NCBI GenBank assembly: GCA_902793125.1
Contig: CADBCC010000003.1
Coordinates: 1 to 64,000 of the forward strand
DNA from: an uncultured Ruminococcus sp.
Lineage (GTDB): Bacteria > Bacillota > Clostridia > Oscillospirales > Acutalibacteraceae
Length of the DNA: 64,000 nt
Direction: 5' to 3'
The notes beneath the pieces were generated by a model, which saw nothing but the letters and a program-made list of their open reading frames with translations, did not search any database and was not told where the DNA came from. The position numbers and the translations under genes were made by a program. Shown piece by piece: positions 1-64,000 of the stretch. The first letter of the stretch is position 1, and each line of letters begins with the position of its first letter.

Positions 1-717
1 GCCGACTTCTCCCAAATCGCCCGTGAGTATCAGGTCGTAGTCCTCGGGCGATGTTTTTGTATCTTCAAAAAATTTCAATATGGTATCCGCCGCGGCAGGC
101 GCCATAGCCGCGCCCATATTGTTTAAATCGGAAACATCATAATCGACAATTCTTCCGATAAGCGCGCGTGAGATTTTCAATCCTTTAACCGCTTTTTCAA
201 TCACACAGCTTCCGCTTCCCGTAACTGTCCATTGGGAAGTCGGCGTACGCTGACCGCCGTAATCAAGCGGAAAGCGGTACTGCCTTTCGGCCGTGCAAAA
301 ATGCGAGGATGTAACGCAGGCACAGGCTCGGCTCGCGCCCGAACTCAGAGAAATGCCTGACAAAATCAGCCCCTCCGCCATTGTTGAGCAGGCGCCGTAC
401 AGCCCGCAATAAGGAATATTAAAATCTTTCAGCCCGTAGCTTGAGCTTATGCATTGGTTCAAAAGATCTCCCGCGAAAATCATATCAATATCTTCCGCTT
501 TTTTATCGGCGCGGTTTAAGGCAAATAAAAAAGCTTCCTGCTGTAGTACGCTTTCCGCCTGCTCGTAGGTTTTCCTGCCCGCGTAGGAATCGAAGATTAT
601 TTTATCGAAATTTTTCGAAAGCGGGCCTTCGCTTTCCTTTTTACCCGCGACGCTCCCGAAGCCGGTTATGCCGATGTCGTTAAATTCAAGCGTATACTTT
701 CCTATACGATGTATCAT
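1..717 (-). CDS. spoVAD: Stage V sporulation protein AD (SpoVAD), C-terminus beyond window
   Basis: Reading the minus strand from an ATG at 717 gives 239 codons open to the window edge. The translation has the SpoVAD hallmarks of a thiolase-like fold: GLYGACSTMAEG (about residue 110), then TSSHFCTAERQYRFPLDYGG and QRTPTSQWTVTGSG. SpoVAD belongs to the SpoVA channel that moves dipicolinic acid into the forespore; the protein binds DPA. Full-length homologues are about 330-340 residues, so roughly 100 are missing here. A ribosome site (AAAGGGTG) lies just upstream of the ATG. The rest of the spoVA operon should lie to the left of the window. The identity is firm; only the end is unseen. Confidence 0.93.
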   Translation of the reverse strand, partial: MIHRIGKYTLEFNDIGITGFGSVAGKKESEGPLSKNFDKIIFDSYAGRKTYEQAESVLQQEAFLFALNRADKKAEDIDMIFAGDLLNQCISSSYGLKDFNIPYCGLYGACSTMAEGLILSGISLSSGASRACACVTSSHFCTAERQYRFPLDYGGQRTPTSQWTVTGSGSCVIEKAVKGLKISRALIGRIVDYDVSDLNNMGAAMAPAAADTILKFFEDTKTSPEDYDLILTGDLGEVG

Positions 718-770
718 AATATCACCCTTTCGAGTATATTTTGCTCAACTTAAAAGGATTTTATTACAAC

Positions 771-806
771 AAAAACCGGTATCAAGGACTAACCTCAATA
801 CCGGCA
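771..806 (-). terminator. Rho-independent terminator of the VanW gene
   Basis: On the minus strand the arms CCGGTAT and ATACCGG pair, with a short internal loop, and are followed by TTTTTG. The hairpin lies 14 bases beyond the stop of the VanW-family gene and ahead of spoVAD. Confidence 0.7.
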
Positions 807-819
807 TTAATTATATTAT

Positions 820-2505
820 TTATTCGCTGCTTTCTTCGCTGTCGTTATTCTCTTCGGAATCCTGTGAGCTGTCGTCGTTATTATTTTCGCCGCTGTTTTC
901 GCTGTCTTCTTCGTCATTCTCGGTTTCTTTTTCGCTTTTCTTTTCCCTTGTGTCGACAACTTCCATAGTTTCGTACTCGGCGTCTTCGCTTTGGTTATAG
1001 CCGTTTACGGTTGTTCTATAGGTTTCGGCGTCGGGAGTTTTTACCGAGTGCTTTATATTGTAGTAGGAGTCGCAAATTGTTTCGGTTTTAATTATCTCTC
1101 CGTTTTTGAACAGCTCGCGGAATGTACGGGTGTGGAAATCGTTTTTCGAAATTCTGTAGTTTTCGGAATGGAGCCGTATATTATCGTAATCGGGGTCCTG
1201 ATATCCCCAGATATTAACTCTCAGGCGGTTTCCGTCCTCAAGACGGCACTCGATAAACATCTGGTAATCTGTTTTATTGCGCATACGAAGGTCAAGGTCG
1301 GGATAGTCAATTGTCGCGTCCTCGCCCGCGTAAGCGTACGTGGAAGCCCAGTAGTGGTTATGGCGTTCGACGATTTCCATATTGGAGAACAATCCCGCCT
1401 CGAAAATAATTGTGCTTGCCTGGCAGATTCCTCCGCCGACGCCCTGCTTAACCTTTTTCTCGGAAATTACAGCCGCCTTTTTATAGCCGTTGGACTCGAG
1501 GTTGGAGTCGCCCGTGCACTTATTGAACGACCAGGTTGCCCCGGGTTCAATTACGGAGCCGTTGCAGGCCTTAAGCGCGACTTTCATATTATTTGTGCCT
1601 TCGGGGGTGTTTGTGGAAACGGATGAGGCTGTGGCGAGTCCTACTATTTCTCTTTTTAAATCCTTAACCGTAATCTTAGGTTTTATTTTATCGACTTTAG
1701 CGTTTACGTTGAGTTCGGATTTTCCCGAGTTGAAGAACTTAGCGAACTTTTTATTCAGAGCTTTCCGGTCGAGTTTTACTCCGCTTGAACCTTCTTTATA
1801 TTCAAAACGGTTATCCGCGAACGGATGGAACTTTACCACTCTTGCGTTCTTTGAAGCTATGTCGATTTTTTCAGCTAATTTTTTAATCTGTTTTTTTACC
1901 GAAGATTTTAAAAGCTTATAATTCAGGGTGAACTTCGGAGAATCTGTACTTTCATCCGTTTCGGCGGCGGTTTCACCGCTTTTGGTTTCATATACGCCCT
2001 GGTCTTTCTGGCTGTAAATCTTCGCTTCTTTAAGCGGAGTTTCAAAATCGAATTCATATTTAAAACTTTCTTTTGTATAAGTTTTTTCTATGTCTTTCGC
2101 TTTAACGTTTATTGTAATATCTTTTACAACGCTCATCGCGTTTTCTTTCAGCTTAGCTCTCGCTTCCTTAACGGAAAGCTGGCCGATATCAATTCCCGAA
2201 ACATTAACTCCGTCGGAATAAGTAAACGGAAGCCCTTTTCTGTATTCACGATACATATTAAATCCGACTACTCCGGCAGTAATAAGCAGCCCCGAAACAA
2301 AAAAGATAACAAGGAACACAAACGCGGGTTTATGTCTTTTAGGGCTGCGTACGGGAGAAGTGTTTCTCTGCGAGGAATAAGAGCGTCTTTTTGGTGCGTG
2401 TTTCACAGGCGCGGCGTGACGAGGTTTAGCGCGTCTGCGGTCAGCGCGCGGTTTTGAGGTTGAAAAATTATCATAGTTGTATCCCGGGTTTCTTCTTGCC
2501 GCCAA
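820..2505 (-). CDS. VanW-family membrane protein (YoaR-like, peptidoglycan-binding region)
   Basis: A basic N-terminal tail (residues 1-60, many Arg/His/Pro) precedes one membrane segment (about 63-87, FVFLVIFFVSGLLITAGVVG), a PG_binding_4-like region (about 100-300) and a VanW domain (about 300-470, with GVGGGICQAST and VERHNHYWASTY). A long Glu/Ser/Asp tail ends the protein. VanW proteins are cell-envelope proteins of unsettled function; the name comes from vancomycin-resistance clusters, but most chromosomal copies are not resistance genes. A GTG at 2514 overlaps the ribosome site AAAGGAG, so I place the start at the TTG at 2505, eight bases after it. No resistance genes are nearby. Confidence 0.85.
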   Translation of the reverse strand: MAARRNPGYNYDNFSTSKPRADRRRAKPRHAAPVKHAPKRRSYSSQRNTSPVRSPKRHKPAFVFLVIFFVSGLLITAGVVGFNMYREYRKGLPFTYSDGVNVSGIDIGQLSVKEARAKLKENAMSVVKDITINVKAKDIEKTYTKESFKYEFDFETPLKEAKIYSQKDQGVYETKSGETAAETDESTDSPKFTLNYKLLKSSVKKQIKKLAEKIDIASKNARVVKFHPFADNRFEYKEGSSGVKLDRKALNKKFAKFFNSGKSELNVNAKVDKIKPKITVKDLKREIVGLATASSVSTNTPEGTNNMKVALKACNGSVIEPGATWSFNKCTGDSNLESNGYKKAAVISEKKVKQGVGGGICQASTIIFEAGLFSNMEIVERHNHYWASTYAYAGEDATIDYPDLDLRMRNKTDYQMFIECRLEDGNRLRVNIWGYQDPDYDNIRLHSENYRISKNDFHTRTFRELFKNGEIIKTETICDSYYNIKHSVKTPDAETYRTTVNGYNQSEDAEYETMEVVDTREKKSEKETENDEEDSENSGENNNDDSSQDSEENNDSEESSE

Positions 2506-2678
2506 ATTGAACACTCCTTTCCTTCTTTTTATTCACTACTAATAATATACCTTTTTGGTAGAAAAATAAAGAAAAAAATCGAAAAAAATAAGAAAAAATC
2601 AAAATTTGTTAATCTTGTACTTATTAGCGGATTTTTTAAGAAAAATACTCAGTATTTTAACTAATATATTCAATGATA

Positions 2679-2707
2679 TTGAATTTTTCAAAAAAATTGT
2701 ATATAAT
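2679..2707 (+). promoter_or_regulatory. Sigma-A-type promoter for the 2773-6194 operon
   Basis: TTGAAT (2679-2684) and TATAAT (2702-2707) are 17 bases apart in very AT-rich DNA, about 65 bases upstream of the first gene of the plus-strand operon. Confidence 0.65.
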
Positions 2708-2772
2708 GATTATATATGTGTATTTTTATAATTTAAGCCAGTAAATAATTCAAATCGAAACAGGAGTCGCGA

Positions 2773-3882
2773 ATGAGGATATTAATTTTTTCAGCTTCAA
2801 CGGGCGGCGGCCACAAACGCGCCGCGAACGCGCTTAAAGAGCATATTGAAACTGCATCCCCTGATAATATCGTAAAAATAATCGACGGCATTGAAACTAC
2901 GGGAAGACTTTATAACAATTTCATATGCGGTGGCTATACGGTTTTAGCTAAAAAAATGCCGAAATTCTACGGTCAGATGTATCGTAATTCCGATCGTGAG
3001 TCAGCGCTTAACAACCTTTGCAATTCGGTTAACAAGTTTAAAGGCAGACACCTTACCGGCGCGATAGAAATGTTTAAGCCCGATGTTATTATTTCCTGCC
3101 ACGCTTTTATAACGACGATGCTCGGAGATTTAAAGATTAAAAACAAAATCAAAGCTCCCGTTATAGCTTTAATCACCGACTTCGACGCGCATTATACATA
3201 CATCGCCGACGGTATCGACCACTATATTGTCAGCAGTCAGAAAATGGTCGATGACTTCCAGACCAAATATAAAATCAGCCCGCGCAGGGTTCACGCTTAC
3301 GGTATTCCCGTATTCAGGAAATTTACCTTAAAAACAGATAAAACAGAACTGAGAAAAAAACTCAGGCTTAAACCTGACGTTAAAACCGTCCTGTTTATGG
3401 CGGGAAGTTTCGGAGTCAGCGAAGTTCTTTCGGTTTATAAAGATATAGCGAACACCGCCAAGAACTGCCAGTTTATCGTAATTACGGGTAATAACCATAA
3501 TCTTTACAACAAATTCCGCACCCGAATCAACAAAAACACAAGGCTTCTTATGTATGTGGATAATGTAGAAGATTATATGCACTGCTCCGACCTTATTATT
3601 ACAAAGCCGGGCGGACTTACCGTAAGCGAAAGTCTTACGTGCTCTCTTCCGATGGCGATTTACAGCGCCTACCCCGGACAGGAAGCTTGCAACGCGCGGT
3701 TCCTTAAAAGTATCGGAGTTGCGGTTATGCTGGATAAAAATCCGGGCGAAAAGGTTGACGTCCTTTTAAAAGACGACCGTAAACTTAAGATTATGAGCGA
3801 AAACTGTAAAAAACATTACAACGGGAATGCAGCTGAGCAGATTTATAATTTAGCTGTCAGCATTGCGGGAGAAAAGAAATGA
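2773..3882 (+). CDS. MGDG synthase / UgtP-type glycosyltransferase (GT28, GT-B fold)
   Basis: The N-terminal motif FSASTGGGHKRAANAL is the signature of the MGDG_synth domain. The C-terminal half carries the GT28 nucleotide-sugar motif ITKPGGLTVSESLTCSLP at about residue 276. Members move glucose or galactose from UDP-sugar to diacylglycerol on the inner membrane face, making glycolipids and lipoteichoic-acid anchors. At 369 residues it is a normal length. An AGGAG site precedes the ATG at 2773. The stop overlaps the next start by four bases (ATGA). The sugar and acceptor cannot be read from sequence. Confidence 0.85.
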   Translation: MRILIFSASTGGGHKRAANALKEHIETASPDNIVKIIDGIETTGRLYNNFICGGYTVLAKKMPKFYGQMYRNSDRESALNNLCNSVNKFKGRHLTGAIEMFKPDVIISCHAFITTMLGDLKIKNKIKAPVIALITDFDAHYTYIADGIDHYIVSSQKMVDDFQTKYKISPRRVHAYGIPVFRKFTLKTDKTELRKKLRLKPDVKTVLFMAGSFGVSEVLSVYKDIANTAKNCQFIVITGNNHNLYNKFRTRINKNTRLLMYVDNVEDYMHCSDLIITKPGGLTVSESLTCSLPMAIYSAYPGQEACNARFLKSIGVAVMLDKNPGEKVDVLLKDDRKLKIMSENCKKHYNGNAAEQIYNLAVSIAGEKK

Positions 3883-5114
3883 GAAAAGTTATTTCTATAA
3901 TTTTATCTGTTTTTATTTTTTCGGCGGTTTTATGCGCCTGCAACTCTGCTCCCGGAGAAGATTTGGCTTCCCAGGTCAAGGCCGACGAAAACAAAACCTA
4001 TTCGTTTAAAAACAACGAATCAACCCCTCCCAACTCTTACTCAAACTATCAGAGCGCCGCGATTTCTTTTTCTTCAAAAATGCTTTCAAGCCTGCTTGAA
4101 AGCAGCGACAGCGCGGCTTTTTCTCCCTCGGCTTTATACTATCAGCTGACGCTTTTACAGAACGCCGCGTCGGGAGGAACCCTCGAAAAACTTAAATCAC
4201 TTACGGGCGAGAACATTTCGATAAGCGAGATTAACGAGTGCAACGGATACTTTTTCAGCAGGCTGAAAGCGCTCAGCAAATACAAAAAAGGCTATTATAT
4301 CGATATAAACGGAGATATGTTTTTTAACAAAAATATTCCCGTGGGCCAGAACTTCCTGCTTCAGAACGCCAACTTTTTTAAGCAGGGAATTTTCAGACTT
4401 GACTTTTCGGATAAAAATACAGAGAAAACGATTAACTCATATATAAAAGAAAAAACCGATAATAAAGCCGGATACAAAAAAACTCCCGAAAAGGATTCGG
4501 GAATTGTGCTTACCGACAGCGCTTTTATGAGCGACTGCTGGCTTGACGGCTATACGCAAAAAGATACTTCAAAATCCGTATTCAACGGAAAAGGCGGCAG
4601 CAAAACCGCAACTTATCTAAAAAGCACGGAATACTATCTTGACGGAGAATTCTGCGAAGGGTTTGTAAAAGATTTAAAAAATACTCCCTCGAAGTTTGTC
4701 GCGCTTCTTCCGAAAAATCTCAGCGTAAAAAAACTCGCCGAAAAGCTTAACGGCCCGAACTTTTTAAAGTTTATGGACTCGATGAGCGTATTTAAAACCT
4801 GCGGCGCTTACCTTCCGGTTTTCTCAGATAAAGCGGAAATTGATTTCGCCGAAAATAATGAGCTTAAATTTTTAAAAGAAAACGGAAATTATTCTTCGCT
4901 TTCCTACGGAGCGAAAGCCAAAGTTTCGGATATTTCGCAAAGTTTTGAATTCAGCGTATCAAAGGGCGGAATCGGAAACGAAAAAATCGTTTCATCTTCT
5001 TCGACAAAAAAGAGCCCCGATAAAACGGTAAAATTAAACCGTCCGTTCATCTTCGCGGTAATTGATAACGAAAGTAATATTCCTGTATTTATGGGAGCTG
5101 TTTCTGATATTTAA
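3879..5114 (+). CDS. Serpin-fold lipoprotein
   Basis: A lipoprotein signal ends in LCAC (Cys near residue 20). The body is a serpin fold: AFSPSALYYQLTLLQNAA early, and LNRPFIFAVIDN followed by IPVFMGAVSDI at the C-terminus, which match the serpin family ends. Serpins trap serine or cysteine proteases. The reactive-loop hinge, normally Gly followed by small residues (Thr/Ala), reads GNEKIVSSSSTKKS here, so inhibition is doubtful and a non-inhibitory role is possible. It is coupled to the glycosyltransferase upstream and lies ten bases from the flippase-like gene downstream. Confidence 0.82.
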   Translation: MRKVISIILSVFIFSAVLCACNSAPGEDLASQVKADENKTYSFKNNESTPPNSYSNYQSAAISFSSKMLSSLLESSDSAAFSPSALYYQLTLLQNAASGGTLEKLKSLTGENISISEINECNGYFFSRLKALSKYKKGYYIDINGDMFFNKNIPVGQNFLLQNANFFKQGIFRLDFSDKNTEKTINSYIKEKTDNKAGYKKTPEKDSGIVLTDSAFMSDCWLDGYTQKDTSKSVFNGKGGSKTATYLKSTEYYLDGEFCEGFVKDLKNTPSKFVALLPKNLSVKKLAEKLNGPNFLKFMDSMSVFKTCGAYLPVFSDKAEIDFAENNELKFLKENGNYSSLSYGAKAKVSDISQSFEFSVSKGGIGNEKIVSSSSTKKSPDKTVKLNRPFIFAVIDNESNIPVFMGAVSDI

Positions 5115-5123
5115 AGAGGTAAT

Positions 5124-6194
5124 ATGAAAAATTCTTTCTTAAAACCTAAGTACATTTTCAACGCGCTCGTTATCGGTCTTTGCGTAGGAATTATACTCTA
5201 CTTCTTCTTCAGCAAAGACGGGCTTAACGACCTTATTCACTCCGATACCCCTGTTATATGGTATTGGATTGTCTGCGCTGTTGCCTCACAGCTTATGTAT
5301 ATGTTTTTGGAGTCGGTTGTAATTTACCTTTTCATCAAAGACGGGTTTAAAAAGTTCCGCTTCAGAGACGCGGTCCGAGTCGCGTTTATGGGATTGTTCT
5401 GGAGCGCTATTACGCCTTCGTCAACAGGCGGCCAGCCGATGCAGGTTTATCTTATGTTTTCTAAAATGCATATCGAAATCGGCTACTCAACCTCGCGCCT
5501 TATGCAGAAATTTATGGTGTATCAGGTTGTGCTCACGCTTATAAGTTTAATTGCGGTACTTACAAACATTCCGTTTATTCTTTCCAATAAAAACATATCG
5601 TACATCCTTATTCTTTTAGCGTTCGGATTTATTTCTCAGTTTGCGGTTACGGGAATGGTTTTACTCTTCAGCTTCTCGCCGAATCTTTCGAGAAAGATAA
5701 TTATGTTCTTCGCGAAATTACTCAACAAAATAAAAATTATTAAAAACGTTGATGAGAAAGTCGAAGGAATTGACAAGCAGTTAAACAATTTCCACACCAG
5801 CAACAAAGATATTTACAAAAAACCTAAGCTTTTAATAAGCTCGTTTATACTTACGTTTTTACAGTTTATAGCTATGTTTTTGGTTCCGTACTTTATTTTC
5901 CGTTCATTCGGATTTAACCACGCGACGCCCGCACAGCTGATTTCTTCGCAGGCGTTCGTGAACCTTATGAGCGGTATGATTCCGATTCCCGGAGCGTCGG
6001 GAGCCGCGGAGCTCGGATTCACGGCGTTCTTCTCAACGTTCTTTATCAACGGAACATTAAAAAGCGCGGCGCTTATATGGAGAGTTATCAACTACTACGG
6101 TGTAATCGCGCTTACGGGCCCGTTCTCGTATATGACTAAAGATAAAGCCGAGGAAGCTAAAAAATTAGAAGAGGAGCAAAAAAACAAATCTTAA
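5124..6194 (+). CDS. Lysylphosphatidylglycerol synthase TM/flippase-like membrane protein (UPF0104)
   Basis: A polytopic protein of 356 residues with about eight hydrophobic segments and the UPF0104 signatures WSAITPSSTGGQPMQVY (about residue 92) and MIPIPGASGAAELGFT (about 287). The family includes the flippase half of MprF and stand-alone YbhN-like proteins. There is no aminoacyl-transferase domain, so it would not make lysyl-PG itself. The neighbouring glycosyltransferase suggests lipid or glycolipid translocation, which is inference. RBS AGAGGTAAT precedes the ATG. Confidence 0.82.
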   Translation: MKNSFLKPKYIFNALVIGLCVGIILYFFFSKDGLNDLIHSDTPVIWYWIVCAVASQLMYMFLESVVIYLFIKDGFKKFRFRDAVRVAFMGLFWSAITPSSTGGQPMQVYLMFSKMHIEIGYSTSRLMQKFMVYQVVLTLISLIAVLTNIPFILSNKNISYILILLAFGFISQFAVTGMVLLFSFSPNLSRKIIMFFAKLLNKIKIIKNVDEKVEGIDKQLNNFHTSNKDIYKKPKLLISSFILTFLQFIAMFLVPYFIFRSFGFNHATPAQLISSQAFVNLMSGMIPIPGASGAAELGFTAFFSTFFINGTLKSAALIWRVINYYGVIALTGPFSYMTKDKAEEAKKLEEEQKNKS

Positions 6195-6204
6195 TAAAAT
6201 ATTT

Positions 6205-6236
6205 ACGGCGGTACGTTTAAACGTACCGCCGTTTTT
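6205..6236 (+). terminator. Rho-independent terminator ending the glycolipid/serpin/flippase operon
   Basis: A perfect stem (ACGGCGGTACG with CGTACCGCCGT, loop TTTAAA) is followed by TTTTTG, eleven bases after the stop codon at 6194. Confidence 0.9.
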
Positions 6237-6287
6237 GCGTTAGGAACGGAGCATTGCCCAAACCAAGGTCCGGATTATGCTTTAAGC

Positions 6288-8603
6288 CTAATTTTCAATT
6301 ACTTTTACCGCAACGGCGGATATATCGTCATCGTGGCCGTCGCTTCGTCTTTTTATAGCTTCGTCTACTACCTCTTTCGCAAGGTCAAAACAGCTTTCGT
6401 CTTCCTTAAAATTACGGATAATTTCCTCGAGCCATTTTTCGTCTTTCAGCGCGGCTCCGTCAGATATCATAACTATTACATCTCCTCCCGAAAGTTTTAC
6501 GCTGTCTTTAGCAAACTTTATATCTCCCAAAATTCCGACAGGCAAAGATTTCGCCGTTTTTTTAAGCAGCCTTCCGTTCTTTTTAATATAGCTGAACGGC
6601 GCTCCCGCTTTATTTAAATAAGCTTTTCCGCTGAACAAATCCAACTTAACAAGGTCAACAGTCGAAATACTCTCGTCCTCGCTTTTTATCATCAGCGCGG
6701 AATTCACAACCTGAAGCGCGCTGTTTTCGCTCAGCCCGGCTTTAAGCAGTTTTGTAAGAATCGATACGGTCATATTGCTGTCAACAGCGGCTCTGCCTCC
6801 TGTTCCCATTCCGTCGCTTATCAGCGCCACAAACTCTCCGAAGCCGTTAGAGAAACAGTTAACGCAGTCTCCGCAAAGTTTCCCGCCGCCGAAAACGTGC
6901 TGGTAAACTCCGACCTCGACATCGAAAACAGGTATCTCGTTTAAAACGACTCTGCAACGGTCTCCGACTTCGCTTATCAGAGGAGTATCGAAACATCTTT
7001 TGCAAACAGAAGAAATCTCGCGGGCAAAGCTGTCTCTTTTTATCTTTACTTTCCTGACGGCGAGTTCAATTTCGACCGACATTCTTCCGCCCGAATCAAT
7101 CATACATCCGCATTCCATTACGATGTACCCTCTGCCTCTGAGATGTTCCGTTATTCTTGCGGCACAATCGGAATCGAAAGTTTTATAGCCTTCAACCTCC
7201 TGCGCCATATCTCCCAATATTTCCGAAAGTCCCGAAAACTGCCCCGCGACTATTGAGCGAATCTGAGTAACCCTCGACGACGCTTCTATCCCTGCCAAAT
7301 AATCACGGTAGCCCCTGTTTACCGCGTCGGCGACTTCGATTTTCCGGCAGCATTTTTTCGAGAACAGATTTTCGACATCGTTCTCGGTAACGAAACCCTG
7401 AGTTTTAAGCGGAGAAGAAAGTCTTTTAAAATCTTCGGCAGTAGAGTTTTTATGGCGTTCCCAGCAAAAACTCATCATTCCGCAGTTTTCGCAAACTTCC
7501 CCGCAGGCGTTTTTATAGACATACTCCACGTCGGGCGCGTAGAGCTTTTTAAGCTGACGGCTGACGTCGTTTACACATCCGTTCACATTTTTCAAAGCTT
7601 CGCAGGCGAAATCAAGACGCATTACAATCGAATTTCTGAGAGATTTTTCACCCCTGCTGTTTTCACGCGGTAAGAAAACGGGCGTAATATATCTTTCGAT
7701 ATCTTTAGGCAGAATCATAAATACCGCGAAAGCTATTATTGTTTCAACAAAAATCGGAACTATTACCGAATCATCAACCGACGAGAGTAGCATTATCGAG
7801 TTACAGATTATAAATCCGAGCGCTACTCCTATCTTTGAAAAAGGCGAAAATAAACCGCCGATAAGTCCGCCGAAACTGTATCCTGCGCAGACAAAGGCAA
7901 AATTCGCCGTGCTCATACCAAAGACCGCTCCGGTAGAAGCGCCCGCAATCGCTCCGCCCGTTACCGAACCGTATCTTGCGCAGAGTAAAACTATAAGCAC
8001 CGCTATTATTCTTCCTACCGATACTTTTTCAAACTCTATACTGCTCAGCGAAAGCAAAAACACACAGGCGCTCAGAACAATGCTTGAAAGCTCGCTTTGG
8101 GAAAATGAAGCGAACCGCCTGCCCGACATTATAAGGTACGAGGCTTTCGCGAAGAAATATGCTATAGCGCCCGCCGAAACCGCTTCTATGCTCACCCTCG
8201 AAATATCGGTCAGGGTACTTGAGTTTACGAACATCAAAACCGCTCCCGAAGCGAACACAGGCAAAAACGCGATCATAGGACGATACAGAGCAGTTTTTGA
8301 AATAAGCTTATAATCCTCAATCAGCCATCTCAGCAGCGCGGCGCTCACCGTTACCGCGACATAGCGGAAACAGCTTTCGGGCATCAGTATTACGTATCCG
8401 AGCGATGTTCCGAACGCGGAGAAGAAAAGCTTTTCTCTCGGCACCGCGGATATGTAACTCGCTCCGAACGGGGCAAGCGTTCCGAAAATCCTGCCTCGGC
8501 AAACTACAATTCCGAGCAAAAAATACACCGCGTTTTCAATCAGAATCCAGACCGCTTTTTCATCGGCGCTTCTCTTTTTTACAATGGTTCTTGGCAGTTC
8601 CAT
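6288..8603 (-). CDS. spoIIE: Stage II sporulation protein E (SpoIIE) phosphatase
   Basis: 771 residues. The N-terminal 310 form about ten membrane segments, followed by a cytoplasmic region with conserved Cys pairs (CGEVCENCGMMSFCWERH) and a PP2C phosphatase domain from about 560 (SDGMGTG near 596, ending SDGHDDDISAVAV). SpoIIE dephosphorylates SpoIIAA to release sigma-F in the forespore and acts at the polar septum. Length and domain order match the family. AAGGAAG lies upstream of the ATG. The promoter region has the unusual spacing typical of Spo0A-driven genes (see 8641-8674). Confidence 0.95.
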   Translation of the reverse strand: MELPRTIVKKRSADEKAVWILIENAVYFLLGIVVCRGRIFGTLAPFGASYISAVPREKLFFSAFGTSLGYVILMPESCFRYVAVTVSAALLRWLIEDYKLISKTALYRPMIAFLPVFASGAVLMFVNSSTLTDISRVSIEAVSAGAIAYFFAKASYLIMSGRRFASFSQSELSSIVLSACVFLLSLSSIEFEKVSVGRIIAVLIVLLCARYGSVTGGAIAGASTGAVFGMSTANFAFVCAGYSFGGLIGGLFSPFSKIGVALGFIICNSIMLLSSVDDSVIVPIFVETIIAFAVFMILPKDIERYITPVFLPRENSRGEKSLRNSIVMRLDFACEALKNVNGCVNDVSRQLKKLYAPDVEYVYKNACGEVCENCGMMSFCWERHKNSTAEDFKRLSSPLKTQGFVTENDVENLFSKKCCRKIEVADAVNRGYRDYLAGIEASSRVTQIRSIVAGQFSGLSEILGDMAQEVEGYKTFDSDCAARITEHLRGRGYIVMECGCMIDSGGRMSVEIELAVRKVKIKRDSFAREISSVCKRCFDTPLISEVGDRCRVVLNEIPVFDVEVGVYQHVFGGGKLCGDCVNCFSNGFGEFVALISDGMGTGGRAAVDSNMTVSILTKLLKAGLSENSALQVVNSALMIKSEDESISTVDLVKLDLFSGKAYLNKAGAPFSYIKKNGRLLKKTAKSLPVGILGDIKFAKDSVKLSGGDVIVMISDGAALKDEKWLEEIIRNFKEDESCFDLAKEVVDEAIKRRSDGHDDDISAVAVKVIEN

Positions 8604-8640
8604 CTCTTTTAACTTCCTTTTTTATTTATTGAGTAAGCTT

Positions 8641-8674
8641 ATTATAATTAACCTGTCTGAAAACTTTTGTCACA
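8641..8674 (-). promoter_or_regulatory. Spo0A-type promoter of spoIIE (21-base spacer, 0A box)
   Basis: On the minus strand GTGACA (8673-8668) and TATAAT (8646-8641) are separated by 21 bases. On the plus strand TTTGTCACA (8666-8674) matches the 0A-box consensus TTTGTCRAA in 8 of 9 positions and overlaps the -35. Bacillus spoIIE and spoIIG promoters are known for such long spacers, with Spo0A~P bound over the -35. A weaker 0A-like TGTCTGAA sits between the two hexamers. Confidence 0.6.
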
Positions 8675-8699
8675 ATATGGAACGAGGAAAAATTTCATA

Positions 8700-8738
8700 A
8701 AAACGACCGGGCGCCTTAGGGCATCCGGTCGTTTTTTA
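8700..8738 (-). terminator. Bidirectional terminator between spoIIE upstream DNA and the amylase 3' end
   Basis: AAACGACCGG and CCGGTCGTTT pair around a GC-rich inner stem, with a run of T on both strands. It lies 17 bases past the amylase stop. Confidence 0.8.
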
Positions 8739-8754
8739 TAATAGAATTCAAAAT

Positions 8755-10359
8755 TTATTTCTTTAATACCGCAGTTGAATACGGCGGAAGGATAAGAGCT
8801 TTTTCGCTTACAGCGGGGTGCTTATCGATTTCCTTGGTGTTCGAAGCGACTAAATCTCCGCGAAGTCTGAGTTTTTCGGGAAGCCTTACGTTTTTTTCTT
8901 CGCTGTCGTTTAAATTATGAATAACGTAAATTTTCGAGCCTTTATATTCGGTATAGTATTCGACAATTTCGTTATCGCCTGTTTTTATCTCGAAAATCTC
9001 GCCGCGCGCGATTTCGGGGTTTTGGTTCTTAATTTTTATAATACGTTTATAAAAGCTAAGCAGGGATTTTTCATTTTTTTCCTGCTGTTTAACTCCGCCG
9101 AAAGGCGCCTGGCTTTCCTCAGCCGAGGTCTTCCCGTTTACGATTATATCGGGGAGATTGTTTTTGTCCCATATCATCGGCTCGCGTTTATACTCGTCGT
9201 CGTCCGCCGAAGCGTTCTGGCTCAGTCCGATTTCTTCCCCGTAATAAATATACGGATTTCCCGGCATTAGCATATAAAGCGCCGCCGCCATTTTTGTGCC
9301 TTTTATTCCGACTGTTTTTAAATAGTTTGCGCTTCGTTTCTGGTCGTGGTTAGAAAGGAAGTAGCAGTTTATTCTGTTTTCGTTTTCTCTCTTTGAATTC
9401 TTTTCGAACTTAGCTACCGACGAAATCAGTCCTACTCCGTTGTGATTTCTTACGGCATTTACGAATCCGCCCGTTGAATCGGCAAATCCGAAAGCGAAAA
9501 AGCTGTCGGTGCCTGAGCTGTACATTTCGCAGATTTCGGAATTTCCCGTCCAGTTTTCGCCGACAACATAGACATCCGGTTTAAGCTTTTTACATTCTCC
9601 GTAGTACCATTTAAGAAATTCTTTTCCGTCGCCGTGGTGGCAGTTATAGTATTTTGTCGCGTCAAGTCGGAACCCGTCTACGCTGTGGCCGTTAAGCCAG
9701 AAATCCGCGATTTTCGCAAAATATTTTCTCGTGCGTCTTTCGAAGATATTCCACTCGGGCATATGAGGCGAGAAATTGGATTCGTAGTAATATCCGTTTC
9801 CGATTGCGGTATACGCGTCGCCCGGATCAGTATCATAGCGGGCGATTTCGTAGTATTTCGCGTCATGGTCAAGGTCGCCTTTAAGCGCCTGCTCGCACGC
9901 GCTCTCAAAAAGCGGGTGGGTGTTTGAACTATGGTTAAGCACCATATCAATAATTAGTTTTATTCCGCGTTCGTGGCACTGCTTAACGAGATTGTCGAAA
10001 TCTTTCATCGTGCCGAACTGTTCGTCTATTGCGAAATAATTCCTGACGTCGTACTTATGGTATGAATCAGACGGCATAATCGGAGTAAGCCATATTCCGT
10101 CGATTCCGAGGTCGTTATCGGTTTTCGGATTTCCGTCGTTAAGATAATCGAGTTTTTCAATAATACCGTTAATATCCCCCACGCCGTCGTTGTTGCTGTC
10201 GTTGAATGAGCCGACAAAAATTTCGTAGAAGTTGCGGTATTTGTCGTCCGATTTTAATGTTTTTATTTTCGCGGTCGGGTCGCTGTACTGCTGAGCGCAT
10301 GAACAAAACGCCGAAATTAATAATACAATAATAAGCAGAAGTGAAATAAGTTTTTTCAT
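8755..10359 (-). CDS. Secreted alpha-amylase lipoprotein (GH13)
   Basis: A hydrophobic signal ends in SAFCSCAQ, so this is probably a lipoprotein. The GH13 barrel shows GFRLDATK (nucleophile Asp near residue 231), VVGENW (acid/base Glu near 266) and SNHDQ (third Asp near 338); an early DMVLNHSS is the calcium/substrate region. It should cleave alpha-1,4 glucans to maltodextrins at the cell surface. The ATG at 10359 begins the signal peptide; codons upstream of it lie in a structured intergenic repeat. The adjacent maltose-type importer would take up the products. There is no dockerin or carbohydrate-binding module. Confidence 0.92.
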   Translation of the reverse strand: MKKLISLLLIIVLLISAFCSCAQQYSDPTAKIKTLKSDDKYRNFYEIFVGSFNDSNNDGVGDINGIIEKLDYLNDGNPKTDNDLGIDGIWLTPIMPSDSYHKYDVRNYFAIDEQFGTMKDFDNLVKQCHERGIKLIIDMVLNHSSNTHPLFESACEQALKGDLDHDAKYYEIARYDTDPGDAYTAIGNGYYYESNFSPHMPEWNIFERRTRKYFAKIADFWLNGHSVDGFRLDATKYYNCHHGDGKEFLKWYYGECKKLKPDVYVVGENWTGNSEICEMYSSGTDSFFAFGFADSTGGFVNAVRNHNGVGLISSVAKFEKNSKRENENRINCYFLSNHDQKRSANYLKTVGIKGTKMAAALYMLMPGNPYIYYGEEIGLSQNASADDDEYKREPMIWDKNNLPDIIVNGKTSAEESQAPFGGVKQQEKNEKSLLSFYKRIIKIKNQNPEIARGEIFEIKTGDNEIVEYYTEYKGSKIYVIHNLNDSEEKNVRLPEKLRLRGDLVASNTKEIDKHPAVSEKALILPPYSTAVLKK

Positions 10360-10373
10360 AGTTATACCTAAAA

Positions 10374-10445
10374 CAAGAAAGCGCGATAATCGCGTCCGCC
10401 TTTCGCTTGGCTGCCGCACGCGCGCAAGGGCGCATTAAGCGGGCT
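10374..10445. repeat. GC-rich double-hairpin intergenic repeat, copy 1
   Basis: Begins ACAAGAAAGCGCG and can form two neighbouring hairpins (GAAAG with CTTTC; GCCGC with GCGGGC). A similar element lies at 30835-30906, in the same position just upstream of a minus-strand start. It may be a mobile or structural intergenic repeat. Confidence 0.4.
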
Positions 10446-10564
10446 ATACAAATTATTTTTATAGAAAGCGCGGATATAATTTTATGGTTTTCAAACTTTA
10501 TTAACAACAGGCAACTTTTTCAAAAAAGAAGTTTCCTATTATAATTATGAGTTTTAAAAGAAAA

Positions 10565-10583
10565 GGGCGACATAAAGCCGCCC
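10565..10583 (-). terminator. Terminator of the maltodextrin transporter operon
   Basis: On the minus strand GGGCGGC and GTCGCCC pair around TTTAT and are followed by TTTTCTTTT, 22 bases after the MalG-like stop. Confidence 0.8.
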
Positions 10584-10604
10584 TTAATTTTGAATAGAAA
10601 GGGA

Positions 10605-11459
10605 TTAACCCTTAACGCCGCCGGCGGTAACGCCTTCAACGTAGTAATTCTGCATCTTGAGGAACAGGAGTGTTACAGGTACCGCAACTAAAACCGAACC
10701 GGATAAGAAGCGTTTAAACCACTTATCGAGATGGTCGTTGTCGAGCATTTTCTGGAGTCCGATAGCAACCGTATAGTTATCTACCTTATCACCCATGATA
10801 ATCTTCGCAAGGATAAAGTCTGTCCAAGGTCCGATAAACGCTGTGAGTACAGTATAAACAACGATAGGTTTAGACATCGGAAGAATAATTTTCCAGAACA
10901 CCTGATTTTTTGTAGCGCCGTCAATCGTCGCCGCTTCGTCGAGTGCTCTCGGAATAGTATCAAAGAATCCCTTTGAAATCTGGAATCCGAGTCCCGCTCC
11001 CGCGGAGTAGCAGATAACGAGAGCTACGAGTGTCTGTGTAAGTCCCATTGCTTTTAAGAGATAGTAAATAGCTATCATTGTCATAAAGCCGGGGAACATA
11101 CCTAAGATCATACCGATGTTGATAAACTTTTTACGGCTCTTGAATCTGAGTCTCGAGAAAGCGTACGCAACCATGAGCACGCTGATTGTAGAGATAACGC
11201 AGCTGAAGCATGCTACTACGAATGTGTTAATATACCATCTCGGGAAGTTAAGACTTTCTGTTTCCGTAAAAAGTCTTACATAGTTATTGAAACCAAAAGT
11301 TTCGGGAATAAGAGTCTGGGGAACCGCGCCGGGGTCCGCGCTGAACGACTGCATTACAAGGTAAGCAAGCGGAGCTACCCAGATAATACCTAATACCGCA
11401 AGGATAATATAGATAACTGCATTTGCGAGAGAACGTCGTAATTTATAACTTTTAATCAT
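10605..11459 (-). CDS. Maltose-type ABC transporter permease (MalG/MdxG-like)
   Basis: 284 residues, six predicted membrane spans, and the permease EAA motif DEAATIDGA at about residue 175, which contacts the ATPase subunit. The C-terminus ends in VEGVTAGGVKG, typical of MalG-type proteins. Its start overlaps the stop of the MalF-like gene by four bases. No ATPase (MsmX/MalK type) is encoded here; Gram-positive sugar importers commonly share one encoded elsewhere. The amylase next door points to maltodextrin as substrate. Confidence 0.9.
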   Translation of the reverse strand: MIKSYKLRRSLANAVIYIILAVLGIIWVAPLAYLVMQSFSADPGAVPQTLIPETFGFNNYVRLFTETESLNFPRWYINTFVVACFSCVISTISVLMVAYAFSRLRFKSRKKFINIGMILGMFPGFMTMIAIYYLLKAMGLTQTLVALVICYSAGAGLGFQISKGFFDTIPRALDEAATIDGATKNQVFWKIILPMSKPIVVYTVLTAFIGPWTDFILAKIIMGDKVDNYTVAIGLQKMLDNDHLDKWFKRFLSGSVLVAVPVTLLFLKMQNYYVEGVTAGGVKG

Positions 11460-12961
11460 GAGAACGCCTCCTCGTCTTTTGCGGACTTAGTCAGGTTGAA
11501 CGTAATCAGCGACAAGGTCGCGCAAACAATAAATACAAGAATACCTATCGCGGCGGCAAGGTTATAGTCATGCGTCTGTCCCATAGTCAGCTTAAACAGC
11601 CATGTTACAAGGATATCGGTATGGCCCGCGTTATAATATTCCTCGGTCGACGGTCCGCCGTTCGTAAGAAGATATATAACGTTAAAGTTGTTGATATTAC
11701 CGATAAAGCTTGTGATAAGATACGGGGTTGTAACGAAGAGCATATACGGAAGAGTAATCTTCATAAAGCTCTTTACAGGACCCGCGCCGTCGATAGTAGC
11801 CGATTCATAAAGGTCAGCGGGAATATTCATAAGAATACCCGATGTAATAAGGATGGTATACGGAATACCTATCCAGATGTTAACAACAATTACTGTAACT
11901 CTCGCCACAAGTGCGGACGAGTTAAGGAATTTAATCGCCACATTTTGTCCGGTAATTACAGACAGGAACTGGTTAACAGCACCGTTCTCCTGGAGCATCT
12001 GGCTCATAAGGAGCAGGGATACGAACTGAGGTACAGCGATTACAACAACGAAAAGAGTTCTCCATAAAGCTTTAAGCTTGATACCCTTTTTGTTAATCAT
12101 AAGAGCAACGATCATACCCGCGATATAGTTGGAGAATGTCGCGAAAATAGCCCAGACAACTGTCCATTCAGCGAGGTTCACAAATGTTTTTGCTTTTGTA
12201 GCGCCGTTTGTAACCGATACAAGGTCGGCGAAGTTTTTAAGGCCTACCCATGTAAACAGGTTTCCCGGCGGCTGGTGAGCGTTATCATAATTCGTAAACG
12301 CTATAAGTATCATAAATATCAGCGGCAAAATAGTAAAGCAGCCGATTAAAGTACAGGGGACAGACATAAGGGTAATGTGGAATCTCTCGTCGAAGAACTG
12401 TTTAATTTCCTCGCGGAAGGAGAGAATCTTTTTACCATCGCGCTTATCTTCATAAACCTTAAACGCGCTCTTTGTATTTGCGAGATAAATCGCGAAAACC
12501 AAAATCGTTACAACGATTACAAGAACGCCGTAAAGGAGGATAAGCATTGAGTTATCTCCGTATACTGTTTCGTAAGTAAATCCGTCGGCGGAAAGCTTCT
12601 CGGTTGTTTCTACAGTACCGAGTGTCGGGAATTTGGAAATATAGTTGATACCGAAGAACAACATAAAGCATATGTACGCCGCTTCTGTAACAAGGAACAA
12701 AAGTCCCTTAATAATCTGGCCTCTAACCATATTAGAGACACCGAAGATGAGATAGGACAACTTAACAAAAACGTCGCCCTTAACAAATCTTTTTCCGTAG
12801 TTAGCGAAACCTTTACCGATTCCTACGAAAAAGCCTACTATTAACTTGCCCAATGCCTTAAAGAATCGGGCAATATTTGAGGGTAGTTTCTTAAAGAAAT
12901 TGGAAAGGTTATAACCAATCTTCTGGAAAGGATTCAGCTGCATATAATCAATATATCTCAT
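11456..12961 (-). CDS. Maltose-type ABC transporter permease (MalF/MdxF-like) with N-terminal extension
   Basis: 501 residues. The N-terminal 80 are a basic, amphipathic stretch (LNPFQKIGYNLSNFFKKLP) seen in clostridial MalF proteins; then come about eight membrane spans and the EAA loop ESATIDGAG near residue 387. It forms the import channel with the MalG-like partner. A TTG at 12964 immediately precedes the ATG at 12961; the ATG is seven bases after GGGAGAG and is preferred. A 220-base gap with a strong hairpin separates it from the binding-protein gene. Confidence 0.9.
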   Translation of the reverse strand: MRYIDYMQLNPFQKIGYNLSNFFKKLPSNIARFFKALGKLIVGFFVGIGKGFANYGKRFVKGDVFVKLSYLIFGVSNMVRGQIIKGLLFLVTEAAYICFMLFFGINYISKFPTLGTVETTEKLSADGFTYETVYGDNSMLILLYGVLVIVVTILVFAIYLANTKSAFKVYEDKRDGKKILSFREEIKQFFDERFHITLMSVPCTLIGCFTILPLIFMILIAFTNYDNAHQPPGNLFTWVGLKNFADLVSVTNGATKAKTFVNLAEWTVVWAIFATFSNYIAGMIVALMINKKGIKLKALWRTLFVVVIAVPQFVSLLLMSQMLQENGAVNQFLSVITGQNVAIKFLNSSALVARVTVIVVNIWIGIPYTILITSGILMNIPADLYESATIDGAGPVKSFMKITLPYMLFVTTPYLITSFIGNINNFNVIYLLTNGGPSTEEYYNAGHTDILVTWLFKLTMGQTHDYNLAAAIGILVFIVCATLSLITFNLTKSAKDEEAFS

Positions 12962-13096
12962 CAAATCACTCTCCCTTTTTCTATTATTTTATTTTTAATA
13001 TTTAAAAATATTAAGCTTACATAATAATTCTTGCGTTATCCTGTTCCCCTTTATTTCAAAAATCATTATCTAAACCAAATAATTTTCAAAATTACA

Positions 13097-13110
13097 CGAT
13101 AACGTTTTCA
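13097..13110 (-). promoter_or_regulatory. cre-like / LacI-family operator between binding-protein and permease genes
   Basis: On the minus strand TGAAAACGTTATCG matches the CcpA cre consensus TGWAANCGNTNWCA in 13 of 14 positions. It lies 135 bases upstream of the MalF-like start. CcpA or a MalR-type LacI regulator could use it for catabolite control; this is inference from the match. Confidence 0.5.
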
Positions 13111-13126
13111 CCGTTTCTGCGGATAC

Positions 13127-13151
13127 GGGCAGTCCGCAAAGCGGACCGCCC
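13127..13151 (-). promoter_or_regulatory. Strong intercistronic hairpin after the binding-protein gene
   Basis: GGGCAGTCCGC and GCGGACCGCCC pair (ten base pairs plus one mismatch) around AAA, 35 bases past the binding-protein stop, with no T-run. It probably protects the upstream mRNA and limits readthrough, as the malE-malF intergenic palindromes do in enterobacteria. Confidence 0.6.
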
Positions 13152-13185
13152 TATATTAAATTCTAAATCTTTTGTCTTTTAAAAA

Positions 13186-14535
13186 TTACTGATCGAGTAC
13201 GTTGTCGATAGTCTTCTTTAAGAGAGCCTTGAAGTCGTAAGAATCGGGTTTGGTTGTATCAGCAACGAGCTGGTTACCGAGGTTTCCGAACGGATCCCAG
13301 ATTTTACCGATGTTAACCTGTGCTACGGAATACTTACTCTGCTCGATTAACGCTGAAATAGCAACGTCTTTCTTAGCAGCGTCTTTTTCTACAGAATTCT
13401 TGTTTGTCGGGCTCCAGCCTAACTCTGAGCATCTCTGATCCTGGCATTCCTCGGAAGCGAGGTAATAAGCGAGAACCTGAGAAGTACGCGGGAACTTGGA
13501 AGCGCCGTTAACAGCGATTGACTTATAACCGTACATAGAGTAGATCTGCTTGTCTTTTCCGCCGATGTTGATTGTAGGAAGCTTGGCAGCGCCGAAGTTT
13601 TTGCCTAAAGCAGCCTTGATAGCAGCTGTATCCCAGTTACCGTCGATACCTGCGCCGCAAGTTGACTTTCTTGTCTTTGTTGAAGTAAATCCGGAAGGAA
13701 TGTTACTAACAGCTAAGCTCTTGAAAGTGCCTGTGTACTTATGCATAAGAGTTGAGAAAGCTTTCATTGAAGCAACAACTTCTGCTTCGTCGTACTTATT
13801 GAACTTCTGAGTAACCTGGTCTTCCTCTAAGCCTTCGAGTCTGAGTCCGCCTGTGAAGAGGAACATACAAGCATAATATCCGTTACCTGCGTCCATGATG
13901 AAAGTCTTGCCGGCTTTCTTACAGGATTCGAGGATTCCCTCAAATGTAGCCGCGTCCTTATCGGAAACTACTGACTTATCGTAAACGAGGAAATAGCCGT
14001 TTCCTGTTTCGGGCATAGCGTAGAGAGTATCTTTCTTAGTCTTGGGATTCTGCATTGTGCAAGCGCCTACAGCGTCTTCAAGGTTAGTAGCCTTGATGTC
14101 TGCAGCGTACTTGGGAGCGATCTGAGCGATAACGCCCGCGTTAACGAGGTTGTTGAGCTGGTCGTTAGCGAAGCCGAATACGTCAGCGCCTGCCTCAGCG
14201 TCGGAAAGCATCTGTGTGCCTGCTTCAGCTTCAGTCTGTACAACTACTTCAATCTTGCTTACCTGTTTGGGGAATTTTTTCTTAAACGCGTCGCACTGCT
14301 TCTGGAGAAGTTTTGTGTAGTTATCAGGGCCCCATACTTTTAACTTAGCGTTTTTCTCGGAACCGAAGTCAGCTTCGGAAGCAACGTTGTCAAAACCTGT
14401 TTTTGACGAATCAGTGCTTACAGATGAACCGTTGTCACCTGAACTACCGGAAGATGTGTTTTCGGAACCGCCGCAGCTTGCGAAAGCTGCAACCATCATC
14501 ATTGCCGCTAAACAAAGCGCAATAATTTTTTTCAT
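13186..14535 (-). CDS. Maltose/maltodextrin-binding lipoprotein (MalE/MdxE-like)
   Basis: 449 residues starting with a lipoprotein signal (MVAAFASCGG, lipid-modified Cys near residue 21) and a Ser/Gly-rich linker. The mature part is a cluster-B solute-binding protein: KLKVWGPDNY, a QTEAEAG segment, MPETGNGYFLVYDK, GIDGNWDTAAIK. It presents maltodextrin to the two permeases encoded downstream. Codon use is biased toward a few codons (GCT/AAG/TCT), suggesting high expression. AGGAATTC lies just before the ATG. A promoter and dyads lie upstream. Confidence 0.9.
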   Translation of the reverse strand: MKKIIALCLAAMMMVAAFASCGGSENTSSGSSGDNGSSVSTDSSKTGFDNVASEADFGSEKNAKLKVWGPDNYTKLLQKQCDAFKKKFPKQVSKIEVVVQTEAEAGTQMLSDAEAGADVFGFANDQLNNLVNAGVIAQIAPKYAADIKATNLEDAVGACTMQNPKTKKDTLYAMPETGNGYFLVYDKSVVSDKDAATFEGILESCKKAGKTFIMDAGNGYYACMFLFTGGLRLEGLEEDQVTQKFNKYDEAEVVASMKAFSTLMHKYTGTFKSLAVSNIPSGFTSTKTRKSTCGAGIDGNWDTAAIKAALGKNFGAAKLPTINIGGKDKQIYSMYGYKSIAVNGASKFPRTSQVLAYYLASEECQDQRCSELGWSPTNKNSVEKDAAKKDVAISALIEQSKYSVAQVNIGKIWDPFGNLGNQLVADTTKPDSYDFKALLKKTIDNVLDQ

Positions 14536-14591
14536 TTTGAATTCCTTCTTTCATAATAATAGTATTTTTAACACTAAAAAGTGCCAAGTGT

Positions 14592-14620
14592 GATTGCGCA
14601 CAATTGGGGACTACGCAATC
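14592..14620. promoter_or_regulatory. Inverted repeat downstream of the binding-protein promoter (operator-like)
   Basis: GATTGCG (14592-14598) and CGCAATC (14614-14620) form a perfect inverted repeat just after the predicted transcription start; it also contains ATTGCGCACAAT. A repressor bound here would block the importer operon. Confidence 0.45.
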
Positions 14621-14634
14621 TTTCCACTACATAA

Positions 14635-14664
14635 ATAATACCACAAATTGCACTAAAAATACAA
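14635..14664 (-). promoter_or_regulatory. Promoter of the maltodextrin importer operon
   Basis: On the minus strand TTGTAT (14664-14659) and TATTAT (14640-14635) are 18 bases apart, about 100 bases before the binding-protein start. Confidence 0.6.
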
Positions 14665-14710
14665 CTCCCTTTGTACTTTTTGTCTAAATAATCAAATGGC
14701 GACTCTATTT

Positions 14711-14919
14711 TTGTGCAATATAACAACAAAAAAAGCAAAAATCAGCGATATGCACAAATTCGCCTCAGTTAATTTATGCATATTGACTGTAACCTTCTTG
14801 TGCAAAATCACCATTACTTTTTTCAATTTATAGACTTTTCCAACAAAAGACAATTTTTGCCGGGAACGTTCAGCGTTCATTTTTCGTAAAATCATATTAT
14901 CTTTGTGTATTTTTGTGCA
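14711..14919. promoter_or_regulatory. Cluster of TTGTGCA boxes in the 14.6-15.0 kb intergenic region
   Basis: TTGTGCA or its complement occurs at 14711, 14751, 14798 and 14913, with looser versions at 14648 (TTGCAC) and 14903 (TTGTGTA). All are upstream of the importer promoter and before the murE promoter. The repetition looks like multiple binding sites for one regulator. The rest of the 478-base gap is AT-rich and shows no convincing gene. Confidence 0.4.
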
Positions 14920-14953
14920 TTTTTTTACTATAAAACATTTTTTGCTTTTACTG

Positions 14954-14982
14954 TTGTAATTCACCCGCTTAATTGCTATAAT
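14954..14982 (+). promoter_or_regulatory. Sigma-A-type promoter of murE
   Basis: TTGTAA (14954-14959) and TATAAT (14977-14982) with a 17-base spacer, 30 bases ahead of the murE start. Confidence 0.75.
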
Positions 14983-15013
14983 TAATAGTGTATATGAAAG
15001 GAGCGTGATAATT

Positions 15014-16483
15014 ATGAAACTTAATAATTTACTTAAAAACACAGATTATAAAATTATTCAGGGCAGCGCCGATGTTGAAATCTCCGACATCGTTTATGAC
15101 TCAAGAAAAATTGTGCCCGGCTCGATGTTTGTATGCCTTAAAGGATACAACTCGGACGGCCATTCCTACGCCTCTCAGGCGGTGGAAAAAGACGCTTCGG
15201 CGATCCTTGTTTGCGATGATATTGAAATTAACGACAACAAAATCACCGTAATTAAGGTAAAAGACACAAGAGAGTCGCTCGCTTACATAAGCGCCGAGTT
15301 TTTTAATAATCCTGCAAAGGAGCTTACAACTATCGCGATTACGGGCACCAAGGGCAAAACAACAACCGTCGCGATGATAAAGACGATTTTGGAATGCGCG
15401 GGTATTAAAAGCGGAACAATCGGAACGCTCGGAATAATTATCGGCGATAAAACCATTCCCACAAATAACACTACCCCCGAAAGTTACGAAATCCAGAAAG
15501 CTATGCGCCGGATGGCCGACGAGGGCTGTAAGGCGATGATTATAGAAGCGTCGTCAATCGGGCTTAAGTGGCACAGGGTTGACGCGATAGATTTCGACTA
15601 CGGTGTTTTTACAAACTTCTCGCACGACCATATAGGCGGAGCCGAGCACAAGGATATGGACGAATACCTTGAGTGCAAGGCTATGCTTTTCAAAAAGTGC
15701 AAACTCGGACTTATTAACCGCGACGACGAAAAATGGCAGGACATCTTAAAAGGAGCGACCTGCGATTACAAGACCTACGGATTTTCAAAGGAAGCGGATT
15801 ATATCGCCTCAAACGACAGTCTGCTTTCCACTCCCGGATTCCTGGGCGCGAGGTTTGAGCTTTCGGGCGCAAGAGAAATGCAGGTTGACGTTGCTATTCC
15901 GGGACATTTCAGCGTATACAACGCGCTTTCCGCAATCAGCGTTTGCGCCGAGATGGGAATCAGTAACGAAAATATACTTGAAGGATTAAAGAAAGTCGCG
16001 GTTAAAGGCAGGGTTGAAATCGTTCCCGTGCCCGGAAACTACACGCTTTTAATTGACTACGCTCACAACGCGCTTTCTATGGAAAACGTTTTAACCACTT
16101 TACGCCAGTATAATCCCCACAGACTTATCACTATGTTCGGAGCGGGCGGCAACCGTCCGAAGGTGCGCCGTTACGAGATGGGCGAAACAAGCGGACGGCT
16201 CTCGGATTTAAGCGTAATAACCGAGGACAACAGCCGTTTCGAGGATGTTATGGATATAATCGAGGATATTAAAGTCGGAATAGCTAAAACCGACGGAAAA
16301 TATGTTGTTGTTCCCAACCGTAAGGACGCGATAAAATACTGTATCGAAAACGCCGAGGACGGAGATATTATCGTTCTCGCGGGAAAAGGCCACGAGGATT
16401 ATCAGGAAATCAAGGGCGTTAAGTACCATATGGACGAGCGCGAGCTAATCGCGGAGAGCTTAGAGGAACTCGGGCTTAAATAA
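15014..16483 (+). CDS. murE: UDP-N-acetylmuramoyl-tripeptide synthetase (MurE)
   Basis: Mur ligase with the ATP loop TGTKGKTTT (about residue 110), the ASSIGLKWHR segment and the C-terminal amino-acid specificity motif reading EDNSRFED (near 403). meso-diaminopimelate enzymes have DNPR and lysine enzymes DDPA/DNPA-like motifs, so DNSR favours diaminopimelate but is not canonical. The enzyme adds the third residue of the peptidoglycan stem peptide in the cytoplasm. A GTG at 15005 overlaps the Shine-Dalgarno (AAAGGAG); the ATG at 15014 is ten bases after it and is chosen. Here murE stands alone, away from a dcw cluster. Confidence 0.9.
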   Translation: MKLNNLLKNTDYKIIQGSADVEISDIVYDSRKIVPGSMFVCLKGYNSDGHSYASQAVEKDASAILVCDDIEINDNKITVIKVKDTRESLAYISAEFFNNPAKELTTIAITGTKGKTTTVAMIKTILECAGIKSGTIGTLGIIIGDKTIPTNNTTPESYEIQKAMRRMADEGCKAMIIEASSIGLKWHRVDAIDFDYGVFTNFSHDHIGGAEHKDMDEYLECKAMLFKKCKLGLINRDDEKWQDILKGATCDYKTYGFSKEADYIASNDSLLSTPGFLGARFELSGAREMQVDVAIPGHFSVYNALSAISVCAEMGISNENILEGLKKVAVKGRVEIVPVPGNYTLLIDYAHNALSMENVLTTLRQYNPHRLITMFGAGGNRPKVRRYEMGETSGRLSDLSVITEDNSRFEDVMDIIEDIKVGIAKTDGKYVVVPNRKDAIKYCIENAEDGDIIVLAGKGHEDYQEIKGVKYHMDERELIAESLEELGLK

Positions 16484-16496
16484 AGCGAAACAAAAT

Positions 16497-16535
16497 GGCA
16501 GAGAGGTTTTAAAACTTCTCTGCCTTTTATTTTTT
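16497..16535 (+). terminator. Bidirectional terminator between murE and the cohesin gene
   Basis: GGCAGAGA and TCTCTGCC pair, with GTTTTAAAAC between; a T-rich run follows on the plus strand. It lies 13 bases after the murE stop and overlaps the stop of the opposing gene. Confidence 0.85.
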
Positions 16536-17267
16536 CTTATCGTTCTTGCTTTTCTTCAGGATAATTATTATTCCCGCGGCGGTCATTACCGCGCAGACCG
16601 CAATAAGAATTATAATCCTCAGGTCATTATTTTCTCCGTTAGCGGTTGCGTCAAGCACATTTATAAGCCCATCTTCTTCGGGGCTGAGTCCGTCGGCGGC
16701 ATCGCCGTCCCCTTCGGGAACATCGGCGTCATCATCTGAATTATTACCGTTTTTCCGCGCTGACGCGGTTTTTCCCGCGCGGCGGGTTCTGTTTTTTATC
16801 GGGGCGGTTTTCCCGTCGGTAATTACCTTGCACTTTGCGGAAGCGGGAACTTTAAAATTTTTCGCGTTAACGTCGACGAAATCGGACGGATTAATATTTA
16901 TAACCGAGCTTCCCGCCCGAAGCGCTTTAAACCGAACGCTCAGCAGGGCTGACTTTTTATTAACTTTAACTCCATTCGGAATCAGAATTATAACCTTGAC
17001 TTTTCCGTTATTGTCCGCGCTTTTAACTTCGGAGCCCTGAATATTTGAAGACGCGTTTCTGAAAGCGACGGCGGAAGGATTGTAACTAAGGGTAAAAGTT
17101 GAGGCGCTTATTATTTTCGGAGATTTCACATCGATATAGACGTCGAAAAGCCTGTTGCTTTTAGCGGAAACATTCTTGGTGTACAAAACTGTATCCAATG
17201 CGCTTACGGCTATCGGTAACTGAAGCAAAAACAAAACAACGGCAAATACCGAAATAAGCTTTTTCAA
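16527..17267 (-). CDS. Membrane-anchored cohesin-domain protein
   Basis: A signal peptide (about 1-23) leads into a single cohesin domain (about 25-145; FDVYIDVKSPKIISASTFTLSYNPSAV, then LLSVRFKALRAGSS), a charged Asp/Glu/Asn linker (145-205), one membrane segment (about 212-236, IIILIAVCAVMTAAGIIIIL) and a Lys-rich tail. Cohesins bind dockerins and hold cellulosome or amylosome enzymes on the cell. A single anchored cohesin like this could hold one dockerin protein or a scaffoldin. No dockerin is recognisable in the window. The next gene upstream, on the same strand, encodes a CotH protein. Confidence 0.8.
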   Translation of the reverse strand: MKKLISVFAVVLFLLQLPIAVSALDTVLYTKNVSAKSNRLFDVYIDVKSPKIISASTFTLSYNPSAVAFRNASSNIQGSEVKSADNNGKVKVIILIPNGVKVNKKSALLSVRFKALRAGSSVININPSDFVDVNAKNFKVPASAKCKVITDGKTAPIKNRTRRAGKTASARKNGNNSDDDADVPEGDGDAADGLSPEEDGLINVLDATANGENNDLRIIILIAVCAVMTAAGIIIILKKSKNDKKK

Positions 17268-17367
17268 CCTTTACACCTTCTTTCGAATTCTATGCAACTA
17301 TTTTACCACATTACGTAAAAATAGTTTGCACAAAATTTCACCTTGCTTTTTGTTGGAAATAACTAAA

Positions 17368-17400
17368 TCACGGCAGGAAATTCCGTGCCGTGATTTTTTC
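17368..17400. terminator. Hairpin at the 3' end of the CotH gene
   Basis: TCACGGCA and TGCCGTGA pair around GGAAATTCCG; the T-run is strong on the plus strand and weak on the minus strand, where the CotH gene ends at 17403. Confidence 0.65.
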
Positions 17401-17402
17401 TT

Positions 17403-20111
17403 TTATTTTACTTTAACTTTCAGTTTTAGTTTTAAACCGTTTACGGTAATTTTTAAGGTAGTTTTTCCTTTTTTCAATCCTTTGATTTTTATTTTTTCAG
17501 CGGATTTCCTGGAAACTATTTTCGCGAACTTTGAGTTCTTGTACTTATTGTTTACAGCTTTAGCCTTGCCGATAATCTTAATTGTTTTTGTTTTTCCTTT
17601 TTTAACGGAAATTGACGTTTTATTAAGCTTCGGCGAGGAAGTTACCTTAACCTTATATATAAACGTCAGTCTGCCAAAGGTTTCTTTTATTTCAGCCGTT
17701 CCTTTTTTAAGCGCGGTAATCGTACCGTTCTTTACGCTCGCGACTTTTGAATTTGAGCTTTTAAAGCTTGAAATTATCGAGGCGGGAAGCGTCTTTGTCT
17801 CGCCCGCTTTAAGAGCGATGTCTGTGTTTAAAACAATAGGTTTATTCTCAATCGGTTTTTCGGGCTCGGTCGCTTCTGTCGCGGGAGTTGTGGGATTATC
17901 GGTCGGAAGTTCGTATGATGAAGTTGTAGATTCCGTGCTTTCGGTGTTGGGGACTGTTTCGTCATACTCAGAATCAACGTATGTTATTTTAAAGCTATAG
18001 AGTAAATCCTTTGAATTAATCAGTTCAACCAAGTCGTTTGCGAAAACGCTTTCGGGGATTCTGTTTAACGCTTCCTCAATATTCAGGATTTTCCCGTCAT
18101 TAAGCACATAAAGACCTAAATCCTCGGGCTCGACATTTCCCGTATGTCCTGCGTACTCAAGAAAATGATATTTTCCGAAATTAAATTCCTGTTCCCATTC
18201 ACACAGAGCGCGTCCTCCCTTATTCTCGGGCTTCATAGGATTATCATAGAACAGGTAATATCCCGCGGATATTATCCCGATATAGTCAAGATAAACCTCC
18301 CGATTGTAGCGCTCTTTTACGAGCTTTTCGGCGACATCGGTATTAAAGATCCTGTTTTTTAGATATGTTGAATCGCTTTTGTAAATAAGGGATACAACCT
18401 CGTCAATATCTGTTATACCTTTTTTGAACGCTTCGGACAGCATAAGCTTCTCGTAGCCTTTACGAACATAAACGCCGTGACCTTCTTCGTCCGAGCTGTT
18501 AAAGCTTGTAAATATATACTTGCCGTACTGATAACCAAACTCATTCATCCAAGGAGGCGGAGGAAGATTATTATAGTATAGACTGTAGCCGTCATTTAAT
18601 TCACCGAGAAAAATATCAGGCTCGGGATCGGTCGGGTACGGGTCAGTTGTTGGCGCGGGTTCGGTAACAGCAGGTTCAGAAGTATTTTCCGTAGGCTCTT
18701 GTGTTGTTGTCGGCTGTTCAGTAGCAGGCGCTTGTGTCGCAAGAGTTTCTGTTGTTGACGCTTGTGTTGTAAAAGCTTCCGTTGTAGGCTCTTCGGTGGG
18801 AGCTTCCGTTGTAGGCTCTTCGGTATAATCATCAGGGTTAATTTCAAAGTAATCCGTAAGAAAACTTACTCGTTCATTACACCAGTTTACATAGTAATCG
18901 TAGTTTTCTTCGTAGGTGCTCAGCGGTTTCTTTTGAACATTAACATAATATCTTGAAACAGGCCATACTCCCGCCGCGTAGTTCCTTGTGATTGCGGGTT
19001 CGTAAGTCTCATAGAAACTGTCGATTAAACCGCCGTCTGCGCCTATGTTTTTAAAATACAAATATTTTTCCGCGTAAAGCTGCTTAACTTTTTCATTAAA
19101 CCAATCTTTTGTACAGAGGAACTTGCATAAGTTTTTGTTGGCGAAAATTCCGTCGGTAGCGATTGCCGCGGCGGAATTGGAAGAAAAGTCTATGTTTTCG
19201 TTACCCATAGAAAGGTCATAATCCCACGGAGGGCCGGCGTAAAGTTTTCCGTCTTTGTAATAAAAGAAAACCGAGCTGAAATCGAAATCGACAGGCTTTA
19301 AAAATTCATTAAGAAGATAAAACTTCACAAACGAATCCACATCAACCTTTTCTTCAATTTCTTCGGCGGTGCCGTTTTTTAATGTTGAAATTATATCATC
19401 CAATACACCCTGAATATAAGTTACCTGTTCATCTTCGGGTTCATCGGGCTCGGTCAGGGCGAATCTTATTCCGTTGGAAGTTATATAAGTTTTATCGGCT
19501 TCATCACGGCTCTTTTCAAGTTCAACTAAAAAGTCTTTCTTTCCGCCGTTGCTTTCAATATCGATATTAACCCTGTCTTTTCCTTCCGAAACAGGCTCCA
19601 TAAGCAAGTAACATCCTCTAAACGAATCATCAAGCCAAAGCTCGACAACCTTAAAATTGGAAGTATAGTTTATTCCGAGTTCCTGCGCGAGAGAAAAGGC
19701 GGTATAGTTTCGGGCTAATGTCGGGTCAAGGATATTTGAGATAAGCACCCATTTTTTACCGCTTCCCATAGCGAAAAGGTCTTTTTTCTTAGCAAATTTA
19801 AAGGTATATGACTTTTTACCTATTGAATCAAAAGCGGTACTGTTTCCTCTTACTTTCATAACTATACTGTCGCTGAGCGAAAATCCGCTGTTGTCGGATA
19901 TATCCGCCTGCGCGTCAATATAGCCGTCGGATTTTTTCAGATCTACTCCGTTTCCGCCGGCAGTAGTTATCTTAATCTTGGGAATATCCGTTTGTGAATC
20001 TTGCGCCGATACCGCGGGATTGAACGGTACTGCAAAACCTGCAATTACCGCAAACACGAGCAAGAGCGAGATTATTCCTTTTATAGATTTTTTCGTTTTC
20101 ATCAACTTCAA
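17403..20111 (-). CDS. CotH-family secreted protein with two repeat units and a C-terminal Ig-like domain
   Basis: Signal peptide (1-35), a CotH domain (about 45-430; VMKVRGNST, ARNYTAFSLAQELG, GCYLLMEPVSEGKDRVNID, PPWDYDLSMGN), a Thr/Pro/Glu linker, then two related units of about 65 residues (FGYQYGKYIFTSF and EFNFGKYHFLEY, each followed by G-YV and an EA helix), a second linker and a Lys-rich BIG2/Ig-like end. CotH proteins are kinase-like; some clostridial ones carry dockerins, but this one does not. TTG at 20111 is six bases after GAGGTGG; an ATG at 20102 is the alternative start. It sits directly upstream of the cohesin gene. Confidence 0.82.
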   Translation of the reverse strand: MKLMKTKKSIKGIISLLLVFAVIAGFAVPFNPAVSAQDSQTDIPKIKITTAGGNGVDLKKSDGYIDAQADISDNSGFSLSDSIVMKVRGNSTAFDSIGKKSYTFKFAKKKDLFAMGSGKKWVLISNILDPTLARNYTAFSLAQELGINYTSNFKVVELWLDDSFRGCYLLMEPVSEGKDRVNIDIESNGGKKDFLVELEKSRDEADKTYITSNGIRFALTEPDEPEDEQVTYIQGVLDDIISTLKNGTAEEIEEKVDVDSFVKFYLLNEFLKPVDFDFSSVFFYYKDGKLYAGPPWDYDLSMGNENIDFSSNSAAAIATDGIFANKNLCKFLCTKDWFNEKVKQLYAEKYLYFKNIGADGGLIDSFYETYEPAITRNYAAGVWPVSRYYVNVQKKPLSTYEENYDYYVNWCNERVSFLTDYFEINPDDYTEEPTTEAPTEEPTTEAFTTQASTTETLATQAPATEQPTTTQEPTENTSEPAVTEPAPTTDPYPTDPEPDIFLGELNDGYSLYYNNLPPPPWMNEFGYQYGKYIFTSFNSSDEEGHGVYVRKGYEKLMLSEAFKKGITDIDEVVSLIYKSDSTYLKNRIFNTDVAEKLVKERYNREVYLDYIGIISAGYYLFYDNPMKPENKGGRALCEWEQEFNFGKYHFLEYAGHTGNVEPEDLGLYVLNDGKILNIEEALNRIPESVFANDLVELINSKDLLYSFKITYVDSEYDETVPNTESTESTTSSYELPTDNPTTPATEATEPEKPIENKPIVLNTDIALKAGETKTLPASIISSFKSSNSKVASVKNGTITALKKGTAEIKETFGRLTFIYKVKVTSSPKLNKTSISVKKGKTKTIKIIGKAKAVNNKYKNSKFAKIVSRKSAEKIKIKGLKKGKTTLKITVNGLKLKLKVKVK

Positions 20112-20241
20112 AGTATTCCACCTCTTATTTTACTTATAGCGCGATTATTCATTTAAATTCAAAATAATTATACATTAATCTTTAAGAAGATACAATTGAC
20201 ATAGTGAATAGAATATACCCTCGCGTTTTAGCTAAATCAAA

Positions 20242-20269
20242 CAAAACACGCCTTACTTACGTAAGGCGC
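20242..20269 (-). terminator. Terminator of the 56-residue peptide gene
   Basis: On the minus strand CGCCTTAC and GTAAGGCG pair and are followed by TGTTTTGTTT, about 20 bases after the peptide stop. Confidence 0.75.
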
Positions 20270-20287
20270 ATAATAAATTTTTTAAGA

Positions 20288-20458
20288 TTAGTCGAACCAA
20301 CTGTCCGGACTCAAAACGAAGCTTAAAAAGTCACCGTAAGCGTTTTCAAGTTCAAACTTTTTAGTTGATTCCTCCGGAGTTTCGGCGGAAGAAGTTAAAA
20401 CATCGCACTTCTCTAAGACTTCAATATTCAATTTTGGTGGTTCATATTTTAAATTCAA
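20288..20458 (-). CDS. 56-residue small protein (NLKYEPPKL...VLTSS type)
   Basis: A short gene with an excellent setting: promoter TTGACA/TATAAT, ribosome site AAAAGGAGGGA eight bases before a TTG start, and its own terminator. The product starts MNLKYEPPKLNIEVLEKCDV, continues LTSSAETPEEST and ends SPDSWFD; it is acidic with one Cys and no signal peptide. Similar short proteins beginning with a KYE-P-E-V pattern are common in Ruminococcaceae and Lachnospiraceae genomes (recollection, not checked), with no known role. The acidic leader-like N-terminus could suit a peptide precursor, but no modifying enzyme lies adjacent. Confidence 0.7.
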   Translation of the reverse strand: MNLKYEPPKLNIEVLEKCDVLTSSAETPEESTKKFELENAYGDFLSFVLSPDSWFD

Positions 20459-20513
20459 TTTGAAGTCCCTCCTTTTGCCGAGATTTCCACATAATATACT
20501 TATAATTAGAATA

Positions 20514-20541
20514 ATTATAACATATTATTACAATTTGTCAA
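20514..20541 (-). promoter_or_regulatory. Strong sigma-A promoter of the 56-residue peptide gene
   Basis: On the minus strand TTGACA (20541-20536), 16-base spacer, TATAAT (20519-20514). Both hexamers are perfect. Confidence 0.8.
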
Positions 20542-20581
20542 CATTTTTGTACATGTTTTTACGAATTTTAAAAAACTAAAT

Positions 20582-20850
20582 TTAAACTCGGTTGCACCTT
20601 ACCGTAACCCGCGCAGTACCTGTCCATGTGCAGGTAAAGAGAGACAGATCGTACTCGCCGGAAGTCATTTTGCTGATTTCTACGGGGTTGAGGGTATCGG
20701 TCAGGACAACCTCATATATATATATGTGTTGCCGGATAGATCGGTGTATTTTACCTCGTCGCCTTTTTTCAGACGATATACCTATCAGGGTATCTTTTTT
20801 CGATTTTATTCTCGTCAAAGCTGAGTTTTCCGTTCTCGCTTATTATATTA
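20582..20850 (-). pseudogene. Sortase remnant (C-terminal part, frameshifted)
   Basis: The minus-strand reading VVLTDTLNPVEISKM, then YDLSLFTCTWTGTARVTVRC, is the sortase C-terminus with the catalytic Cys (LFTC) and Arg (RVTVR). The preceding piece LKKGDEVKYTDLSGNT is in another frame; the shift falls in a run of TA dinucleotides at 20717-20728. Farther upstream the frame breaks again (a TGA after DRYIV) and no N-terminus is found. It is a dead gene, once able to cut and anchor surface proteins. Confidence 0.65.
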
Positions 20851-20918
20851 TCCGAAAGACTCGAAACCTGCCGCGAAAGACTGCTTCTGAAACGCTCAGT
20901 AAACATATGGAGGTTATT

Positions 20919-21224
20919 ATGAAGTATATATCAAAAATCATCGCTGTCGCTATTTCGACATTGACATTGGTTTCAGGCACAATTTCTGTAGCGGGAGCCG
21001 CGGAAGTAAAAAAATGCGCTCAAGCCAAAGTTATTTGCTGCAGCGGCACAAGCTGTGAACGCGTTGATAAGCTTTTGAGCAAAATCTGCAAAGGCAACAA
21101 CTGTAAAATATCGACTAAAAATCAGAAAAAATGCTGCTCCTGCGGAAATTGCCGTACAAAAAACGTAAAACATTTCTCTAAAAAATGCGGAAATAAATGC
21201 GGTAACGCAAAAGCGACACGCTGA
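20919..21224 (+). CDS. Secreted small protein with 12 cysteines
   Basis: 101 residues. A clear signal peptide (MKYISKIIAVAISTLTL to about AGA, residue 27) is followed by a very basic mature part of about 75 residues with 12 Cys: single Cys and CC pairs in patterns such as VICCSGTSC, KKCCSCGNC and KKCGNKCG. The even number suggests disulfides, or metal binding. The start is the ATG at 20919, preceded by GGAGG. A longer reading frame open upstream runs antisense to the sortase remnant and is not credible. I do not recognise a family. A terminator follows, then the amidotransferase/ligase operon. Confidence 0.7.
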   Translation: MKYISKIIAVAISTLTLVSGTISVAGAAEVKKCAQAKVICCSGTSCERVDKLLSKICKGNNCKISTKNQKKCCSCGNCRTKNVKHFSKKCGNKCGNAKATR

Positions 21225-21254
21225 AATTACCGCTTAGAGAAAAAGCTGTCAGCT

Positions 21255-21288
21255 AAACACCCCGTTACATAGCGGGGTGTTTGTTTTT
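21255..21288 (+). terminator. Terminator of the 12-cysteine protein gene
   Basis: AAACACCCCG pairs with CGGGGTGTTT around a short loop and is followed by TGTTTTTG. Confidence 0.9.
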
Positions 21289-21303
21289 GTCACTTCTAAA
21301 ATA

Positions 21304-21354
21304 TTGACAAAACAACTCTTTTATTATATAATTAACCTACTATATAGATAGGTT
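21304..21354 (+). promoter_or_regulatory. Perfect sigma-A promoter with overlapping dyad for the amidotransferase/ligase operon
   Basis: TTGACA (21304-21309), 17-base spacer, TATAAT (21327-21332). Immediately downstream, AACCTA (21334-21339) and TAGGTT (21349-21354) form an inverted repeat over the start of transcription, a typical repressor-site position. Confidence 0.75.
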
Positions 21355-21384
21355 TAATATATTTTAGATTTGAGGCAGCTTATT

Positions 21385-22215
21385 ATGAAGATGTTTTCCT
21401 GTAAATGTATGATGCGAGGCGATATGTTTATGTCGTCTTGCTTTTTGTGTCTAAATACTGCCTCTATCAATTGACAACAACAGGTATTGTTATTATCGGG
21501 ACGGTTTTATTCCCATTCCTCAGAACATCCGAATGGCTGGGGGCTGGCGATCTTTAATAAATACAACACTGAAATTATAAAAGAGGAATATCGGGCGGAT
21601 AAAAGCGAGCTGTTGGCTGAAAGACTCAAAAGACCTATAAAGGCAAAAACAGCTCTTGCTCATATTCGTCTCGCGACAATCGGTCACGAGGAATACGACA
21701 ACTGCCACCCTTTTACGTCGGTTGACAACAGCGGCAGAACTTGGACGCTGATTCACAACGGGACGATTTTTGAAAGCGATAATATCGGCAAATATGTTTT
21801 TCTGCAAAAGGGAGAAACTGACAGCGAGAGAATTCTGCTCTACATTGTTGACAGTATAAACAAAAAGAGCGCTGAGCTTAGACGTGATTTAACGGCTGAA
21901 GAACGTTTCGGGATTCTCGACGAAATCATAATAAACAGCTCGCCTAAAAACAAGCTTAATCTGCTTATCTATGACGGAGAAGTTATGTACGCGCACTCAA
22001 ACTTCCGCGATTCGCTCTATTATCGTAATGAGAAAGAGGGCATTACTTTTTCAACTCAGCCGTTATCGCAAAGCGGTTGGGAAAATGTTGAGTTTATGAC
22101 TCTGCTCGGCTACCGCGAGGGTGAGCATATTTTTACAGGCACAAAGCACAACCACGAGTATTTCTTTGACCCTGCCGCGTACAATCCGCTGTATATGGCT
22201 TATTCAGGACTGTAA
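21385..22215 (+). pseudogene. Class II glutamine amidotransferase, interrupted by an in-frame TGA
   Basis: From 21487 on, the frame encodes FYSHSSEHPNGWGLAIF, HIRLATIGHEEYDNCHPF and LIHNGTIFES, as in YafJ-like class II amidotransferases. The same frame continues upstream and contains TTG-TGT at 21445-21450, which would put the nucleophile Cys at position 2 at the right distance from FYSHS. A single TGA at 21472-21474 separates the two parts. Without readthrough the catalytic Cys is lost. No Sec-insertion context is evident. It opens an operon with two glutamate-cysteine ligase-type genes; its stop is followed at once by AAGGAG of the next gene. Possibilities are a recent loss, a base error or readthrough. 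Confidence 0.7.
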
Positions 22216-22226
22216 GGAGAATGAAG

Positions 22227-23588
22227 ATGAATCCACAAGAAATCATTTATGAACATTTTATCACCCCGCTTCAGAAGCCCCGCGCAAGCTATATCGGAAT
22301 TGAAATCGAAATGCCGATAGTAAATCTGAGCGGAGAAAAAACCGAGAAATACGTCTGTATAGACGCTGTCGAAAAAGCAATCAGACATTTCGGATTCACT
22401 CCGCAAAAGTTTGACGACAACGGAGTTTGTCACGAAGCTGTCTGCGAGGATACGAGCGATGTTTTTTCCTTTGACTGTTCCTACAACAACTTTGAAATCT
22501 CACTCGGACGGGTGCGGACCCTTCACGAGGCTCAGGCGCGTTTCAGAGATTATGTAAGCTATATCAACACCGAATTAAGCCAAAACAATCATACACTGAC
22601 AGGTATTGGAATCAATCCGAATTATAAAATCAACGACTCTAATTTTGTTCAGTCACCGCGCTACAGTATGCTTGAAGGGTATCTGAAAAAGGGCAAAGTG
22701 TGGAACGGAGAGTTTCATCCGTATTACGACTTCGGGACATTTTCAAGCGCGTCTCAGGTGCAGCTTGATGTAAGCGAGGAAAACCTCCTCGATACAATTG
22801 AAGCGTTTTCGCTTGTTGAGCCGCTGAAAGCCGTGTTATTCGCAAACTCTTTCCTTCCCGATAAACCCGAGCTTTTTTGCGCGAGGGATTATTTGTGGGA
22901 GAACAGCCCTCACGGTATCAATCCCCGAAACGTCGGATTCTTTGAGCCGATTCCGAAATCTACAGACGAATTAGTCTCTTATCTTTCAAAGGCAGGCATT
23001 TTCTGCGCCGAGCGTGATGAAAAGTATCTTTTCTTTTATCCGATTCCTTTTGACGAATATCTCGACCACGATACAGTTGAAGCCGAGTATTATGACGGAG
23101 AATACCATAAGTATTCTTTTACGCCGAGCGCTGATGACATCATACTTTTACGCACATATAAACAGATTGACCTGACCTCACGCGGTACGCTTGAATTCCG
23201 TTCCGCCTGTACACAGCCTCTTTCGGAGGCTATGACTGCAGCGGCGTTCCACCTCGGACTTATCAACAAAACGGAAGAACTGACAGAATTACTTAAAACC
23301 TCCTTTATTTACGGCAACGGAGATTCTCCCGCCGAACTTCGTAAAAAAATGAACCGTGCTGATTTTCTTTCGAGCGTTAAAGCAGATGAATTGAAATCGT
23401 TGCTAAACGACGTTTTAGCGCTCTGCTCGGACGGCTTAAAAGAACGCGGTTATGCCGAGGGGATTTACCTCAGACCTCTGTATCACAGAGCGGAATCACT
23501 TATATCCCCGGCAAAATATCTCGTTGAACATCAAAATCAAATCAACACCGTTATTAAGAAATACGCCGAGCTTGAGGAGACGTTATGA
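22227..23588 (+). CDS. Glutamate-cysteine ligase family 2 (GCS2/EgtA-like) protein
   Basis: Carboxylate-amine ligase fold: YIGIEIEMPIVN near the start (metal/ATP-binding acidic residues), NFEISLGRVRTLHEA, an ASQVQLDVSEENLL segment and TSRGTLEFRSACTQP toward the end. GCS2 enzymes join glutamate to cysteine or related amines through a gamma-peptide bond using ATP. The ATG at 22227 is seven bases from AAGGAG; the ATG at 22221 is too close. 453 residues. Its stop overlaps the next start (ATGA). The substrate is unknown: having a second, unrelated ligase next door argues against simple redundancy. Confidence 0.8.
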   Translation: MNPQEIIYEHFITPLQKPRASYIGIEIEMPIVNLSGEKTEKYVCIDAVEKAIRHFGFTPQKFDDNGVCHEAVCEDTSDVFSFDCSYNNFEISLGRVRTLHEAQARFRDYVSYINTELSQNNHTLTGIGINPNYKINDSNFVQSPRYSMLEGYLKKGKVWNGEFHPYYDFGTFSSASQVQLDVSEENLLDTIEAFSLVEPLKAVLFANSFLPDKPELFCARDYLWENSPHGINPRNVGFFEPIPKSTDELVSYLSKAGIFCAERDEKYLFFYPIPFDEYLDHDTVEAEYYDGEYHKYSFTPSADDIILLRTYKQIDLTSRGTLEFRSACTQPLSEAMTAAAFHLGLINKTEELTELLKTSFIYGNGDSPAELRKKMNRADFLSSVKADELKSLLNDVLALCSDGLKERGYAEGIYLRPLYHRAESLISPAKYLVEHQNQINTVIKKYAELEETL

Positions 23589-24808
23589 TAAAACTTTTCG
23601 ATACAAAAAACATATACGGTACATTCGGTCTGGAGCGTGAGACCCTGCGTGTCACATCTGACGGATATATGGCGCAAACGCCGCACCCCTTTCCTGATGA
23701 CGAGCATATCGTAAAGGACTTTTGCGAGAATCAGGCGGAGATCAACACAGGCGTACATAATACGGCGCAAGGCGCGATAAATGAGCTTAAAAAGCACTCT
23801 GAACGCCTGAAAGAAAAAATTAAAAAGCGCGGCGAGTTACTATGGATGTACTCAAACCCTCCTCATATCAAAAACGAGAACGACATTCCCGTAGCAGTAT
23901 ACGAGGGCGATCAAAAAAGCAAGCACAGCTACCGTAAATACCTCGCTGAAAAATACGGTAAGTATAAGATGACCTTATCGGGTATTCACGTTAATTATTC
24001 GCTGTCGGAAGAGCTTTTGAAAGATGCGTTTTCCAAGTCTGATTACAGCGATTATACCGAGTTCAAAAACTCCGCCTATCTGCGTCTTGCTCAGGGGCTT
24101 ACAGAATACGGTTGGATAATCAATCTTCTGCTCTCTGCTTCGCCTGTATGTGACGGTTCGTATCTGAATCCAAAACAAATCCGAGAAACCGTTATTACCG
24201 AATACGCTTCTGTCCGCTGCGGAAAGGAAGGCTACTGGAACGACTTTACTCCTGTGCTTTCTTATGACAGCATCTTATCCTACGCTGACAGCATTCAAAA
24301 ATATATCGACAACGGCTCTCTTGCGGGAGTCGGCGAGCTGTATTATCCTATCCGTTTAAAACCGAAGGGAGTAAACCGCCTCAACAATCTTGTGCAGAAC
24401 GGCGTCAATCATATCGAGCTGCGCAATATCGACATCAACCCTTTTGCTGAGGAAGGCATAGACGTTCGGGATCTGGAGTTTTTGGAGCTTCTTATGCTGT
24501 GGATTTTCTGCACGTACGAAAAAAATCTTTCGGAAACTGACCAAATCCGCGCGGTTGAGAATTTTAAAAACTCCGCTTTGTATGATATTGACAACACAAC
24601 GATACCCGCGGATAATAATAAAAAAGAATCACTGAGAACAGCAGGCTTGCGAATTCTCAGTGAAATGAGAGAGTTTTTCGTAGACAGCTCCACGCTTCAA
24701 TATCAATTCCAAAAGCTTACCAAACAGGACGCAAGATACGCGGACAAAGTGAGGGCGAATTTAAAAGATAATTACATTAACAAGGTTATTTATCGGAGGA
24801 TGAAATGA
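23585..24808 (+). CDS. gshA: Glutamate-cysteine ligase, GshA (gamma-proteobacterial) type
   Basis: GLERETLRVT at residue 16 is the GshA ATP/Mg signature, followed by DFCENQAEINTG, MTLSGIHVNYS and IELRNIDINPFAEEGI. This matches the E. coli GshA family and the N-terminal half of GshF, but at 407 residues it is shorter than E. coli GshA and has no ATP-grasp glutathione-synthetase half. It should make gamma-glutamylcysteine. It is translationally coupled on both sides by ATGA overlaps. Confidence 0.85.
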   Translation: MIKLFDTKNIYGTFGLERETLRVTSDGYMAQTPHPFPDDEHIVKDFCENQAEINTGVHNTAQGAINELKKHSERLKEKIKKRGELLWMYSNPPHIKNENDIPVAVYEGDQKSKHSYRKYLAEKYGKYKMTLSGIHVNYSLSEELLKDAFSKSDYSDYTEFKNSAYLRLAQGLTEYGWIINLLLSASPVCDGSYLNPKQIRETVITEYASVRCGKEGYWNDFTPVLSYDSILSYADSIQKYIDNGSLAGVGELYYPIRLKPKGVNRLNNLVQNGVNHIELRNIDINPFAEEGIDVRDLEFLELLMLWIFCTYEKNLSETDQIRAVENFKNSALYDIDNTTIPADNNKKESLRTAGLRILSEMREFFVDSSTLQYQFQKLTKQDARYADKVRANLKDNYINKVIYRRMK

Positions 24809-25020
24809 AATCGATACTGATTAAGGATACTACCAGAAAGGAACGCGAGGAAATCATTCGCAAATCGTTGTACGGCTCCTGCGGAGCGGAATGTGAGTTC
24901 TGTTCCGGCTGCGACAATCGCGGAGGCGGCAGGATTGATAGCATCTATCAGCCTTATATCGACGGAGAAAAAGAGATAAGCGAAATTAACGCAGAGTACA
25001 AAGCGCCGTTTGTAAAGTAA
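24805..25020 (+). CDS. Small 4-cysteine protein coupled to gshA
   Basis: 71 residues: a charged N-terminus (MKSILIKDTTRKEREEIIRK), then SCGAECEFCSGCDNRGGG with Cys spaced C-x3-C-x2-C-x2-C, then YQPYIDGEKEISEINAEY. There is no signal peptide. The start overlaps the gshA stop (ATGA), so both are probably translated together. Related short proteins ending in a YIDG-KE-EIN pattern occur in gut clostridia, from memory, without an assigned function. The four Cys could bind zinc or an iron-sulfur cluster, or be the substrate of the ligases upstream; both are speculation. Confidence 0.7.
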   Translation: MKSILIKDTTRKEREEIIRKSLYGSCGAECEFCSGCDNRGGGRIDSIYQPYIDGEKEISEINAEYKAPFVK

Positions 25021-25070
25021 GATTAATTGTTTTTGTATATCAAATCTTAATAAAACCGCATAAATTATTA

Positions 25071-25116
25071 CACCTCCCACGAGCTTAATTAGCTCCGCGG
25101 GAGGTGCTTTGTTTTG
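25071..25116 (+). terminator. Terminator of the amidotransferase/ligase operon
   Basis: CACCTCCC pairs with GGGAGGTG, with an inner GAGCT/AGCTC stem, followed by CTTTGTTTTG, 50 bases after the last gene. Confidence 0.85.
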
Positions 25117-25188
25117 TGCTATTACAATTCAAATCCATCGGTCAAGCCCATTAGTCTGCTAATTAACCGCACTAATTTCGAAAAAATC

Positions 25189-25218
25189 TTGACTTTTGGT
25201 GTATGTTTATGGTATGAT
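25189..25218 (+). promoter_or_regulatory. Promoter of tRNA-Trp
   Basis: TTGACT (25189-25194) and TATGAT (25213-25218), 18-base spacer, 54 bases before the tRNA. Confidence 0.65.
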
Positions 25219-25272
25219 ACATTTCGTTGGTGAGGAAAAGAGCCTCGCAGCAATAAAATCAAATAAACATTT

Positions 25273-25348
25273 AGGGGTATAGCTCAGTTGGTAGAGCAGC
25301 GGTCTCCAAAACCGCGTGCCGAGGGTTCAAGTCCTTCTGCCCCTGCCA
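25273..25348 (+). tRNA. trnW: tRNA-Trp (anticodon CCA)
   Basis: A cloverleaf can be drawn: acceptor AGGGGTA/TGCCCCT, D-arm AGCTCAGTTGGTAGAGC, anticodon stem GCGGT with loop CTCCAAA (anticodon CCA), T-arm AGGGTTCAAGTCCTT, discriminator G and an encoded CCA tail (25346-25348). Its 3' end (TTCTGCCCCTGCCA) recurs in repeats at 51.5 and 53.4-53.6 kb, so it may serve as an integration target. Confidence 0.97.
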
Positions 25349-25351
25349 AGC

Positions 25352-25560
25352 CGAAAACCCGCATAAACACTGCGTTTATGCGGGTTTTCTTGCTTTTTTA
25401 TGCTCGGCGCGTGGTCTAAAAATTGCGGTTCGAGGCTCATTTTATGCTTATTTGGTGTTCAAATCGTCAGGTTTCGCGGCATATTTTCCATATTTTCCAT
25501 CTCGAACATCATCAAAAGAGCATCATTTTTAATGTGGTACAGCGTATCATATTCTTAATA
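25352..25560 (+). repeat. Duplicated tRNA-downstream segment, copy 1 (contains terminator)
   Basis: Starts with a strong terminator (AAAACCCGCATAAA with TTTATGCGGGTTTT, 25354-25389) four bases after the tRNA and continues for about 200 bases. Nearly the same sequence, including CTCGGCGCGTGG, TTTGGTGTTCAAATCG and CATCATCAAAAGAGC, lies at 59301-59503. No gene is visible in it. A short open piece after it (25558-25665, NPFDYETEDKYLEALAKAK) looks like the tail of a lost gene. Confidence 0.8.
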
Positions 25561-25627
25561 AACTGCACGGATTATAATATCAATCCTTTCGATTATGAAA
25601 CAGAGGATAAGTACTTAGAGGCTTTAG

Positions 25628-26446
25628 CTAAAGCGAAGTTATCATTTTTACCGCCTTCTCTCTGAAGGCGGTGTATTTCTTTTCGGGTATCGGAAGTTCT
25701 GTTCCGTCCGAGAGTCTTACCTTAAATCGTGAGATGTTTTCAATATACTCGGGATTCACCAGAAAGCTCTGGTGACAGCGCAGGAAAAGGTGACCATACT
25801 GCTTCTCAAGTTTTGAAATCGTTGCGATAACCTCGGCGGTAATTCCGTCCTCAGTGTGCAGTATGCTGTGTCTGCCGCCGTGAGCCGCTTCAATTCGGAT
25901 AATGGTATCCGCCAGGAAGAAGTAATCCGAGCGGTCGATTCCGTGAAAGTGTATGCGCTTTCCGCTCAGATGATGAAGCTTACCTCCGTGGTAGATTTCG
26001 TGGAAGTTTTTCGGATAAATAGTATCGTCGTCATGCTTAGTATGAGGGTTCGAGATATGACAGAGCAAAATACTGTGAACCTTCTCTTTACTTCCGTCCT
26101 CGTGTTCAACCGTACGCTCGCACCACGTCATTTGTAATCTCTGCAAAAGAGTTATATCGTGATGGTCGGGGTAGTGCGTTGTCACAAGGAAACTGAGCAT
26201 AACATCGCAGAATGACGGGTGGGCAGAGATGTGCATGACCTCCATATTTCCAAGCGTAAATCTGAGATTGTGCTCATCCGAGTTCCACGCTTCTATCATA
26301 TTCTCTCTGCCATGGATAAACTGACCTTCGGCAGGACCGTACCACAAGGCGTCGTCGTCCATAGCTTCCAGAAAAGGCATATAATCGTTATCATAATACT
26401 TTATAATCAGCTCGGCTGATAAGTCCGCAATTTGCTGTTGGTTCAT
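25628..26446 (-). CDS. LytTR-type transcriptional regulator with N-terminal SnoaL/NTF2-like domain
   Basis: 272 residues. The N-terminus (MNQQQIADLSAELIIKYYDN, then FLEAMDDDALWYGPAEGQFIHG) resembles SnoaL/NTF2-like folds. The C-terminal 100 residues are LytTR: ISKLEKQYGHLFLRCHQSFLVNPEYIENISR and ELPIPEKKY. LytTR domains bind DNA direct repeats. The ATG at 26446 follows AAAAGGAGAG; the open frame upstream of it is not coding. There is no receiver domain, so the NTF2-like part may sense a small molecule. It is divergent from the surface-protein gene at 26623 and is a good candidate to control it. Confidence 0.8.
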   Translation of the reverse strand: MNQQQIADLSAELIIKYYDNDYMPFLEAMDDDALWYGPAEGQFIHGRENMIEAWNSDEHNLRFTLGNMEVMHISAHPSFCDVMLSFLVTTHYPDHHDITLLQRLQMTWCERTVEHEDGSKEKVHSILLCHISNPHTKHDDDTIYPKNFHEIYHGGKLHHLSGKRIHFHGIDRSDYFFLADTIIRIEAAHGGRHSILHTEDGITAEVIATISKLEKQYGHLFLRCHQSFLVNPEYIENISRFKVRLSDGTELPIPEKKYTAFREKAVKMITSL

Positions 26447-26521
26447 AGTGCTCTCCTTTTCCTTAATTACCCTTATTATACTTGTGTCAAGCGCTAAAAT
26501 CAAGTTGTTTTTACCAAAATA

Positions 26522-26572
26522 CAAGTCATATTTGTAAAACTGTTGACTTGAACTACGCGCGTATTGTACAAT
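26522..26572 (+). promoter_or_regulatory. Promoter of the ubiquitin-like-domain surface protein with overlapping inverted repeat
   Basis: TTGACT (26543-26548) and TACAAT (26567-26572), 18-base spacer. CAAGTCA (26522-26528) and TGACTTG (26544-26550) form an inverted repeat overlapping the -35, between the divergent LytTR and surface-protein genes. Confidence 0.55.
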
Positions 26573-26622
26573 AATGTTGTAAGAAAACAACGTGAAAATT
26601 TGAACAAGAAAGGATGGACACC

Positions 26623-29280
26623 ATGATAAGAATGATAAAGAAATTGACCTCGACTGTTTTGGCGATAATGCTGATCGTTGGATCGAACTCCTTTGGCGCA
26701 TTTGCAGAACAAACCGGTTTTGATAACGAACATATTCTTTCAAATCTTTATCAGCTGACTGTCAGCCCGAGTGTATCGGAATATGACGGCACCAACAAGA
26801 TAATTCTGACCGAGGTAACCCGTAAGAATGGAGAGGGCGACCCTCTTGTTCTCAACGAGGACTATGAGATTGTTGACAACAGCAACCGTGCCTATCAGTC
26901 CGGAAACCATACGGTTACCGTAAAAGGCATCGGCGCCTACACAGGAACTCTCTCTGCTGATTTCACAATTACTCCCAAGGATACAACAGGGAACGCGGAA
27001 ATCACTCTCAATGAGTCCAGCTTTTATTACAACGGTAGCGCAGTTGAGCCTGAGATAGAATCTGTTATCTTTGACCATCGTGTTCTTTATAAAGACAGGG
27101 ACTACACCTTATCCTACGAGGGCAACAACAAAATCGGTACGGCAAAGGTTGTTGTTACCGGTATCGGCAATTACTCCGGAAGAACAGAAAAAGAATTTGC
27201 AATCCTCGGCGGCAATCAGTACACAATCACCTTCAAGGACGGAGACGGCAAGGTTCTGCAGAAGGAAAAGTTCTACGAGGGAATTCGTCCCGTATACACA
27301 GGCGACACTCCCACCAAGTCGCAGACAAACACCGATCAGTGGTATTACAATAATTGGTGGACTGACCAAAACGGCGGTTCCTACGAAAAAGACAGCCTGC
27401 CTGTAGTAACCGGCGACGCTGTTTATAGCGCTAATTTTATGCACACAACAAGATATTATAACGTAAAGTTTGTCAACTATGATGGTACCAAGCTTTATAT
27501 GTTCGGAAGGACTTACAATCAGCTCGTTTATTCCTCGGATTATGTCGGCGACTATCCCGAACGTCCTAACAGCGGCGACACCTACTACGAATTCATAGGC
27601 TGGGACAAGAGCTCAGACCGCACAACAAGCGACGTAATCTTTACAGCTAAGTATAGAGCTACTACCGATTACTGCCTCATCAAATTTGTCGATCAGAACG
27701 GCGCTGTGCTTCAGGAGAGCCGTCTGTCCAAAACTCAGAAAATCCACTTTGACGGTGAAAATCCGACGCAGGAGAGTACCCCCTATTACTCCTACGCTTT
27801 TAACAGATGGAAGAGCGACCTCGGCAATGTTTTCAACAACGGCAATGTTTTGTATCCGACAGGCAACGAGACCTTCTCTCCTTACTTCTTAGCCATCGCG
27901 AATTATTATAATATCAAATTCCTCCTGGATGACGGAACAGTAATAAGCGAAGGCATGTTCAACGCAAATATGAACCCTACTCAGCTTGCTCAGTACACAC
28001 CTAAAAATCCCGAAAAAAAAGCTCCCGACGCTTTCCATTACTATGAGTTCACAGGCTGGTCCCCGGAATTGCGGACAGTCGGTGAGGCTGGCGACACAAG
28101 CTACACCGCGACCTTTGAACTTAAAGAAAAAGTTCTGACATACATTATTTTTGTACGCTCACCCGACGGCATAAATCATACCATGGAGGTTACTTCAACC
28201 GACACCATCCGCGCGGTAAAAAACGCTATTCGCAGCAAATTCGATTATCCCGCGACAACACCTTTGTACTTATCATACAAAGACACGATTTTGTCGGATG
28301 AATATTCTCTCGCAAATTATTTGATTTCAGAGGATGACACAATCTACCTTACATTCAGAGAGCCCGAACCCACAGAACCTCCGACTTCAACCGAGAGCAC
28401 TCCCACCGATCCGACTTCAACCGAAAGCGCTCCTACCGACCCGACTTCAACCGAGAGCGCTCCTACCGACCCGACTTCAACCGAAAGCGCTCCCACCGAT
28501 CCGACTTCAACCGAGAGCGCTCCTACCGACCCGACTTCAACCGAGAGCGCTCCTACTGAACCAAGCTCAAGCGAGAGCACTCCTACCGAGCCAACTTCAA
28601 GCGAAAGCACTCCTACTGAACCAAGCTCAAGCGAGAGCACTCCTACTGAGCCGACTTCGACTGAAAACAAGCCCACCGAACCGACTTCGATTGAAACACA
28701 GCCAACAGAACCTATCACAAGCGAAACTAATCCCACAGTTACTGTTAAAGACATAAGCAAGTGCGGTGTAACAGGCATTAAGCCTAAGACTTATAACGGT
28801 AAAACACATACTCAGAGTATAACCGTTAAGGATGCTTCTAAAACCTTGAAGAACGGGACTGATTATACGGTTTCCTATAAGAATAACAAAAACGCTGGTA
28901 CAGCTACAATTGTTATTACGGGTAAAGACAGCTATAAAGGAACCATCACCAAGACCTTTAAGATCAACAAAGCTAAAAACCCGATTACCGTTAAGACAGC
29001 GGCAAAAACAGTTAAGCGGAGCAAGCTCAAAAAAGCAAAGCAGACTGTCAAGTCGATTACGATAAGCAAAGCGCAAGGAAAGGTAACTTACAAGCTGACG
29101 AGCGTTTCCAAGGTTCTCGGTAAGCTTGTAAAGATAAACACCAAGGGTAAAATTACCATAAGCAAATGGACAAAAGCAAAAAGAGGCACGTACATGATTA
29201 AAGTTAAAGTATCTGCCAAAGGTAATAAGAATTACAAATCAAAGTCCACTACCAAGAAACTTAAGATCAAAGTAAAATAA
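26623..29280 (+). CDS. Large secreted surface protein with MBG-like, InlB-like and ubiquitin-like domains
   Basis: Signal peptide (1-30), two MBG-like units (about 45-190; DYEIVDNSNRAYQSGNHTV, DYTLSYEGNNKIGTAKVVV), four InlB-B-like units (about 195-500; YNVKFVNYDGTKL, YELIGW-type ends), then residues 502-580, which align with ubiquitin: HTMEVTSTDTIRAVKNAI, YLSYKDTILSDEYSLANYL, DDTIYLTFR. A Thr/Ser/Pro/Glu linker of ten-residue repeats follows (about 583-705), then a Lys-rich adhesion/Ig-like end. No LPXTG or membrane anchor is present. The ATG at 26623 is five bases after AAAGGATGG. Confidence 0.8.
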   Translation: MIRMIKKLTSTVLAIMLIVGSNSFGAFAEQTGFDNEHILSNLYQLTVSPSVSEYDGTNKIILTEVTRKNGEGDPLVLNEDYEIVDNSNRAYQSGNHTVTVKGIGAYTGTLSADFTITPKDTTGNAEITLNESSFYYNGSAVEPEIESVIFDHRVLYKDRDYTLSYEGNNKIGTAKVVVTGIGNYSGRTEKEFAILGGNQYTITFKDGDGKVLQKEKFYEGIRPVYTGDTPTKSQTNTDQWYYNNWWTDQNGGSYEKDSLPVVTGDAVYSANFMHTTRYYNVKFVNYDGTKLYMFGRTYNQLVYSSDYVGDYPERPNSGDTYYEFIGWDKSSDRTTSDVIFTAKYRATTDYCLIKFVDQNGAVLQESRLSKTQKIHFDGENPTQESTPYYSYAFNRWKSDLGNVFNNGNVLYPTGNETFSPYFLAIANYYNIKFLLDDGTVISEGMFNANMNPTQLAQYTPKNPEKKAPDAFHYYEFTGWSPELRTVGEAGDTSYTATFELKEKVLTYIIFVRSPDGINHTMEVTSTDTIRAVKNAIRSKFDYPATTPLYLSYKDTILSDEYSLANYLISEDDTIYLTFREPEPTEPPTSTESTPTDPTSTESAPTDPTSTESAPTDPTSTESAPTDPTSTESAPTDPTSTESAPTEPSSSESTPTEPTSSESTPTEPSSSESTPTEPTSTENKPTEPTSIETQPTEPITSETNPTVTVKDISKCGVTGIKPKTYNGKTHTQSITVKDASKTLKNGTDYTVSYKNNKNAGTATIVITGKDSYKGTITKTFKINKAKNPITVKTAAKTVKRSKLKKAKQTVKSITISKAQGKVTYKLTSVSKVLGKLVKINTKGKITISKWTKAKRGTYMIKVKVSAKGNKNYKSKSTTKKLKIKVK

Positions 29281-29296
29281 GGATTTCATAATCATA

Positions 29297-29324
29297 ACCA
29301 CCCGTCAAACGGGTGGTTGTTTTT
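29297..29324 (+). terminator. Terminator of the surface-protein gene
   Basis: AACCACCCGT pairs with ACGGGTGGTT and is followed by GTTTTT. Confidence 0.9.
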
Positions 29325-29361
29325 ACCGCTCTAATGAGCGGCACTGTCTAAAGACATTAAA

Positions 29362-29450
29362 ACAACGGCTGACCCACAAGTCAGCCGTTTTGATTAACTT
29401 TTAACTGCATAACAAAAAGCGTAGCAGCTAAACTACTACGCTTTTTTACT
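29362..29450. terminator. Two further hairpins between convergent genes
   Basis: AACGGCTGAC/GTCAGCCGTT (29363-29391) and AAAAAGCGTAG/CTACGCTTTTTT (29416-29447). The second has T-runs on both strands and would end the minus-strand PrsW operon. Confidence 0.75.
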
Positions 29451-29496
29451 AAGTCCAACTTTCGGGGGTCACATCATAGTGCGACAGCCCCCATTT

Positions 29497-30147
29497 TTAT
29501 TTTGCGGTTTGTTTTTTCTTGTTTCTAACGCGGAATACCAGCGCGATAACAACAGGGATATATGTTGCCAAAGGAAGCAGGAAACCGAAGTTTTTCAGAT
29601 TCTCGGACTGAACGAACATATTGAAGATACCGTGGTAAGTAACCGCGAGCATAAGCAGCGAGATCGTTCCGCAGTAGAAAAGCTTTTTCTTTTTCTTTAC
29701 AAAGCTCATACCGTAGCCTACAGCCGCTGTACAGATACCGTGCATTAACGCTGTCGAGAAGCCTCTTACTATCGCCCAGCCGACAGTCACATTATCTATA
29801 CTTGTTACGAGAATATAGGTATTTTCAAACAGCGCGAAACCAATACCCAGCGCGAAAGAAGCCGTTAGAAGCTTGTCGCGGTTATCCGTTATAATAAACG
29901 CGTAAATTAAAATCGGAATAGCTTTTATAATCTCCTCTGTCGCTGGAGTGATGGTGGTCGTAACATACAGCGAGTTATAACCTAAAAGCCTCAGCATAAT
30001 TCCGTTAACCTCGGAAATAAACAGCGCGGAGCTTATACCGATAAGAATAAAAATCATAATTGAGCGCGAAGCCTTCTGAATCAGCGGAAGGCTGAGCAGT
30101 AAGGGAACGAACATACAAATATAGAGAATATAAATCATGCCTTCCAT
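29497..30147 (-). CDS. PrsW-family intramembrane metalloprotease
   Basis: 216 residues, about seven membrane spans, with the family motifs TPATEEIIKAIPI, GFALFENTYI, TALMHGICTAAVGYG and TYHGIFN, which provide the Glu and His residues thought to bind zinc. PrsW-type proteases cut membrane proteins, for example anti-sigma factors. Its start overlaps the upstream gene by 13 bases. The target is unknown; no anti-sigma factor is adjacent. Confidence 0.85.
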   Translation of the reverse strand: MEGMIYILYICMFVPLLLSLPLIQKASRSIMIFILIGISSALFISEVNGIMLRLLGYNSLYVTTTITPATEEIIKAIPILIYAFIITDNRDKLLTASFALGIGFALFENTYILVTSIDNVTVGWAIVRGFSTALMHGICTAAVGYGMSFVKKKKKLFYCGTISLLMLAVTYHGIFNMFVQSENLKNFGFLLPLATYIPVVIALVFRVRNKKKQTAK

Positions 30148-30800
30148 TTTTCAAACCCCCTTACAATCAACGGAATCATCGCTATAGTGATAAGACCGAT
30201 TACACAGCAGCAAACAATAGTTACAAGCTCATTGTTACGGCTCATAGCGAAGCACTCCGCAAAAATCGCAACCTCGTAAATCAAAGCGAGGAGGTTATAC
30301 GGTCTAAGGCATTTTACCACACCGAAATCTACATCGGGGAAAATAAGATGCTTTAGATTAAAGTAGGAAGTCGGAATTATAAACAGGGTCATAACTGCTC
30401 CGAGTATCTTCCATAAAAGCGTAACGTTGCTAAGCAGGAACAAAGAGATATACAAAACAATCGCTGCGCAGGGAGCGGCGAACGAAATTAATCTGTACTT
30501 TTTAAACTCCTTTGATCGATCGTCAAGGAGCGAATCGACGGTTCCGAAGTTGGACGAGAAGAAGAACATCAAGCTTCCTATAATACCCAAAAAGCCGAGC
30601 TGGAAGTTTTCCAAAAGGTTACCGCCTGTCATAAGACGGACGATGTAAAAAAGTCTTCCGAAGGTTATACAACCGAGGGAAAGCGTAATCATCTGCGCGT
30701 AAAGCGGCTTTCTGGGACGGAAGAATTTAATTCCGCCGTAGATAAACCCCGCGAGAGCGCACGCGCAAACAATTATATTTGCAGTCAAATACATACTCAA
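30135..30800 (-). CDS. Polytopic membrane protein of unknown function, partner of PrsW
   Basis: 221 residues with about seven hydrophobic segments and a short basic C-terminus (IVRGFEKWKA). I do not recognise a family. A TTG at 30800 and an ATG at 30794 are both usable after GGAGGTATAT. The 13-base overlap with the protease gene implies joint production; it may be a sensor or a helper of the protease. Confidence 0.6.
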   Translation of the reverse strand: MSMYLTANIIVCACALAGFIYGGIKFFRPRKPLYAQMITLSLGCITFGRLFYIVRLMTGGNLLENFQLGFLGIIGSLMFFFSSNFGTVDSLLDDRSKEFKKYRLISFAAPCAAIVLYISLFLLSNVTLLWKILGAVMTLFIIPTSYFNLKHLIFPDVDFGVVKCLRPYNLLALIYEVAIFAECFAMSRNNELVTIVCCCVIGLITIAMIPLIVRGFEKWKA

Positions 30801-30834
30801 ATATACCTCCTTATATTATACGGACAAAATTATT

Positions 30835-30906
30835 ACAAGAAAGCGCGCGCATCCAGCGCGTTCGCTTTCGTATAGTCATTGCTCGTGCGCGTGAAGCGTG
30901 CAACTG
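30835..30906. repeat. GC-rich double-hairpin intergenic repeat, copy 2
   Basis: Begins ACAAGAAAGCGCG like the copy at 10374. GAAAGCG pairs with CGCTTTC around CGCGC/GCGCG, and a second arm pair (GCTCGTGCGC with GCGTGCAACTGAGC) follows. Confidence 0.4.
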
Positions 30907-30924
30907 AGCAGACAATACTATTTT

Positions 30925-31011
30925 TCTCTATAGGAGTTAGGTAAGATGTTCTTTTCCTTAACACAGTTATGCTTGAATATTTATTCAATTTTTGAGTAAT
31001 TCCCTATAGAG
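30925..31011. other. Long-range inverted repeat CTCTATAGG / CCTATAGAG
   Basis: A nine-base perfect inverted repeat encloses about 70 AT-rich bases in the gap between the surface operon and the PrsW operon. It could be the closing stem of a small RNA or of a 5' leader on the minus strand. No known RNA family is recognised. Confidence 0.3.
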
Positions 31012-31022
31012 TAAAAAGCACT

Positions 31023-31080
31023 TTACAGGGCTGTCGAAACAGCCCTGTTTTTCTGCTTAACCGCAAGGTATGCGGTTTAA
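31023..31080. terminator. Tandem terminators at the end of the four-gene surface operon
   Basis: AACCGCA/TGCGGTT (31060-31079) and ACAGGGCTGT/ACAGCCCTGT (31024-31048). The second has TTTTT on the plus strand and a weaker T-rich stretch on the minus strand, which is the direction of the operon. Confidence 0.7.
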
Positions 31081-31083
31081 AGT

Positions 31084-34000
31084 TTAATTAGGAGTAATGT
31101 AAAGTTTGTTTTCGGTTATTAAAGCGGTATTGTATCCGCCTGTAATTTCCGCGGATTTCTTAACGCTGTAATCATCACGCTGAGCAAACATCGTAATACG
31201 GTTATCGGTAGTCATATGCTTGCTGTCAAACGCTACAGCGCCTTCGTTTAAGTCGATATGAGTTTTGCTGTCGCTGCTTAAAACATATTCCCACGGTTTA
31301 TTAGCCTTACTGCCCGAAGTTGTCGCTTCTAAATCCTTAGAATAAGGAACGTAATCGTTAAGAGCGAATCCGATTTTTGTCAAAGGTGACTTCAAATAGT
31401 CCTTCGGCGTTGTAGAAAGCATTTTATCAGGATCTTTTTTCGCTTTTGCGTTATAGTTATTTACTGCGTACATAGTGGTATAGTACATATAAATCTTGGG
31501 GCCTGTAGTACCTTCGTTAAGGTTTGTGCCCACGAGATTTCCGTTTCCATCCTGTTTAGCCACAGGCGAGTAGTATATCTGATAACGGTCCGTCATTATG
31601 CCTTCGGGATGGTAATCCTCGCCGACGGTACAGACTATGTCGTAAATCGCTTCCTGAAGCTGAGCATCTTTTTCCGCCTCTTTCGCATCGGCAGTTTTCG
31701 CCATATCAATCTTATCTTCGTTAAGCGTAAAGCCTCGATAACCTAAATAGATGTACTTTCCGCCCGCGTCCTTGTTAAGATTGATATTGCAGAATTCCGT
31801 ACAACCCTGCTCGAGTAATTTTAACTGAGCTTCTTTAGCGGTATCTCCCGAAGCGGTAAATATCTTGTTGTAATAAACCGTCTGCGCCTCGTATTTTCCG
31901 TGGATAAAGCTTTCGACACTCGTATCGCCGTAAGGCTTGGAAGTCTTTTTGGTTACAACCTCGCCGTCCTGAAGTTCGGTAACATCGGCGCTGTCAACCA
32001 CGAGAGCCGTAGCTCTTCCCGAAATAAATACATCCTCACTGATGTCAACCTCGGTAAACGGCTTACCTGGAGCTGTACCCTGGTTATGCGAGTAGTAAAG
32101 GAAGTATTTTTTGCCGTTAGACATCGTAAATGATTTTTTGTTGGAAGCGCAGTAATATACCGCGCCGTCAATCTTTATCTGATTAGCGGCAGTCTTATCG
32201 TCAGACTTATACAGCACAAGACTTTTTATCGCCTTATCAGGATCGTCTGTTCTGGCTACGCTGATATAGGCTGCCGGATCGCCTTTCTTAGGGGGTTTAA
32301 TCTTTTCTCCGGCCTCAATGGTCTTATACCACGACTTCGACTGATCGCCCGCTATATCGTAATGAATCATCTCGTCGGAGCCTGATTCCAGCGCTGATTG
32401 CATAGCTATCAAATCAACCTGTGTGTCGTAAGCTTCCAGCTCGTCGTCGTCATCAGATTTAGAATCTTCTCTCGAGGACGCGCCGACGAATATTCTCGAA
32501 ATGTATCTTTGTTTTACGTTCTCGCGTCTGATGTACATATAGACAGGCTTGCCTGCTTTATGGAAATGGCTGCCGTTTTCTTCGTCGGTCTTGCTCACGC
32601 TTCCTTCGTCATCAGTCCACGACGGATAGGAGATATTAAACGCGGTCAGGCAGTGGGGATCTTTTAAGTCCTGAATCGAGGAGAAGCCTCCGCTCGCCTC
32701 AACTCCGTCGAGGGTTTTTTCGCCTGAAATATCACAGGTGATTTTTCCGTTTTCGTTCTTACCGTCATGCTTAGTGTTGCTGATAACTACATCGTGAAGC
32801 GTAAGTCGCGGACGATCCTTTACGTGACCCGTAACATAGAGGTTAGTCGGAAGCCACGGCAACTTGCTGTCAGAGAAATTAAACTTACCCTGCGGCTCTC
32901 TTGTAAAGCCTTCGTATACACAGTCCGTTCCGTCCGAGCTCAAAAGTCCGTTAGTAGTCATATAGGCGTTTTCTGGAGCGACAGCTCTAATAACATATTT
33001 TTCTACATCTATGGTACGCTGAACCGCTACAGACGCCGCAGCGTAGCTCGCGCTTACATTTGGGCCGTCCGAGACTTTATCGGGATAACTAACCGCTTTA
33101 CTGATTGTGTAGGGTAAGTTCGGAAGATACGGCGCTCCCCTAAACATCTGAACATCCGTAAGCGCGCGGTAGGGATTATAGGTCCAGGTATAATACATAC
33201 GCATATATTTTTGGTTACTGTCTGCGATATAACCCTTGTAGAAGAAGGATTCGGCAATGTTTACGCCCTTTGTGGCGCTTGCTTCCTCGACATTAGGCAT
33301 AGCCGACAGATTGTCGAACATCTCGGTAGCAAGTGCCTCGGTGGCATCATGGTAACCGGCTCCCGTCTCCGAATCCATAGCGAACGCGAAGAATACGCCC
33401 GAGAGGTATTTTGTGCCCTCGGTATAGGTTTCTTCAGGCTCGTAATACAAATAGCTTCTCACGCTTTCCCATTTATTATCCTCTTTGGTAAGGTAGCCTG
33501 TATAACTGTAGGTGCGAATTTGATGTCTTCCAAGTCCCCCGTGTCCCGTGATGGTGTAACGACTGGTAGCGAAGTTATAGGGCAGTCCGCTAAAGGTGGT
33601 AACCGGTTCCCAGCCCGCCTTAGCTTTATCCTGGCTCGATACTATATGCAGGGATCCGACCTCGATAGGCGTTCCCGCGTTTTCGTACTTAGTATAGAAT
33701 AATCCGTCCAGATCGCCGGGGTAATCCTTGTTATCCGACTTTGAGTCCGCGGGGAAGCCGAGACTTCCCGCGAAGGAGTAGCTCAAATCTCCGAAAAGGA
33801 TACTTCCGCCCGAGCTGTATGTCGCTACTCTTATATCTCGAATCGCGTTTTTGGGATTAGAAGTTACCTTGTATCCGATATAGGTGTACTGTTCTTCTTT
33901 GAGCTTTATCTTTCTGGCTTCGGGACAAAGATTCTGGTCTAATATTTGATAACCATCGCCCTTATCGATAATCTTACTCTTAGCGATTTCGGGGCTTTTA

Positions 34001-36135
34001 CCCGATCTGACAATTAAATCTCCGTAATAGAGCTTTTCGTCGTCATCTTCGTCATCAGTCGTTTTATCGCTCGACTCGGAAGCCGGAGTAGTTCCGCCGT
34101 CGGCGGTGGTTACGGGACGGTTTTTGATTGATTTTTCGGTATAATAATGAACATAAATACCGTGTACATCGTCGCTCTTTGCGCCGTTGTTACAGTTACC
34201 CGGGTTTACATGACCGAAGTAACTTACGCAATCATAGCCCTTAACCTTAGCGCTGTCGCCGTAGACAATATTAAAAATATTACCGTCCTCGTCCGCGCGA
34301 ATGGCGCTTCCCGATTTAGGATCATCGGAAACATACATACATACCCAGCCGTGCTGAGCCTCATAGGCGTTAAGGTCGGCAATACGCCCTTTGTTATCCT
34401 TGACCGCCTCGTAGGTAATGTTTGTGTTGTTTCCCTTTACTTCTCTTGTATCGACCACAAAATCGGGCATATCGGTATATTTCTCAGCCTTATGCTTCTT
34501 AATATATTCGACAATCAATGTTACGATATAGAAAATAATAGTTACCGCTAAAATCCACAGCGAGAATATACCTGCCCATTCGCTGATTATTGATGAAATC
34601 GCAATCACCTTGGTAGCGACCGATGACGCCGTGGCAGATACAATCGCGGTCGCGGATTTAAGAGCCACTATCGCTCCCGCGATACCATATTTTCCCCCGA
34701 GGAATGTAAGTACCGTAATTGCGGAGCTTCCTATACCAATCCATTTAAATACATCGTTTACGGTTTTCTTAGCTTCCTCCCAATTATCCGTCGCGTTCTC
34801 GTCGAGCAAATCGCCCGCGGATTGCAGTCGGATAGCGTCTGATGTAAACGCGACTTTTTTATCAGCCATCTCGGGATTAGCGTTCATCCAGATTGAGACC
34901 GTTTCAGATCCCACCAGCTCTTTCATTTTGTTTCTGACTTTATCGATTACATTCTCCGCTTCCTCGGCCTTTGTGTTTTCGCCGAGATTAGATATAACCG
35001 ACATAATGCCCGCCATACCTACCATTTCACGCTGAGCGTAAGTCATTGAGTCCAAAATAGGATAGAGCTTTCTGAGATCTACTTCTCCGCTTGTTTGTTT
35101 ACCGATTTTAACGAGATATTCGCCGAGCGGCATATCCTCATAGGCTTCGTACTCATCGAGGAAGTTATACGCGTTAACATACGCCATCGCGTTATCCGCG
35201 TCGCTCACCTTATCGGCGTTCTCCACTACTTCATCCATGTCGGCGTTCTTAACCTTATCGACGTATTTGTTTTCATTAAAACCAGCTTTACCGTTTTCGA
35301 AATGAGTAGTGAACTGCTGTAGCTGTTTGAAAAACGCTTCCGCTAAATCGTGGTAATCCTTGTCGTAATCGTTGAGCTCGTCTTCGGAGCTGTTCTCGTC
35401 TTCGAGGATATCCCAAAGCTTGCTTTCTTTAACCTTGGAAGCCCAGGTAACGTCTACTCTCTCGCCTGTTTCCTCGTCGGTCTCCTTTTTCATCGGTGTA
35501 AGACCTGTGGAAAGGAAGCTTGTTATAGCGTTTATAGTGCCTGTACTCGCGCGTGAGATTATCTTCGCGAAGAAAGCTGCGTCCGCTTTTTTGCTTATGA
35601 TATATTCTCCCAGCTTAGCGTTATTCGCTTCGGGAATATTGAAAAGGTTAAGTCCCTCGTAGGCTTCAATCGCCTTGGGGCTTTTTTTCTTGTAGTTAAA
35701 CGCAAATTCAGTAGCCGACGCGTACATTGTTTCAGCCGCGCCCGAATTTGACTTTTCAAGCTGTTCGTTAGCCTCTTTGTAGTCTTTGATTTGATAGCCG
35801 TCGTTCATTTGCAGAAGCTTTATATCGTACAGAGCCTTGTTCTTGTCTTCGGTGAGCTTATATCCCATATAGACAACATCCTTGCCCGTGCCTTCGTTGA
35901 GGTTTTTCTGAGCGCAGATATAACCCTCGCCTTCGCAGAGCTTTTTAGCTTCTTCTTCCGAATCAGCCTGGAACGTCTTTATCTTTGAGATATAATACAC
36001 CTTTGAGGCGTCGGCAGCTTTTCCGACCATCTGCGCGGGGTATTCTACAAAGAAACATACAACCAGCATAATAGCTATCATTTTAATAGCAAAGAAAATG
36101 GCTTTTCTTAAATTATGTTCTTTTGTACTAATCAT
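31084..36135 (-). CDS. Giant membrane protein with MABP-like (beta-prism) repeats
   Basis: 1683 residues. An N-terminal hydrophobic segment (about 12-33) is followed by a MABP-like unit: VYYISKIKTFQADS, then LNEGTGKDVVYMGYKLT and ALYDIKLLQ. A helical region follows; hydrophobic helices at about 470-545 (WIGIGSSAITVLTFLGG to WILAVTIIFYIVTLIVEYI) probably cross the membrane. Further units include LYYGDLIVRSGKSP (about 697) and LNKDAGGKYIYLGYR (about 1440), with degenerate ones between. MABP domains of eukaryotic MVB12 share the DLN-G-GG-YIYL-YK pattern and bind membranes. The ATG at 36135 overlaps the upstream stop by eight bases; an earlier start at 36183 lacks support. It is a paralogue of the 40830 gene product (both carry a TSDA-R-Q motif). 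Confidence 0.75.
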   Translation of the reverse strand: MISTKEHNLRKAIFFAIKMIAIMLVVCFFVEYPAQMVGKAADASKVYYISKIKTFQADSEEEAKKLCEGEGYICAQKNLNEGTGKDVVYMGYKLTEDKNKALYDIKLLQMNDGYQIKDYKEANEQLEKSNSGAAETMYASATEFAFNYKKKSPKAIEAYEGLNLFNIPEANNAKLGEYIISKKADAAFFAKIISRASTGTINAITSFLSTGLTPMKKETDEETGERVDVTWASKVKESKLWDILEDENSSEDELNDYDKDYHDLAEAFFKQLQQFTTHFENGKAGFNENKYVDKVKNADMDEVVENADKVSDADNAMAYVNAYNFLDEYEAYEDMPLGEYLVKIGKQTSGEVDLRKLYPILDSMTYAQREMVGMAGIMSVISNLGENTKAEEAENVIDKVRNKMKELVGSETVSIWMNANPEMADKKVAFTSDAIRLQSAGDLLDENATDNWEEAKKTVNDVFKWIGIGSSAITVLTFLGGKYGIAGAIVALKSATAIVSATASSVATKVIAISSIISEWAGIFSLWILAVTIIFYIVTLIVEYIKKHKAEKYTDMPDFVVDTREVKGNNTNITYEAVKDNKGRIADLNAYEAQHGWVCMYVSDDPKSGSAIRADEDGNIFNIVYGDSAKVKGYDCVSYFGHVNPGNCNNGAKSDDVHGIYVHYYTEKSIKNRPVTTADGGTTPASESSDKTTDDEDDDEKLYYGDLIVRSGKSPEIAKSKIIDKGDGYQILDQNLCPEARKIKLKEEQYTYIGYKVTSNPKNAIRDIRVATYSSGGSILFGDLSYSFAGSLGFPADSKSDNKDYPGDLDGLFYTKYENAGTPIEVGSLHIVSSQDKAKAGWEPVTTFSGLPYNFATSRYTITGHGGLGRHQIRTYSYTGYLTKEDNKWESVRSYLYYEPEETYTEGTKYLSGVFFAFAMDSETGAGYHDATEALATEMFDNLSAMPNVEEASATKGVNIAESFFYKGYIADSNQKYMRMYYTWTYNPYRALTDVQMFRGAPYLPNLPYTISKAVSYPDKVSDGPNVSASYAAASVAVQRTIDVEKYVIRAVAPENAYMTTNGLLSSDGTDCVYEGFTREPQGKFNFSDSKLPWLPTNLYVTGHVKDRPRLTLHDVVISNTKHDGKNENGKITCDISGEKTLDGVEASGGFSSIQDLKDPHCLTAFNISYPSWTDDEGSVSKTDEENGSHFHKAGKPVYMYIRRENVKQRYISRIFVGASSREDSKSDDDDELEAYDTQVDLIAMQSALESGSDEMIHYDIAGDQSKSWYKTIEAGEKIKPPKKGDPAAYISVARTDDPDKAIKSLVLYKSDDKTAANQIKIDGAVYYCASNKKSFTMSNGKKYFLYYSHNQGTAPGKPFTEVDISEDVFISGRATALVVDSADVTELQDGEVVTKKTSKPYGDTSVESFIHGKYEAQTVYYNKIFTASGDTAKEAQLKLLEQGCTEFCNINLNKDAGGKYIYLGYRGFTLNEDKIDMAKTADAKEAEKDAQLQEAIYDIVCTVGEDYHPEGIMTDRYQIYYSPVAKQDGNGNLVGTNLNEGTTGPKIYMYYTTMYAVNNYNAKAKKDPDKMLSTTPKDYLKSPLTKIGFALNDYVPYSKDLEATTSGSKANKPWEYVLSSDSKTHIDLNEGAVAFDSKHMTTDNRITMFAQRDDYSVKKSAEITGGYNTALITENKLYITPN

Positions 36136-37651
36136 TTTCTTCACCGCCTTCCGCAGCTTTTTTCTTTCTCTTTTTATATACAATAAGAATTATCGTACCG
36201 ATAATTCCGGCGCATCCGACAATAAGTATCGCGTAGAAACCGCCCTCGCTGAATATAGATGAGGTTATCATTGTAGATTCAACCTGTCTTTCATCCGCAA
36301 AGGAAGTATAAGCATCGTCCGCTGTAAAATACTCCGTCTGATAACGGCTCATCCATTCGGACATCACCACTCGGCCGCTTGCGTTTGTGCCGACATGAAC
36401 ATCCGAACCTCTGTACAGTCCGCCGTTTATGATACGGGCTGTTCCCAAATTGCCGTTCTCAAGCAAGAGATTGGAAGCGCCTTTTCCCTTTTTACTTTCG
36501 TTATCTTTAATAATCATCTTACCCTTTAGGGTTATGTTGTAACGGCCGTCGACATATACTCCGCCGCCGTAGCCCTCGGAGCTGTTGCCTGTTATCTCAC
36601 AGCTCGAAAGAGCGACGTTGTCGTCGTTTATATATATCGCTCCGCCGTTCTTTTTTGCGGAGTTGTTACGGAACTTGCACTCGTGGAACACTACAGCCTC
36701 GTTATGCTCGGGGTTATCGTTGATGAAAACCGCTCCGCCTTCCTCGGTAGCTTTGTTTCCCGCGAAAGTACATTTGTAAGCGGTTATCTTAGTACCGACG
36801 TATTTGGATATATCGTGAGCACTTCGAATTGCTCCGCCCTGTTCACGACTTTTATTTCCCGAGAATACTACATTATTCAAATTAATAGTACCGCGTTCCG
36901 AGAAGATAGCTCCGCCGTCGTCCTCGCTGTAGCAGTCGTCTATCTTCGCGTTGGAGATATTTATTACACCGTTGCGCATATATATCGCTCCGCCGTAACA
37001 TTCATCCGCGCTGTCGATAGTTTTACAACCGTAAATTCTTCCGCCTGTCATAGTGAATTTAGTATTAGAGGTAGAGCCCGCGAGATAAATCGCTCCGCCG
37101 TCCTCATCGGTCATACAGTCGTAAATAGTTCCGCCTTTCAGACGGAATTCGCCGCCCTCGTCAATCTGAACCGCGCCGCCAGTGTTACTGCTCGCGCCGC
37201 CTGTAATAACGCCGCCTTTAATGCCGTCGTAGCCCTCGGATTTCGGGTTGCTGTCACGAATCGTAAATACTGTTTCACCGTTCACACGGAAAACTTCGCC
37301 TTCAGACTGCATTTTGTGGTCTCTGTTACGTTTAACGTAATGACCGTTGAGGTCAAGCGTGAGGTGCTGCCCTGTATAAGCCGTAAGGAGTTCATCCTCA
37401 ACCCAGTCGGTTCCCAGAGTTATGACAGTTTCTGTTCTACCTGTATAATCCGTAGAGGATACCGCATGTTCCCAAGCTTCTTTGGGCGAGTTGTATCTTG
37501 ATATTGAAAGCTGTTTATTGCCTTCCATAAGCTCTACGGTAGCGCCCGAGGTAACGGTTTTGGCGTCAACCGCGCCTACAGCCGTCGCGGAGAATGCCGT
37601 AAGGAGCAGGCACACCGCGGGAACCGCGGCTAAAAATTTCTTAATTTTCAT
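36128..37651 (-). CDS. Membrane-anchored Pmp-like right-handed beta-helix protein (507 residues)
   Basis: Signal peptide (1-30), then parallel beta-helix coils from about 130 to 410 with many GGAI/GGAV motifs paired with F-x-x-N (FSGNKSREQGGAI, FAGNKATEEGGAV, FRNNSAKKNGGAIYI), the pattern known from chlamydial polymorphic membrane proteins. A stretch STMITSSIFSEGGF precedes one membrane segment (about 468-490) and a basic/acidic tail. The coils would sit outside the cell. RBS AAAGGAG lies ten bases before the ATG. The gene is 20 bases after the larger beta-helix gene and overlaps the MABP gene that follows. Confidence 0.85.
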   Translation of the reverse strand: MKIKKFLAAVPAVCLLLTAFSATAVGAVDAKTVTSGATVELMEGNKQLSISRYNSPKEAWEHAVSSTDYTGRTETVITLGTDWVEDELLTAYTGQHLTLDLNGHYVKRNRDHKMQSEGEVFRVNGETVFTIRDSNPKSEGYDGIKGGVITGGASSNTGGAVQIDEGGEFRLKGGTIYDCMTDEDGGAIYLAGSTSNTKFTMTGGRIYGCKTIDSADECYGGAIYMRNGVINISNAKIDDCYSEDDGGAIFSERGTINLNNVVFSGNKSREQGGAIRSAHDISKYVGTKITAYKCTFAGNKATEEGGAVFINDNPEHNEAVVFHECKFRNNSAKKNGGAIYINDDNVALSSCEITGNSSEGYGGGVYVDGRYNITLKGKMIIKDNESKKGKGASNLLLENGNLGTARIINGGLYRGSDVHVGTNASGRVVMSEWMSRYQTEYFTADDAYTSFADERQVESTMITSSIFSEGGFYAILIVGCAGIIGTIILIVYKKRKKKAAEGGEEND

Positions 37652-37671
37652 AATCAGTCTACTCCTTTCTA

Positions 37672-40600
37672 TTATGATTTTCCGTTTTGTTCTTTTTGTT
37701 TTTTCTTTCTTACCGAGTATATAACAGCCGCAGCGATAGAAATCAGTAGTACGGCTATACCGATATAGATTATAATCGTGCCTTCTGAGAAGATAGAGGC
37801 TGTCGTAGAACCTTCAATCTCTTTCCAGATAGCGTACAGCTTAACCTTTTCGCCTTTTTTAGCGGTAAGATTAAGTACTTCCTCTTGGTCTTGGAACATT
37901 TTGCCTGTACCGTCCGCGCTGGTGTTCCAGCCTACGAACTCGTAGCCGTCACGCTCCAAGGCGTTCTCGGGGAGAGATTCTTTTTTGTCGTAATAGAGCG
38001 TCAAATTGCTCATATAACCTGTAACACCTCTACCGTTCTTATCAAAAGAAACTTTATAGTTATTGGGGTTAATCTGTGCCGTTAGGGTAACGGATTCATT
38101 TACAAAGGTAAAATCGATACTTCCGTCAGAGTTTTTCTTGTGTATTCCGACGCCCTTATTAGTGTACTTTAAGATATAGTGACCTAAAGGAGCCTCTACG
38201 GGCGGAACGTGAACATCATCCTTTTCGTAGCCTTCCTTATAAAATATCTCCTTACCGTCAACTACAACGGAAAGATGTAACGGGAATACGAATCTAACAT
38301 TAACTACCTTAGTGATTTTCGGGTAGACATTACTTCCCGATTTAAAGGTGATATAGTAGGTGCTCATATGATTGGTTTTATGGGTACTGGTGAGCTTCCA
38401 CTTAGAACCTGTTTTATCGACCGCCTTAAAGGTATCTTCGTCGGGATAAGAAATGTTTTCCATAGAGGTCTTATCGCCGTCAAACTTCCATTTAAGACCG
38501 TATTGATCGACTGCCGCCACGGTAATTATACCCGACTGGTCTATCTCGATAGTACCTGAGTTTGCGCTCTTATTAGGACCGTCAATATCAAATCCGTCGG
38601 GGTCGGGACAAGGATACTTATCGCCGCCGATATTAATCTTTGTATTCTTTTCCTCGGTACTCCAAACCTTATGGTCTACGTGATGGTTACAAACGTTAAT
38701 TCCGTTGATGTAAATCTTAACGTCACCCTGGAATCTACGCGAAGTCCACAAGGAACCGAATTTTGTTTTAAAGTTTACTGCAGAGGGGAAACAGTCGGAA
38801 CCGCAGTCGTACTCATAGGAGTAGCCTTCACCATCGTCGTCAATGGATTCATGGAAATCGCCCGAGGTATTGAGATGGCGTTCGCCGCCTGTTCCTCTGT
38901 TGTCTTTTCCGTAAATCTCAAAATACGCCCAATCCCACCAGTCAACGTCGTCGGTGACCTTAATATCCACCTTAATTTTATAACTGCTGTGGGTTGACTT
39001 TAAGCCCGCGAGCAAGCGTGCTTCCTTGCAATTCTTATCGCGGCTGATCTTACATTCGTTATTATCGCAGTTAAAAACATTTGCGGGAAGGTTGTCGTTA
39101 TGTTCGCCGAAGCCCGTTGTAATATCGCTGTTAACTCGGTTTGTCGGAGGTACGATACCGATTTCCGAACCACTCGATAATCTTCCTGTAATCTTAATGT
39201 TTCGGTAATCTCTTTGTTTTATATTGTTGGAATTACCGCCCGCCGTATTGTCTGTAATTCTTGTTATTCCGCCCGCGAGGATAATGGAACCGTCATGGAC
39301 ATAAACTCCGCCGCCGTCGCGCGCGGTACAGTTAACGATTTCGCTTTTTTCAATCGTAAGCGAATTGGATGAATCCATATATACTCCGCCGCCGCAATTA
39401 CCCGCCATACAGGCTTTAATATTACAACTATTTAACTCGACAGTACCGTGCGAATTTATACCGCCGCCGTTTGTATTACAGGAATTCTCGTTCATATCAA
39501 CGTTCTTAAACTCAAGGTTTGTACCTGAGTTGGCCCATACGCCGCCGCCTGCCGAAGAAGCAATATTTTTATCTATTACTGTATTCGAGACAGTGAGCTT
39601 ACCATTACGGATATTAATTCCCGCGCCTGTAGCTGCTGTATTGTTGCTTATCTCGCAGTCATTTTCCAATACGGTTTTACCGTTCGTATCAATAAATAAA
39701 CCGCCGCCCCATTGGGTTACGCCGTTGCCTGTAATAGTACATTTTGAGAGCGTCATATCCTTATGGTTAGTAATTCCGCCGCCGTTAACCGCGTTAGTAT
39801 TCTGCGTTACCGACGTCTTGTTGAGCGAGGCGTCTCCTTTTGACCAGATACCTGCGCCGCCGCCCTTTACAGAGTTACACGTCAGTTCACAATTGTTAAG
39901 ATCAACTGTTCCTAAGTTATAGATACCGCCGCCGTCATTCGCGGAATTGACCGCAAATTTACATTTATTCATCGTAGCGGACGCGCCCGAATCAACATAC
40001 AGACCGCCGCCGTTTCCGCTTGCTGAATTGTTCTCAAACTGACAATCTTTAAACTCTGCGGTTCCGCCTTTGAGGAATACTCCGCCGCCTTGCTTTGCCT
40101 TGTTTCCGACAATACTCATTTTCTGCATAACAAGCTTGCTGTTGTCGCTGACAAAAACAGCGCCGCCGGAAGCAAAGCCGTCGTTAGCTCCCGTAATCAT
40201 TGAAGCGTTTTCGCCGCCTTTTCCTTTAATAATCAGCGTACTTCCCGAACCAACAGAAATTATACCTTCGCCTGAACTTTTTGCGGCGTATATTGTATGA
40301 CCGTTTGTATTGATTATGTGGGTTTTACCATCGAGAACATAAATTGTATTTTTAAGCTCGATATCGCCCGAAAGATTAACAACCCTATCGTTACCGAGAA
40401 CCGCCTTGAGGGTTTCCTCGGAATCGGCGTTACCCTCGGTGTACATATCCTCAAAATACATAATCAGTTTTTTAGAGTTTTTAGAATCGGCTTTTGCGTC
40501 GATAAGCATAGCTCTACGATCGAAAGTCATTTCCGTTTCGGCTTTGACTTCTAATTTATTATTGAAGTAAGCGTCAAAGGTTTTATATCCGCCATCCTCG

Positions 40601-40794
40601 TCATCAGCGTAAATCACCGCTCCGTCCGCTATAATATCACCTGCTTCAATCTCTCCTACATACACGCTCGAGTTTTCATCGTATTCTTCAGCGAAAGCGG
40701 ATGTTATACCGATATTCGCTATCATTCCCGAGCATAAAAGGAGAGAAAGTATCGCAGACAAAACCCGTGTGGATAATGATACTTCTTTTTTCAA
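37672..40794 (-). CDS. Membrane-anchored Pmp-like beta-helix protein (1040 residues)
   Basis: Signal peptide, then about 14 beta-helix coils (about 160-570) with GGGV/GGAI and F/I-x-x-N motifs (FENNSASGNGGGLYV, ITGNGVTQWGGGLFI). A beta-sandwich-like region follows (VDWWDWAYFEIYG onward), then Ig-like segments, an InlB-type repeat (KVSFDKNGRGVTGY to YEFVGWNTSADG) and a C-terminal anchor preceded by TTASIFSEG. The GTG at 40803 touches the ribosome site AAAGGAA; the TTG at 40794, nine bases away, is preferred. It lies 35 bases after the first MABP gene. Confidence 0.82.
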   Translation of the reverse strand: MKKEVSLSTRVLSAILSLLLCSGMIANIGITSAFAEEYDENSSVYVGEIEAGDIIADGAVIYADDEDGGYKTFDAYFNNKLEVKAETEMTFDRRAMLIDAKADSKNSKKLIMYFEDMYTEGNADSEETLKAVLGNDRVVNLSGDIELKNTIYVLDGKTHIINTNGHTIYAAKSSGEGIISVGSGSTLIIKGKGGENASMITGANDGFASGGAVFVSDNSKLVMQKMSIVGNKAKQGGGVFLKGGTAEFKDCQFENNSASGNGGGLYVDSGASATMNKCKFAVNSANDGGGIYNLGTVDLNNCELTCNSVKGGGAGIWSKGDASLNKTSVTQNTNAVNGGGITNHKDMTLSKCTITGNGVTQWGGGLFIDTNGKTVLENDCEISNNTAATGAGINIRNGKLTVSNTVIDKNIASSAGGGVWANSGTNLEFKNVDMNENSCNTNGGGINSHGTVELNSCNIKACMAGNCGGGVYMDSSNSLTIEKSEIVNCTARDGGGVYVHDGSIILAGGITRITDNTAGGNSNNIKQRDYRNIKITGRLSSGSEIGIVPPTNRVNSDITTGFGEHNDNLPANVFNCDNNECKISRDKNCKEARLLAGLKSTHSSYKIKVDIKVTDDVDWWDWAYFEIYGKDNRGTGGERHLNTSGDFHESIDDDGEGYSYEYDCGSDCFPSAVNFKTKFGSLWTSRRFQGDVKIYINGINVCNHHVDHKVWSTEEKNTKINIGGDKYPCPDPDGFDIDGPNKSANSGTIEIDQSGIITVAAVDQYGLKWKFDGDKTSMENISYPDEDTFKAVDKTGSKWKLTSTHKTNHMSTYYITFKSGSNVYPKITKVVNVRFVFPLHLSVVVDGKEIFYKEGYEKDDVHVPPVEAPLGHYILKYTNKGVGIHKKNSDGSIDFTFVNESVTLTAQINPNNYKVSFDKNGRGVTGYMSNLTLYYDKKESLPENALERDGYEFVGWNTSADGTGKMFQDQEEVLNLTAKKGEKVKLYAIWKEIEGSTTASIFSEGTIIIYIGIAVLLISIAAAVIYSVRKKKQKEQNGKS

Positions 40795-40829
40795 ATGGCT
40801 CACTTCCTTTTTTAATATGTGAAATTAAA

Positions 40830-43286
40830 TTATACAGGTTTTGTTTCTCTTCTTTTTCGTATAGAGAAGCTTAAAAGTAATGTGAACGCGCTTCCCACGA
40901 GTAATCCCGCAACCACGCCGATGGCGAGCGATCCGCCCGAAAAGAGCGAGCCGGCGGCTGTCTGTTCCTTAACGGAAACCGTATCGGTCTTAAAGTAGAC
41001 GTATGTACCGTCGTAGGGGTCGTTATAGCAGTAAGGCTTATGTGTAAGATTAAATGCCGAGCCGCTACCGAACATATGGATACCTTTCTCGTAGCCCTCG
41101 GGAGCGTCGCCCTTACCCATTTTAAGCTTTAATGAATCAGCTAAAATCGGCGTGCCGTTCTCGTATTTTACGCTGTAGAGAGCGAGCCATTCCTGACCTA
41201 CGTCGCCGTTTAAATCGTTTCTGTCCTCAAGAATCTTATAATTTTCTTTCTCAACGTCGCTCTTACCCTCGGTTCTGTTACAGGGCACTACCTTATAGTA
41301 AGCGCTCTGGTTTTTAATCATAGTCTCTTTGCCCTTACTGTTTTTAGCTGTGATATCGGTTTTTTCAACGATATACTTCGGAACAGGGGCAAATTTCACC
41401 TTGTAGTAATCTATCAGTTCTTTAATTGTGGTGTAGATTGAATATCCCGCTAAAATCGCCGTAATTACCGTAAGACCCGCGGTGAGATACTTACAGATAG
41501 TCGACTTGAGGGAAGCGCTCTTTGCCGCGCTCTCAAATTCAGCGTGAGTTTTTTCATAATTCTTAAAAGCTTTCCTTGCAATATCGCTTTCATCACCAAG
41601 TTGTGCATATTTATTCACATAGCGATGTGTTTCACCAGTGACAGGGTCTATTTCCCCTTTTATACCATACGTAGCCCATTTTTTATCTGCCGTCATCCAT
41701 GCGCTCTTCAGCTCATTAAGATGTTTAAGTGATTGTTGATAAACAGCGTTCGCATTACCGGCATTTATCAGCGCCTTATTGAGCGCAATCGCCGAACCTA
41801 TCGCCGCAATTCCCGAAGCCGCCGTACAGCCCCAGAGCGCGATACCTAATTTACTTAACTCAAAGGTAGGCTCCGCCTCCTGAGCGCTCGCCTGAGCGCG
41901 TAAAGCGTCGGACGTAAGGGCTACGCCGCCTCTGTCGTAGATTTCACGGTTAACACCCTGATAAATTGAAGCGGCGGAAACACCCTCCATTTTCGCTTCT
42001 TTAAAGCCGTTCTCGTCGGTAATCGCCATAAGGAACATATCCTTAACGGAGAGGAAGTCGAGACCCGCTATCTGTCCCGCTGTAAGAGCTTTTACAATCG
42101 GATAGAGCTCGCGGATACTGTCTTTATCGTCGAACTCGGACTTATCTCTCTCGAAGAAATCAAGCAGAGTTCCGTCGCCGTATTCGGTAGCGTCAAGATA
42201 ATCGTGTACTACGATATCCTCAGCCGCAATACTGCCCTTAACCATATTCGCCTCGGCTTCGTACGCGTTGGACGCGGCGTCTATTACTTCTTCATCGGTT
42301 GAGTTTTTGGATATTTCAGTGTCTCCGATATCTTCTACATCTTCTACGACTTCGTCCGCTTTATCAAGCGCTTCGTCATAGTTAGCGAGAACGTCGGTAA
42401 AGGCGTTCCATTTATCGAGAATTCTCTTAGCGTCGTCGTTGTACTTCTTATCGAGCGCCGAGTTGATTTCGGAGGGAGTGAAGCTCGGGTTATCTTCTTC
42501 AAGCTTTTCTTTCATAGCGTCGAGGTCGGTTTTAACGAATCTGTCGAGCCATGTATTATTCTTAGAGTCGGAAGCCTTGGTGAGCAGTGTTTCGAGTAAC
42601 TGCACCGCCTCGCCGTTACCCTGCATTAAAAGGGTAAGGATATCGCAGTGGTTGTTCTTCTCCGAATCGGAGAGAGCGTTGTAAGCGGCATCGCCCATCT
42701 CAAACTTAGTCTTATTAACAAGAAGGTCGCCTAACGGCTTGCCTTTTGTATCGTCGTCGGTGAGCTTATTGAGTAAGGTTCTGTAGTAATCGGCTCTCTT
42801 ATAGTTAATAGAGTCCTTGGGTTTGTTAAGATTTTCGCGGTACTCGGTAAGAGTGGCGATAAATCTTTTTACGAAAGGCTTAATCTCGGTGTTCATATGG
42901 TCGTCCATAAGCTTTTCGTATTCCTGGTAGCTGTAACCGCCGTTCATATTCATTACGGCTAAGTCTGTTACAGCGTCGTTTACGTCATTGGTGGTCTTGT
43001 AACCGAGGTAAACTATCTTCTGATTCGGGCCCTTTTTCATAGCGCTGGAGGTTCCCGCGTCTTTGTTAAGGTCGGCGTAATTTCCTTTATCGTCGGTAAG
43101 GATTGTATATCCGCCTGACTTTAACTCTTTCGAAGCTTCGTCGGAGGTCTCGCCCATTCCGACCTTTACCTCGCTTATGTACTTTTTACCGCCGTCAGCC
43201 GCCGAAGCAACTAACTGAGCGGGAGCGCCTATCAGCATCGTCATACAAAGTATTGCCGATGTAATTGCCATAAGTATTTTTTTCAT
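40830..43286 (-). CDS. Membrane protein with N-terminal MABP-like unit, first gene of the surface operon
   Basis: 818 residues. Signal peptide (MKKILMAITSAILCMTMLIG to ASAA), then a MABP-like unit (about 33-105): KYISEVKVGMGETSDEASKE, YADLNKDAG, KIVYLGYKTTNDVNDAVTDLAV. A long helical, acidic region follows, then hydrophobic segments at about 479-505 and 589-629 and a C-terminal anchor (about 783-808) after AAGSLFSGG. It is paralogous to the 1683-residue protein (both have ELYPI, TSDA-R-Q and a central hydrophobic pair). The ATG at 43286 follows GGGGGA; the frame upstream is non-coding. Confidence 0.75.
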   Translation of the reverse strand: MKKILMAITSAILCMTMLIGAPAQLVASAADGGKKYISEVKVGMGETSDEASKELKSGGYTILTDDKGNYADLNKDAGTSSAMKKGPNQKIVYLGYKTTNDVNDAVTDLAVMNMNGGYSYQEYEKLMDDHMNTEIKPFVKRFIATLTEYRENLNKPKDSINYKRADYYRTLLNKLTDDDTKGKPLGDLLVNKTKFEMGDAAYNALSDSEKNNHCDILTLLMQGNGEAVQLLETLLTKASDSKNNTWLDRFVKTDLDAMKEKLEEDNPSFTPSEINSALDKKYNDDAKRILDKWNAFTDVLANYDEALDKADEVVEDVEDIGDTEISKNSTDEEVIDAASNAYEAEANMVKGSIAAEDIVVHDYLDATEYGDGTLLDFFERDKSEFDDKDSIRELYPIVKALTAGQIAGLDFLSVKDMFLMAITDENGFKEAKMEGVSAASIYQGVNREIYDRGGVALTSDALRAQASAQEAEPTFELSKLGIALWGCTAASGIAAIGSAIALNKALINAGNANAVYQQSLKHLNELKSAWMTADKKWATYGIKGEIDPVTGETHRYVNKYAQLGDESDIARKAFKNYEKTHAEFESAAKSASLKSTICKYLTAGLTVITAILAGYSIYTTIKELIDYYKVKFAPVPKYIVEKTDITAKNSKGKETMIKNQSAYYKVVPCNRTEGKSDVEKENYKILEDRNDLNGDVGQEWLALYSVKYENGTPILADSLKLKMGKGDAPEGYEKGIHMFGSGSAFNLTHKPYCYNDPYDGTYVYFKTDTVSVKEQTAAGSLFSGGSLAIGVVAGLLVGSAFTLLLSFSIRKRRETKPV

Positions 43287-43352
43287 AATATGGATTCCCC
43301 CTATATAATTTTTGTCATTATAGCTGACTTCGGGAACATTATAACACACTTT

Positions 43353-43373
43353 GGGGGACAAAAGGGGGACAAA
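43353..43373 (-). promoter_or_regulatory. Direct repeat TTTGTCCCCC x2 upstream of the surface operon
   Basis: On the minus strand TTTGTCCCCC occurs twice with an 11-base period, followed by a TATAAT-like box (rc of 43338-43343). The -35 is poor, so an activator binding two half-sites on one face of the helix is plausible. Confidence 0.5.
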
Positions 43374-43408
43374 TCGAAGTTTTTTTCGAAAAATTATATA
43401 AAATTTTA

Positions 43409-43437
43409 TTGTTTTGTTGATTTTTTTATTGTATAAT
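43409..43437 (+). promoter_or_regulatory. Sigma-A promoter of the phosphatase-STAS pair
   Basis: TTGTTT (43409-43414), 17-base spacer, TATAAT (43432-43437), 38 bases before the phosphatase start. Confidence 0.65.
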
Positions 43438-43474
43438 AAGTCGTATCGTAATAAAATAAAGAAAGGTAAGCAAT

Positions 43475-45127
43475 ATGGAAAACACAAGTAATAAGAAAAG
43501 TCTTGCTTTCAAAACAATGCTACGGCTGTTTATTATCGTTATCGTTGTATCGCTTATCGCCTCCGCTGCCATAGGAGTATTCATCTATTCCGAAATGTCG
43601 GAAACGTTGCGTGACTATACATATGAAGCGTCGCTTACGGGTTCGAAAGTCGCGTCGTCAAGGATTATTACAGACAACAGAGGAAGCGTTGTAAAATATC
43701 TTAAAACAAAAAAAACGGATCTCGACTACGAAAACCTGTTAGATAACCTTAAAATGATTACCGAAAACTACGACTTGCAGTGTTGCGATATTTTCGTTCC
43801 GCACGAGGATCATATTACCTATATTATGTCTACCGACGATAAAAAACCGGGACAGTCCCTGGGCAAGGAAGCTTCATATTACGGAAGCGAAAAGAAATAT
43901 ATAATGAAAGCGCTTAACGTATCTCTAAAAAGCGAGTTAGACTACGAAAAATCGCCGAGAAAAAATCTCTACACCGACGACGTAAAAAAAGGTGTGGATA
44001 TTATGACGTATTATATGCCTGTGCTCGATAAGGACGGAAAACCTGCGGCTATCTTTTCGGCAAGCTATTCTGTCGATTTTTTTGTCAAAACGAATTGGGA
44101 ATATATTTTAGAATTGATGGGAATATCGCTCGCCGTTATGCTCGTTTCGGTAATTATCTTCTATTTCTCTATCCGAAAGCACGTCATAAAACCTGTTACC
44201 AAGCTGACTAAATCCGTACGTTTGATAAAAGAGAGCGTTAAAAACGGACAGACTGTGGCAACGAATATCCATACCGATGACGAATTTGAGGAACTCGCGA
44301 CGGCGTTCGAGGATATGAACAAGGATTTAATCGGCTACATTGACGAAAACACGAAAATCACCGCCGAAAAAGAGCGTATCGACACTGAGCTGAACCTCGC
44401 GACTAACATTCAATCGGGTATGCTGCCCGACAAATTCCCGGCATTCCCCGACAGGAACGACTTCGATATTTACGCCTCGATGACTCCCGCTAAGGAAGTC
44501 GGCGGAGACTTCTACGACTTCTTTATGATTGACGAAAACAGGCTGGGAGTCGTTATGGCTGACGTTTCCGGCAAGGGTGTGCCCGCGGCACTGTTTATGA
44601 TGTATTCTAAAATACTGCTGAAAAGCTACACCCTGATGAAGCAGAGCCCCAAGGCGGCGCTTGAAGAAGTTAACCGTCAAATTTGTGAAAGCAACCCTGA
44701 GGAAATGTTTGTGACTGTATGGCTGGGCGTGCTGGATTTAAAAACAGGCGTATTTACCGCAGCCAACGCGGGACACGAAAAGCCTGCTGTGAAGCAGGCT
44801 GACGGAAGGTTTGAGCTTTATAAGGACATACACGGTATGATGGTCGGTTATATGGACGGAATCCCTTTCAGAGAATACGAGCTAAAGCTCACCAAGGGCG
44901 CAAAGCTGTTCCTTTATACCGACGGCGTTGCCGAAGCAACTAACGCAAACGATGAGCTCTTTGGCACGGACCGTATGATTGAAGCGTTGCGCACTGCCGA
45001 AGATAAGACACCAAAGGATGTACTCGAGGCAGTTAACACTGCGGTCGATGAATTTGTCGGCAATGCTCCGCAGTTTGATGATTTAACAATGCTGTGCATT
45101 GAGTATAAAGGTAAAAAAGAGGATTAA
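43475..45127 (+). CDS. Membrane sensor PP2C phosphatase (RsbU/SpoIIE type)
   Basis: 550 residues: membrane segment (about 17-39), an extracytoplasmic sensor region of about 170 residues, a second membrane segment (about 212-232), a HAMP-like linker (RKHVIKPVTKLTKSVRLI) and a PP2C domain from about 300 (AKEVGGDFYDFF, MADVSGKGVPAALFM, YTDGVAEATN, PQFDDLTMLC). Such phosphatases dephosphorylate a STAS antagonist so that it frees a sigma factor from its anti-sigma kinase. The STAS gene is next. It is divergent from the surface operon, which makes the operon a plausible target. The paralogue at 60281 has a nearly matching catalytic domain. Confidence 0.9.
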   Translation: MENTSNKKSLAFKTMLRLFIIVIVVSLIASAAIGVFIYSEMSETLRDYTYEASLTGSKVASSRIITDNRGSVVKYLKTKKTDLDYENLLDNLKMITENYDLQCCDIFVPHEDHITYIMSTDDKKPGQSLGKEASYYGSEKKYIMKALNVSLKSELDYEKSPRKNLYTDDVKKGVDIMTYYMPVLDKDGKPAAIFSASYSVDFFVKTNWEYILELMGISLAVMLVSVIIFYFSIRKHVIKPVTKLTKSVRLIKESVKNGQTVATNIHTDDEFEELATAFEDMNKDLIGYIDENTKITAEKERIDTELNLATNIQSGMLPDKFPAFPDRNDFDIYASMTPAKEVGGDFYDFFMIDENRLGVVMADVSGKGVPAALFMMYSKILLKSYTLMKQSPKAALEEVNRQICESNPEEMFVTVWLGVLDLKTGVFTAANAGHEKPAVKQADGRFELYKDIHGMMVGYMDGIPFREYELKLTKGAKLFLYTDGVAEATNANDELFGTDRMIEALRTAEDKTPKDVLEAVNTAVDEFVGNAPQFDDLTMLCIEYKGKKED

Positions 45128-45170
45128 CCACTCTTTATGCAAATAAATAATAATACAAGGAGAGTACAAA

Positions 45171-45467
45171 ATGGAAATAATAGTAAACAAAAACGGAACC
45201 GAACTTACAGTATGTCCCGTCGGAAAACTTGATACCGCAACATCCCCGCAGCTTCAGGCAGCTATTGATGAAAATATCAGCGGAGTTACTGATTTGACCT
45301 TTGATCTTAAAAAGCTGGCATACCTCTCGTCTGCTGGGTTGAGAGTGCTGATGAGCTCCCAAAAAACCATGAACAAGCAGGGAAATATGAGGCTTAGCAA
45401 CGTCAACGAAGATATCATGGATATTCTGGATATGACAGGTCTTACAGACGTGTTTACAATCGTATAA
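45171..45467 (+). CDS. STAS-domain anti-sigma factor antagonist (RsbV/SpoIIAA-like)
   Basis: 98 residues. GKLDTATSPQLQAAI and LAYLSSAGLRVLMSSQK are STAS signatures; the Ser of LSSAG is the usual phosphorylation site. In the dephosphorylated state it should bind an RsbW-type kinase. No such kinase is adjacent here; the one at 59871 could serve both modules. RBS AAGGAGAG is close to the ATG. Confidence 0.9.
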   Translation: MEIIVNKNGTELTVCPVGKLDTATSPQLQAAIDENISGVTDLTFDLKKLAYLSSAGLRVLMSSQKTMNKQGNMRLSNVNEDIMDILDMTGLTDVFTIV

Positions 45468-45486
45468 TTTCAAGTTTTAAATAATA

Positions 45487-45522
45487 AAACTGCCGTAGGT
45501 CAAACGACTTACGGCAGTTTTT
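45487..45522 (+). terminator. Bidirectional terminator between STAS and response-regulator genes
   Basis: ACTGCCGTA and TACGGCAGT pair; TTTTT follows on the plus strand, and AAA-flanked on the other it overlaps the end of the minus-strand regulator. Confidence 0.85.
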
Positions 45523-46321
45523 GTATGTAGTTTTCAAGATGATATATATAGGTTTCAGCCCAACTGTACTGGTTGAGGAATTCGCCTCGGTACAGGTTTT
45601 GAGCTTCGGGCTTGCGCTCGAGATAATCATAGTAATCGCATTTAATCAGATTTGTGTCTACCGAATAGGCGTTTCGGCGGTGGTGCAAGACTTCTTCTAA
45701 CCCATATTTAGAAAGGTCTTTTTTTAGCGACTGGACTGCTTTTTTTAAGTGCTCAAGGTTTTTCTTATCGTCGCTGCCTTCAAAAAGATTGGTGCAAATC
45801 TCTCCCCTTGTGGCAGAAGTTCCCCTCAAGCATACAAGATACGCGAACAGCTCCTTACCCTTTTGGCGTGTGAACCTAACCGCTTTTTCATCGGTAAACA
45901 CCTCAAAATTCCCGAAGCATTTTACATCAAGCTTTTTTGAATCGGTTTGAGTATGGTCGACAGGTGTTCTCAGGTTAGATAGGGCTTCCCTAAGCTCATT
46001 GTCGTCAACAGGCTTTAGCAGATACGCGCTGACATAGAGCCTTAAAGCGTCCAGCGCGTATTCCCTATGCGCCGTAACCATAATGATGTTAATATTGGAA
46101 TCGAAGCTTTTGATTGTACGCGCAAGCTCAAGCCCTGTTTTTCCGGGCATATTAATATCTAAAAACGCTACGTTTATCTTATTGCTTTTAATCTGCTCGA
46201 CAGCAGTGTCGTAATCCTGTGCAAAAAAGAATACGTTGTCGTCCGAGGGAGCCGCTCTTTCAACGGCAAATTTCAAATCGTAACGCATACCCATTTCGTC
46301 GTCCGCTATAAGTATATTCAT
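45509..46321 (-). CDS. Response regulator with C-terminal SARP/OmpR-like winged helix
   Basis: REC domain (MNILIADDEMGMRYDLKFAV, phosphoacceptor Asp in FLDINMPG, Thr in VTAHRE, Lys in LLKPVDD), then from about 138 a winged-helix segment KCFGNFEVFTDEKAVRFTRQ and KGKELFAYLVCLRG, as in clostridial regulators with a SARP-like DNA-binding part. 270 residues from the ATG at 46321, nine bases after GGAG; ATG 46327 is too close to it. It lies 15 bases after the kinase gene and is its obvious partner. Confidence 0.88.
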   Translation of the reverse strand: MNILIADDEMGMRYDLKFAVERAAPSDDNVFFFAQDYDTAVEQIKSNKINVAFLDINMPGKTGLELARTIKSFDSNINIIMVTAHREYALDALRLYVSAYLLKPVDDNELREALSNLRTPVDHTQTDSKKLDVKCFGNFEVFTDEKAVRFTRQKGKELFAYLVCLRGTSATRGEICTNLFEGSDDKKNLEHLKKAVQSLKKDLSKYGLEEVLHHRRNAYSVDTNLIKCDYYDYLERKPEAQNLYRGEFLNQYSWAETYIYHLENYIQKLP

Positions 46322-46336
46322 ATTCATCAACTCCGT

Positions 46337-47623
46337 TTACTCGGGAATTACAATAACAGCGCGCGTACCTTTTCCCTGCTCGCTTTCAATTTTAAGCTCG
46401 CCTTTACACATAATTTCTACTCTGTGTCTTGTATTCGTGATACCGACCGAGCTTTTTCCTGTGTTATTTAACTCGCTTGTGTCGAAGCCTTTACCGTTAT
46501 CCTCGACGGTAACAATATAATTCCTGCCGTGCTTTTTCGTAGAAATTCTGACAAGGCCTTTATCCTTTTTACCGCTATTGAGTCCGTGGTGTATGGAATT
46601 TTCCACTAAGGTCTGTATAGAAAACGGTGGTACGTCAAAATCTGTTTCTTCGATATCGTATTCTAATTTTATTCCGTCGCCGAAGCGTTTCGACTGTATC
46701 TGCAAATAATTTTTTACAATATCGAGCTCCGCTTCAACCGAAATGCAATCCTCTTCCGTCATGTAATCGGTGATATCTCTGAGGTAATTTGAAAACTCGG
46801 TAACGGTTTGTGCCGCTTCATTCGGAGCTGTTTTGCACTGAAATCTTATGAGCGTCAGTGTATTGAATATAAAATGCGGCTTCATCTGCTGATTGACAAG
46901 CTTCAGTTTTTCTTCGCTTAATATTTTTTCCTTTTCAACAAGGAACTGAACATAGCTTGTTTCATACGAAACAAACAGAATTATAACCGAAATCACGATG
47001 GCAATCGTAACAAACGGGGTTTCAGGATTAAAAAGCTTGATTATAATACCTGCTAAAGGTAAGGTCAGAAAGGAAACAACCGCCGCTCTTTCGATTTTCA
47101 TCATATACTTACTATATACCAGCGCTACCGCCATCGTAGTTAAAATACCTATAAATCCGATTAGGCTCGGCAACCAGAAGAAAAACGGCATTCGTATGAA
47201 TCTGCTCGCGTCGTCTATATAGAAAATGAACGGATAAATCTCATTTGCAATCAAAAGCAGTGCTCCGAAAATAAAAATACCCCACTCAATAAATTCCCAA
47301 TAAAGCTTAAAACCGCCCGAGCGCTTGTATATAATCTGTGAAACATACTGCGCTGAAAGCGGAATAATCAGAAAGCTGAAAAAATACACGGCAAACGTCG
47401 CCCAACGTTCAATTATATGTGAATTTTCGGAGATATTTCCGCGGAACCAAATAGACATACAGTCACATATCATCAGAGCAGCCGAACAGAGCATAGCAAG
47501 CATCAGCTTACGCGCGCCCGACTTATCAAAATGTCTGGTAAGAAGAATTGTAAGCGCGGCAATAAGGCTGAAGAAAGCGCCCCACATTTCTATAGAAAAA
47601 TATACAGTTTGGCGTATATCCAT
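46337..47623 (-). CDS. LytS/YesM-type sensor histidine kinase
   Basis: 428 residues: about seven membrane spans (1-215), then a His_kinase domain with the phospho-site motif NQQMKPHFIFNTLTLIRFQ and the ATPase motifs VENSIHHGLNSG and VEDNGKGFDTSE. A 7TM sensor region suggests a ligand in or near the membrane. RBS AAGGGAG precedes the ATG. It forms a two-component pair with the next gene. Confidence 0.9.
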   Translation of the reverse strand: MDIRQTVYFSIEMWGAFFSLIAALTILLTRHFDKSGARKLMLAMLCSAALMICDCMSIWFRGNISENSHIIERWATFAVYFFSFLIIPLSAQYVSQIIYKRSGGFKLYWEFIEWGIFIFGALLLIANEIYPFIFYIDDASRFIRMPFFFWLPSLIGFIGILTTMAVALVYSKYMMKIERAAVVSFLTLPLAGIIIKLFNPETPFVTIAIVISVIILFVSYETSYVQFLVEKEKILSEEKLKLVNQQMKPHFIFNTLTLIRFQCKTAPNEAAQTVTEFSNYLRDITDYMTEEDCISVEAELDIVKNYLQIQSKRFGDGIKLEYDIEETDFDVPPFSIQTLVENSIHHGLNSGKKDKGLVRISTKKHGRNYIVTVEDNGKGFDTSELNNTGKSSVGITNTRHRVEIMCKGELKIESEQGKGTRAVIVIPE

Positions 47624-47749
47624 AAATTAGCTCCCTTCTGCCGTTTGTGCTATATAATTTTTATAGCGGGATATTATTTTAAAAACTTTATATAAAAAAT
47701 TGGCTATAATTATTTACACACAATACTATAGCAAAGATATTTGTGTAAT

Positions 47750-48178
47750 GCAAGTATGAAAACTGGATTATCGATTTGCTCAATGCCTGCTTTTGGATTC
47801 AAATGCTCTTACAGAACAACAGATGATGGATATCTTTTGTCTTGATAAAAACCGCTACTCAAAGATAATTATGAAATAAGAATGGATTCAGATTACAATA
47901 ATACAGATGAGATTATAAATAAGGCATATGAAAAACTTGGTATAAAACCATAAAAGAGCAGGAGCAATAAGTATGAAAAAGCATAGATTAAAAGCTCCAT
48001 AAAAAAGAACGTAATGAAACAAGCTATAGATTCAGAAAGGAGAAAGAACTATGGACAACAACGAAAGAGTATCATACGGTATTGAGAGTGAGTACATTGT
48101 AGGGGTACCGTCAATATTTTTTCTATTAATGCCGTTTCAAAAATTGAGTCGCTAAAAAAAGATAACGGCTTATAAAAA
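47750..48178 (+). pseudogene. Decayed coding fragments between kinase and PPDK-like genes
   Basis: The 665-base gap 47624-48288 holds short, broken readings: LDYRFAQCLLLDSNALTEQQ with MMDIFCLDKNRYSKIIMK (about 47763-47875), a frame NTDEIINKAYEKLGIKP, and at 48051 a 34-codon frame starting MDNNERVSYGIESEYIVGVP after AGAAAGGAGAAAG. None is long enough to assign. They look like debris from an accessory element. A hairpin (AACCTCTCACG/CGTGAGAGGTT, 48179-48208) ends the stretch. Confidence 0.4.
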
Positions 48179-48288
48179 CAACCTCTCACGGTTTATGTCG
48201 TGAGAGGTTGAATTATTTTATAACGCGCTGTGGGAAAACAGCTTAATCCGTTTGTTTTGAGGCTTTTGAATTCTTATCGTAAATGATT

Positions 48289-50853
48289 TCAAATCGTTAT
48301 AAGTAAATGCTCGTTGCTTATGTCGTGGTAGAGAGTGCAGTTCTTTGCTTTGAACACGCGGACAATTCCTTTGAGCTTTTCGCCGCCGTCGAATTCGTCG
48401 GCCGCGTCCTCAAATTTTTCGAGCTTTTCGGGGTGGAAGGCCAGTGTTTTGCTGTTGTTGAATACAGCTGTATAAAGTATCTCCGCCTCTACCAGATCCT
48501 GAAAGATATGACTGCCGTAGGAGAGCTCGGGATTGTAGCCCGCTTTAGCTTCTTCCATTTCACAAACTACGTCAAAGCCGCTGATATCCGAGAACGACGT
48601 CGGTACTCCCAGCTCGTGGGATGATGTTCCAATCCGCCCCGGCGTCATAAGCATCATATGCTTGTCGTTATTGCGGAAATGCCAGTTGATCTCGCCAATT
48701 AATTTCGCGACGTTTATCTTATCTTTGTAAGGCATATTGTAGTAGCCTACGGGGTCAACATAAACGACATAATCGAGTTTTTCTATCCTTGAAAGTCCCA
48801 TGGACGCGCCCTTGCATTCAAGGAGAATATTGTCATCGGGAATGTTGTCCGGGATTTCAACGGACGCTTTGCCCGTGACAATTTGAAGAGGTCTGCACTG
48901 CAAAAGGTCGATTGAGTATTCGCCGCTGTCTGAAATGTTAATTGTAAATTCCGTGTCAACGGGATAGTCATATTCCTTGTGAATACACTCAAGCATTCTT
49001 TTCATACAGTCCATAAGAACTTTGTTGGTTACAAGACCTTTGCATGAGATAAATTTTACTTCCTGATGCCTGCCCATTTCCCTTAGCCGTGATTCGGCGT
49101 CAAAATCGTGTTCGAGCAGGATGTTGTCGAGATATCGGGGGAGTACAGGCTCAAGCTGATTAAGCTCCACAATTTCAAGCTCGCGCTTTACTGTGTTTAT
49201 TACTTCGGCTTTTCGCTGAGAATATTTATGCCTGTCGGAAGCGCTTGAATAAGCTGTTTTCTGAGGCATATCAAGACTGACAAGTCTGGGATACGAGCCC
49301 TCTGTTCTGTCGACAGCTGTTGTGCCGAGCCCCATAACCAGTCTGAGCATACCTGCCTTCGGATCAGCTGTCTGTATAAATCTGTACGGGCTGTATGAAT
49401 ATCCGACGCCCGCGGCGCAGGGCGTATAATAAGAACCGTAGTACGAGCCCGAAACCCTCTGAACCAAAAGCGCCATCTGTTCATCGCGCTTGTCGAGTCC
49501 TCTTCGTTTTCTGTAATCGAGTGCGGAAAGGCTCATAGTGCTGGCATAGACGGTTTTTATAGCGTTTTCAAATTCCTTTAAACGTTCCTCGAAGCTTCCT
49601 CGATTAGAACAGAATACGGAATCATATTTGCCCGCGAACGCGTTGCCGAAGCCGTCCTCAAGAATGGAGCTTGAACGTACAATGTACGGATCCTGGCCGT
49701 AATACTCAATAATATGGGCAAATTGCTCTTTCATTTCCTGTGAAAAGCTTCCGTCAAGGAGAAGCTTTCTGAACTCGTCGGCGAGCTCGAAAAAGCCCTC
49801 GTCGGTTCTTTGTTTTATACGGATATCCCAGAAGCCGTTGTCCACAATGTAGGTGTAGTATAAATCCGAGCCGATGTAGAACGAGTCATGAGGCTCAAGA
49901 ATCTCGTCAATATCCGGGTGAACATTGCGCACAATCGCCCTCGCAAGCAGCATTCCGCAGGCTTTTCCGCCTATCATACCCGTGCCTATCATATGGTCCC
50001 TGACCTCAAAATAATCCTCGGGTTCAAAGTGCTTCTTTACCATCTCACGCATTTTTTTGTCGCGCGTCATCATAATTTTGCACATCGTCGTGCACTCGTC
50101 GGACATATCCGCTCCTGATGAACGCTTGAGCTTCGCAAGGTTGAAAAAGCGATCCCACGAGTCGATATATTGATCCTCCGCGGCGCGCTGGAGCTTGCCG
50201 AGAGTGTGGTAAAAACGGCTCGACTTTACTCCGTCGGTTATCGGGCGAAATTCGCCTGTTTCGGGGTTATACGTATGAGGAAAAAACATAGTGTCCGAAT
50301 CGCGGTTCCATACCTTTTCGGGACGGACATATACGCTGTTTCCTCCGGTGTAAACATCTAAAAAGAGCTGGGTTGTGTTTATAATCTTGTTTACAGAGTT
50401 CACGGAATGCTTACCTCTTATCAGCGGAAAAAACGCTACCGTGTCGAGAATAAACAGGAAAGGACAGGTAACTCTGAAAAAGTTGCCCATCATAAGGTCG
50501 GTCGCCCACGCGGTTTGGAGCTCCGAAAGGCAATCAAAAACATAGAAAGCGTCAAAACCCTCGCGTTCAATTACGTTGTGAATCTCGACCGTAAAGTTTT
50601 CGAAGCGGTGGGAAAGAGGAATCTCAACTGTTTTTACACCGGGCTTGTCGGTAAAAAACGGCTCATGGCTTGCGAATCTGAAATAAATAATATTGCGGTT
50701 GTCACGAATCGCCTGCTCAACATAAGGCTCCATAAACAGCCTGAATTCGTTAAGATCGGAAACCCTCCACACAACGTTGTCGCCAAGTCGGATATTGTCG
50801 AGCGCCTTGTCCATTTCGGGAATACCCGAAAGCACTCTGTCAAATGCCGCCAT
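48289..50853 (-). CDS. PEP/pyruvate-binding (PPDK N-terminal ATP-grasp) domain protein with KaiC-like N-terminus
   Basis: 854 residues. The first 170 resemble KaiC/RadA folds (RVLSGIPEMDKALDNIRLGDNVVWRV) but lack a Walker A loop. From about 290 comes the PPDK_N ATP-grasp region: GMIGGKACGMLLARAIV, DPYIVRSSSILEDGFGNAFAGKYDS, LLVQRVSGSYYG and SIDLLQCRPLQIV. The phosphohistidine and PEP-binding domains of PEP synthase are absent, so it cannot be a normal dikinase. Full-length relatives of about 850 residues are common in clostridia. GGAGGTG precedes the ATG. Substrate unknown. Confidence 0.8.
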   Translation of the reverse strand: MAAFDRVLSGIPEMDKALDNIRLGDNVVWRVSDLNEFRLFMEPYVEQAIRDNRNIIYFRFASHEPFFTDKPGVKTVEIPLSHRFENFTVEIHNVIEREGFDAFYVFDCLSELQTAWATDLMMGNFFRVTCPFLFILDTVAFFPLIRGKHSVNSVNKIINTTQLFLDVYTGGNSVYVRPEKVWNRDSDTMFFPHTYNPETGEFRPITDGVKSSRFYHTLGKLQRAAEDQYIDSWDRFFNLAKLKRSSGADMSDECTTMCKIMMTRDKKMREMVKKHFEPEDYFEVRDHMIGTGMIGGKACGMLLARAIVRNVHPDIDEILEPHDSFYIGSDLYYTYIVDNGFWDIRIKQRTDEGFFELADEFRKLLLDGSFSQEMKEQFAHIIEYYGQDPYIVRSSSILEDGFGNAFAGKYDSVFCSNRGSFEERLKEFENAIKTVYASTMSLSALDYRKRRGLDKRDEQMALLVQRVSGSYYGSYYTPCAAGVGYSYSPYRFIQTADPKAGMLRLVMGLGTTAVDRTEGSYPRLVSLDMPQKTAYSSASDRHKYSQRKAEVINTVKRELEIVELNQLEPVLPRYLDNILLEHDFDAESRLREMGRHQEVKFISCKGLVTNKVLMDCMKRMLECIHKEYDYPVDTEFTINISDSGEYSIDLLQCRPLQIVTGKASVEIPDNIPDDNILLECKGASMGLSRIEKLDYVVYVDPVGYYNMPYKDKINVAKLIGEINWHFRNNDKHMMLMTPGRIGTSSHELGVPTSFSDISGFDVVCEMEEAKAGYNPELSYGSHIFQDLVEAEILYTAVFNNSKTLAFHPEKLEKFEDAADEFDGGEKLKGIVRVFKAKNCTLYHDISNEHLLITI

Positions 50854-51143
50854 AAAAACACCTCCGTATAATAAACACTTTTACGATATGTATTTATTCT
50901 ATCATTTGTGTTTAAGGTTGTCAATGCGATTACGCAAGTTAATTGCACGGCTATTGCAATTTTTAAAATATTTTCTGCGAAATAACGCCAATTACTTATA
51001 ATTTATGAATTACAAATTATAAAATCTTTCATTTTAGACGTTTGCTGTTATTTTTTGATTTGCCGTATAGGTATGAATAATACAAAGGGAAAATGCCCCT
51101 TTGTCCCTGCGCTAACAGAATGATGAAAGGCAAAGAGGAATAT

Positions 51144-51311
51144 ATGAGCGTAATATATAAGGAATTTAGGGAACACAACCTCCGTTTGGAGCAAATCGAA
51201 GCATATCGGGAACTTTGGAACCAATGGTCTGCGGCAGCGTGCCTTGCCAGAGTTAATGGCATGCTTATGCTTAAGTACTATGAGCGAGGGCAGAATTTCT
51301 CCTTCGAATGA
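51144..51311 (+). CDS. Small hypothetical protein (55 residues)
   Basis: ATG at 51144 follows AAAGAGGAATAT. The product begins MSVIYKEFREHNLRLEQIEA and contains YRELWNQWSAAACLARVNGM; it is probably all helix, with no signal. I do not recognise it. It may be the remnant of a larger gene, as repeat DNA follows within 30 bases. The preceding gap (50854-51143) is AT-rich and otherwise empty. Confidence 0.4.
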   Translation: MSVIYKEFREHNLRLEQIEAYRELWNQWSAAACLARVNGMLMLKYYERGQNFSFE

Positions 51312-51340
51312 AGAGAATATTATTGATGCAGACCGTTCAT

Positions 51341-51523
51341 ACAAATACTATGGTCTTTTTGTTTTGTCAGTTCATTTACGCAGAAGGACTTGAACAGGGC
51401 GTTAAGAAAACAGTCCGGCGGACTGTTTTTAGCCCGCCGCGTTTATGATACTTTTAACTATGATACACGCCGCAACAAACGGGGTGTAAGTTTTCACAAG
51501 ACGATGATATTCTGCCCCTGCCA
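51341..51523 (+). repeat. tRNA-Trp-end repeat, unit R1 (183 bp)
   Basis: Contains GCAGAAGGACTTGAAC (51370-51385), the exact reverse complement of 16 bases of the tRNA-Trp T-arm and 3' end, and finishes with TTCTGCCCCTGCCA, a direct copy of the tRNA 3' end. Inside are the hairpin AAACAGTCCGGCGGACTGTTT-like arms and a GCCGCG-rich part. Unit R2 (53198-53380) differs at three positions only. A terminator-like hairpin (AAGACTACGGTATTG...) follows at 51528-51567. Confidence 0.85.
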
Positions 51524-51726
51524 AATAAAGACTACGGTATTGATACAATATCGCAGTCTTGTTTTTTCGCATTAGAAAGCCGTTTTTTGAGATTTGTCAA
51601 AATCACTACTTATTTTATCTGAAATGAAATTATTATAAATACAATACTGTTTTACTTTTCTATTGAATTATCAATTAAAACAATATATAATCATATTATA
51701 AGTTAATTTAAAAAGAGGAGAAGAAT

Positions 51727-52104
51727 ATGCTTTGTACAGATACAATAAATCAACTTATCGAAATATATAAAGACGACGTGAAGTTTCTAAACATTATTGA
51801 AAGATGCATTTCAACTTTTGAAGAGTATCATGATACAATTTTCAAAATGGAATTGTGGATGAAAGTTTATTCAAATTCAATTACGGGACAGGAATATCAA
51901 GATAATGTCTCAAAGCTTGATAAAATGCGTACGGCTAATCACAATTCAGTAATTGCAAATGTAAATCTTTTAAATCGTCTGGCAGAAAAGAATAGTTTAC
52001 CACCTGTATATGACGGAATAGTTTCAGAAGAAAGACCGTATAGAAGAGAAATCGCAAATGCAGTATTGGAGTATGTTGAACAGACAATAAAAAATCGTAG
52101 ATAA
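51727..52104 (+). CDS. DUF3232-like small protein
   Basis: 125 residues, soluble and helical. The stretch TFEEYHDTIFKMELWMKVY, then HNSVIANVNLLNRLAEKNSL and PPVYDGIVSEERPYRREIA, is what I recall of DUF3232 proteins, whose function is unknown. RBS AAAGAGGAGAAG lies before the ATG. It sits in an AT-rich cassette between repeat units R1 and R2, which suggests an acquired gene. Confidence 0.6.
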   Translation: MLCTDTINQLIEIYKDDVKFLNIIERCISTFEEYHDTIFKMELWMKVYSNSITGQEYQDNVSKLDKMRTANHNSVIANVNLLNRLAEKNSLPPVYDGIVSEERPYRREIANAVLEYVEQTIKNRR

Positions 52105-52150
52105 TAAATCTATTGATTATTAGATTCTTATATATAAACGAGGGATAATA

Positions 52151-53041
52151 ATGAGTAATAAAACATATAAAAATTTTTTTGATGATGGATACACAACCCA
52201 TCACGAAAACGGAAGCAAATCTAAAACGTATAAAAATTATCTTGATGACGGATACACAACCTATCACGAAAACGGAAGCAAATCTAAGACGTATAAAAAT
52301 TATCTTGATGACGGATATACTACCTATCATGAAAACGGAAGCAAATCTAAGACGTATAAAAATTATCTTGATGACGGATATACTACCTATCATGAAAACG
52401 GAGACGTTTCAAAAACCTATAAGAATGTTTTAAATGATGGGTATACAACTTATCATCAAAACGCAAATGATGCTGGCGCGGGCGGAACTGTTTTCGCAGT
52501 AATCTATTCAATATTAGCTATAGCACTTGTGTCTGTTATATATTTTGGAATAGCAATACAATCTAGAAACACTAAAATAGGTGTCTGCCTTTTGGTAATT
52601 GTTCTTACAATAATTGTTTGGAAAATAATAGTTACAGAAAAGAACAAACCAATAGTTGATGATTTGTTAATGTTGATACGAGATTTATCATTTGGTGCTG
52701 CATGCCATTTTGCTCTGCCTGACTATAGTCCGGAAAATATTATTTTATGGTTTTGCGGAGCTTTTATTGGTTTAGGTCTAATGCTTTTGATCCCTGGAAA
52801 CAAAAAATGCGAGGAACGAGGCATGTACCGACTTGAAGGTATGACATATTTTCTTAATTTTTTTAGACCGATTGTTGCGTGGGCATCTCCGTTTATTGTA
52901 GTAATTCTAAATCCATCCATGCTATCTTCATATAAGAGTATTTATACTGTTTTGTTTCTAATTATTCTAATTCCTTCAATTATTTCTATTATTATAAGTT
53001 TCTATAAAACCATTAAAAACTATAATCATTCTAAAAAGTAG
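52151..53041 (+). CDS. Membrane protein with five tandem 20-residue repeats
   Basis: Residues 4-100 are five copies of a unit close to KTYKNYLDDGYTTYHENGSK; at the DNA level the period is 60 bases, and the inner copies are almost identical. After a linker (NANDAGAGG) come about six membrane segments and a Lys-rich end. No signal peptide; the repeats probably face the cytoplasm. Near-perfect DNA repeats can change copy number by slippage. AT-rich codon use like its neighbour. RBS is weak (AGGGATAATA). Function unknown. Confidence 0.65.
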   Translation: MSNKTYKNFFDDGYTTHHENGSKSKTYKNYLDDGYTTYHENGSKSKTYKNYLDDGYTTYHENGSKSKTYKNYLDDGYTTYHENGDVSKTYKNVLNDGYTTYHQNANDAGAGGTVFAVIYSILAIALVSVIYFGIAIQSRNTKIGVCLLVIVLTIIVWKIIVTEKNKPIVDDLLMLIRDLSFGAACHFALPDYSPENIILWFCGAFIGLGLMLLIPGNKKCEERGMYRLEGMTYFLNFFRPIVAWASPFIVVILNPSMLSSYKSIYTVLFLIILIPSIISIIISFYKTIKNYNHSKK

Positions 53042-53136
53042 CGTACTGCAAAAAATGAAGAAGTATAGTATATAAGTTTAAGCTCTATTCAAACAACTCA
53101 AATTTTGTCATATAATTGTAGAAACAGAAGTGAAAA

Positions 53137-53172
53137 TGGGTACTACCTTTTGTATCAAATAAGGAGTTATTC
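53137..53172 (+). repeat. Boundary repeat C, copy 1
   Basis: GGGTACTACCTTTTGTATCA followed by AATAAGGAGTTATTC. Other copies are at 59259 and 62650. Directly followed by an imperfect hairpin (GACTATAGTATTG/AATACTATGGTC) and by repeat unit R2. Confidence 0.85.
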
Positions 53173-53197
53173 TCCAAAAGAAGACTATAGTATTGAT

Positions 53198-53380
53198 ACA
53201 AATACTATGGTCTTTTTGTTTTGTCAGTTCATTTACGCAGAAGGACTTGAACAGGGCGTTAAGAAAACGGTCCGGCGGACTGTTTTTAGCCCGCCGCGTT
53301 TATGATACTTTTAACTATGATACACGCCGCAACAAACGGGGTGTAAGTTTTTACAAGATGATGATATTCTGCCCCTGCCA
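53198..53380 (+). repeat. tRNA-Trp-end repeat, unit R2 (183 bp)
   Basis: 180 of 183 bases identical to R1. Followed by a hairpin AAAGACTCAGGAATTG/CAATTCTTGAGTCTTT with a T-rich end (53384-53422). Confidence 0.9.
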
Positions 53381-53439
53381 CCTAAAGACTCAGGAATTGA
53401 TACAATTCTTGAGTCTTTTGCTTTGTAAAATAAACTATC

Positions 53440-53582
53440 GCAGAAGGACTTGAAAGCCCGTTAAGAAAACAGTCCGGTGGACTGTTTTTAGGGCGTCGCG
53501 TTGATGAAGTTTTAGCTGTGATACAATAGCATCAAGCGAGGTGGAAGTTCTCCGATTGCACATAAATATTCTGCCCCTGCCA
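53440..53582 (+). repeat. tRNA-Trp-end repeat, degenerate unit R3
   Basis: Starts GCAGAAGGACTTGAA, keeps the AACAGTCC/GGACTGTT hairpin, diverges in the middle and again ends TTCTGCCCCTGCCA. A hairpin GTGTTCATAACG/CGTTATGAACAC (53590-53619) follows. Confidence 0.8.
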
Positions 53583-53643
53583 GTATGGGTGTTCATAACG
53601 GTCTCACGTTATGAACACTTTTTTTCTAAGTGCGGTCTCTCAA

Positions 53644-53823
53644 ATGACTACAATTGAAACTGATAAACGACGCCGGGCTGTCAAAATCGCCAACGCTGTC
53701 AACAGTATTGAAGGCGTTCTGATTCCCGATAAAACTAATGAATTCTTCCTCCAATGGATTAATGGTAAAATATCTGATGAAAAACTAACAGAATTAATAA
53801 TTTCTCTTTGCAAAATGGTTTAA
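53644..53823 (+). CDS. VbhA-like antitoxin, orphan
   Basis: 59 residues from the ATG at 53644: TTIETDKRRRAVKIANAVNS, then EGVLIPDKTNEFFLQWINGK. This matches the pattern of VbhA-type antitoxins (KR-A---A---I-LEG, then a G-I helix), which block Fic AMP-transferase toxins. No Fic (HPFx) gene follows; the next gene is unrelated. An in-frame ATG at 53611 lies in the preceding hairpin and is unlikely. No clear ribosome site is seen, so it may be a relic whose promoter and partner were lost. Confidence 0.6.
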   Translation: MTTIETDKRRRAVKIANAVNSIEGVLIPDKTNEFFLQWINGKISDEKLTELIISLCKMV

Positions 53824-53904
53824 TATGAGTATAATAAAACCATGGGGTTAAACGTAATTCTCTATATAGTGATACAACTATAAAACGATTGTGAGGTTAA
53901 CGAT

Positions 53905-54366
53905 ATGAGCAGCGAGAATAATCACGGAGCTATTTTGCGCCGGCTATTGGAAGAGCATCAAAAGCAGTTGATCAATAAAAACGCAACATCTTGTCGGAAT
54001 GAACAGTCCGACAGCATCCCGATATCGGCTGCAGACGAAAAACAGCAAATGACAGAAACCAGAATATATATCGGACTGAATGATGCTCAAACCAAAGAAC
54101 AGATACACGAAACCGAAAGATATATGAGCGTATTGAAATATGTGTGCCGTAATTATCACGTAGCTTTCTCTGTCGATATCGAACACGGCGGTTACTTTCA
54201 CGATGACGGCGAATACACAGAGGAGACCTCGTTTGTTTTGATGTTGATAAACGCGGATCAGAAGGTCGTAAGAGAAATCGCGAAAGATCTGTGTTTCTTC
54301 TTTCGTCAGGAATCTGTTCTTGTGACAGAGAATCATATTGACGGCTACTTCATAAGCGTAAATTAG
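53905..54366 (+). CDS. Conserved hypothetical protein (153 residues), accessory
   Basis: A polar N-terminus (1-48) is followed by a compact domain: TRIYIGLNDAQTKEQIHETE, YHVAFSVDIEHGGYFHDDGEY, then FVLMLINADQKVVREIAKDL. No signal or membrane segment. GAGGTTAACG precedes the ATG. The pattern of predicted strands and helices suggests a small alpha/beta fold, and similar proteins occur in clostridial accessory DNA as far as I recall. No function can be assigned. Confidence 0.55.
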   Translation: MSSENNHGAILRRLLEEHQKQLINKNATSCRNEQSDSIPISAADEKQQMTETRIYIGLNDAQTKEQIHETERYMSVLKYVCRNYHVAFSVDIEHGGYFHDDGEYTEETSFVLMLINADQKVVREIAKDLCFFFRQESVLVTENHIDGYFISVN

Positions 54367-54440
54367 TTAGGTTATAAGTACGACGTTATGACAGATGATA
54401 TGGGTGGATTTGTGTAAAATTTGATAGGCAGCAACGATTA

Positions 54441-54471
54441 AACAGAGCGGCACGCGCTGCTCTGTTTCTTT
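54441..54471. terminator. Hairpin between the 153-residue gene and the relaxase fragment
   Basis: AACAGAGC and GCTCTGTT pair around GGCACGC, with TTCTTT on the plus strand; it could serve both converging units. Confidence 0.65.
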
Positions 54472-54479
54472 ATGTCCCA

Positions 54480-54731
54480 TCATAGTCGCATAATCAGCGG
54501 CTTTCTTCTATGCAACGGTCTCGGTGTATCAAAACTCATAGCGTATCCGATAGTGCGTTGCTCATCAAACTGCTTAAAAATTGCTTCTTTAGTGTAATTC
54601 CTTCCGGGGCTGCTTAACCTAACAGGCTTCTGCCAATCGGGAGCGATAGCAGACGGATGCTCGTAGCGAAAGTTCCGAACAAATTTGTAGCCCAGCGATT
54701 GCAGATATTGTAGATTGGTTGCGTTTAACAC
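54480..54731 (-). pseudogene. Probable relaxase C-terminal fragment
   Basis: An 83-codon frame reads LQYLQSLGYKFVRNFRYEHP, then PDWQKPVRLSSPGRNYTKEA. The pattern GY..., R(L)-SSLG--YT-EAI resembles the segment that follows the catalytic domain in MobA-type relaxases. It abuts an aldo/keto reductase fragment on the other strand, so both look like broken ends. The assignment is tentative. Confidence 0.4.
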
Positions 54732-54745
54732 GCCAACAGTCTTTT

Positions 54746-54850
54746 ATCAAAAGCAATCTTGAAATCTTTGACTTCACACTCACTGAGGATGAGATGAGCA
54801 TTATCCGCGCTTTGGATACAAATAAGCCTTCGCGCGATCCCGACGCTCCT
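54746..54850 (+). pseudogene. Aldo/keto reductase C-terminal fragment
   Basis: The reading FIKSNLEIFDFTLTEDEMSI followed by IRALDTNKPSRDPDAPA is the typical C-terminus of aldo/keto reductases (normally N-x-x-VFDF-L-x-ED, I--L). The rest of the enzyme is missing and the frame runs on into unrelated sequence. Confidence 0.65.
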
Positions 54851-54908
54851 GCGCGCTGCCATGTTTCATTTGCTCTAATGTCTTTGTGTTTTTTCTTATT
54901 TTCTACCT

Positions 54909-55472
54909 TTATTTGTTTTCGGCATAAAACGGACAACGTTGTTTTATACACTGCGCGTTCATTCCCGAAAACTCGCATTTCTGTTCTTCATATTCAAGCT
55001 GTGTATTATAGTGTTTGTTAACGTATTCTACTGCATTCCTAAAGGCGAGCATGGCATCCCTTGTGCAACAGCGTGGTCCGTTAATGTTCCCTATTGCTTC
55101 TGTAGCTCCTGCAGTAAAGGACATATGATCACCCCAACTACCGTCAGTTGATAATGGACCTGTATCGTCTATAATTGCGAGAGCAGCACCAATAGATGTG
55201 ACCGCGCCACACACTCCCCATAAGCCACACATTGCACCGGGCATTTTCAGCGCTTCATTCAACAAATTATTAAGACATTCATCTATATCAATTACATTTC
55301 CTGCGTTTTTATATGCTACAAGCAAGCTTGCGCCGTCAAGCACATGATGCTCCGGACCGTGCACACTGATATAATCCTTATGCGCTATGTTTTTGAATAT
55401 TTTGACGGGATTTATTCCGATTTCTTGTTTGATATCTCGAATTATCAGTTTTCCTTTTTCTTCCAATGTCAT
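54909..55472 (-). CDS. DUF5714 protein (Cys-rich, redox or metal-binding type)
   Basis: 187 residues from the ATG at 55472, which is eight bases after GGAGG. Motifs: VHGPEHHVLDGASLLVAYKNAG, PGAMCGLWGVCGAVTSIGAA, INGPRCCTRD and CEFSGMNAQCIKQRCPFY. Many conserved Cys and the HGPEHH stretch suggest a metal site. Relatives are sometimes fused or adjacent to SAM-dependent methyltransferases, but no such gene is here. Its promoter lies in a repeat shared with the chromate-transporter operon. Confidence 0.75.
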   Translation of the reverse strand: MTLEEKGKLIIRDIKQEIGINPVKIFKNIAHKDYISVHGPEHHVLDGASLLVAYKNAGNVIDIDECLNNLLNEALKMPGAMCGLWGVCGAVTSIGAALAIIDDTGPLSTDGSWGDHMSFTAGATEAIGNINGPRCCTRDAMLAFRNAVEYVNKHYNTQLEYEEQKCEFSGMNAQCIKQRCPFYAENK

Positions 55473-55546
55473 TCCATTCACCTCCGAAAGCGATGGACAA
55501 AAAAGCTCATTTATTATCCTCCGCAAGTTAAGATTTATCTTATTAA

Positions 55547-55605
55547 ATAACACACCAAATACAAGGCTTTGTAAACCGCAAAGAATCGCCCGTGTTGTTT
55601 GAATT
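55547..55605 (-). repeat. Promoter-bearing repeat P, copy 1 (upstream of DUF5714 gene)
   Basis: On the minus strand TTTACA (55575-55570), 17 bases, TGTTAT (55552-55547). The surrounding CAAGGCTTTGTAAACCGCAA and AGAATCGCCCGTGT recur at 57004-57053 with few changes, also upstream of a minus-strand gene. Confidence 0.65.
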
Positions 55606-55777
55606 TCAATTGTCCGAATCCTCTCCTTAATTCAAAACAAATTGATTAAAGGCGAATCAGTTTACTTTTCATTGTTAACTCTATATCGATTTTAGATAGG
55701 CTGTTTTTGCGGTTGTATTTTGTTCAGATATAGTTATAATAAAGCCTTTTTTCTCTTAACTACTTTTGTGGACGGAT

Positions 55778-56347
55778 TCAAAAGATTCCTATCAAGCCGG
55801 CTATTACTCCGATAACGGCTGAAAGCATAATTATAAGAATCGGATGGAATTTTTTGAACGCCAGTACAATTGCCGCAACGAAAATACCAAGCGTGACATA
55901 AAACTGCGCTGTGCCAAAAACTACCGTGTTCAATCCTGCCGGGACGAACACAGTTTGTGCAAGCGATAGCAACGCCGCCGCGATCAAGCCGACTACAGCC
56001 GGTTTTAAACCGTTCATCGCGCCATTAACCAGCTTATTGCTTTTGAATTTTTGATAACTCCGCGCAACAATCAAAATGATTACAAACGACGGAAGTATCA
56101 CGCCGAGTGTCGCGCACAAGCCACCGAATATGCCGCCGGTTCGCATACCTACAAAGGTAGCGATATTTACTGCGAACGGCCCAGGCGTACTCTCGCTTAC
56201 GGCAATAAAATCTATCAGCTCTCTCTTATTCAACCAGCCGTGTGCCGCTACTTCCTCCTGAATCATAGGCAGCATGGCATAGCCGCCGCCAAACGTGAAC
56301 AATCCGATTTTCAGAAAGGTGAGGAACAAATCAAAGTAAATCATCAT
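55778..56347 (-). CDS. Chromate transporter (CHR family), second half-size subunit
   Basis: 189 residues, about six membrane spans, with FTFGGGYAMLPMIQEEV near the start and SESTPGPFAVNIATFVG. Half-size CHR proteins work as pairs: this one and the product of the 56344 gene. The family moves chromate or other anions, possibly by proton exchange. Its start overlaps the upstream stop by four bases. In anaerobic gut clostridia the natural substrate is uncertain. Confidence 0.88.
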   Translation of the reverse strand: MMIYFDLFLTFLKIGLFTFGGGYAMLPMIQEEVAAHGWLNKRELIDFIAVSESTPGPFAVNIATFVGMRTGGIFGGLCATLGVILPSFVIILIVARSYQKFKSNKLVNGAMNGLKPAVVGLIAAALLSLAQTVFVPAGLNTVVFGTAQFYVTLGIFVAAIVLAFKKFHPILIIMLSAVIGVIAGLIGIF

Positions 56348-56898
56348 TTGCCCCTCCTGCCGATAATCAACGTCCGCAAGATCCCCGCCGCCGCGCAGAA
56401 CAGTATCACGAAGACGACATTGACAGGCAAAAACGCGGTCACCGCAAATGCGCCGAACATAATCAGGTAAGAAAAAATTCCTTTCGGACTCTGCTTATAC
56501 ATCGACCACAATGCTTTGACGATCAATGCCAAAACACCTGCTCGTATACCCTTAAATGCGTATTGAATCCAGACGACATTTCGGAAAGCCGCAAGGACAT
56601 AGGAAATCGACGCTATGATAGTAATTGACGGCAACATCACGCCGACAGTCGCCGCCAATGCTCCTAAAAATCCACCGACGCGATATCCGATAAAAGTAGC
56701 CGCATTAATAGCGATAGGTCCCGGCGTCGATTCCGCTATTGCGACAATCTCAAGGATATCCTTGTCACTTATCCACTTTTTATTATCGACGGTTTCACGC
56801 TGAATCAGCGGAATCATCGCGTAACCGCCGCCAAAGGTAAACAGCCCGATCTTCATAAATGTAAGAAAGAGGCTGATAATACTCTGTATTTGTTTCAT
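56344..56898 (-). CDS. Chromate transporter (CHR family), first half-size subunit
   Basis: 184 residues, opposite half to the next gene: FTFGGGYAMIPLIQRETV, AESTPGPIAINAATFIGYRVGG. Same order of spans but only about half identical to its partner. The promoter TTTACA/TATTAT at 57032-57004 lies about 100 bases upstream. Confidence 0.88.
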   Translation of the reverse strand: MKQIQSIISLFLTFMKIGLFTFGGGYAMIPLIQRETVDNKKWISDKDILEIVAIAESTPGPIAINAATFIGYRVGGFLGALAATVGVMLPSITIIASISYVLAAFRNVVWIQYAFKGIRAGVLALIVKALWSMYKQSPKGIFSYLIMFGAFAVTAFLPVNVVFVILFCAAAGILRTLIIGRRGK

Positions 56899-57003
56899 TA
56901 CTGTTCACTTCGTTTACTGCTTTGTTTTTGAGCTGATACTGTTTTTAGCGCCGCCAAGAGCAACAAATAAAAAATTCATTCATATTCCGATTAATCTTAC
57001 TCA

Positions 57004-57060
57004 ATAATACACCATAAACAAGGCTTTGTAAACCGCAAAGAACCGCCCGTGTCGCTTTTG
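57004..57060 (-). repeat. Promoter-bearing repeat P, copy 2 (upstream of chromate-transporter pair)
   Basis: On the minus strand TTTACA (57032-57027), 17 bases, TATTAT (57009-57004). The shared block runs ACCATAAACAAGGCTTTGTA to CGCCCGTGT. See copy at 55547. Confidence 0.7.
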
Positions 57061-57166
57061 TTTTCCTTATTCGAGTACGTTTACTACTCTTTTGGAAAAT
57101 CGCGACACGAGCGAATTTTGTTTGATATAAAGAGTTTAGCCGTTTTTGAGGAATAGCGCAACAGGA

Positions 57167-57238
57167 AAGCCCTGTCAGAAAGGTTGAAAATGACCTTACG
57201 ACAGGGCTTATTTCTGTTTTTATAATGCTATCGTTTGT
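57167..57238. repeat. Hairpin repeat E, copy 1
   Basis: Stem AAGCCCTGTC/GACAGGGCTT with inner AAGGT/ACCTT, then TTTCTGTTTTTATAATGCTA and TCGTTTGT. The same tail and a matching stem are at 62766-62836. The rest of the gap to 57453 has one more hairpin (GCATAGAC/GTCTATGC, 57339-57368) and no gene. Confidence 0.75.
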
Positions 57239-57453
57239 TCTTTAGGGGATAATCGTTTGTGCTGTCAATTAGAACAAAACTGAAAACTGCTTGTCAGAGT
57301 CGAAGTCCTCTACAGTATGGCATAGATATACAAAGCGAGCATAGACCTCAATATCTAGAAGTCTATGCCCATTTTTCTGATAAATAATCATTATCAGGAA
57401 TTAATTAAAGTAGGTAGTAACTATACAATAAACAAATGTCAGTCAACCCCTAA

Positions 57454-59163
57454 TTAATAAATTGAATTGGCTGTTCTTGGTACGAAGTCAATTCCAAATT
57501 TTTCCTTCAAATAATATTTTAATACAAACACTTCAATTTTTTTAGCTGCGCGTAAAGAATCCAAATAATATCTTGTGTAATCACCCTCATGCTCAGGAGG
57601 GATAATTTGAAGTCTCCTTGGTTGATTATCTATATCCTTAACCTCTTCATTATGCTTTAATACATTCGAATTAATATCCCAACAAATTATGCTATGTAAA
57701 TTTACAAAAGTATGGTTAAACCGTTTTTCTAAATAGTTTTTAAATTCAACATAATATAACTTTGATGATTTTATTGGCATTGTATCATCGGCTTTAACAA
57801 TTACATCTATTCCTTCATGCGTATCATAATCAACGACCGTAAACGGAAATATGGTTGGATCTATACTACACAATTGCATATAAAGAGAAAATACTCCGCT
57901 TTCGCTTTTGGGCTCAATGAGGTTAACCCCTTGATATTGTGCTATTTTCCCTTTATTGATTTTGTCAAGACGACGCTCAAATGATTTTCTCTCTTTCTCA
58001 ACGGTATTATAAGCCTCAACTTCACTCTCAAGCCATTCCATATCCTCCCAATCACTGCTCTCTGTGATCTCGCGATATAAATCTCTAACAGCTTCTTCTA
58101 AATCAAGTAACACTTCCGAAGGTGTGTTTTCAATCGATCCTCTGTTGGCAGTTAGTCTTAACTCTTGACAATTTATAAATGCATGAAATTTTAGAAACTC
58201 ATTACCTTTTGAAGTTATCCATTCATTTTTCTTTTGAATAGGCATATAATCTTTACACAACCATAGACCATATCTATCACGAATAGGATACGCCCCTTCC
58301 GGCGCCGAATATCCTGAACGCGTAATCATATTATTATAATTATATTTTACTTTTGCACCTTCAATATAAAAAACAGCTTTAAATTCTGTTTCCGGTTGAG
58401 ATTTTAAATAACCTTCCCTAACATATTTTTTACAGTACCACTTTGGAGCATCAACAAGATGCTCATCAAACAAGTCCGATACTTTTTTACTCTCGTGAGG
58501 GAAAACATGACCGAAGTGTAAAATCTCGGGTTCTCTTTTATTTATACCCTTTAACGATAAAACAACATCACTGTTATAATTAATTCCAAATTCCTTTTCA
58601 ACTGAACCAAACTTTGTGAACCATATTATGTAATCTTTTAATTGTTCGTGTGTAAATCTATTACGTCTGTTATTATTATAACCCCATATAGTAATTTTAG
58701 TTCCCTTGGTATTTGAAAAATCATCCAAAACACTCACAGTAACCGAAGGGATTTTTCTATCATGAAGATTCTTATTCGGTTCTAACATTGTTGCTATATA
58801 TTTTTTATTATTTTTAAAAGTTTGAACTTCAATTTTTGAACTGTTAAAATATACTTTGGTGCCGTGACCTTTTTCACCAATGGTACTTTCATCCTCTCGT
58901 CTAAGAGAATTTCCTAAATCAAAAAACGATTTGATTCCGTCTTCATCCATACCAGTACCATCATCAATTATTGTTATTTTTAATATTTTTTCACCATACT
59001 CAGTAATTACAGAAAAATCCAAACCTATGTTTTTCGCTTTTGCATCAAAAGCATTGCTTATCGCTTCGCGAACCAAATCTAAAGGATTAGAAAAATCAAA
59101 AGCAATCTCCATAAACTCTTGCACGCTATCAACTTCCGGAATGATTGTAAATGCATTTTCCAT
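57454..59163 (-). CDS. GHKL-ATPase protein with a C-terminal PD-(D/E)XK-like region, possible defence gene
   Basis: 569 residues. The N-terminus is a GHKL (Hsp90/MORC-like) ATPase: REAISNAFDAKAKNIGLDF (N-box, near 33), IDDGTGM (near 67) and GEKGHGTKVYF (near 95). A transducer-like middle follows (RGSIENTPSEVLLDLEEAV). Near 450-480 GIDVIVK then YYVEFKNYL fits a D-x(n)-E-x-K nuclease core, followed by HSIICWDI. Combined ATPase-nuclease proteins of this kind are often defence genes, which is inference. It is much more AT-rich than the core genes and is flanked by repeats E and C, so it looks acquired. Confidence 0.7.
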   Translation of the reverse strand: MENAFTIIPEVDSVQEFMEIAFDFSNPLDLVREAISNAFDAKAKNIGLDFSVITEYGEKILKITIIDDGTGMDEDGIKSFFDLGNSLRREDESTIGEKGHGTKVYFNSSKIEVQTFKNNKKYIATMLEPNKNLHDRKIPSVTVSVLDDFSNTKGTKITIWGYNNNRRNRFTHEQLKDYIIWFTKFGSVEKEFGINYNSDVVLSLKGINKREPEILHFGHVFPHESKKVSDLFDEHLVDAPKWYCKKYVREGYLKSQPETEFKAVFYIEGAKVKYNYNNMITRSGYSAPEGAYPIRDRYGLWLCKDYMPIQKKNEWITSKGNEFLKFHAFINCQELRLTANRGSIENTPSEVLLDLEEAVRDLYREITESSDWEDMEWLESEVEAYNTVEKERKSFERRLDKINKGKIAQYQGVNLIEPKSESGVFSLYMQLCSIDPTIFPFTVVDYDTHEGIDVIVKADDTMPIKSSKLYYVEFKNYLEKRFNHTFVNLHSIICWDINSNVLKHNEEVKDIDNQPRRLQIIPPEHEGDYTRYYLDSLRAAKKIEVFVLKYYLKEKFGIDFVPRTANSIY

Positions 59164-59258
59164 ATAATCATCTTCTTTCTGTATTATTATGTATATTATA
59201 ATACAGATATATCAATCTTTCAACAAAAAGATATAATATTCGACTTTTTTCTTAAAAA

Positions 59259-59290
59259 GGGTACTACCTTTTGTATCAAATAAGGAGTGA
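59259..59290 (+). repeat. Boundary repeat C, copy 2
   Basis: GGGTACTACCTTTTGTATCA then AATAAGGAGTGATTC, 95 bases upstream of the ATPase gene start. Confidence 0.85.
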
Positions 59291-59300
59291 TTCTTCAAGT

Positions 59301-59503
59301 CGAAAACCCGCATAAACACTGCGTTTATGCGGGTTTTTCTTGCTTTTTTACGCTCGGCGCGTGGCCTAAAAAATGCGGTTCGAGGCTCAATTGATGCTTA
59401 TTTGGTGTTCAAATCGTCAGGTTTTGCGGCATATTTTCCATCTCGACCATCATCAAAAGAGCATCATTTTTGATCCGGTACAGCGTATCAATTTTTTAAT
59501 AAA
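59301..59503 (+). repeat. Duplicated tRNA-downstream segment, copy 2
   Basis: Starts CGAAAACCCGCATAAACACT like the DNA right after tRNA-Trp (25352) and matches it for about 200 bases, with one 10-base deletion and scattered changes. It includes a working terminator hairpin (59303-59339). The tRNA itself is absent. Confidence 0.85.
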
Positions 59504-59557
59504 ATTCAAGTCCATAGGTTTTATTCCGAGAATAATTCCAAGGGGCTTTTTATTAAA

Positions 59558-59836
59558 TCAAATTTTTAATTCCTTATTCTTTCGTTTAACTATAATCAAA
59601 AAAACGGTTCCTATTATAACGGACAATATTGCCCAGTAATGTGATAAGTGAAGCGGTCCGAGCTGAAAATACGATTCTCTCCAAAACTGCGTAATAAAAC
59701 GAAAAATTCCGTAGCTTATCATATAAATCGGATAGACCTCGCCGTATGTCAGTCCTTTACGGATTCTTACGGCAAAAATCACAATCAGTACAGCGTAGAA
59801 AACAATCTCCGATTCGCGTACAGCCAGTGCGAACAC
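59558..59836 (-). pseudogene. Truncated prolipoprotein diacylglyceryl transferase (Lgt) C-terminus
   Basis: 92 codons: GLTYGEVYPIYMISYGIFRF and PLHLSHYWAILSVIIGTVF match the last membrane spans of Lgt (Y--GRF--E--R, S--Q---). The catalytic N-terminal two thirds are missing. A GTG at 59836 is 16 bases after GGAGGGG, too far for good initiation. It follows the RsbW-like gene directly, suggesting that an insertion or deletion joined them. Confidence 0.65.
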
Positions 59837-59870
59837 AGCTATTCCGTTTTATCCCCTCCGTTATAAGGTT

Positions 59871-60281
59871 TTAATTCAAGTTTTTCTTTATGGTTAGAAT
59901 ATTCTTTCCGTCCTTGTATTCATAGCTGACATTATCCATAGTATTCTTCACCATAAATATACCGAGCCCGCCTTTTTTGCGCTCCTTGGCTGAAAGCGTT
60001 GTATCGGGATCAGCCTTTGCCAAAGGATCGTACTGCACTCCGTTGTCGATAAAGGTAATCTCTACAGAAAGAGGCTCTTCAAATACAGTTACCTGAACTA
60101 CAGCCTTTCCGTTCCCGTCACCGTAAGCATAGCTTGCTATATTAACGAACAGTTCCTCAACAGCTATGTCTATCGTTGTCTGCGTAAGCATCGGACATCC
60201 CGCTTCTTCGAGCTGTTCGTCTATAAAGGTCTGTACCTCGGGGAGGTTCATCCTGTCAGCTTCAACTATAAGTTCTTTCAT
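59871..60281 (-). CDS. RsbW/SpoIIAB-like anti-sigma serine kinase (HATPase)
   Basis: 136 residues: DIAVEELFVNIASYAYGDG (N-box), EITFIDNGVQYDPLAKAD (DNG), KKGGLGIFMVKNTMDNVSYE (G-box). Kinases of this type bind a sigma factor and phosphorylate a STAS antagonist. The start codon shares one base with the phosphatase stop (TAATG). No sigma-factor gene is adjacent, so the target sigma factor or other client lies elsewhere. Confidence 0.9.
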   Translation of the reverse strand: MKELIVEADRMNLPEVQTFIDEQLEEAGCPMLTQTTIDIAVEELFVNIASYAYGDGNGKAVVQVTVFEEPLSVEITFIDNGVQYDPLAKADPDTTLSAKERKKGGLGIFMVKNTMDNVSYEYKDGKNILTIKKNLN

Positions 60282-61813
60282 TATTGTTCCTCCGCCGCGG
60301 TATTATCCTGAGGACCGTAGTATTTCAATCCAACCATCGTCAGATCGTCAAACTGAGGCGCTTCTTTTACAAAAGCGTCAACAGCGGCGCGTACACCCGC
60401 TAACACCTCTTTCTGAGAAGCGCTTTTCGGAACAGCGTTGAGCGCTTCAAGAGCGCGGTCGGTACCGAAAAGTTCATTATTGGCGTCTGTAGCCTCAGCA
60501 ACGCCGTCGGTATAGACAAATATACTGTCGCCTTTTTTTAGCTGTATTTCAGTATTCACATACTTGGACATTCCTATTGCGCCGACCGCCAGCCCATGCT
60601 TGTCTTTAAGAATCTCGTATTTGCCGTTTTGGTTTACCATCGGATACTCATGGCCCGCGCTTGAACTGATGAGCTTACCTGTGCTGATTTCAAGTATACC
60701 CAGCCACACAGTCACAAACATATGAGCATCGTTATTAGCGTAAACAAGCTTGTTAACTCTTTCGAGTATCTCCGCGGGAGAACCTCCCATATTGGCGTGG
60801 TCGCTGATGTAAATCTTTGACGACATCATAAACAGCGCCGCGGGAACACCCTTTCCGGACACATCCGCTATAACTATCGCAAGGTGGTCATCGTCAATCA
60901 TAAAAAAGTCGTAAAAATCTCCGCCGACTTCCTTCGCGGGATCCATCGAAGCATAAATATCAAACTCCGCGCGCTCGGGAAAAGCGGGGAAATCCGACGG
61001 TAGCATACTCGTCTGGATCTCTGTAGCCATATTGAGCTCGGTCTCCGTCGCCGCAAGCTTTCTGCTCTTAACATTGGAGATGACGCAGTACATAATGATA
61101 AGCGACATAAGAATGATACCGTACTGGGCAGCTTCGCCGAAACTGCCGCCGATAATTGCGTATTCGATAAGCGGTAAGAAGATGAATGTCAGAGCAGCCG
61201 CTTTCTGACTGAAAGGGTTGCGAGACATAAATATCAATACGGTCGTAAGAAGGGATGTCACGGCGAGGAAAATTTCCTCGATTATATAAATATAGGTTTC
61301 ATGATACATACCTTTGGCGTCAACGGTGAAGGTAACAGGTGTTATTATATTACTCAGCAAAATGATTGTTTGAACGACCAATAGTATGGGGATAAGTTTT
61401 TCCACAACATTTGCAAGTTTACCCTCAAAACCGAGCGTTTCTCTTACGTAGAGATAGAATAGATAGATCATCGCAAGATCGATAAGTTTGCTCAATAAGC
61501 AGAAAACGAAACAAACCATACGATAATCAGGCACAAGCACGGTATAACCGATTACTTCGTTGACTACAAAGCTGGCGCATACCGAAATAATAAGGAGCCT
61601 GAAGAACTTTATTCCGCTTTCTCCCTGCCTCATACATCCGTAAAACAGCGCCGCGCAGATAATCGCGCCCATTGAATCTATACCTATATTGTAAAGATAC
61701 TGCTGCAGTCTTGCTTCGATAAAAAAGGAAGTGCCGGACAACATAACAAAAAGGGTTGACAATATGGTAAAAATTAATCCGTATATTTTAATATCTTTAA
61801 GTTTCTTAATCAT
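60281..61813 (-). CDS. PP2C phosphatase with polytopic membrane sensor (RsbU type)
   Basis: 510 residues: about eight membrane spans in the first 245, a short coiled linker (AATETELNMATEIQTSMLP) and a PP2C domain (AKEVGGDFYDFF, IADVSGKGVPAALFM, YTDGVAEATD, PQFDDLTMVG). The catalytic part is close to that of the 43475 protein, but the sensor is different: buried spans instead of an external loop. It should act on the STAS protein encoded just upstream. Confidence 0.9.
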   Translation of the reverse strand: MIKKLKDIKIYGLIFTILSTLFVMLSGTSFFIEARLQQYLYNIGIDSMGAIICAALFYGCMRQGESGIKFFRLLIISVCASFVVNEVIGYTVLVPDYRMVCFVFCLLSKLIDLAMIYLFYLYVRETLGFEGKLANVVEKLIPILLVVQTIILLSNIITPVTFTVDAKGMYHETYIYIIEEIFLAVTSLLTTVLIFMSRNPFSQKAAALTFIFLPLIEYAIIGGSFGEAAQYGIILMSLIIMYCVISNVKSRKLAATETELNMATEIQTSMLPSDFPAFPERAEFDIYASMDPAKEVGGDFYDFFMIDDDHLAIVIADVSGKGVPAALFMMSSKIYISDHANMGGSPAEILERVNKLVYANNDAHMFVTVWLGILEISTGKLISSSAGHEYPMVNQNGKYEILKDKHGLAVGAIGMSKYVNTEIQLKKGDSIFVYTDGVAEATDANNELFGTDRALEALNAVPKSASQKEVLAGVRAAVDAFVKEAPQFDDLTMVGLKYYGPQDNTAAEEQ

Positions 61814-61891
61814 AAGTTCTCTCCGTCAGGGTAACAGGAGCAATCCGAACCATGGCTTTTATCGTACAGATTTCTGCCTACCCTATATATC

Positions 61892-62248
61892 TTACTCAAT
61901 GGTGAACAGACGGTTGAAGCCCGTAAGCTCAAAAACTTCCTTAACAGGCTCAGTGAGGTTACAGACAACCATCTCTCCCTTATCTTCCATAGCCTGTGTC
62001 GCTCCGAGAAGAACACGGAGTCCCGCACTGGAGATGTAATCCAGGTTAGTAAGATCAAAAATCAGCTTTTCAGCGTCAGGGGTCGCTTCGTTGATTTTAG
62101 CGTCGAGGTTTGGAGAAGTTATTGTGTCAAGTCTGCCGTTGAGCAGAAAAGTGTATTCTGCTCCGTCTTTTTTTACCTCGATATCCAAATTGCTTTTACT
62201 GCTCATATTTGATGCAGCGTTCTTTTCTTTTTTTCCAAATAATCCCAT
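61892..62248 (-). CDS. STAS-domain anti-sigma factor antagonist
   Basis: 118 residues. After a polar N-terminus (MGLFGKKEKNAASNMSSKSN) come LNGRLDTITSPNLDAKIN and LDYISSAGLRVLLGATQAM; the Ser in ISSAG is the likely phosphorylation site. CAGGAGAAA precedes the ATG. First gene of the STAS-phosphatase-kinase operon. Confidence 0.9.
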   Translation of the reverse strand: MGLFGKKEKNAASNMSSKSNLDIEVKKDGAEYTFLLNGRLDTITSPNLDAKINEATPDAEKLIFDLTNLDYISSAGLRVLLGATQAMEDKGEMVVCNLTEPVKEVFELTGFNRLFTIE

Positions 62249-62319
62249 AATTATTTCTCCTGTAACATATTATTTCAAGCGCCTGCAAAACAGGCGCGTG
62301 ATTCCCGTTTATTTTACGT

Positions 62320-62550
62320 TTATATAGTATCTTCTTTTCTCTTTCTAAGCTTGGGAAGCATAATGAGCGTGGTGATGAGAATTCCCGGCGCTAATCCGCC
62401 GATACCAGCGAGAGCGAGGAAGCCCGCGTTAAAGGTAGACGCTGTAGCCGTAAGAGCGTTCGCGTCATCCTTCCGGTAGAGATACATCCCTTTATTTCTA
62501 TCGTCGAAGCAATAGGCACCATCGTCAAGCTGTACGGCGTTTTTATTGTT
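62320..62550 (-). pseudogene. C-terminal remnant of a MABP-type surface protein
   Basis: The minus strand reads NAVQLDDGAYCFDDRNKGMY, LYRKDDANALTATASTFNAG, then a membrane segment (LALAGIGGLAPGILITTLIM) and LRKRKEDTI before the stop. The order YCxxD...MYLY...TAxxSxFxxG-TM-basic tail matches the end of the 40830 gene product (PYCYNDPYDGTYVYF, AAGSLFSGG). A TAG closes the frame about 15 codons upstream. It lies directly before the STAS operon. Confidence 0.6.
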
Positions 62551-62649
62551 AAATAATATTATAACCTAAAGCTAAACAATAATCAACGCCATATCTACAT
62601 TTTAATTGTGCAATTCTTTTCTTCTTTTAAATACACAAAAAAGAATAAT

Positions 62650-62685
62650 TGGGTACTACCTTTTGTATCAAATAAGGAGTTATTC
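62650..62685 (+). repeat. Boundary repeat C, copy 3
   Basis: GGGTACTACCTTTTGTATCA then AATAAGGAGTTATTC, followed by a hairpin like that after R1 (GACTACGGTATTG). The 313-base gap 62566-62878 contains only this, repeat E and spacer DNA. Confidence 0.85.
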
Positions 62686-62765
62686 GCAAATTAAGACTAC
62701 GGTATTGATACAATATAGTAGTTTTTTGTATTTATACGTTGTTTTGTTAGATTTTGGCGCAAAAA

Positions 62766-62836
62766 CTCCCTGCCGGAGAGGTGAAATTCAGCCTTCCGAC
62801 AGGGATTTTTTCTGTTTTTATAATGCTATCGTTTGT
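62766..62836. repeat. Hairpin repeat E, copy 2
   Basis: CTCCCTG-CGG/CCG-CAGGGA stem, then TTTCTGTTTTTATAATGCTA and TCGTTTGT as in copy 1. It lies just beyond the stop of the AlwI-type gene and may also act as a terminator on both strands. Confidence 0.75.
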
Positions 62837-62878
62837 ACTGTCAAATCATACAAAAACAAGAAACAGCTGAATATTATG

Positions 62879-64000
62879 TTATACAGCTAACCACGCTGTA
62901 ACACAATTTTGTATTCTTTCACTCCAGTCGTTTTCATCTACCGCAACGTCTTCTTGATGCATAACATCATCAAGAAATTGTCTGATATTATGCGGAGTTG
63001 GTTGTGTATGGTAATTATATGAGTTTTCCACAAGTCGCATAAACTGATCTAATTCAAGCGGAATTATTTTTGTTTTTCCCCCATAATATGAAATACCTAT
63101 TTTATTCAAAGCATAGAAATGAGCTAAACTCGCTTTGTTAATAGTAGGAGCTATAAAAACACAATATGCATCTTTTCCTGTTCGCTTTTTCATTTGTCCA
63201 AAATGACGCGCAACGGGTTCACTCTCACTTTCATATTGGCGTTGACCTTGTTGCATAGTTACTTCCACAGACAAAACGAAATCATCATAGTCACATTCGA
63301 TATCCGGCATATTTCCAGATGCCGTTGATAGTGGTTGCCCAAAATCGTCAAATTTAAAATTTCCCATTATATTGCCACCATCAAGCATAGTCATAGCGCG
63401 CCATGTATTGTATTCCAGCATTAATGGAGCATCATAATATCCATCAGAAATGATTTCGTTATAAGTATCAATGATTTCTGAATACAAAGCATAAGATTTG
63501 ATTTCCGTTACCTGTGCTTTTATAACAGCTTCTTTACGCTCAGCAACAATAGCATCCCGCATATCCTTTAGCTCCTCTATGCTTTTACCAGAAAGTTGCC
63601 GTTGCGTATAATCGCTTATACGCATCAAATGGTTAATAACATTTCCAATATTGTCAACATATAGCACAGGGCTTGTTGCGTCGAACAAGTATTCTTTATA
63701 TCCATCTATATCATCAACATAAATAGGTTTGCGGTCAATATTATTAAGTATAAAATCAACTTCGTTTAACTTATCAGGATAAAAAGCAATAGAGCGATTT
63801 CTATGAGATATAGAAACAAGCCCAGTATAACGCAAATATCTAAAACAAGCGTCTGTATAGTCGCGAGCGTTCTTTTTCTTTGTGGTTAAAAATTTTTTCA
63901 AGCTTTTATCTGTAGTTTCACGTGTCTTGGTTTTCCCAGCAAAAATGTCATCGGAATACGTTTGTAAAATAGCTTCTGTCCATTTTTCGTCAACAAATTT
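62879..64000 (-). CDS. AlwI-family type II restriction endonuclease, N-terminus beyond window
   Basis: 374 codons open to the right edge. The C-terminal half has the AlwI family pattern: MPDIECDYDDFVLSVEVTMQ, PVARHFGQMKKRTGKDAYCV, FIAPTINKASLAHFYALNKI, YYGGKTKIIPLELDQFMRLV, and the end RIQNCVTAWLAV. Asp and Glu in PDIEC...VEVT form the likely metal site. AlwI cuts a few bases beyond GGATC; specificity here is unproved. A TTG at 63901 is inside a longer frame, so the true start lies outside. The companion methyltransferase should be to the right. Confidence 0.82.
   Translation of the reverse strand, partial: KFVDEKWTEAILQTYSDDIFAGKTKTRETTDKSLKKFLTTKKKNARDYTDACFRYLRYTGLVSISHRNRSIAFYPDKLNEVDFILNNIDRKPIYVDDIDGYKEYLFDATSPVLYVDNIGNVINHLMRISDYTQRQLSGKSIEELKDMRDAIVAERKEAVIKAQVTEIKSYALYSEIIDTYNEIISDGYYDAPLMLEYNTWRAMTMLDGGNIMGNFKFDDFGQPLSTASGNMPDIECDYDDFVLSVEVTMQQGQRQYESESEPVARHFGQMKKRTGKDAYCVFIAPTINKASLAHFYALNKIGISYYGGKTKIIPLELDQFMRLVENSYNYHTQPTPHNIRQFLDDVMHQEDVAVDENDWSERIQNCVTAWLAV

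Follow-up and report, generated by a model that had tools for sequence, protein, structure and literature searches.

Myxosortase, an enzyme of the CPBP family, has been shown to cleave a C-terminal tag, and its E-E and H..N residues are named in that work (PMC11980579). A second membrane-embedded protease, PrsW of Bacillus subtilis, is described as the site-1 protease for an anti-sigma factor and as similar to Rce1 (PMC9263693). The β-prism of Mpf2Ba1, a perforin-type protein, is described with three DLN metal-site motifs per prism. Chlamydial Pmp proteins end in an autotransporter barrel.

Here, an island of gut clostridia is described in which several large proteins with predicted export signals carry a common C-terminal tail and are accompanied by a membrane-embedded protease of their own. 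The stretch of DNA analysed (the window; 64,000 nucleotides) is from an uncultured Ruminococcus sp., and the features discussed below are collected in Table 1.

Gene Organization of the Island

The first-pass annotation of the window had recognized four close-set genes on the minus strand, and their order, strand and ends proved correct. By direct reading of the sequence, the start codon of gene D is ATG 43286. Gene C starts at TTG 40794, 35 bases past D, with GTG 40803 as an alternative; gene B starts at ATG 37651, 20 bases past C; and gene A starts at ATG 36135 with an 8-base overlap of the B stop. The expectation that all four products would bear signals or membrane anchors was borne out by a signal-like hydrophobic segment at each N terminus.

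The four-gene observation is real and was understated. Its architecture holds, with MABP-type β-prism proteins (A and D) around two Pmp-type β-helix proteins (B and C), but a PrsW-family protease and its 7-TM partner downstream, and a group of regulators and an operator upstream, had been overlooked; the protease, its partner and the regulators travel with the set and alter what the tail likely means. The possibility that the four genes are the entire system was rejected, given that MP221/PrsW and the regulators travel along in relatives. The window also contains, at 26614-29280 on the plus strand, a gene whose 888-aa product opens with a signal-like segment and has a ubiquitin-like domain (PF00240, E 2.3e-10) ahead of a linker rich in S/T/P/E.

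Table 1. Coordinates of the island features within the window
Feature	Position	Strand	Description
PrsW-family intramembrane protease	29497..30147	-	PF13367, 3e-16
MP221, 7-TM membrane protein	30135..30800	-	AF2 pLDDT 92; 13-base overlap with PrsW
Gene A	31084..36135	-	1683 aa; signal-like segment, MABP-like repeats, hydrophobic stretch 472-547, no C-terminal tail
Gene B	36128..37651	-	507 aa; signal peptide, Pmp-type β-helix repeats, C-terminal tail
Tail of B	36131..36271	-	TSSIFSEGG-TM-KKRKKK
Gene C	37672..40794	-	about 1040 aa; signal peptide, Pmp-type repeats, Flg_new repeat, C-terminal tail
Tail of C	37675..37806	-	TTASIFSEG-TM-RKKK
Gene D	40830..43286	-	818 aa; signal peptide, MABP-type β-prism split by helical insertion (about 116-636), C-terminal tail
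Tail of D	40833..40958	-	AAGSLFSGG-TM-RKRR
Putative operator/promoter	43338..43373	-	TTTGTCCCCC-T-TTTGTCCCCC (11-base period), 9 bases, TATAAT
SpoIIE-type phosphatase	43475..45127	+	PF07228, 3.1e-48; divergent
STAS-domain protein	45171..45467	+	STAS domain
Response regulator	45509..46330	-	PF00072; no Pfam match in C-terminal half
Histidine kinase	46337..47623	-	PF06580, PF02518
D-gene remnant	62329..62559	-	C-terminal end with tail, 81-codon frame

β-Prism Proteins A and D

A and D had been proposed to be paralogues with MABP-like repeats. The two sequences align by blastp with E 2.6e-26 (23% identity, 571 columns), and both the structural model of D and the profile of A (6e-5) match the β-prism of Mpf2Ba1. 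Two clear DLN motifs were located in D (72-74 and 691-693), and a third was not found as DLN. The Pfam scan reported no family above cut-off in either protein; for D, plain Foldseek returned nothing at E <= 0.001, and its profile gave a single irrelevant match (2.6) against PDB sequences. Most structure matches of D cover the helical hairpin 475-627 and are uninformative on function.

It has to be considered whether A and D are contact-dependent membrane attackers, the β-prism binding a target membrane that the hydrophobic helical insertion would then enter. The likeness of the D prism to a perforin-type protein and the hydrophobic stretches within the insertions (482-500 in D and 472-547 in A) are consistent with such a role. 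We nevertheless consider it quite improbable: Pfam, which could miss remote forms, reported no MACPF domain for either protein, the insertion of D resembles only generic long helices, and the hydrophobic helices may merely anchor the proteins in the producer.

When the single D sequence was used as the query, matches were obtained in 14 of 148 genomes, its own included, all from the same genus among the 44 searched. Profile searches reach relatives beyond these: of 7,996 candidates scored, taken from proteins predicted in public genomes and metagenomes, 524 matched at E <= 1e-5, so that there are at least this many.

β-Helix Proteins B and C

The assignment of B and C as Pmp-like β-helix proteins is clear for B, in which the repeats match PF02415 (3.5e-14) and TIGR01376 (1.7e-16). 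For C, the TIGR01376 score of 16.5 bits exceeds the cut-off of 15, and the PF02415 score of 17 falls under the cut-off of 20.6. The PF02415/TIGR01376 repeats are common to B, C and the chlamydial Pmps. By contrast with the barrel of the latter, no C-terminal outer-membrane barrel was found in B or C, both of which end in a single TM segment with a basic tail.

A Common C-terminal Tail

The similar tail noted on three of the four proteins is present in D, C and B and absent from A, a gene that is found in every full set. In D, C and B alike, a motif is followed by a hydrophobic segment and then by an end rich in K/R; across loci, the consensus is approximately [TAS]-[AGS]-S-x-F-[STNG]-x-G, followed by TM and K/R. 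A search of the whole draft genome with the tail profile gave four strong matches, of which three (C, D and B) are themselves members of the model and the fourth is the D remnant (62329-62448); the next best match had an E of 0.001. The remnant (62329-62559, minus strand) adjoins a second SpoIIE/STAS pair in the window. A tail remnant in genome G033 adjoins counterparts of the two genes at the window's remnant (STAS, 89% identity; SpoIIE, 96% identity), and the D remnant is therefore common to different species.

Carriers of the tail comprised the D β-prism proteins, the β-helix proteins, a 500-660 aa type and a Cna_B-repeat protein. Proteins of the 500-660 aa type have the tail QASVFGxGG and appear MABP-like by eye, three of nine matching the D profile weakly (1.5e-5 to 1.2e-3). 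The Cna_B-repeat protein belongs to a distant genome (L137), has the tail SEVGSVFGGAG and is encoded directly upstream of MP221-PrsW. A tripartite C-terminal signal is thus present on several unrelated proteins, as in tail-sorting systems.

Within the 80 loci described below, 78 system members had a C-terminal TM tail, and the motif was present in 61 in its loose form and in 52 in its strict form. The remaining 17 tails included eight with S-x-F-S/T and no G, seven with T-x-M or Q-S-F, one with S-M-I and one (L160, 1304 aa) without any form of the motif. Outside the system class of the script, 22 further proteins had a single-TM tail. Half of these bore the motif, namely two B/C fragments, eight proteins of the 500-660 aa type adjoining the MP221/PrsW pair, and the L137 protein; three of the other 11 belong to the L160 island, and one of these three has S-x-F minus the rest.

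In three loci (L027, L030 and L161), the F of the motif is replaced by M/I/V/L in the majority of D tails, one of the four in L027 retaining it, and the β-helix tails have I. Given that these loci are related, the shift may be a single event. Similarity of tails within the same locus gave a p value of 0.034 over 17 loci, in a weak test for which some motifs were mis-picked by the script.

Anchoring by LPXTG was rejected, as no LPXTG was present among the 44 tails inspected; the genome of the window holds 5 sortase matches. Identity with a known CTERM family was likewise rejected. An NCBIfam scan of 41 tails gave weak, scattered matches, with LPXTG_anchor in 14 (best E 0.001) and GG_III-CTERM in 6 (best 9.4e-5), as judged from 25 of the 47 families, without cut-offs.

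MP221 and PrsW

PrsW scores 60 bits with PF13367 (curated cut-off, 23.5) and is the sole match to this family in the genome. Eight residues (E71, E72, K75, E108, N109, H136, H172 and N176) are invariant in 37 aligned PrsW sequences. The E-E and H-x3-N residues are of the catalytic type and would presumably serve in catalysis here. Seven membrane helices were counted in the AF2 model of MP221, and a fold search gave nothing significant (best match bacteriorhodopsin, E 0.089, TM 0.59).

Genes A and MP221 are separated in the window by 283 bases with a hairpin, and one transcript across the two is therefore not assured. Scans for promoters and terminators gave scores that did not clearly exceed those of shuffled sequence. 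The gap exceeds that of G076 by about 190 bases and contains, at 30921-31016, 14-base inverted arms (TTTTTCTCTATAGG) 68 bases apart, a stretch that is possibly a small inserted element.

Two arrangements elsewhere deserve mention. In L024 (930-1884), PrsW is followed immediately, within the island, by genes for a membrane protein of 133 aa and for an ECF sigma factor, which may form a sigma/anti-sigma pair. In L159 and L167, MP221 fragments adjoin A and B genes, with an intact MP221-PrsW elsewhere in the genome (L120/L121 and L108, respectively), which suggests that the pair is able to act in trans.

Distribution and Co-occurrence

A scan for MP221 in genome_contigs (84,980 species) gave 84 relatives, of which 80 were kept as loci. 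The hosts are gut clostridia (Ruminococcus, Eubacterium, Oscillospiraceae, Lachnospiraceae and the like), and many of the records are from rumen or other ruminant gut samples. MP221 and PrsW occur together in 75 of the 80 loci and overlap by 13 bases in 49 of these 75, other values being partly due to longer open frames. The five loci without the full pair are three contig ends (L090, L147 and L154) and two with MP221 fragments (L159 and L167). A tail or an A/D relative was present within the examined flank in 50 loci and in none of the other 30.

The proposal that the four genes form a unit is largely upheld by these loci. Homologues are mostly not scattered singly, as D-C-B-A or D-B-A sets recur; a single D gene, on a short contig, was found in G059. 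The order is D copies-C-B-A-MP221-PrsW in L023, L026 and L028, kinase-regulator-MP221-PrsW-four D-B-A in L027, MP221-PrsW-517aa-B-A-D-D in L029, and MP221-PrsW-133aa-ECF sigma-463aa-B-A-D in L024. In Eubacterium xylanophilum ATCC 35991 (L116), the genes for a kinase, the 7-TM protein, PrsW, two D proteins, a regulator and a tailed β-helix protein were found in the stretch examined, to which this list applies and which does not include gene A.

These gene orders bear on an alternative explanation, in which the four proteins would be adhesins of the ordinary membrane-anchored kind, the tail a stop-transfer sequence that was inherited and passed by recombination from one gene to the next, and PrsW not involved. 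Local recombination is indeed indicated by arrays in which tandem D genes have almost the same tail, and some tails weakly resemble the generic anchors found in the NCBIfam scan. That PrsW-7TM and the surface genes remain together across several orders, and that the motif is also present on the Cna_B protein adjoining the pair, makes this explanation unlikely.

Among 150 genomes of the genus, PrsW and a strong tail (best E <= 1e-8) were each found in 26 and occurred together in 20 (Fisher p 1.1e-14), a co-occurrence that mostly reflects one conserved cluster, given that the tail model was built from the cluster's own proteins. Weak tail matches (1.1e-6 to 5.5e-6) in G084, G158, G170, G194 and G207 were excluded from the strong-tail count, and PrsW was present in none of these five. 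Mismatches were observed in 12 genomes, ten of them on broken or partial contigs. A tail without PrsW was found in G035, G044, G059, G150 and G202, where contigs of 5 to 13 kb hold part of the set only, and as a remnant in G033. PrsW without a tail was found in G005, G057, G082 and G087 (contigs broken inside gene A), in G039 (contig end) and in G153, in which the pair is intact and no strong tail was detected.

For 20 lone-pair loci, picked by eye and all within the 30 counted as lone, a tail was found elsewhere in the genome at E <= 1e-4 in 13, several of which are second copies and not independent cases, given that the island lies on another contig (for example, L108 with L167 and L128 with L090). 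No such tail was found in seven; of these, L137 has a sub-threshold tail beside the pair, and the pair in L148 looks broken.

Regulators and a Putative Operator

The TATAAT of the putative operator/promoter ends 51 bases ahead of the D start codon. In the 2.0-Mb draft genome, the pattern TTGTCMCNNNNTTGTCMC is matched exactly at a single site, the D operator. A similar repeat pair precedes D copies in the genus and a D gene of E. xylanophilum, as well as β-helix genes in L117, L121, L125 and L126. By script, the operator was counted upstream of 10 of 61 D genes, 4 of 48 β-helix genes, 1 of 40 A genes (a match without C-runs) and 0 of 147 MP221/PrsW genes; among 573 other genes, it was counted three times, twice in the island locus L133 and once in the lone-pair locus L131. 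Many D copies are operon-internal, and the counts are depressed by mis-set starts, that of the window included. In L133, the direct-repeat operator lies ahead of a gene for a 244-aa lipoprotein-like protein (L133:2437) and of a contig-end gene (L133:8260), hinting at a wider regulon.

Where the regulator is at least 49% identical to that of the window, the operator was found in five of eight loci (L110, L116, L121, L125 and L126), and with a more distant regulator type in none of 12 (all within the 80). We infer that the neighbouring kinase/regulator pair controls the operator and that the regulator binds the repeats. The C-terminal half of the regulator is one that we take, by eye, to resemble SARP-type DNA-binding domains.

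Within 6 kb of the MP221/PrsW pair, a histidine kinase was found in 21, a regulator in 20, SpoIIE in 15 and STAS in 11 of the 80 loci. In L127, L130, L131, L134, L148 and L154, a SpoIIE-type phosphatase gene lies within 113 bases of an MP221 or PrsW frame in a flank without surface genes.

Such clustering would fit a role of the pair in signal transduction, the 7-TM protein sensing the state of the envelope and PrsW cleaving a membrane-bound regulator of the surface genes, with the tail a plain anchor. A function of this kind is described for B. subtilis PrsW (PMC9263693), the ECF sigma factor and 133-aa membrane protein of L024 are consistent with it, and the pair occurs without a detected tail in some genomes. 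However, no ORF of the window was recognized as a sigma/anti-sigma pair beside PrsW, the operon already owns a kinase, a regulator and an operator without a second exact copy, and the presence of one S-x-F-S-x-G motif before the TM segment on unrelated bodies would be left unexplained. A signalling role is accordingly considered somewhat unlikely.

Discussion

The reading that we favour is of an island for predicted surface proteins in which PrsW and its 7-TM partner would recognize and cut the tail of D, C and B, leading to release or re-anchoring; we hold the case for it to be about evenly balanced. D, C and B would be exported through their predicted signal peptides, and the tail would insert in the membrane with its basic end inside. 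The PrsW-family protease, with the 7-TM protein, would then recognize the S-x-F-S-x-G tail and cut it in or at the membrane, upon which the proteins might leave the cell surface or become re-anchored to it. The β-prism proteins may bind lipid or glycan surfaces, and the exposed complex could have as its target the membranes of adjacent cells or some other surface. The adhesive or membrane-remodelling function suggested in the first-pass annotation is neither favoured nor disfavoured by these results. The fuller version, in which PrsW/7-TM is a new class of two-part sorting enzyme that reads the S-x-F-S-x-G tail and sheds or re-anchors kinase-controlled split-β-prism and β-helix proteins acting as a membrane-binding complex against gut neighbours, is possible but doubtful.

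Tail processing is favoured because the invariant residues of PrsW resemble those named for myxosortase, because otherwise unrelated proteins have the tail, placed immediately at the membrane, and because PrsW has been likened to Rce1 (PMC9263693). The pairing of MP221 with PrsW in nearly all loci, most often with the same overlap, the co-occurrence of PrsW with the tail, and the joint alteration of D and β-helix tails in L027, L030 and L161 argue in the same direction, as does the finding that, among unclassed tails, the motif sits on B/C fragments, on the pair-adjoining 500-660 aa type and on the L137 protein. Against this, the tail profile derives from system proteins, so that the co-occurrence partly restates operon conservation, and seven of the 20 lone-pair genomes, together with the intact pair of G153, lack a corresponding tail. 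The anti-sigma role of B. subtilis PrsW, the ECF sigma factor in the L024 island, the frequency of regulator genes beside the pair, the hairpin in the A-MP221 gap, the weak same-locus test and the tail-less gene A also weigh against it.

If the proposal is correct, the island represents a new bacterial means of sorting or shedding surface proteins, and PrsW joins the processors of C-terminal tags. The principle, so far that of sortases, exosortases, rhombosortases and CPBP proteases, would thus extend to a family whose described role is anti-sigma-factor proteolysis, and a role would be provided for proteins of 818 and 1683 aa without a Pfam family above cut-off. The idea is testable, since E. 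xylanophilum ATCC 35991, a named and cultured organism, carries the island genes listed above.

No description of this system was found among the literature matches listed. The parts belong to known families; the combination, the split β-prism and the PrsW-linked tail were absent from those matches. Compared with the β-prism of Mpf2Ba1 and its relative, the MABP domain of MVB12B, the prism of D is split by a largely helical insertion of some 520 residues, and D, in which no MACPF domain was seen, bears a C-terminal tail. B. subtilis PrsW has PF13367 in common with the protease of the window, and the B. subtilis control genome also gave a match. Whereas the former is described as an anti-sigma protease (PMC9263693), the latter adjoins tailed, predicted surface proteins.

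The GlyGly-CTERM/rhombosortase system likewise pairs an intramembrane protease with a tail family (PMC3237569). It differs in its rhomboid serine protease and its Gram-negative hosts. To our knowledge, rhombosortase has no 7-TM partner. There is also a likeness in design to MYXO-CTERM and the myxosortase MrtX, for which a tripartite tag (motif, TM helix and basic end) and an intramembrane protease with E-E and H..N residues are described (PMC11980579). By comparison, the protease of the island is of the PrsW family (PF13367), its tag is without an invariant cysteine, its hosts are gut clostridia, and its enzyme gene overlaps that of a 7-TM partner.
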